Assembly: GCA_028819955.1 (NCBI GenBank)
Contig: JAPPKP010000098.1
Span: 1 to 17,810 of the forward strand
Reading direction: 5' to 3'
DNA from: Rhodospirillaceae bacterium
GTDB lineage: Bacteria > Pseudomonadota > Alphaproteobacteria > UBA828
DNA: 17,810 nucleotides
Shown: one piece after another, positions 1 through 17,810 of the stretch
Numbering within the stretch: position 1 is the first letter of the stretch
Layout: each line of letters opens with the position of its first letter
Made by a program: the position numbers and the translations under genes
The notes under the pieces: model-generated
What the model saw: the letters and a program-made list of their open reading frames with translations, nothing else
Told to the model about the DNA's origin: nothing
Databases searched by the model: none

Positions 1-1871
1 CGGGCGCGGGTGAGCCCGACGTAAGCCAGGCGCCGCTCCTCTTCCAGGCCGGCGTGGCCGGCTTCGGCAAGGGCAAGCTGATGCGGGAACAACCCTTCCT
101 CCCACCCCGGTAGGAACACCGTGTCGAACTCCAGCCCTTTGGCGCCATGGAGCGTCATGATGTTGACCATCTCCTCGCTCGCCTCACCCTCGCGGTCCAT
201 GACCAGGCTCACATGGTCGAGGAAGGAAGCAAGGTCCTCGTATGTTGAGAGTTCGCCGACCAGCTCCCCCAGATTCTCGAGCCGGCCGGGGGCGGCGGGA
301 GACCGGTCCTTCTGCCACATCTCGGTGTAGCCAGACTCGTCGAGCATCCTGCCGACGACCTCCGCATGGGGCTCTTCGGCAAGCGCTGCACGCCAGCCGC
401 GAAGCTGGCTGATGAGCCCGGCCAGGACCAAGCGGGCGCGGGGCTTGAGCTCGTCGGTCTCAATCAGCCGCTCCGCCGCCCGATAGAGGGAGAGGCCGTC
501 CGCGCGCGCGAGCTCGTGGACCGGGCGCAGCGAGGCCTCGCCGAGGCCGCGCTTGGGCAGGTTCACGATCCGCTCGAAGGCGAGATCGTCGTCAGGGCGC
601 GCCACGACGCGGATATAGGCCACGGCGTCCCGAATCTCCTGACGTTCGTAGAAGCGGAGCCCCCCGATCACGCGGTAGGGCAGGCCGACGGTGGTGAAGC
701 GTTCCTCAAAGGCGCGGGTCTGGAAGCTGGCGCGAACCAGGACGGCGATCTCGTTCAGGCTCTCGCCAGCACGCTGCAGCGCCTCGATGGCGTCGCCCAC
801 TACCCTTGCCTCTTCCTGTCCGTCCCAGGTCTCGGTAATGCGGACCTTTTCTCCCAACTCGTCCTCGGTCCAGAGCGTCTTGCCGAGCCGGCCCGCGTTG
901 TGGGCGATCAGGCCCGAGGCGGCGGCGAGGATGTGTCCAGTGGAGCGGTAGTTGCGTTCCAGCCGAACTACCTGCGCGCCGGGAAAGTCCCGCTCGAAGC
1001 GAAGGATGTTGTCGACCTCGGCGCCACGCCAGCGATATATCGACTGATCGTCGTCGCCGACGCAGCAGATGTTGTGATGGGCCTGCGCCAGCAGCCGCAG
1101 CCACAGATACTGGGCGACGTTGGTGTCCTGATACTCGTCCACGAGCAAGTAGCGGAAGCGCTGCTGGTAGACGGCCAGAACGTCCTGATGGCCCGTGAAG
1201 ACGGTCAGGTTGTACAGCAGCAGGTCGCCAAAATCAGCGGCGTTCACGGCACGAAGCCGCTCCTGATAGGCGGCGTAGAGCGCCGGCGCGCGGCCGTTGG
1301 CGTAGTCGGCGCCCTCGGCGCCCGCCACCTTGTCGACCGTGAGGCCGCGGTCCTTCCAGCGCTGGATGATGATCGAGAGGGTCCGTGCCGGCCAGCGCTT
1401 CTCGTCGATATTCTCGGCCCGGATGAGTTGCTTGAGCAGGCGCTCCTGATCGTCCATGTCCAGGATTGTGTAATCCGGCTTGAGCCCGGCGAGCTCGGCA
1501 TGGCGGCGCAGGATGCGCGCGGCGATCGTATGGAATGTGCCAAACCAGAGACCGGCGGAGGAGCGACCGAGCAGCCGCTCCACCCGACCGATCATTTGGT
1601 GGGCCGCCTTGTTTGTGAAGGTGACCGCGAGCACCTGTCCCGGCCGGGCACGGCCGGCGGCGAGGACGTGGGCGAGCCGCGTGGTGAGCACGCGGGTCTT
1701 GCCGGTGCCGGCGCCGGCCAGCACCAGCAGCGGGCCGTCGAGCGTCTCTGCCGCCTGGCGCTGCTCCGGGTTCAGGTCGTCGAGATAGGTCGACGCAGGC
1801 GCCGGTGGACGAGCCGGCGGCGTGTCGGGCGCGGCGGGCAGGCCGGGCTCAGGATCGAACGGTTCGCTCAT
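1..1871 (-). CDS. uvrD: UvrD/PcrA-type ATP-dependent DNA helicase (3' part cut by window start)
   Basis: Superfamily 1A 3'-5' DNA helicase, the type that unwinds DNA in nucleotide excision and mismatch repair or clears replication obstacles. About 623 codons are visible and the C-terminus lies outside the window. In order the translation shows Walker A GAGTGKT (around residues 53-59), motif Ia/Ib (VTFTNKAAHQM), motif II VDEYQDTN, motif III GDDDQSIYRWRGA, motif IV ERNYRST, motif V TLHGAKGLEF, and motif VI YVGLTRAR at the window edge. All catalytic motifs are intact. The ATG at 1871 precedes a proline-rich N-terminal stretch of about 30 residues before the helicase core; no good Shine-Dalgarno is visible. 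It lies 70 bp downstream of the oxygenase gene on the same strand, with a stem-loop and a -10-like box between, so it may have its own promoter. UvrD and PcrA cannot be told apart without the C-terminus. Confidence 0.95.
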   Translation of the reverse strand, partial: MSEPFDPEPGLPAAPDTPPARPPAPASTYLDDLNPEQRQAAETLDGPLLVLAGAGTGKTRVLTTRLAHVLAAGRARPGQVLAVTFTNKAAHQMIGRVERLLGRSSAGLWFGTFHTIAARILRRHAELAGLKPDYTILDMDDQERLLKQLIRAENIDEKRWPARTLSIIIQRWKDRGLTVDKVAGAEGADYANGRAPALYAAYQERLRAVNAADFGDLLLYNLTVFTGHQDVLAVYQQRFRYLLVDEYQDTNVAQYLWLRLLAQAHHNICCVGDDDQSIYRWRGAEVDNILRFERDFPGAQVVRLERNYRSTGHILAAASGLIAHNAGRLGKTLWTEDELGEKVRITETWDGQEEARVVGDAIEALQRAGESLNEIAVLVRASFQTRAFEERFTTVGLPYRVIGGLRFYERQEIRDAVAYIRVVARPDDDLAFERIVNLPKRGLGEASLRPVHELARADGLSLYRAAERLIETDELKPRARLVLAGLISQLRGWRAALAEEPHAEVVGRMLDESGYTEMWQKDRSPAAPGRLENLGELVGELSTYEDLASFLDHVSLVMDREGEASEEMVNIMTLHGAKGLEFDTVFLPGWEEGLFPHQLALAEAGHAGLEEERRLAYVGLTRA

Positions 1872-1897
1872 GGACCACGGTGCGGGACGAGTCGTCC

Positions 1898-1903
1898 ACT
1901 ATA
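1898..1903 (-). promoter_or_regulatory. -10-like box upstream of the helicase gene
   Basis: On the minus strand the sequence reads TATAGT, five of six matches to the sigma-70 -10 consensus, 26 bp upstream of the helicase ATG. No convincing -35 hexamer is found at 16-18 bp, so this is a weak call. Its position just after the stem-loop at 1926-1951 would suit independent expression of the helicase. Confidence 0.25.
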
Positions 1904-1925
1904 ACACGGGGCCGCCTGCCACTCT

Positions 1926-1951
1926 GGCCGGTTGAGGGTGCTCAACCGGCC
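1926..1951 (-). terminator. Perfect 10-bp stem-loop spanning the stop codon of the oxygenase gene
   Basis: GGCCGGTTGA at 1926-1935 and TCAACCGGCC at 1942-1951 are perfect inverted arms around a 6-nt loop. On the minus strand the stem contains the last codons and the TGA stop of the oxygenase gene. No U-tract follows, so it is not a classical intrinsic terminator. It could be an attenuating hairpin, an mRNA 3'-end stabiliser or a Rho-assisted terminator. Confidence 0.35.
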
Positions 1952-2580
1952 TCAGGTTTCGTCGTCTTGTCGCTGCGCATGCCGAGGCTGTAACGCTCGA
2001 CCGTGATCCCGTCGAGGAAGTGGAACGGCCGGTCCTTGGCCCCGCAGAAGCCGGGCGCGCGCATCAGGATCGCATCGCCGGGCCCGGCGTCGAGCACGCA
2101 GGCGCCCGCGCCGCTGCGGTCGGCGCAGAGGCCGAAGCGCCCGTCCCCGCTCATCTGAACGATCACCACCAGGCCGACATAGCGCACGTGGTCGCGATGC
2201 GGCGTGATGCCACGTGCGCCGGGCGGGTAGCGTTGCAGCACCAGATCGTTCAACGGCAGCGCCTCCAGCGGCGGCTCGGCCATGCTTCCGAGGGCGGCGG
2301 CGATGAGCCGCTCGACCGTCCGGGTCAGCTGCCAGAGCCGGTGCGTCTGCGGGATCGAGAGGCAGATGTCGAAGTCCTGATAGACCGCGCGTTCGCCCTC
2401 GCCGATGACAGGCTTGGCCGAGCGGAAGCCGAGGTCCGCGCTTGCGCCAATGAACTCATGGCACTCCGACGAAGCCAGCAGCGGCACCACGGCGGCGTCC
2501 TCGTGCGCGACGCGCTCCAGGGCGGAAGCCATCGCTTCGGGTCTCGCGCGCAGACCGTGACTATCCTCCGAGACGCGCAC
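1942..2580 (-). CDS. 2-oxoglutarate/Fe(II)-dependent oxygenase, AlkB-like layout
   Basis: A 212-residue protein with the double-stranded beta-helix signature of Fe(II)/2OG oxygenases. An N..L.RYPPG stretch (111-121) leads into HRD (His128, Asp130), the first two iron ligands. A distal RPFHFLDGITVERYSLGMR stretch supplies His187 and Arg196/Arg202, the expected third ligand and 2-oxoglutarate-binding arginine. The RY..G..I..H.D and H..........R(Y)SL.R spacing is reminiscent of AlkB-family nucleic-acid or protein demethylases, but overall similarity is too low to name a substrate. The GTG start at 2580 is preferred because AGGGG lies 6 nt upstream; an ATG at 2532 is an alternative that would remove 16 residues. 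The gene begins 9 bp after the pentapeptide-repeat gene and is probably cotranscribed with it. Repair of alkylated bases would suit the helicase neighbour, but that is speculation. Confidence 0.75.
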   Translation of the reverse strand: MRVSEDSHGLRARPEAMASALERVAHEDAAVVPLLASSECHEFIGASADLGFRSAKPVIGEGERAVYQDFDICLSIPQTHRLWQLTRTVERLIAAALGSMAEPPLEALPLNDLVLQRYPPGARGITPHRDHVRYVGLVVIVQMSGDGRFGLCADRSGAGACVLDAGPGDAILMRAPGFCGAKDRPFHFLDGITVERYSLGMRSDKTTKPEAG

Positions 2581-2589
2581 AGCGAGCCC

Positions 2590-3321
2590 CTATTCTTCCT
2601 CGCTGTCCGCGGGCGGCGCCCAGTGGCGCAGGCTCGCCGATTCGATGGTGCCGTCGGGCATCACGGTGCCGTCGAGATTGGCCTGGCCGAAGAAGGCGTC
2701 CGCCACCTCGGCTCCGCGAAAGTCGGCGCGGATCAGATCGGCCTCGCGAAAATTCGCCTCGCGCAGATTGGCCCCGCCCAGGTCGGCCGTGGCGAGCCGC
2801 GCGCGCTTGAAGCTCGCGCCAGAAAAATTCGCTTCGCGCAGGTTCGCGCCGATCAACACCGCCTCCTCCAGCTTGGCGAGGCGCCCGTCGGCACGGCCGA
2901 GGTTGGCGTCCTCCAGGTCGGCCAGGCGAAGGTCGGCGCAGTAGAGCTCAGCGCCACTGAAGTCGGCGCCCTGGCACTTGGCGCCGGCGAGCTCGGCCTG
3001 CGCCAGATTGCACTCGGCGAGAACGGCGCGGCCGAGTTCCGTGACCTTGAGATCGGCGCTCCAGAGATCGGCGCCGGCGAGCCGCGCCCCTTGCAGAATC
3101 GCACCCTTGAAGGTCGCGAGGCGCAGGTTCGCCCCGGTGAGGTCGGCGTCGGTCAGGTCCGCCCCCCACAGGTCGACCTCCCGCAGGATGCTGCCGGCAA
3201 AGCTCGCCCCGCGCAGGTCGGCTTGGCGGAAGTGAAAACCCTGCAGGTCGAAGCGCGTGAGGTCGGCTCCGGCGAGCTTGCCGGCGCGAATCTGGTCCCC
3301 GTTCGGCCGCCAGCCCGTCAT
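2590..3321 (-). CDS. Pentapeptide-repeat protein, about 40 uninterrupted repeats
   Basis: A 243-residue protein made almost entirely of A(D/N)LXX pentapeptides. From residue 21 to 216 a Leu or Phe falls at every fifth position with no break in register; the exceptions are Cys116, Gly146 and Val206. That is about 40 pentads, predicting roughly ten coils of a right-handed quadrilateral beta-helix. A DGTVMPDGTI segment (217-226) resembles the C-terminal cap seen in many such proteins, followed by an acidic EEE tail. No signal peptide or membrane segment is visible, so it is probably cytoplasmic. Some relatives (MfpA, Qnr) mimic DNA and bind gyrase, but most have no known role and this one lacks the loops of Qnr. 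The ATG overlaps the preceding stop as ATGA, implying translational coupling to the SAM hydroxide adenosyltransferase gene. Confidence 0.9.
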   Translation of the reverse strand: MTGWRPNGDQIRAGKLAGADLTRFDLQGFHFRQADLRGASFAGSILREVDLWGADLTDADLTGANLRLATFKGAILQGARLAGADLWSADLKVTELGRAVLAECNLAQAELAGAKCQGADFSGAELYCADLRLADLEDANLGRADGRLAKLEEAVLIGANLREANFSGASFKRARLATADLGGANLREANFREADLIRADFRGAEVADAFFGQANLDGTVMPDGTIESASLRHWAPPADSEEE

Positions 3322-4061
3322 CCGGCGCCACCTGCGGTCTCGATACGGACGGGCGTTCCAACTTGAAGCCCCAGAAGCCGGTCCGCCCGGCCTCGGTTGA
3401 CCGCGATCTCGGCCAAGCCATTTGCGTTTTCGTACCAGAAGGCGGCGCCCGGCGCGGCGTCGGAGAAGGTGCGTAGCCGTGCAAACCGTCGGGCGCCTGC
3501 GGCGAGCGTCGCGTCCTGCGGCAGACGGTTCGCGCGCAGCCCTGTCATCGCGTTGCCGTAGGGGTCGATGTAGACGATCGCGGTACGGTCGGCAGGCCAG
3601 TCCGCGCCGACAGCAGCGGCACCGTCGAGCGGCGCACCGGGCACATCCTCACCGCGGGCGATCCGCGCCGCCACCGGCGCGAACAGGTCGCGGCCGTGGA
3701 AGGAGGCGGAGAGAGAGGACGGCTGCCAGTCGATGGTGAACCAGCGCGCATCGTCGGCGCAGCGGGCAACAATGGCGAGCAGGCCGTTGTCGGGCCCCAC
3801 GTACCGGCGCCCATCGGCGCTGAGCGCGACCGGCCTCCGGTCGCTGCCGACACCCGGATCGACCACGCAGACGAAGACTGCGCCCGGCGGATACGCAGGC
3901 GCGAAGGCCGCGAGCAGATAGGCCGCAGGCTCCGGGTCGCAGGCCGGCAGGTCGTCCGCGAGGTCGATTACGGGAATTTCCGGCGCCTCACGCGCGAGCA
4001 CCGCCTTCATCTGGCCCGTATAGGGCCCGCCCGGCCCGAAATCGGTGAAGAGGACGATCAC
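3318..4061 (-). CDS. SAM hydroxide adenosyltransferase (DUF62 / SAM hydrolase)
   Basis: A 247-residue protein of the fluorinase/chlorinase-related DUF62 family, whose housekeeping members hydrolyse S-adenosylmethionine to adenosine and methionine. Family motifs are present in order: TDFG..GPYTGQMK (6-19), VVDPGVGSDRRPVAL (67-80), VGPDNGLL (88-95), SASFHGRDLFAPVAA (118-132) and IDPYGNAMTG (165-174). The catalytic Asp-Arg-His triad is represented by Asp68, Arg75 and His122. Nothing suggests the halogenase branch. The GTG start overlaps the stop of the upstream dehydrogenase as GTGA. The physiological role of this family in bacteria is poorly known. The setting, between a dehydrogenase and a pentapeptide-repeat protein, does not identify a pathway. 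Confidence 0.92.
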   Translation of the reverse strand: MIVLFTDFGPGGPYTGQMKAVLAREAPEIPVIDLADDLPACDPEPAAYLLAAFAPAYPPGAVFVCVVDPGVGSDRRPVALSADGRRYVGPDNGLLAIVARCADDARWFTIDWQPSSLSASFHGRDLFAPVAARIARGEDVPGAPLDGAAAVGADWPADRTAIVYIDPYGNAMTGLRANRLPQDATLAAGARRFARLRTFSDAAPGAAFWYENANGLAEIAVNRGRADRLLGLQVGTPVRIETAGGAG

Positions 4062-4873
4062 GCGCCGCCTGCGCCGGCTGGCGGGTCGTCGAGATTATCC
4101 ATGCCCATGTAAGTGTCGAAGGCGCCGTCGACGCCGAGAAGCTGGCCCGAGATGTGGCGGCCTGAGTCGGAACAGAGATAGAGCGCGAGGTCAGCAATCT
4201 CCTGCTCGGCGATGCCGGTGCGCATGGCGATGTTGCCGAGGATCGCGGCCTCCATCTCGTCCACCGTGCGGCCGGCGGCCTTGGCCTTGGCGCGGATCAC
4301 GCGTCTGCCCCTCTCGTTGAGGATGTAGCCCGGCAGGATGGCGTTGACGCGGATGTTGGCGGGGCCGAGCTCGATTGCCAGCGTCTTGGTCAGGCCGGTG
4401 ATCGCGAACTTGGAGGTGGCGTAGGGGAGCCTGAGCGGGAAGCCGAGGCGGCCGGCGGTGGACGAGATATTCACGATGGCGCCGCGGCCGGCCTCCCGCA
4501 TCAGCGGCACGGCGCGGCGGGCACAATAGAACTGGCCGGAGATGTTGACCGCGATCGTGCGGTCCCAATCGGCGGGCTCGATCTGCTCCACCCGCGCGGT
4601 CGGTCCGGCGATCCCTGCGTTGTTGACCAGGACGTCCACGCCGCCCATGGCGTCCGCCGCGGCCTCGAACAGTCGGTCAACCTGGGCCGGGTCGCCGACA
4701 TCGGCCACGACCGCGCCGATCCTGCCACCCTGGACGTCCTCGACCAGACCCGCGTCGATGTCGCAGATGAAGACGGCGGCGCCGTTGGCCGCCAGGGTCT
4801 CCGCGATGACGCGCCCGATGCCTGAGCCGCCGGCCGTCACCACCGCACACCGGCCTTCACACGATATCTCCAT
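4058..4873 (-). CDS. Short-chain dehydrogenase/reductase (SDR), NAD(P)-dependent
   Basis: A classical SDR of 271 residues. It has the Rossmann nucleotide motif TAGGSGIG (13-20), NNAG (84-87), and the catalytic Asn110, Ser138 (NISSTAG), Tyr151 and Lys155 (YATSK), with the family IRVNAILPGY stretch at 174-183. Asp38/Asp40 at the end of beta-2 (ICDID) favours NAD over NADP. The substrate cannot be read from the sequence. The C-terminal tail after DGAFDTYMG is longer than usual and rich in Gly, Ala and Pro. ATG at 4873 follows an AGGGGCGG-like ribosome site. It is the first gene of the minus-strand run and overlaps the next gene by 4 bp. It is divergent from the DauA-like gene across a 124-bp spacer, so a shared regulator is possible. 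Confidence 0.92.
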   Translation of the reverse strand: MEISCEGRCAVVTAGGSGIGRVIAETLAANGAAVFICDIDAGLVEDVQGGRIGAVVADVGDPAQVDRLFEAAADAMGGVDVLVNNAGIAGPTARVEQIEPADWDRTIAVNISGQFYCARRAVPLMREAGRGAIVNISSTAGRLGFPLRLPYATSKFAITGLTKTLAIELGPANIRVNAILPGYILNERGRRVIRAKAKAAGRTVDEMEAAILGNIAMRTGIAEQEIADLALYLCSDSGRHISGQLLGVDGAFDTYMGMDNLDDPPAGAGGA

Positions 4874-4907
4874 GATCCGCCCCTGCTACTGAAGACGGCG
4901 CAAGATT

Positions 4908-4925
4908 AGCCGGCCACAACCGGCT
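4908..4925. promoter_or_regulatory. Inverted repeat in the SDR/dauA divergent spacer
   Basis: AGCCGG at 4908-4913 and CCGGCT at 4920-4925 form perfect 6-bp arms around a 6-bp centre (CCACAA). It sits in the 124-bp spacer between two divergent genes, where an operator would be expected. Arms this short and GC-rich can arise by chance in this genome. Confidence 0.3.
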
Positions 4926-4997
4926 TGCCGAGAGCGGTGAAGCCGTACCCGCAAATGCGGCGATGGACCATTTCGGTCGCACGACACGCTGCATAGA

Positions 4998-6131
4998 ATG
5001 CGCGCCATGGAACGATGTGACTTTCTGGTAATCGGCGCCGGCATGGCAGGGGCCGCGGCGGCTTACTGGCTCGCAGACCGTGGCCGTGTGGTCGTTCTCG
5101 AGCAGGAGGACGCGGCCGGCTACCACTCCACCGGGCGTTCCGCCGCCATGTACATGGAAACATATGGCGGGCCGCTCACGCGCGCGCTGGCCACCGCAGG
5201 CCGCGCCTTCCTCGCTGACCCGCCGTCTGGCTTCGCCAATTCGCCCCTGCTCAGGCCGCATCAGGTGCTCTATATCGGCCGCACCGATCAGCTCGGCGTG
5301 CTCGACCGGTTCTACGAGGAGTGTCGGCCGCTCGTGCCGACCCTGGTGCGCCTCGATGCCGCCGAGACCCTCAGTCAGCCCGTTCCACTGCGAGAGGACT
5401 ATGTCGCCGGCGCGGTCCTGGAACCGGTGTCGGAGGAGATCGACGTGGCCGCCCTGCACCAGGCCTACCTGCGTGGCTCGCGCGCCCGCGGCAGCACGCT
5501 GATGACGGAGTCGGAAGTGACCGCCCTCGCCCGCAACGGCGACCTGTGGCATGCGGAGACACCGGCAGGCACCTTCGCCGCGCCCGTCGTGGTCAATGCT
5601 GCCGGTGCCTGGTGCGATGCCGTGGCCGCTCTCGCCGGTGTCGCGCCGATCGGCCTTCAGCCGAAACGCCGGACGGCGTTCATCTTCGACGGACCCGCGG
5701 ACGATAACGTTGGCGACTGGCCCATGGTTCACGACATCGAAGATGCCTTCTACCTCAAGCCAGATGCCGGTCGGGTTCTGGGCTCGCCCGCCGACGAGAC
5801 ACCCTCGGACCCTTGCGACGCTTATCCCGAGGAGCTCGACATCGCCATCGGCGCCGATCGCATCATGCAGGCGACGACGCTGGAGATCCGCCACATCCGC
5901 AACAAGTGGGCGGGCCTCAGGAGCTTCGTCGCGGATCGCATGCCGGTGGCGGGTTTCGACGTTGCCGCCGAGGGTTTCTTCTGGCTGGCTGGCCAGGGTG
6001 GCGCCGGCATCATGACCGCGCCGGCGCTCGGCGCCATAACGGCGGCACTTGCCGCCGGCGATCCAATGCCGGAGGAGGCCGCGACGCGCGGCGTCACCAC
6101 CGCGCAGCTCAGCCCCGGGCGCTTATTCTGA
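4998..6131 (+). CDS. FAD-dependent D-amino-acid dehydrogenase, DauA-like
   Basis: A DAO-family flavoprotein of 377 residues that probably oxidises D-amino acids to imino acids, passing electrons to the respiratory chain. The N-terminal GAGMAG motif (13-18) binds FAD. Many segments match my recollection of Pseudomonas aeruginosa D-arginine dehydrogenase: GYHSTGRSAA (41-50), NAAGAWCDA (200-208), LQPKRRTAFIF (220-230), FYLKPDAG (251-258), WAGLRSFVAD (304-313). The carboxylate-binding Arg225 and Arg308 and the tyrosines Tyr56 and Tyr252 align with conserved active-site residues. The equivalents of His48 and Glu87 are Met51 and Val90, so D-arginine may not be the preferred substrate. The start could be ATG 4998 or ATG 5007; neither has a clear ribosome site. 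TAGAAT at 4995-5000 could be a -10 box giving a leaderless message starting at 5007. The 3' end overlaps hisI by 9 bp. Confidence 0.9.
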   Translation: MRAMERCDFLVIGAGMAGAAAAYWLADRGRVVVLEQEDAAGYHSTGRSAAMYMETYGGPLTRALATAGRAFLADPPSGFANSPLLRPHQVLYIGRTDQLGVLDRFYEECRPLVPTLVRLDAAETLSQPVPLREDYVAGAVLEPVSEEIDVAALHQAYLRGSRARGSTLMTESEVTALARNGDLWHAETPAGTFAAPVVVNAAGAWCDAVAALAGVAPIGLQPKRRTAFIFDGPADDNVGDWPMVHDIEDAFYLKPDAGRVLGSPADETPSDPCDAYPEELDIAIGADRIMQATTLEIRHIRNKWAGLRSFVADRMPVAGFDVAAEGFFWLAGQGGAGIMTAPALGAITAALAAGDPMPEEAATRGVTTAQLSPGRLF

Positions 6132-6512
6132 CGAGGAAACGGGCTCGGCGATCACGCGGATCTCGTCGCCCTGCACGGCGTTGAAAAAGCAGGCCCGGCG
6201 GTTGGTGTGGCAAGCGGGGCCGGTCTGATCGACCAACAGAAGCAGGGCGTCGTTGTCGCAGTCGAAACGCAGCTCGACCAGGCGCTGCGTGTGCCCTGAG
6301 CTCTCGCCTTTGCGCCATAGCCGTTGGCGTGAGCGCGACCAGTAGCAGACTCGCCCTGTCTCCAGCGTCTCACGCACCGCCTCGGCGTTCATCCAGGCGA
6401 GCATCAGCACCGCGCGGGTCTCGTGCGACTGCGCGATCGCGGGGATGAGGCCCGCATCGTCGAAGCGCAGCCGCTCGATCACTTGTCGGGCCAAGTCGGC
6501 GCTCGCCGTCAT
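6123..6512 (-). CDS. hisI: Phosphoribosyl-AMP cyclohydrolase
   Basis: HisI opens the purine ring of phosphoribosyl-AMP, the third step of histidine synthesis. The 129-residue length is typical of the monofunctional enzyme without a HisE domain. The sequence carries GLIPAIAQ (21-28), LMLAWMN (36-42), YWSRSR..LWRKGESSGH (57-74), and the metal site FDCDNDA (83-89) with QTGPACHT (96-103) and ACF (107-109). The zinc ligands Cys85, Cys101 and Cys108 and the Mg-binding Asp84, Asp86 and Asp88 are all retained. ATG 6512 has GGGGA 7-8 nt upstream. It is 29 bp downstream of znuB on the same strand, so it appears to be the last gene of the zinc operon. A link between zinc supply and a zinc enzyme is suggested. 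Whether another hisI lies elsewhere in the genome cannot be seen. Confidence 0.96.
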   Translation of the reverse strand: MTASADLARQVIERLRFDDAGLIPAIAQSHETRAVLMLAWMNAEAVRETLETGRVCYWSRSRQRLWRKGESSGHTQRLVELRFDCDNDALLLLVDQTGPACHTNRRACFFNAVQGDEIRVIAEPVSSSE

Positions 6513-6541
6513 CTGCGTTCCCCGCGAGTGAGAGCGCGAAG

Positions 6542-7375
6542 CTAGTGCTCTGCCCGCGCTGAATCAATGGCCCGTCCGATGAAGACCGAGACCAGCGCGG
6601 CGCCGCCATGGCAAAGCGTGAAGAGCGCGAGCGCGGCGACCACGATCGACGGGCCTGAGGGCGTATCCCAGGCGAGGGAGCCGTGCAGCCCGCCGGCGAC
6701 TGCCACCGCCCCAATCGCGCTTGCGAGCAGCGCCATCTGCTCGGGCGAGCGCGCGAGCCGTCGCGCCGTCGCCGCCGGGATGATCAGGAGCGACACGATC
6801 AATATGAGTCCGATGATCTTCATGGCGATGGCGACAGCGAGCGCGATCAAGAGGGTGAAGGCGATGCGGACGAGGCCGGCCCGCACACCCTCGGCGCGCG
6901 CCAGCTCCTCGTGGACGGTGACCGCCAGCAGCGGCCGCCAGATCAGCGCCGTCGCGACCAGGACCACGCCGCCGCCGCCATAGATCAATATCAGGTCACG
7001 CCCCGTTACCGCCAAGATGTCGCCGAACAGGTAGGACATCAGGTCTACGCGCACGCTCTGCAGGAAGCTGATCCCGACGAGGCCGAGGGCCAGCGTGCCG
7101 TGCGCGAGGATGCCGAGGAGCGTGTCGGTGGCCAAACGCCGTTGCTGTTGGAGCAGAAGAAGCAGCAGGGCGAGCGTGACACACATGAGGACGATGCCGG
7201 CGTTGAGCTCGATGCCAAGGGCGACACCGAGCAGGACGCCGAGCAGCGCGCTGTGCGCGATCGAATCGCCGAAGTAAGCCATGCGCCGCCACACCATGAA
7301 GCAGCCGAGCGGCCCGGTGGCGAGCGCCACTCCGATGCCGCCCGCAAGCGCGCGCGCGAAGAAGTCGTCGAACAT
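6542..7375 (-). CDS. znuB: Zinc ABC transporter permease ZnuB
   Basis: Inner-membrane permease of the ABC-3 (metal) family that carries zinc across the membrane with ZnuA and ZnuC. The 277 residues form about eight hydrophobic segments. Characteristic stretches are the N-terminal GPLGCFMVWRRMAYFGDSIAHSA (21-43), SYLFGDILAV (114-123), and the MKIIGLILIVSLLIIPAATA region (185-204), which holds the cytoplasmic coupling loop typical of ZnuB/MntB permeases. ATG 7375 lies 9 bp after the znuC stop with no separate ribosome site, so translation is probably coupled. The zinc-specific name rests on the zur and znuC neighbours; manganese or iron permeases look similar. No periplasmic ZnuA gene is in the window. 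Confidence 0.95.
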   Translation of the reverse strand: MFDDFFARALAGGIGVALATGPLGCFMVWRRMAYFGDSIAHSALLGVLLGVALGIELNAGIVLMCVTLALLLLLLQQQRRLATDTLLGILAHGTLALGLVGISFLQSVRVDLMSYLFGDILAVTGRDLILIYGGGGVVLVATALIWRPLLAVTVHEELARAEGVRAGLVRIAFTLLIALAVAIAMKIIGLILIVSLLIIPAATARRLARSPEQMALLASAIGAVAVAGGLHGSLAWDTPSGPSIVVAALALFTLCHGGAALVSVFIGRAIDSARAEH

Positions 7376-7384
7376 TGGGTGAGG

Positions 7385-8227
7385 TCAGCCAGCCCGGTCG
7401 GACTCGGAACCGGAGTCGAGTGAGCCGTCGTCAACCGGTGCCACCGCGATGGGGTGGTCATGACGGTGGCCGGGATCGTGGGTGTAGACCGCAAGCGCGG
7501 CAGCGGCACTGGGGCCGAACAGCGAAACGTATTCGGGGTGTCGGCTCACCGCCTCCGGCTCGCCCGCGCAGCAGACGTGCCCATTGATGCACACCACGCG
7601 GTCGGTCGCGCCCAGGACCAGGTGGAGGTCGTGGGAAACGACCAAGACGCCGCAGCCGCGGCGGTCGCGCAGGCGGCCGATCAGTCGGTGCATGGCGAGC
7701 TGGCCCGCAAAATCGACCTGCTGGATCGGCTCGTCGAGCACCAGCAGGTCTGGGTTGCGCAGAAGGGCGCGGGCGAGCAGGACACGCCGGAACTCGCCAC
7801 CGGAAAGGCTGCTGAGCTGGCGGTCGATCAGCGCCGCCGCCCCCACCTCGTCCAGCACCGCGGTGGCTTCGGCACGGGCCCGACGCCCCGCCATCGTCAG
7901 GAAGCGGCGCGTGGTCAGTGGCAGGAGCTCCTGCGGCTCGATGCGCTGAGGGACATATCCCACCACGACACCCGGCGCGTGATGCACGACGCCAGCATCC
8001 GGCTTGATGAGGCGGAGCAGTGCACGTATGGCGGTGGTCTTGCCGGCCCCGTTGGGCCCGATCACGCTCACCACCTCGCGACGGCGAACCTCGATCGAGA
8101 CCCGATTCAGCACGGCGCGTCCGCCGTAGCGCACCACCAGATCGCGGCCCGAAGCGAGCAGCGGCCCGGCAGCCGCGTCCGGCCGGGGACTCAGGGCGTC
8201 TGCGGAAGCGTCGTGCAGCGCGGACAC
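7385..8227 (-). CDS. znuC: Zinc ABC transporter ATP-binding protein ZnuC
   Basis: Cytoplasmic ATPase that drives zinc import. The translation has Walker A GPNGAGKTT, the Q-loop (GYVPQR), the ABC signature LSGGE, Walker B LLVLDEP with the ZnuC-like continuation IQQVD, and the switch histidine in VVSHDLH. A His- and Asp-rich tail (THDPGHRHDHP) near the C-terminus is common in ZnuC and may sense or hold zinc. The reading frame stays open far upstream inside zur, so the start is uncertain. GTG 8227 gives 280 residues and a 37-bp overlap with zur. A CTG at 8194 would overlap the zur TGA as CTGA and give a more usual N-terminus (269 residues). No ATG is available near the expected start. Second gene of the zur-znuC-znuB-hisI run. 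Confidence 0.93.
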   Translation of the reverse strand: MSALHDASADALSPRPDAAAGPLLASGRDLVVRYGGRAVLNRVSIEVRRREVVSVIGPNGAGKTTAIRALLRLIKPDAGVVHHAPGVVVGYVPQRIEPQELLPLTTRRFLTMAGRRARAEATAVLDEVGAAALIDRQLSSLSGGEFRRVLLARALLRNPDLLVLDEPIQQVDFAGQLAMHRLIGRLRDRRGCGVLVVSHDLHLVLGATDRVVCINGHVCCAGEPEAVSRHPEYVSLFGPSAAAALAVYTHDPGHRHDHPIAVAPVDDGSLDSGSESDRAG

Positions 8228-8697
8228 TTGCCGTGCAGCTCGATGATCTTGCGTGAGAGCGCGAAGCCGGTGCCGGCCGCTTGGTCCGAGACGGCGCGAT
8301 CGATGCTGGCCGCATTCATCTCCGACACGTCGCCGCAGTCTCCGCATATGAGAAATTGGGCGCTATGGCGGCGGTCTGGCTGGGGGCAACCGACGAAGGC
8401 GTTGAGACTGTCGATGCGGTGAACCAGACCGTGGGCCATCAGGAACTCAAGGGCGCGGTACACAGTCGGCGGCTTTGCCGCGCCCTCCCCATCACTCAGC
8501 GCGGCCAGCAGGTCGTAGGCTTTGACCGCGCGATGACTGCCCCAGACCAGCTCCAGCACCCTACGTCGCAACGGGGTGAGCCGAACGCCGCGCTCGCGGC
8601 ACACGTCCTCGGCGCGGGCGAGCGCGTCCTCGATGCAACCCTGATGTTCGTGCCCGCCTTCGGGGAAGGCCGGCTCGTCGCCCTGCGAGCTGTTCAT
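8191..8697 (-). CDS. zur: Zinc uptake regulator Zur (Fur family)
   Basis: Fur-family repressor of 168 residues that, with zinc bound, represses zinc import genes. The winged-helix DNA-binding half contains RGVRLTPLRRRVLEL (36-50) and the recognition region PPTVYRALEFL (76-86). The structural zinc site is formed by Cys118-X2-Cys121 (ICGDCG) and Cys158-X2-Cys161 (GKCPRC). A His-rich N-terminus (GGHEHQGC) precedes the first helix, a feature often seen in Zur. Assignment as Zur rather than Fur rests on the znuCB partners and this pattern. ATG 8697 has GAGGAG a few bases upstream. It leads the operon and probably controls itself through a site over its promoter. Confidence 0.93.
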   Translation of the reverse strand: MNSSQGDEPAFPEGGHEHQGCIEDALARAEDVCRERGVRLTPLRRRVLELVWGSHRAVKAYDLLAALSDGEGAAKPPTVYRALEFLMAHGLVHRIDSLNAFVGCPQPDRRHSAQFLICGDCGDVSEMNAASIDRAVSDQAAGTGFALSRKIIELHGKCPRCTTLPQTP

Positions 8698-8749
8698 CCG
8701 CTCCTCGTCTTCGCCGCCGAAACTAGCTTCCCAGCTTCGCGCCGTAGCG

Positions 8750-8770
8750 AATAGGTTACACTATATCATT
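8750..8770 (-). promoter_or_regulatory. Candidate Zur box over the zur operon -10
   Basis: A 21-bp AT-rich stretch in GC-rich surroundings is partly dyad-symmetric about position 8760: AAT/ATT at the ends and TA pairs near the centre. It overlaps the -10 hexamer at 8760-8765, where a repressor site belongs. Symmetry is incomplete, so the assignment rests mainly on position. Confidence 0.35.
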
Positions 8771-8788
8771 TCTGGGCAGATTTGTTCA
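8760..8788 (-). promoter_or_regulatory. Sigma-70 promoter of the zur-znuC-znuB-hisI operon
   Basis: On the minus strand TGAACA (8788-8783, four of six matches to TTGACA) is followed after 17 bp by TATAGT (8765-8760, five of six matches to TATAAT). Transcription would begin near 8753, about 55 nt upstream of the zur ATG. This is one of the best promoter matches in the window. Confidence 0.55.
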
Positions 8789-8819
8789 GTGGCGCAAGTC
8801 TTGTCCGGGGCCAGGCCGG

Positions 8820-8837
8820 GCGGCCTCTCGGGGCCGC
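8820..8837 (-). terminator. GC-rich hairpin downstream of the binding-protein gene
   Basis: GCGGCC at 8820-8825 and GGCCGC at 8832-8837 form a 6-bp stem with a 6-nt loop, 22 bp beyond the stop of the minus-strand binding-protein gene and upstream of the zur promoter. There is no T-tract, so it is at best a weak or Rho-assisted terminator. Confidence 0.25.
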
Positions 8838-8859
8838 TGCGTGGAAACCGCGGAGGCCC

Positions 8860-9804
8860 TCAGCGCGCCCAGATGGATACGGTGCTCAAATAATTCCGGT
8901 TGGCCCGGTCCAGGGGATAGAAGATTTCGCTGTCGCGTCCGAACCAGCGCTCGTAAATCTCGTCGTAGCGGCTGTTGGAGTCTTTCACGCCGGAGAACAT
9001 GTCGATGAGGACCCTGTTGACGGTGTCGCGCCAGGGGCTGTCGTCCTGCGGCAGTACGCAGGCCAATGCTTCCATGGCGAGCGCGAATGTGCGCGGGAGC
9101 AGAACCACGCTGCGGCGCGGCTCCGCCTTCGCCGCGAGTCCCAGAAGCGTGATGCCGATGTTGGCGACGCCACTCACCTCGCCCGCCGCAAGCGCGGACA
9201 TGGCATCCTTCATGGTGGGGTAGAGGTGCAGGTTGGCCATGGGCAGTTGGTCCTGGACAATTGTCACGGTGGTCGTGCCCTCGACCACGCCGATGTCGAG
9301 GGTTCCGAGGTCCACACCGCCGGTGGCCTTCTCCCGATAAATCAGAATTCGTGTGCCGTCGCGAAAGAACGGCACCGAGAAATCCACCAGCGCCTCCCGA
9401 TCCCAAGTCGGGGTCGTGATGCCACACACGATGTCGAGCTCGCCTGCGGCAACGCGCTGCAGCCGGTCGCCAGGTGTGACCTCATGAAGCTCCAGCGTGA
9501 CCGGCCGGCCGACCTGTTCCTCCGCGGCCGCCCGGATCAACTCCAGCAGGTCGACCGAGAAGCCCTCGAACCCGCCGCTTTCCAGCTTCCGTGCGAAGGG
9601 CGGCGCACTCGCCCTGGTGCCAGCACGAATGACTCCTCCGGCTTCGATTTTGGCGAGGACGCCATTGGCGGCGGCGTGTGCCGGAGCCGCGAGGCGCGGC
9701 ACGGCCAGCGTCAGGGCGATGAGCGTAATTACAAGTCCCGCGCACCGAATTGGTGCCCAGAGGTGCGGCCTACCGAGATATCGACGATCGCCGAAGCCGG
9801 GCAT
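8860..9804 (-). CDS. Periplasmic amino-acid-binding protein (SBP family 3)
   Basis: A 314-residue solute-binding protein of the polar-amino-acid type. After a basic N-terminus and hydrophobic segment (residues 20-39), a cleavage site is likely after APAHA (41-45). The mature part has the family landmarks GVIRAGTRASAPPFA (57-71), GFSVDLLELI (81-90), GELDIVCGITTPTWDREALVDFS (121-143) with Arg136 placed to bind the ligand carboxylate, and a C-terminal YDEIYERWFG (280-289). The frame is open further upstream to 10053, but ATG 9804 has an excellent GAGGGGAG ribosome site and is followed directly by the signal peptide, so that start is chosen. It is divergent from the fused binding-protein/permease gene and has no permease of its own on this strand. 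It may supply a second ligand specificity to that system. The ligand is unknown. Confidence 0.88.
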   Translation of the reverse strand: MPGFGDRRYLGRPHLWAPIRCAGLVITLIALTLAVPRLAAPAHAAANGVLAKIEAGGVIRAGTRASAPPFARKLESGGFEGFSVDLLELIRAAAEEQVGRPVTLELHEVTPGDRLQRVAAGELDIVCGITTPTWDREALVDFSVPFFRDGTRILIYREKATGGVDLGTLDIGVVEGTTTVTIVQDQLPMANLHLYPTMKDAMSALAAGEVSGVANIGITLLGLAAKAEPRRSVVLLPRTFALAMEALACVLPQDDSPWRDTVNRVLIDMFSGVKDSNSRYDEIYERWFGRDSEIFYPLDRANRNYLSTVSIWAR

Positions 9805-10013
9805 ACTCCCCTCAAAGTCCGTTGCCGATCTCGCAGGATCCGGTGCCTCGATCTGGCTCGCCTCGCGGCGCGGGCACCGAAGGAGCGACACCAGAAACCG
9901 ACTCCTCCCTCGGGCACGATACTCTATTTCGTGTGATAGCCATATCGGATAGGCTTTCGAATCGCTGCGGCTAGCGGCACCGCGGCAACGGCTGAGGGGG
10001 GCAGCAGTCCTAT

Positions 10014-10042
10014 TTGTTGACCTTTCCCCGGCTACGTAAGAT
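10014..10042 (+). promoter_or_regulatory. Possible promoter of the leader and fused receptor/permease genes
   Basis: TTGTTG (10014-10019) and TAAGAT (10037-10042) are spaced by 17 bp. The matches to consensus are three and four of six, so this is weak. If real, the transcript would carry a structured 5' leader of roughly 200 nt. An overlapping TTGACC at 10017 is a better -35 but leaves only 14 bp. Confidence 0.25.
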
Positions 10043-10052
10043 CGAGTTGGCA

Positions 10053-10076
10053 CGATGATTCACGCGACGATCATCG
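10053..10076. promoter_or_regulatory. Inverted repeat CGATGAT-N10-ATCATCG
   Basis: Perfect 7-bp arms at 10053-10059 and 10070-10076 surround a 10-bp spacer, just downstream of the possible promoter. The outer-half centre spacing (17 bp) suits a dimeric regulator bound on one DNA face, or a hairpin early in the transcript. No regulator gene for it is identified here. Confidence 0.4.
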
Positions 10077-10170
10077 ATATCCGACGCGCTGCGGCCAAGG
10101 CGTCTCGCCGGGCCTCTATGGTGGACACAGCTTCGGCGCGGACTGGGTGATGCGAACGCGGGCTCCAGTT

Positions 10171-10189
10171 CCTCCTTCCAGGAAGGAGG
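10171..10189 (+). promoter_or_regulatory. 19-bp palindrome that can hide the leader Shine-Dalgarno
   Basis: CCTCCTTCCAGGAAGGAGG is a perfect inverted repeat of 9-bp arms around a single A. In RNA it would fold as an 8-bp stem with a CAG triloop. The 3' arm contains GGAGG, ideally placed 5 nt before the GTG of the leader ORF, and the 5' arm CCTCCTT is its exact complement. Folding would therefore block ribosome entry. As DNA it could also be an operator. Confidence 0.55.
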
Positions 10190-10194
10190 CGACC

Positions 10195-10266
10195 GTGGGC
10201 GGCGCCCTCCCCAACGATGTTCTCTTGCCTGAATCGGCAACGTTACACTTGCGGGTTGACGCATGA
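10195..10266 (+). CDS. 23-codon leader ORF coupled to the fused gene
   Basis: GTG 10195 is preceded by GGAGG at 5-nt spacing, the strongest ribosome site in this spacer. The frame encodes 23 residues and ends at TGA 10264-10266, which overlaps both ATG 10263 (ATGA) and ATG 10266 (TGATG) of the next gene, a classic coupling arrangement. Five of the 23 codons are leucine (CTC, CTC, TTG, TTA, TTG), including TTA, which is rare in such GC-rich genomes. The frame is open back to 10021 with an ATG at 10150, but that start lacks a good ribosome site. The peptide resembles nothing I know; its value is probably in regulating translation of the downstream gene. Confidence 0.5.
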   Translation: MGGALPNDVLLPESATLHLRVDA

Positions 10267-11864
10267 TGAGGCGACTTCCCAAGTGGTGGATCCTTCTTGC
10301 GGTCGCGCTCACCGCCTGGGCCGGCTTGGCCGCTCCCGCGCTTGCCGACCGGCTGCAGGAGATTCAGGACCGCGGTCACGTCATCGTCGGCGTCAAGGAG
10401 GACTACGCGCCCTTCGGCTTCCGCGACACCGACGGCGAGCTCGTGGGCTACGACGTAGACGTGGCGCGTGGTTTCGCAGAGGCGATCGGCGTCGACGTCG
10501 AGCTGGTTCCTGTGACCAGCGCGAACCGCCTGCAGAAGGTGGGGCGAGGCGAGATCGACATCGTGGCTGCCACCATGGGCGACACGCGCAGCCGCCGCGA
10601 GCTGGTCACCATGATAGAGCCGCAATACTACGGCGATGGCGCCAACGTGCTTCTACGCGACAGCGCCAAGATAGGCACCTGGGCCGACCTGCGCGGCCAG
10701 ACCGTTTGCGGCCTTCAGGGCTCGCTGTGGAACCGGCTGGCCAAGCAGCGGCTGCTTCTCGACGTGACCGCGTTCAACAGCACCCGCGAGGCCGGCCAGG
10801 CTCTTCGCAACGAACATTGCGTCGGCTGGATTTACGATGAGGTCCTCCTTCTCCACGAGATCGAGACCGGGGATTGGGATGGTTTCTCCGTCACGCTGCC
10901 GACCCGCTTCGTGCTGCCCTGGGCCGTCGCCATCGCCAAGGAGGAAGGCGGCGGCGCGCTCGATCAGCTCATGGGCGACACGTTGGCGCAGTGGCATCGC
11001 GACGGTTTCCTACAGTCGCTTGAAGAGAAGTGGGGTCTGCCGCCGTCCCCGTTCCTGCGGGATGCGCGCACCACCTGGCAGGAGGTCGACGAAACCGGCG
11101 GGCTCAAGTGCCAACGCAACGAGCAGGGCCAGTGGCCGCTGGAGTGCCGCGAGGTCGCTTTGGTCACCGGCAGCGGCATCGGCGGCCTTTCCGGCTTCTC
11201 GCTGACGATCATGGAGGTAACGGGTCTCGATATCAGCATCCTGTATGACCCGCTCGACCGAGACGTATTTCTCTATGGCCTGGGACTAACAGCGCTGCTG
11301 TCTCTGATCACGGTGGTCGGCAGCGTCTTGCTCGGTGTGGTGTTCGGTTGGCTGATGCACCGGCGGGTGCCCGGAGTGAGCCATTTCCTGCGGGCGTTCA
11401 GCGAGTTCATGCGCATGACGCCCCCGTTGCTTCAGCTCTATATCGTGTTCTTCGGTCTGGGCGGCGTGCTCCTGGCTTTGGGCTTTACCATCGATGCGTT
11501 CCTGGTTGCGGCTGTGGTGCTGTCTCTCTACGCGGCATCCAGCAACGCGATCGCGTTCTCGCTGGCGGCCGATGTCGCGGCCGCCGGCGGGCGCAAGCTC
11601 CGCTTCACCCCGCGGGATATTCAGCGAGCGTTGGTGCTCTGTTACGCCGCGGTGATGGGCAACTCCGCCAATATCGTGAAGGCCACGGGGATGGCCAGCA
11701 CGCTCGCGCTGCCTGAGCTGGTTCACGCCAGCACGTCGATCGTGGCCGAGAAGGGCAATGCCGACGTGATGATGAACCTGCTTCTGATCTGCTACTTCGT
11801 TCTTGTCATCATCACTGTCCAGCTCTTCCGGCGATTCGAGAGGGGCAAGGCCGCCACGCTATGA
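10263..11864 (+). CDS. Fused amino-acid-binding domain and HisM-type permease
   Basis: A 533-residue fusion. Residues 1-28 are a signal peptide or anchor (cleavage after APALA possible). Residues 30-262 are a family-3 solute-binding domain with GHVIVGVKEDYAPFGF (38-53), GYDVDVARGFAEAIGV (62-77) and the IDIVAATMGDTRSRR stretch (98-112). A linker with Cys283 and Cys295 follows, then a HisM/GlnP-type transmembrane domain (about 335-525) marked by FMRMTPPLLQLYIVFFGLG (382-400) and KATGMASTLALPELV (473-487). Binding-domain/permease fusions are known in glutamine transporters such as lactococcal GlnPQ. The cytoplasmic EAA loop that docks the ATPase is about ten residues shorter than usual and lacks EAA-X3-G. 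No good ribosome site precedes ATG 10263/10266; the leader ORF overlaps it. The next permease gene overlaps by ATGA. No ATPase gene is in the window. Confidence 0.9.
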   Translation: MMRRLPKWWILLAVALTAWAGLAAPALADRLQEIQDRGHVIVGVKEDYAPFGFRDTDGELVGYDVDVARGFAEAIGVDVELVPVTSANRLQKVGRGEIDIVAATMGDTRSRRELVTMIEPQYYGDGANVLLRDSAKIGTWADLRGQTVCGLQGSLWNRLAKQRLLLDVTAFNSTREAGQALRNEHCVGWIYDEVLLLHEIETGDWDGFSVTLPTRFVLPWAVAIAKEEGGGALDQLMGDTLAQWHRDGFLQSLEEKWGLPPSPFLRDARTTWQEVDETGGLKCQRNEQGQWPLECREVALVTGSGIGGLSGFSLTIMEVTGLDISILYDPLDRDVFLYGLGLTALLSLITVVGSVLLGVVFGWLMHRRVPGVSHFLRAFSEFMRMTPPLLQLYIVFFGLGGVLLALGFTIDAFLVAAVVLSLYAASSNAIAFSLAADVAAAGGRKLRFTPRDIQRALVLCYAAVMGNSANIVKATGMASTLALPELVHASTSIVAEKGNADVMMNLLLICYFVLVIITVQLFRRFERGKAATL

Positions 11865-12538
11865 CAGCAGGGGAGACAGTCGACGTCCTGTGGGCGTGGT
11901 CGCCTTACTTGGCGGTAGGATTCGGCTGGAACATCATCGTCTCTCTGCTCGCCATGGCCGTCGGCACCATCGTCGGACTGCTGCTGGCCCTGCTGCGGGG
12001 TGGCTCCCATTGGAGCGTGAGGCACAGCGGCGGTGCAGTGACGACGCTCGCGCGCAATGCGCCGACCTTCGTCATGCTGTTCTACCTCGCCTACATCATC
12101 CCCACCGAGTTCACCCTCTTCGGCGCTGCCGCGACCTTCCCGGCCTGGATCAAGGCATCACTGGCGCTGGGCATCGCCGTCGCGGGCTACGTGTCCGACA
12201 ACGCGCTCGCCGCCATAAGACATCTACGCCGCCATGAGATGGCGGAGGCGTTGCTGTTCGTGCCGGCCTGGACCAGCTACTTCCTGATCATCGTCATGGC
12301 ATCCAGCACCGCCTCGGTGATCGGCGTGCCCGAGCTAGTACGACGGGCGGATACGGTGATCGGCGCGGTCGACGAAGTGGGGTTGGCGCTCTGGGTCTAT
12401 CTTTGGGCTATGATCTGGTTCCTTGGGTTCAGCCTTCTTTTGACGTTCAGCATGAATTGGCTCAGCAGGCACATCAAGCGGCGCGTCCATCGGCCGCTGG
12501 AGGAGGCCACCGACCTCACTGGCGGCCCACTCCCGTGA
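11861..12538 (+). CDS. HisMQ-type amino-acid permease, divergent
   Basis: A 225-residue inner-membrane protein with hydrophobic segments near 17-46, 68-82, 95-112, 130-147 and 178-197. ARNAPTFVMLFYLAYII (64-80) matches the R.TP..vqL signature of polar-amino-acid permeases, and SVIGVPELVRRAD (152-164) matches the conserved segment before the last helices. Between them, the stretch that normally contains EAA-X3-G and the LPQA.R helix is about 18 residues shorter than in standard relatives, so the usual ATPase coupling helix is missing or altered. It begins inside the stop of the fused gene (ATGA overlap) and is presumably its heterodimer partner. The phosphatase gene follows after 55 bp. Confidence 0.85.
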   Translation: MTAGETVDVLWAWSPYLAVGFGWNIIVSLLAMAVGTIVGLLLALLRGGSHWSVRHSGGAVTTLARNAPTFVMLFYLAYIIPTEFTLFGAAATFPAWIKASLALGIAVAGYVSDNALAAIRHLRRHEMAEALLFVPAWTSYFLIIVMASSTASVIGVPELVRRADTVIGAVDEVGLALWVYLWAMIWFLGFSLLLTFSMNWLSRHIKRRVHRPLEEATDLTGGPLP

Positions 12539-12593
12539 GGGCGCCCCGCGCCGGGCGTGGGCTTCGGTCGTACGCCACAGCGGGGTATCGCCT

Positions 12594-14579
12594 TTGACCC
12601 TTTCCAGACGCTTGATCATCACGGTTGCGGCGTCCGTCGGCGTGGCGATTGTCAGCGTGGCGTTGGCGATGGGATTTCTCGCGCGCGACGCACTCATCCA
12701 ACAAGCCGAAGACCAAGCGCTGCTCGTCGCCGGGCTCATCGCGAGCGAAGCCAACCGGGCGGAGCACACCGCCGACGAGATCGACCGTATGATCGTCAGA
12801 CAGATGGAAGCGCAAGCGCTTGCCATCGCTCGTTATCTGGATAGCCACGAGCACGAGGAGGAAGACGACGACGTCCTCGGCGCCTACTTCGCGAAACTGA
12901 CGGCGGATAGTGCCGTCGACGACATCTGGCTTCTCGACCGAGCGGGTAGGCCGTTGGTGCGCGCCATCGGCGGCCTCAGCGAGAGTGGCGCGCCGGATCT
13001 GGCGTCCGCCGGTATCGATCCTCGTGTCGTGGAGGCGCTGGTATCGGGTCGACGTTTCTCTGTCTCCTTCCAGTCGGTCCCGCCAATGGGGTGGGAAAAG
13101 CCGGTCAGATATGTCGGCGTTCGCGCCCGTACACACGAGACCGTGCTGGTCGGCACGTTGGCGGCCGAGGCCGGCGGCCCAGGCGACATCATCGGCATCG
13201 GCGCGGCACTGGACTCCCTGGCCAGTCGGGAGGCCATCCGGTCGATCTGGGTGGTCAACGACCTGCTGCATCTGATCGGCATGGCCACCTTCGGGGGCAA
13301 AGACAGCCCCGAGGCCGACGCGGCTCTCTCTGCGGACGACGCGGATCTCGCCACGCGCGTTCTCGGCGTCGACGGCGCCGAATCGTATCTCGGCGAGAAC
13401 GCTCTCCACGTGGCGGCTCCGATCCTCGATCGCGGCGGTGTTGCTACAGGCGCAGCAGTGATCCACATGCAGAGGGACCATCTGGATCGGCTGTTCGAGG
13501 ACCACATCAAGTTCGGCTTGATCGTGGCCGCGGCGACCTTCGCCATCGGGTCCATCATCGCGGCAGTGTCCGCGCGCCGCATCGTGCAGCCGGTCACGGC
13601 GCTGACCACGGCCGCAGCAGAGGTGGACACAGACACGCTAAGTTTTGCCCCGGAAACGCTGGACCCCGTCGCCGTCCGGCGGGACGAGCTCGGCACACTT
13701 GTCCGCGTGTTTCAAAACATGGTGCGCCAAGTTCAGGCGCGCGAGGAATATCTGGAAAGCATGGTCCGTGCCCGCACCCGCGAACTAGAAGCGTCGAACG
13801 CGCAGTTGGAAAAAGCCAAGGAGCGGATGGAATCGGAGCTCAAAATCGCGCACGCCCTGCAGGGTGCGATCTTGCCCAAGACGTTGCCGGAAAATCCGAC
13901 CTATTCGGGACACGCGGTCATGACGCCCGCGCGCGAGATGGGCGGCGACTTTTATGACTTCTTCACTTTGGACGATGGTCGTCTCAGCCTGGTGATGGCA
14001 GATGTTTCTGGCAAAGGGGTGCCTGCGGCATTCTTCATGGCGATTGCGCGTACGGTCATGCGCGCGGCGGCGGCCCGGTACCCCAGCCCGGGCCCCTGTC
14101 TGCAGGAGGTCAACGACGCCATCTGCGAGCAAAACCCTCAGGACCTGTTCGTGACGCTCTTCTATGGCATCCTGGATCCCAAAACAGGCGAGTTCGTCTA
14201 CGCCAATGCCGGGCACAATCCTCCGTTCGTCGTCAAGCACCCCAGCGAGGTCTTGCCTCTGCCGATGACAGGAGGCATGGCCGTAGGTGTCATGCCTGGC
14301 ATGCCCTACGATGAAGACGCGGTGACTCTGGCGCCGGGAGACACGATGTTTCTCTACACGGACGGCATTACCGAAGCCATGAATGTCGAACAGGAGGAGT
14401 TCACCGAGGCCCGTCTGGAGGCGGTTTTGGCCGAAGCTCGGGACTTGCCGGTCGATTCAGTGCTTGAGAATGTCACCAGTGCGGTGGTTAAGTTCGTCGG
14501 CGAGGCGGAGCAATCTGACGATATCACATGCATCGTGCTACGCTATGATGGCGCCACCGATGATCGTGCGTCTGGCTAG
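12594..14579 (+). CDS. Membrane sensor with HAMP and PP2C (RsbU/SpoIIE) phosphatase domains
   Basis: A 661-residue sensor phosphatase. Residues 8-29 and 306-327 are membrane helices enclosing a periplasmic domain of about 275 residues. Within it DDIWLLDRAGRPLVRA (109-124) and LHVAAPILDRGGVATGAAVI (271-290) look like a double-Cache fold. An unusual HEHEEEDDD run (85-93) could bind metal. A HAMP domain (328-381) and a coiled coil (382-415) lead to the PP2C domain, which keeps EMGGDFYDFF (448-457), MADVSGKGVPAAF (468-480), YANAGHNPP (536-544), LYTDGITEAMN (587-597) and SDDITC (641-646), so all metal-binding aspartates are present. Such enzymes dephosphorylate STAS anti-sigma-factor antagonists. 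The TTG start at 12594 has GGGG 8 nt upstream. It lies 55 bp after the permease and may be cotranscribed; a STAS gene lies 1.7 kb away. Confidence 0.93.
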   Translation: MTLSRRLIITVAASVGVAIVSVALAMGFLARDALIQQAEDQALLVAGLIASEANRAEHTADEIDRMIVRQMEAQALAIARYLDSHEHEEEDDDVLGAYFAKLTADSAVDDIWLLDRAGRPLVRAIGGLSESGAPDLASAGIDPRVVEALVSGRRFSVSFQSVPPMGWEKPVRYVGVRARTHETVLVGTLAAEAGGPGDIIGIGAALDSLASREAIRSIWVVNDLLHLIGMATFGGKDSPEADAALSADDADLATRVLGVDGAESYLGENALHVAAPILDRGGVATGAAVIHMQRDHLDRLFEDHIKFGLIVAAATFAIGSIIAAVSARRIVQPVTALTTAAAEVDTDTLSFAPETLDPVAVRRDELGTLVRVFQNMVRQVQAREEYLESMVRARTRELEASNAQLEKAKERMESELKIAHALQGAILPKTLPENPTYSGHAVMTPAREMGGDFYDFFTLDDGRLSLVMADVSGKGVPAAFFMAIARTVMRAAAARYPSPGPCLQEVNDAICEQNPQDLFVTLFYGILDPKTGEFVYANAGHNPPFVVKHPSEVLPLPMTGGMAVGVMPGMPYDEDAVTLAPGDTMFLYTDGITEAMNVEQEEFTEARLEAVLAEARDLPVDSVLENVTSAVVKFVGEAEQSDDITCIVLRYDGATDDRASG

Positions 14580-14721
14580 CGTCGACCAGATGCGCTGCGA
14601 GCGGGCTGACTGAATTGTGAAGGTTTTTTGAATGGTAAGGAATTCGGCGTTAGAGTTTACTCTCTCGCGCTTCCGTGGGAAACGATGTGCAGCGCGGAGC
14701 CGGCGCACAGGCAATTCTTGA

Positions 14722-14751
14722 TGACAGTTGTCAGCTTGGAGCGTTCTAGAA
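14722..14751. promoter_or_regulatory. Two palindromes upstream of a small ORF
   Basis: TGACA-GT-TGTCA (14722-14733) and TTCTAGAA (14744-14751) are perfect palindromes 10 bp apart. They contain TTGTCA (-35-like, 14728) and TAGAAT (-10-like, 14747), but these are only 13 bp apart, too close for a standard promoter without an activator that distorts DNA. They lie 25-54 bp before ATG 14776. Confidence 0.35.
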
Positions 14752-14775
14752 TCTACGAAGCAGGGAGGAAGTGCC

Positions 14776-14989
14776 ATGAGGGAAAAGGAGAAGGTGCCCC
14801 CGTAAAGATAAGTTAACTGAAGGCGATCGGCGATACCGAGGCGGAAGGGGTCGTTGGCGCGACTGGGCGACGAAGCCCAATTCGCGCGAGCCGACGGAAG
14901 AAGAGTTCACAAGTGCCACCGGCGGCTATAATCCCGGCTCTTCCTTAGCGGACCCGTCTAGCTGCCTTGCTGGATGCGCAGACGCATAG
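14776..14989 (+). pseudogene. Possible small gene with a one-base frameshift
   Basis: ATG 14776 follows an excellent AGGGAGG ribosome site, but the frame stops after nine residues (MREKEKVPP). A run of five C at 14797-14801 precedes the stop. If one C were absent, the frame would run to TAG 14987-14989 and encode 70 residues: basic and Arg-rich at first (including RRYRGGRGRWRDWATKPN), then an EEEFTSATGGYNPGSS segment and a Cys-containing tail. That reads like a genuine short protein, but I recognise no family. Options are a pseudogene, a sequencing slip in the homopolymer, programmed frameshifting, or a chance open frame. The codons are less GC-rich at third positions than those of the flanking genes. 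Confidence 0.3.
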
Positions 14990-15311
14990 CCGGTGTCACG
15001 TGTGCCATTGCGTCCTAAAACTGTATCGGGACCCGGGCGTCACTGCCGATCGTTCGACGTCATGACTTGAGGCGGATGGGAGACGCCTACCGCTCCGCTC
15101 CGGCCACAAACGGCGGGCCAGCGGACCGCTCGGCTGGCGCCCAATCGATCTCTCGGTCGCAGTACGGTTTCGCGGGGCTGTAGCAAGCACGCCAAGCCTA
15201 ACGGCACGACAGCGGGTTTCGTCTTGCGGCCTCGCCGATCATGCACAGGCTCTTTCGTATAGCGCGGCCCGCGTACGTTCATCGCCGCGACCGCGCACAC
15301 AAGGACCGACC

Positions 15312-16262
15312 ATGCCCGTTACGCTGCGTCAATTACGCTACTTTCAGGCCCTGATCGAGCACGGCTCCTTCAGCCGCGCGGCCGAGAGCGTCCACGTCTC
15401 GCAGCCCGCGCTTTCGCTCCAGATCCGCGAGCTTGAGGCCTCGCTCGGCGGGCCACTGGTGGAGCGCGAGAGCCGCGGCGTTCTCCTCACGCCGCTCGGT
15501 CGAGAGGCGCACGAACAGACGCTCAGAATTCTGGACGAGACGCTGCTGCTGGAGACCATGGGGCAGCGGTACGAGGCGGGCCCGCTCAGGGTCGCCGTCG
15601 GGATCGTCTCCACGCTGGCGCCCTACCTGCTTCCGGGAATCCTGACCCACCTGCACGATGTTTCGCCCCGCGTCGAGCCCGACATCGTGGAGGCGCCGGG
15701 CCAAGCTCTCGTGTCCAGTCTCCTCGCCGGCCGTCTGGACGCAGCCATCGTCTCGCTCCCGCTTGGCATGCTGGAGCTACCCGAGCGAGAGCTCTTCGAG
15801 GATCGTCTCGTGCTTGCCGGTCGCACCGAGCGTCTCGCCTCGATCCGCCGCGCCCTCGGCGACGAGCTGGGTCCGGCGGATCTGGCTCGGGCCGACATTG
15901 GGCCGCTTCTCACCCTCGGTGATGGCCATTGTCTGGCTGATCAGGTTCTGGGCGCCTGCCTGATGTGGCGTATGCAGGAGGTTCGCCGCGGCGCAGAGTC
16001 GCTCGCCACGCTGTCGAGGCTCGTGGCGAGCGGTGCCGGGTTGACGCTCATTCCAGAAACCGCGGCGCTCTCTGAACGCGCAGCAGTTCCAGAACTGAGT
16101 TTTCTCCGCTTTGTTGCCCCCGAGCCCTCACGTCGGATCGGCCTCACCCATCGCGTCGCCGCTCACGGTCAACCGTGGATCGACTTGCTGGCGGAGGCCG
16201 CAACGAGCGCTGGCCAAGCGCTTACGGAGGAAGCACGGGAGGCGATCAGCTCAAGCGCCTAG
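15312..16262 (+). CDS. oxyR: OxyR-type LysR regulator (peroxide sensor)
   Basis: LysR-family activator of 316 residues. The N-terminal winged helix-turn-helix (TLRQLRYFQALIEHGSFSRAA, then VSQPALSLQIRELE) matches OxyR closely. The regulatory domain holds GDGHCLADQVLGAC (203-216): Cys207 and Cys216 are nine residues apart, as Cys199 and Cys208 are in E. coli OxyR, so the peroxide-reactive disulfide can form. LATLSRLVASGAGLTLIPETA (231-251) also fits OxyR. ATG 15312 has AAGGA about 7 nt upstream. OxyR genes often adjoin katG, ahpC or similar targets; none is here. It converges with the STAS gene, and glcF lies beyond. Glycolate metabolism can produce peroxide, but a functional link is only a guess. 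Confidence 0.9.
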   Translation: MPVTLRQLRYFQALIEHGSFSRAAESVHVSQPALSLQIRELEASLGGPLVERESRGVLLTPLGREAHEQTLRILDETLLLETMGQRYEAGPLRVAVGIVSTLAPYLLPGILTHLHDVSPRVEPDIVEAPGQALVSSLLAGRLDAAIVSLPLGMLELPERELFEDRLVLAGRTERLASIRRALGDELGPADLARADIGPLLTLGDGHCLADQVLGACLMWRMQEVRRGAESLATLSRLVASGAGLTLIPETAALSERAAVPELSFLRFVAPEPSRRIGLTHRVAAHGQPWIDLLAEAATSAGQALTEEAREAISSSA

Positions 16263-16282
16263 CCTTCGAGTATCCAGTACGG

Positions 16283-16621
16283 TCAGACCTCGACGGCCGC
16301 GAGTGCTTCGGCCCGTGACGGGCGTATCGTGATGATCGTGTCGAACCCGCTATTCTCGAAAATCTTCTGAACGGGCTCCGAAAGCGAGCAGAGCGCAAAC
16401 CGCGCGTCGCGGTTGGAAACGGCCTTGGCGACGGCGAGCACGGTGCGCAGGCCCGCACTGCCGATGTAGTTCAGCCTCTCGCAGTCAACGATGACCGCGC
16501 GGTCGCTGTCGGCGATCGCGGTCTCGATCGCCTCACGAAACGCGAGCGCCGTGGAGCCGTCGATGCGGCCTTCCACCCGCACCGATAGCACGCCGTCCCT
16601 CCGCTCAGTCGTCACGTCCAT
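16283..16621 (-). CDS. STAS-domain anti-sigma-factor antagonist
   Basis: A single STAS domain of 112 residues from ATG 16621; the frame extends to a TTG at 16681 (132 residues) and passes an ATG at 16645, none with a clear ribosome site. The start chosen gives the usual length and begins just before the first beta-strand (TTERRDGVLSVRVEGRIDG). The key loop reads LNYIGSAGLRTVL; Ser55 (of 112) occupies the phosphorylatable position of SpoIIAA/RsbV, with Gly in place of the preceding Asp, as in many proteobacterial members. Its phosphorylation would be controlled by a HATPase kinase/anti-sigma factor and a PP2C phosphatase; the latter could be the membrane sensor at 12594-14579. It lies 81 bp downstream of glcF on the same strand and ends 20 bp from the convergent oxyR stop. 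Confidence 0.85.
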   Translation of the reverse strand: MDVTTERRDGVLSVRVEGRIDGSTALAFREAIETAIADSDRAVIVDCERLNYIGSAGLRTVLAVAKAVSNRDARFALCSLSEPVQKIFENSGFDTIITIRPSRAEALAAVEV

Positions 16622-16702
16622 GGGGTCTGTTTCAGCCGTGACCATTGCAACGATTGCCCGACACGAGGTCGTCCGATCCAACTCCGCCGCGCGTTTCCCA
16701 GA

Positions 16703-17810
16703 TCATACGGCCCCAAGCCGCTGCAGTGCCGCCGGGCGCGGTCCGCCGGTTGCCCAGTCGAGCAACTCGACCGTGTGCACCACCGGTAACGCGGTGTGGC
16801 CGGCGATTTGCACCATGCAACCGATATTGCCTGCAGCCACAAGTGCAGCACCGGTGCTCTCGATCGCCGTCGCCTTGCGCGCCCCGAGCGCCCCGGCCAA
16901 GTCGGGCTGAAGCATATTATATGTACCCGCCGAGCCGCAGCAGAAATGACCGTCCGGGACCGTTCGCACGTCAAAGCCTGCGGCAGCAAGCAGGGCCATC
17001 GGCTGCCGGTCGATCTTCTGGCCGTGCTGGAGCGAGCAGGCCGAGTGATAGGCGACGGGCACTCTCGTGGGCGGCGAGCCTGGGCCCGTGACACCCATCT
17101 CGTCGAGCAACTCGCTGATATCGAGGGCGAGCGCTGCCACCCGGGCCCCGGCCTCTGCGTGTGTCCTGTCGTCTTTGAGCAGGTGGCCGTAGTCCTTGAG
17201 CATCGTCCCGCAGCCGGACGCTGTGGCGACGATGGCATCGAGCCCGCCTTGGGCTGCCTCGCGCGCGAAGGCGGCCGCCGTGCGCCCGGCTTGGGCGTGA
17301 CCGCGCGCCTCGTCGCCCAGATGGTGGGAGACCGCTCCGCAGCAGCCGGCGCCGCGCGGCACCACCACCTCGCAGCCGTGACGGGTGAGCACGCGCACCG
17401 CCGCCTCGTTGATCTCCGGCGCCAGCACGCATTGCACGCATCCCGAGAGCAGCGCCACCCGCTTGCGGGGCAGGCCCTGGGCCGGAATGACCTGCGGTCG
17501 CTCGACCCAGCTCGGCCCATACGAAGGCCGGCCGGCGAGGCGAAGCAGGGCACCAATTCGCCCACCCAAGAGCGGCGCCAGCAGCGCCGGCCCCCGCGCG
17601 GCGAGGAGCGCAAGGCGCGCCAAAGTCCGGTTCGGCAGCACGGCGCTGAGCAGGGTGCGGAGCACGCGCTCGGCACGCGGTCGCTCCCAGGTGCGCTCGA
17701 TATGGCCGCGCGCGTGGTCGACCAGGTGCATGTAGTCGACCCCCGCCGGGCAGGTGGTCATGCAGGAGAGGCAGGAGAGGCAGCGGTCGATGTGGCGGGT
17801 GACCGTGGCG
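16703..17810 (-). CDS. glcF: Glycolate oxidase iron-sulfur subunit (5' part cut by window end)
   Basis: GlcF, the iron-sulfur subunit that with GlcD and GlcE oxidises glycolate to glyoxylate at the membrane. About 369 codons are visible; the N-terminus with the first ferredoxin motif lies beyond the window. The visible part starts with a [4Fe-4S] motif, CLSCLSCMTTCP, then two cysteine-rich CCG domains: SGCVQCVLAPEIN with RGAGCCGAVSHHLG, and AYHSACSLQHGQ with FCCGSAGTYNML. An apparent ATG at 17761 is internal, since the cluster-binding cysteines lie upstream of it in the same frame. It ends in TGA 81 bp before the STAS gene. glcD and glcE would be expected upstream, outside the window. Confidence 0.94.
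   Translation of the reverse strand, partial: ATVTRHIDRCLSCLSCMTTCPAGVDYMHLVDHARGHIERTWERPRAERVLRTLLSAVLPNRTLARLALLAARGPALLAPLLGGRIGALLRLAGRPSYGPSWVERPQVIPAQGLPRKRVALLSGCVQCVLAPEINEAAVRVLTRHGCEVVVPRGAGCCGAVSHHLGDEARGHAQAGRTAAAFAREAAQGGLDAIVATASGCGTMLKDYGHLLKDDRTHAEAGARVAALALDISELLDEMGVTGPGSPPTRVPVAYHSACSLQHGQKIDRQPMALLAAAGFDVRTVPDGHFCCGSAGTYNMLQPDLAGALGARKATAIESTGAALVAAGNIGCMVQIAGHTALPVVHTVELLDWATGGPRPAALQRLGAV

Follow-up and report, generated by a model that had tools for sequence, protein, structure and literature searches.

HisMQ permeases dock their ATPase through an EAA-X3-G loop. Type I importers of the PAAT/HisMQ kind, such as those of ArtQ (4YMS) and GlnPQ (6h30, presumably with fused binding domains), resemble the locus described here in combining a family 3 solute-binding protein (SBP), a HisM-type permease and a second permease of the same membrane fold. 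Here, however, no ATPase is adjacent, neither permease carries an EAA loop or matches PF00528, and the genes are linked to partner-switch proteins, to which they are fused in relatives. Transporter-type membrane domains also serve signalling proteins in CbrA, an SLC5 transporter domain with a sensor kinase, and in UhpC, a transporter homologue that acts as a receptor. Both have secondary-transporter folds and a two-component output, whereas the present locus pairs an apparently motor-less ABC-type fold with a partner switch. CbrA still transports histidine, according to PMC7096432. On the output side, SiaABCD and RsbU/RsbV/RsbW are similar in having a membrane HAMP-PP2C phosphatase and a STAS antagonist. 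To our knowledge, neither switch includes a permease-type receptor part, and we know of no established input for many membrane PP2C switches.

The window, that is, the whole stretch of DNA analysed, comprises 17,810 nt of a Rhodospirillaceae bacterium (GCA_028819955.1, contig JAPPKP010000098.1, positions 1 to 17,810, forward strand; Table 1). Open reading frames and domain matches agree with the initial annotation, which had described an SBP-permease fusion, a second permease overlapping it by 4 bp and, 55 bp further on the same strand, a HAMP-PP2C phosphatase. Its statement that no ABC ATPase is encoded was wrong: ZnuC is, as the only one in the window, and no ATPase gene adjoins the permease pair. 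The free SBP matches PF00497 (4.7e-20) and scores 131 bits with the GrrP model TIGR04262, under the cut-off of 190. An Rfam scan of the window gave zero matches at gathering scores, and promoter and terminator scans of 8700-15400 gave counts near shuffled expectation. We consider it likely that the system is a transmembrane receptor, derived from an amino acid ABC importer, that controls a partner switch.

Table 1. Features of the window discussed in the text
Feature	Position	Strand	Remarks
ZnuC (ABC ATPase)	7385-8347	-	separate zinc operon with ZnuB and a Zur-like gene
Free periplasmic SBP family 3 protein	8860..9804	-	frame open as far as 10053, start probably at 9804; divergently oriented to fusion gene
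Fusion binding-protein/permease	10263..11864	+	533-aa ORF; signal peptide, SBP domain ~residues 28-261, periplasmic linker, HisM-type transmembrane domain ~330-532
Fusion, site of former ATPase-docking loop	11544..11675	+	44 residues vs 54, without EAA-X3-G
Partner permease (perm2)	11861..12538	+	225-aa ORF; overlap with fusion reads ATGA
Partner permease, site of deleted docking loop	12200..12301	+	34 residues vs 54
Membrane HAMP-PP2C (SpoIIE/RsbU type) phosphatase	12594..14579	+	661-aa ORF, TTG start
STAS-domain anti-sigma-factor antagonist	16283..16681	-	PF01740, TIGR00377

The family 3 binding domain of PAAT-type importers is present in the fusion (SBP_bac_3, E 3.9e-27; PF00497, 95 bits against a cut-off of 26.4), and its periplasmic linker carries conserved Cys283 and Cys295. 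The assignment of both membrane proteins as HisM-type permeases was right, but the kinship is remote. With TIGR01726 they score 39.7 and 40.2 bits, just under the cut-off of 42.2, and neither matches PF00528 (BPD_transp_1) even at E<=10; this model does match both homologues at the full-loop locus L067 (58.2 and 63.6 bits). Searched against solved structures, a partner-permease profile found one chain, the amino acid permease ArtQ (4YMS_D, 3.9e-13). When the fusion model was used for a structure search, matches to the binding domain took up the whole list, and we therefore leave the closest fold of the fused membrane domain unstated. Relative to four sister loci, dN/dS is 0.06-0.16 across the fusion, partner permease and PP2C genes (0.06-0.12 for the partner permease). 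The genes are thus under purifying selection, and we reject pseudogene decay of an importer on this ground.

The EAA-X3-G coupling-helix loop was found in neither window permease. Compared with relatives that keep it, the loop is shorter by 10 residues in the fusion and by 20 in the partner permease, close to the initial estimates of about 10 and 18, and an HMM alignment of the partner with ArtQ places the same 20-residue gap. We surveyed the best 80 of 287 loci found, 78 of which are short-loop. The fusion loop spans 37-48 residues in 79/79 rows (the 78 short-loop loci and the window), and the partner loop has 34 residues in 76 of the 77 rows measured, window included, and 25 in the remaining one. 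The coupling helix is therefore cut in both subunits of every measurable short-loop locus. Full-loop relatives have 54 residues in both subunits in 28/28 cases.

Neighbouring genes were identified with phmmer, by their similarity to proteins of the window or its relatives, and divergent homologues may have escaped the counts. A co-directional ABC ATPase gene in the first 2.5 kb downstream was found in 0/78 short-loop loci (the contigs of L005, L075 and L077 end earlier). In 56/78, a PP2C gene of the same orientation occurs no more than 4.5 kb away; a 57th match, at L069, is incomplete and lies on the opposite strand. STAS genes occur near the fusion in 36/78, and an RsbW-like HATPase within 9 kb in 30/78. 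Any free SBP within 3 kb was counted in 56/78, or 55 once L043 is discounted, where the SBP is part of a neighbouring ordinary transporter; a homologue of the window's own free SBP is found no further than 5 kb from the fusion in 41/78. At 21/78 loci, some on short contigs, PP2C, STAS and HATPase are all without a match nearby, so the partner switch is not the sole context. Among the neighbours looked at, a sigma-70-family gene adjoins the permease only at L063. A SAM methyltransferase, seen in neither the window nor its sister loci, neighbours 60/78 short-loop loci and is commoner than PP2C. It has no role in the scheme proposed below and counts against it. The initial annotation did not mention the free SBP, nor the kinase and methyltransferase common in relatives.

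The linkage to PP2C persists across several differing gene orders and extends to fusion. Although the window genes are separate, relatives join the transporter-type domain to a signalling domain: a single protein combines the partner permease with PP2C at 5 loci and in 22 of 24 proteins from the databases, and with an RsbW-like kinase (HATPase) at 6 loci, the two kinds forming separate clades, one each. Two candidates were set aside. P0125 stops within the HAMP region and has no phosphatase domain, and in P0141 the permease and the start of PP2C run into a Na+/H+ antiporter, which we read as misassembly. Chance pairing was rejected, given the two kinds of domain fusion and the 0/24 ordinary importers with a PP2C gene in the stretch read. 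A ligand might still pass through the permease pair without ATP, by facilitated or secondary transport, with flux or occupancy also signalling to the switch. Flux stays compatible with the PP2C and kinase fusions, but these suggest signalling as the main job, and we regard such a dual function as unlikely.

Four fused relatives of Oceanibaculum type (L061, L067, L123/L143 and L124) share the SBP-permease fusion, partner permease and free SBP as well as the switch genes PP2C, STAS and HATPase. They differ from the window in having a dedicated ABC ATPase, both 54-residue loops and a methyltransferase. The 24 ordinary importers, which are all the ordinary-importer genomes among 32 matching of 385, have full loops throughout and an ATPase downstream in 22/24; in L130 and L151 the loops are full and no ATPase is seen within 2.5 kb downstream. 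Switch genes were found in 0/24 of them, within stretches of 5 to 16 kb. All ATPase-bearing relatives thus keep the full loop and serve as a control rather than a refutation. A quick tree, with no bootstrap and with long branches, joins the fusion family with PAAT/HisMQ importers and gives one loss of loops and ATPase, placed after the gene fusion. It holds 12 of the 24 ordinary importers, since L126, L128, L136 and L139 (incomplete or merged frames) and L144-L151 (later additions) were omitted, as were L005, L076, L077 and L078. As the loss of loops and ATPase is a single event on the tree, the correlation between them has one origin.

Shared ABC ATPases exist, MsmK being an example, and the pair could be an ordinary importer that borrows one encoded elsewhere in the genome. 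Generic amino acid ABC ATPases were indeed found in 5/5 short-loop genomes searched, with best matches at 41-49% identity, and L130 and L151 likewise show no ATPase downstream. None in these five genomes exceeds 49% identity to the dedicated one. One ATPase query carried an out-of-frame stretch before its real start; the five-genome and 24-importer searches used the ATPase alone. We find such borrowing improbable, as both subunits have lost part of the loop at every short-loop locus measured, while L130 and L151 keep all 54 residues in both like the other full-loop relatives, and no switch gene was found in the 5 to 16 kb stretches of the 24 ordinary importers.

The PP2C protein matches PF07228 (1.6e-53, 182 bits) and HAMP PF00672 (2.4e-5). 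By eye, two hydrophobic segments flank about 270 residues of unclassified sequence, followed by HAMP and PP2C. The catalytic residues are intact: Asp 452, 455, 470, 590, 642 and 643, among which we presume the metal ligands to lie, are conserved in 63/63 aligned rows (window counted twice). Its closest solved relative is 6k4e, a "putative serine phosphatase" that we take to be SiaA, but it reaches only 116 bits with the SiaA equivalog model NF038263, against a cut-off of 700. The STAS protein matches PF01740 (6.8e-22) and scores 82.7 bits with TIGR00377, above the cut-off of 53.45. Its phospho-acceptor, Ser75 in GSAGL, is conserved in 20/20 aligned rows (matches >60 bits, window counted twice), and the protein is likely the substrate of PP2C. 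The STAS gene lies 1.7 kb from PP2C, on the opposite strand and with a LysR gene in between; it is present in 5/7 sister loci (L001-L007), the contigs of the other two ending before its position. No RsbW-like kinase was found within the window, and HATPase_c_2 genes occur elsewhere in 7/7 sister genomes. The phosphatase could sense a ligand alone through its own non-cytoplasmic region, the permease pair being a mere neighbour or regulated target, as transporters often adjoin their regulators, but single-protein permease-PP2C and permease-kinase fusions in two clades and a linkage that survives changes of gene order make this very improbable.

Taken together, the cut loops, the absence of an adjoining ATPase and the PP2C linkage (56/78 short-loop loci versus 0/24 ordinary importers) with its fusions, all of them genomic evidence, support the initial proposal of a receptor rather than an importer. 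Points that weigh against it include the 21/78 loci with no switch match, the one origin of the loop-ATPase correlation, the lack of a linked RsbW-like kinase in the window, and L130 and L151, in which full loops occur with no ATPase seen downstream. For this receptor we infer the following course. A ligand, probably an amino acid or similar compound, would be bound by the free SBP, the fused binding domain or both, and the closed domain would dock on the permease heterodimer. With no adjoining ATPase to drive, the heterodimer may change shape and alter the activity of the adjacent membrane phosphatase, in a direction that could be either up or down. The phosphatase would dephosphorylate the STAS antagonist, which may then capture an RsbW-like anti-sigma kinase, putatively one encoded elsewhere in the genome, and free whatever target the kinase holds.

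We lean towards a broader reading, by somewhat more than even odds, in which a class of receptors arose from an ABC importer whose ATPase and both coupling helices were lost after partner-switch genes had joined the neighbourhood. Ligand-driven movements of the permease pair would then act on PP2C or on the RsbW-like kinase, a GHKL ATPase replacing the ABC ATPase, with other outputs, for example chemotaxis receptors, in side branches. In the open-access PMC literature we found no description of such a system or of such an origin of a receptor. The relatives lay out an evolutionary path from importer, through importer with a phosphatase switch, to a probable motor-less receptor, and the locus provides a concrete candidate input module for one membrane PP2C switch. 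If the receptor reading is true, this would be an ABC-type permease working without ATP hydrolysis, in which the ligand-driven steps of the transport cycle could be studied separately from the ATP-driven ones. Of 230 fusion homologues found, the best 120 were listed; among the matches listed, database names of the relatives are those of transport proteins, so that uptake would be predicted where sensing may occur.

The initial annotation had held that the window encodes no ABC ATPase. This is contradicted by ZnuC, an ABC ATPase that it missed. ZnuC belongs to a zinc operon separate from the permease pair, and the pair itself, an SBP-permease fusion and a second (partner) permease, has no adjoining ABC ATPase. 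The linker between the binding and membrane domains of the fusion carries two invariant cysteines, C283 and C295 (window 11109-11147), and the binding domain has a further two, C149 and C186; these could possibly form disulfides.

Features of the window and of relative loci (L-numbers)
Locus	Feature	Coordinates	Strand	Remark
Window	ZnuB, ZnuC and Zur-like genes, zinc uptake	6542-8697	-	ZnuC at 7385-8347
Window	Free binding protein, same SBP family as fusion domain	8860 to about 9804		Divergent, upstream of fusion
Window	SBP-permease fusion, 533 aa	10263-11864		Same direction as partner permease and PP2C genes
Window	Partner permease, 225 aa	11861-12538		4-bp overlap with fusion gene
Window	HAMP-PP2C phosphatase, 661 aa	12594-14579		55 bp beyond partner permease
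Window	STAS antagonist	16283-16681		Far side of LysR gene
L038	Chemotaxis receptor (MCP)	3709-5232		About 50-180 bp downstream of partner permease
L056	MCP	11208-12854		As L038
L060	MCP	11327-12874		As L038
L022	Peripla_BP_6 and mechanosensitive-channel domains, one protein	11232-14177		After permease pair, Azospirillum
L048	As L022	11232-14189		As L022
L063	Sigma-70-family ORF	8329-8877		Few bp beyond partner permease, Paraburkholderia oxyphila
L043	SAM methyltransferase	8120-8926		Example
L008	SAM methyltransferase	8057-8956		Example

Neither window permease matches PF00528 at E<=10, and their TIGR01726 match lies slightly under the model cut-off. Both homologous Oceanibaculum proteins (L067) match PF00528, at 58.2 and 63.6 bits. 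A partner-permease profile built from 50 sequences matched a single solved chain, ArtQ 4YMS_D (3.9e-13), with a 20-residue gap right behind the EAA-like start of the coupling loop. We determined the length of this ATPase-docking loop by residue counts that start and end at set conserved positions. Among rows lacking a dedicated ATPase, the window included, 77 could be measured for the partner permease: 76 have a 34-residue loop and one has 25; the fusion loop spans 37-48 residues across 79 rows (44 in 62). Relatives of other kinds, fused with an ATPase or ordinary importers, have 54 residues in both subunits (28/28). The partner permease keeps a short remnant of the coupling-helix start (AEAL in the window). 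We take both proteins to be real permeases, but altered.

Full-loop fusions were found in all four genomes covered for one order, and the two ranked by tblastn (L061 and L067) show 38% identity to the window fusion protein. All four encode a dedicated ABC ATPase (78, 68 and 68% identity to that of L067), whereas the best matches of the L067 ATPase in five short-loop genomes reach 41-49%. L061 and L067 carry STAS, PP2C, methyltransferase, free SBP, fusion, partner permease, ATPase and RsbW-like HATPase genes in one run on a single strand; the remaining two have the same set in two groups on opposite strands. Judged by sequence, these four genomes are a natural control: switch genes lie beside a fusion with a dedicated ATPase, and therefore the switch was already present while the importer kept its motor. 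A search of 385 genomes of the class at a threshold of 1e-60 matched 32, comprising four fused with ATPase, four short-loop and 24 with separate binding-protein and permease genes. All 24 of these ordinary importers have full loops, and the 5 to 16 kb read for each contains no match to PP2C, STAS, HATPase or methyltransferase. An ATPase lies within 2.5 kb downstream in 22; none was seen at that distance in the stretches read for L130 and L151, which have full loops.

In a tree of 91 rows, including 12 ordinary importers and with loop columns removed, one branch separates each of three groups (SH-aLRT: ordinary 100, fused with ATPase 95, fused without 100). The simplest history would run from importer to fusion with switch genes, followed by a single loss of the ATPase and both loops; a single loss would give the loop-ATPase correlation one origin. 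The long branch to the short-loop group (1.33) fits a change of function. Rows from alpha- and gammaproteobacteria surround L015 and L030, whose labels are Anaerolineae and Phycisphaerales; here binning contamination is likelier than transfer.

Taken together, the fusion and partner permease are most likely a receptor-like input to the partner switch; its parts, losses, fusions and active residues are seen directly, and we infer the ligand, signal polarity, target and, in the window's organism, acting kinase. Ligand-carrying binding domains would engage the permease pair, whose movement, with no motor to couple, would pass to the PP2C instead, or in the Kaistia group to a fused kinase. The response would alter phosphorylation of the STAS antagonist, whose state would act on the anti-sigma kinase and thereby on that kinase's target. 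HATPase_c_2 genes occur in 7/7 sister genomes, and none was found within the sister loci themselves. The pair may still allow passive transport. Transporter-type receptors are already known; one is CbrA, a sensor kinase that also transports histidine (PMC7096432). In open-access papers we found no description of a motor-less ABC-importer permease pair serving a partner switch.

PP2C, STAS and HATPase matches are all absent nearby in 21 of the 78 short-loop loci, among them the three MCP loci, both Azospirillum loci and the P. oxyphila locus. The MCP is a possible alternative output, and these neighbours, though few in number, suggest a receptor with exchangeable outputs. A SAM methyltransferase, a commoner neighbour than PP2C, lies within 9 kb of the fusion in 60 of the 78, often directly upstream; neither the window nor any of its seven sister loci (L001-L007) showed one. 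Two Roseomonadaceae (L052:3663-5309, L069:11202-12989) encode, after the partner permease, homologous proteins of 548/595 aa that match no Pfam family (E<=0.001). Ammonium transporter and type III glutamine synthetase genes adjoin STAS genes beside the module (L009:5337-6773, L012:4891-6999), which hints at a nitrogen signal. SBP_bac_3 stretches occur four times in one 966-aa protein (L071:14902-17799), whose gene lies near a second PP2C and a HATPase gene.
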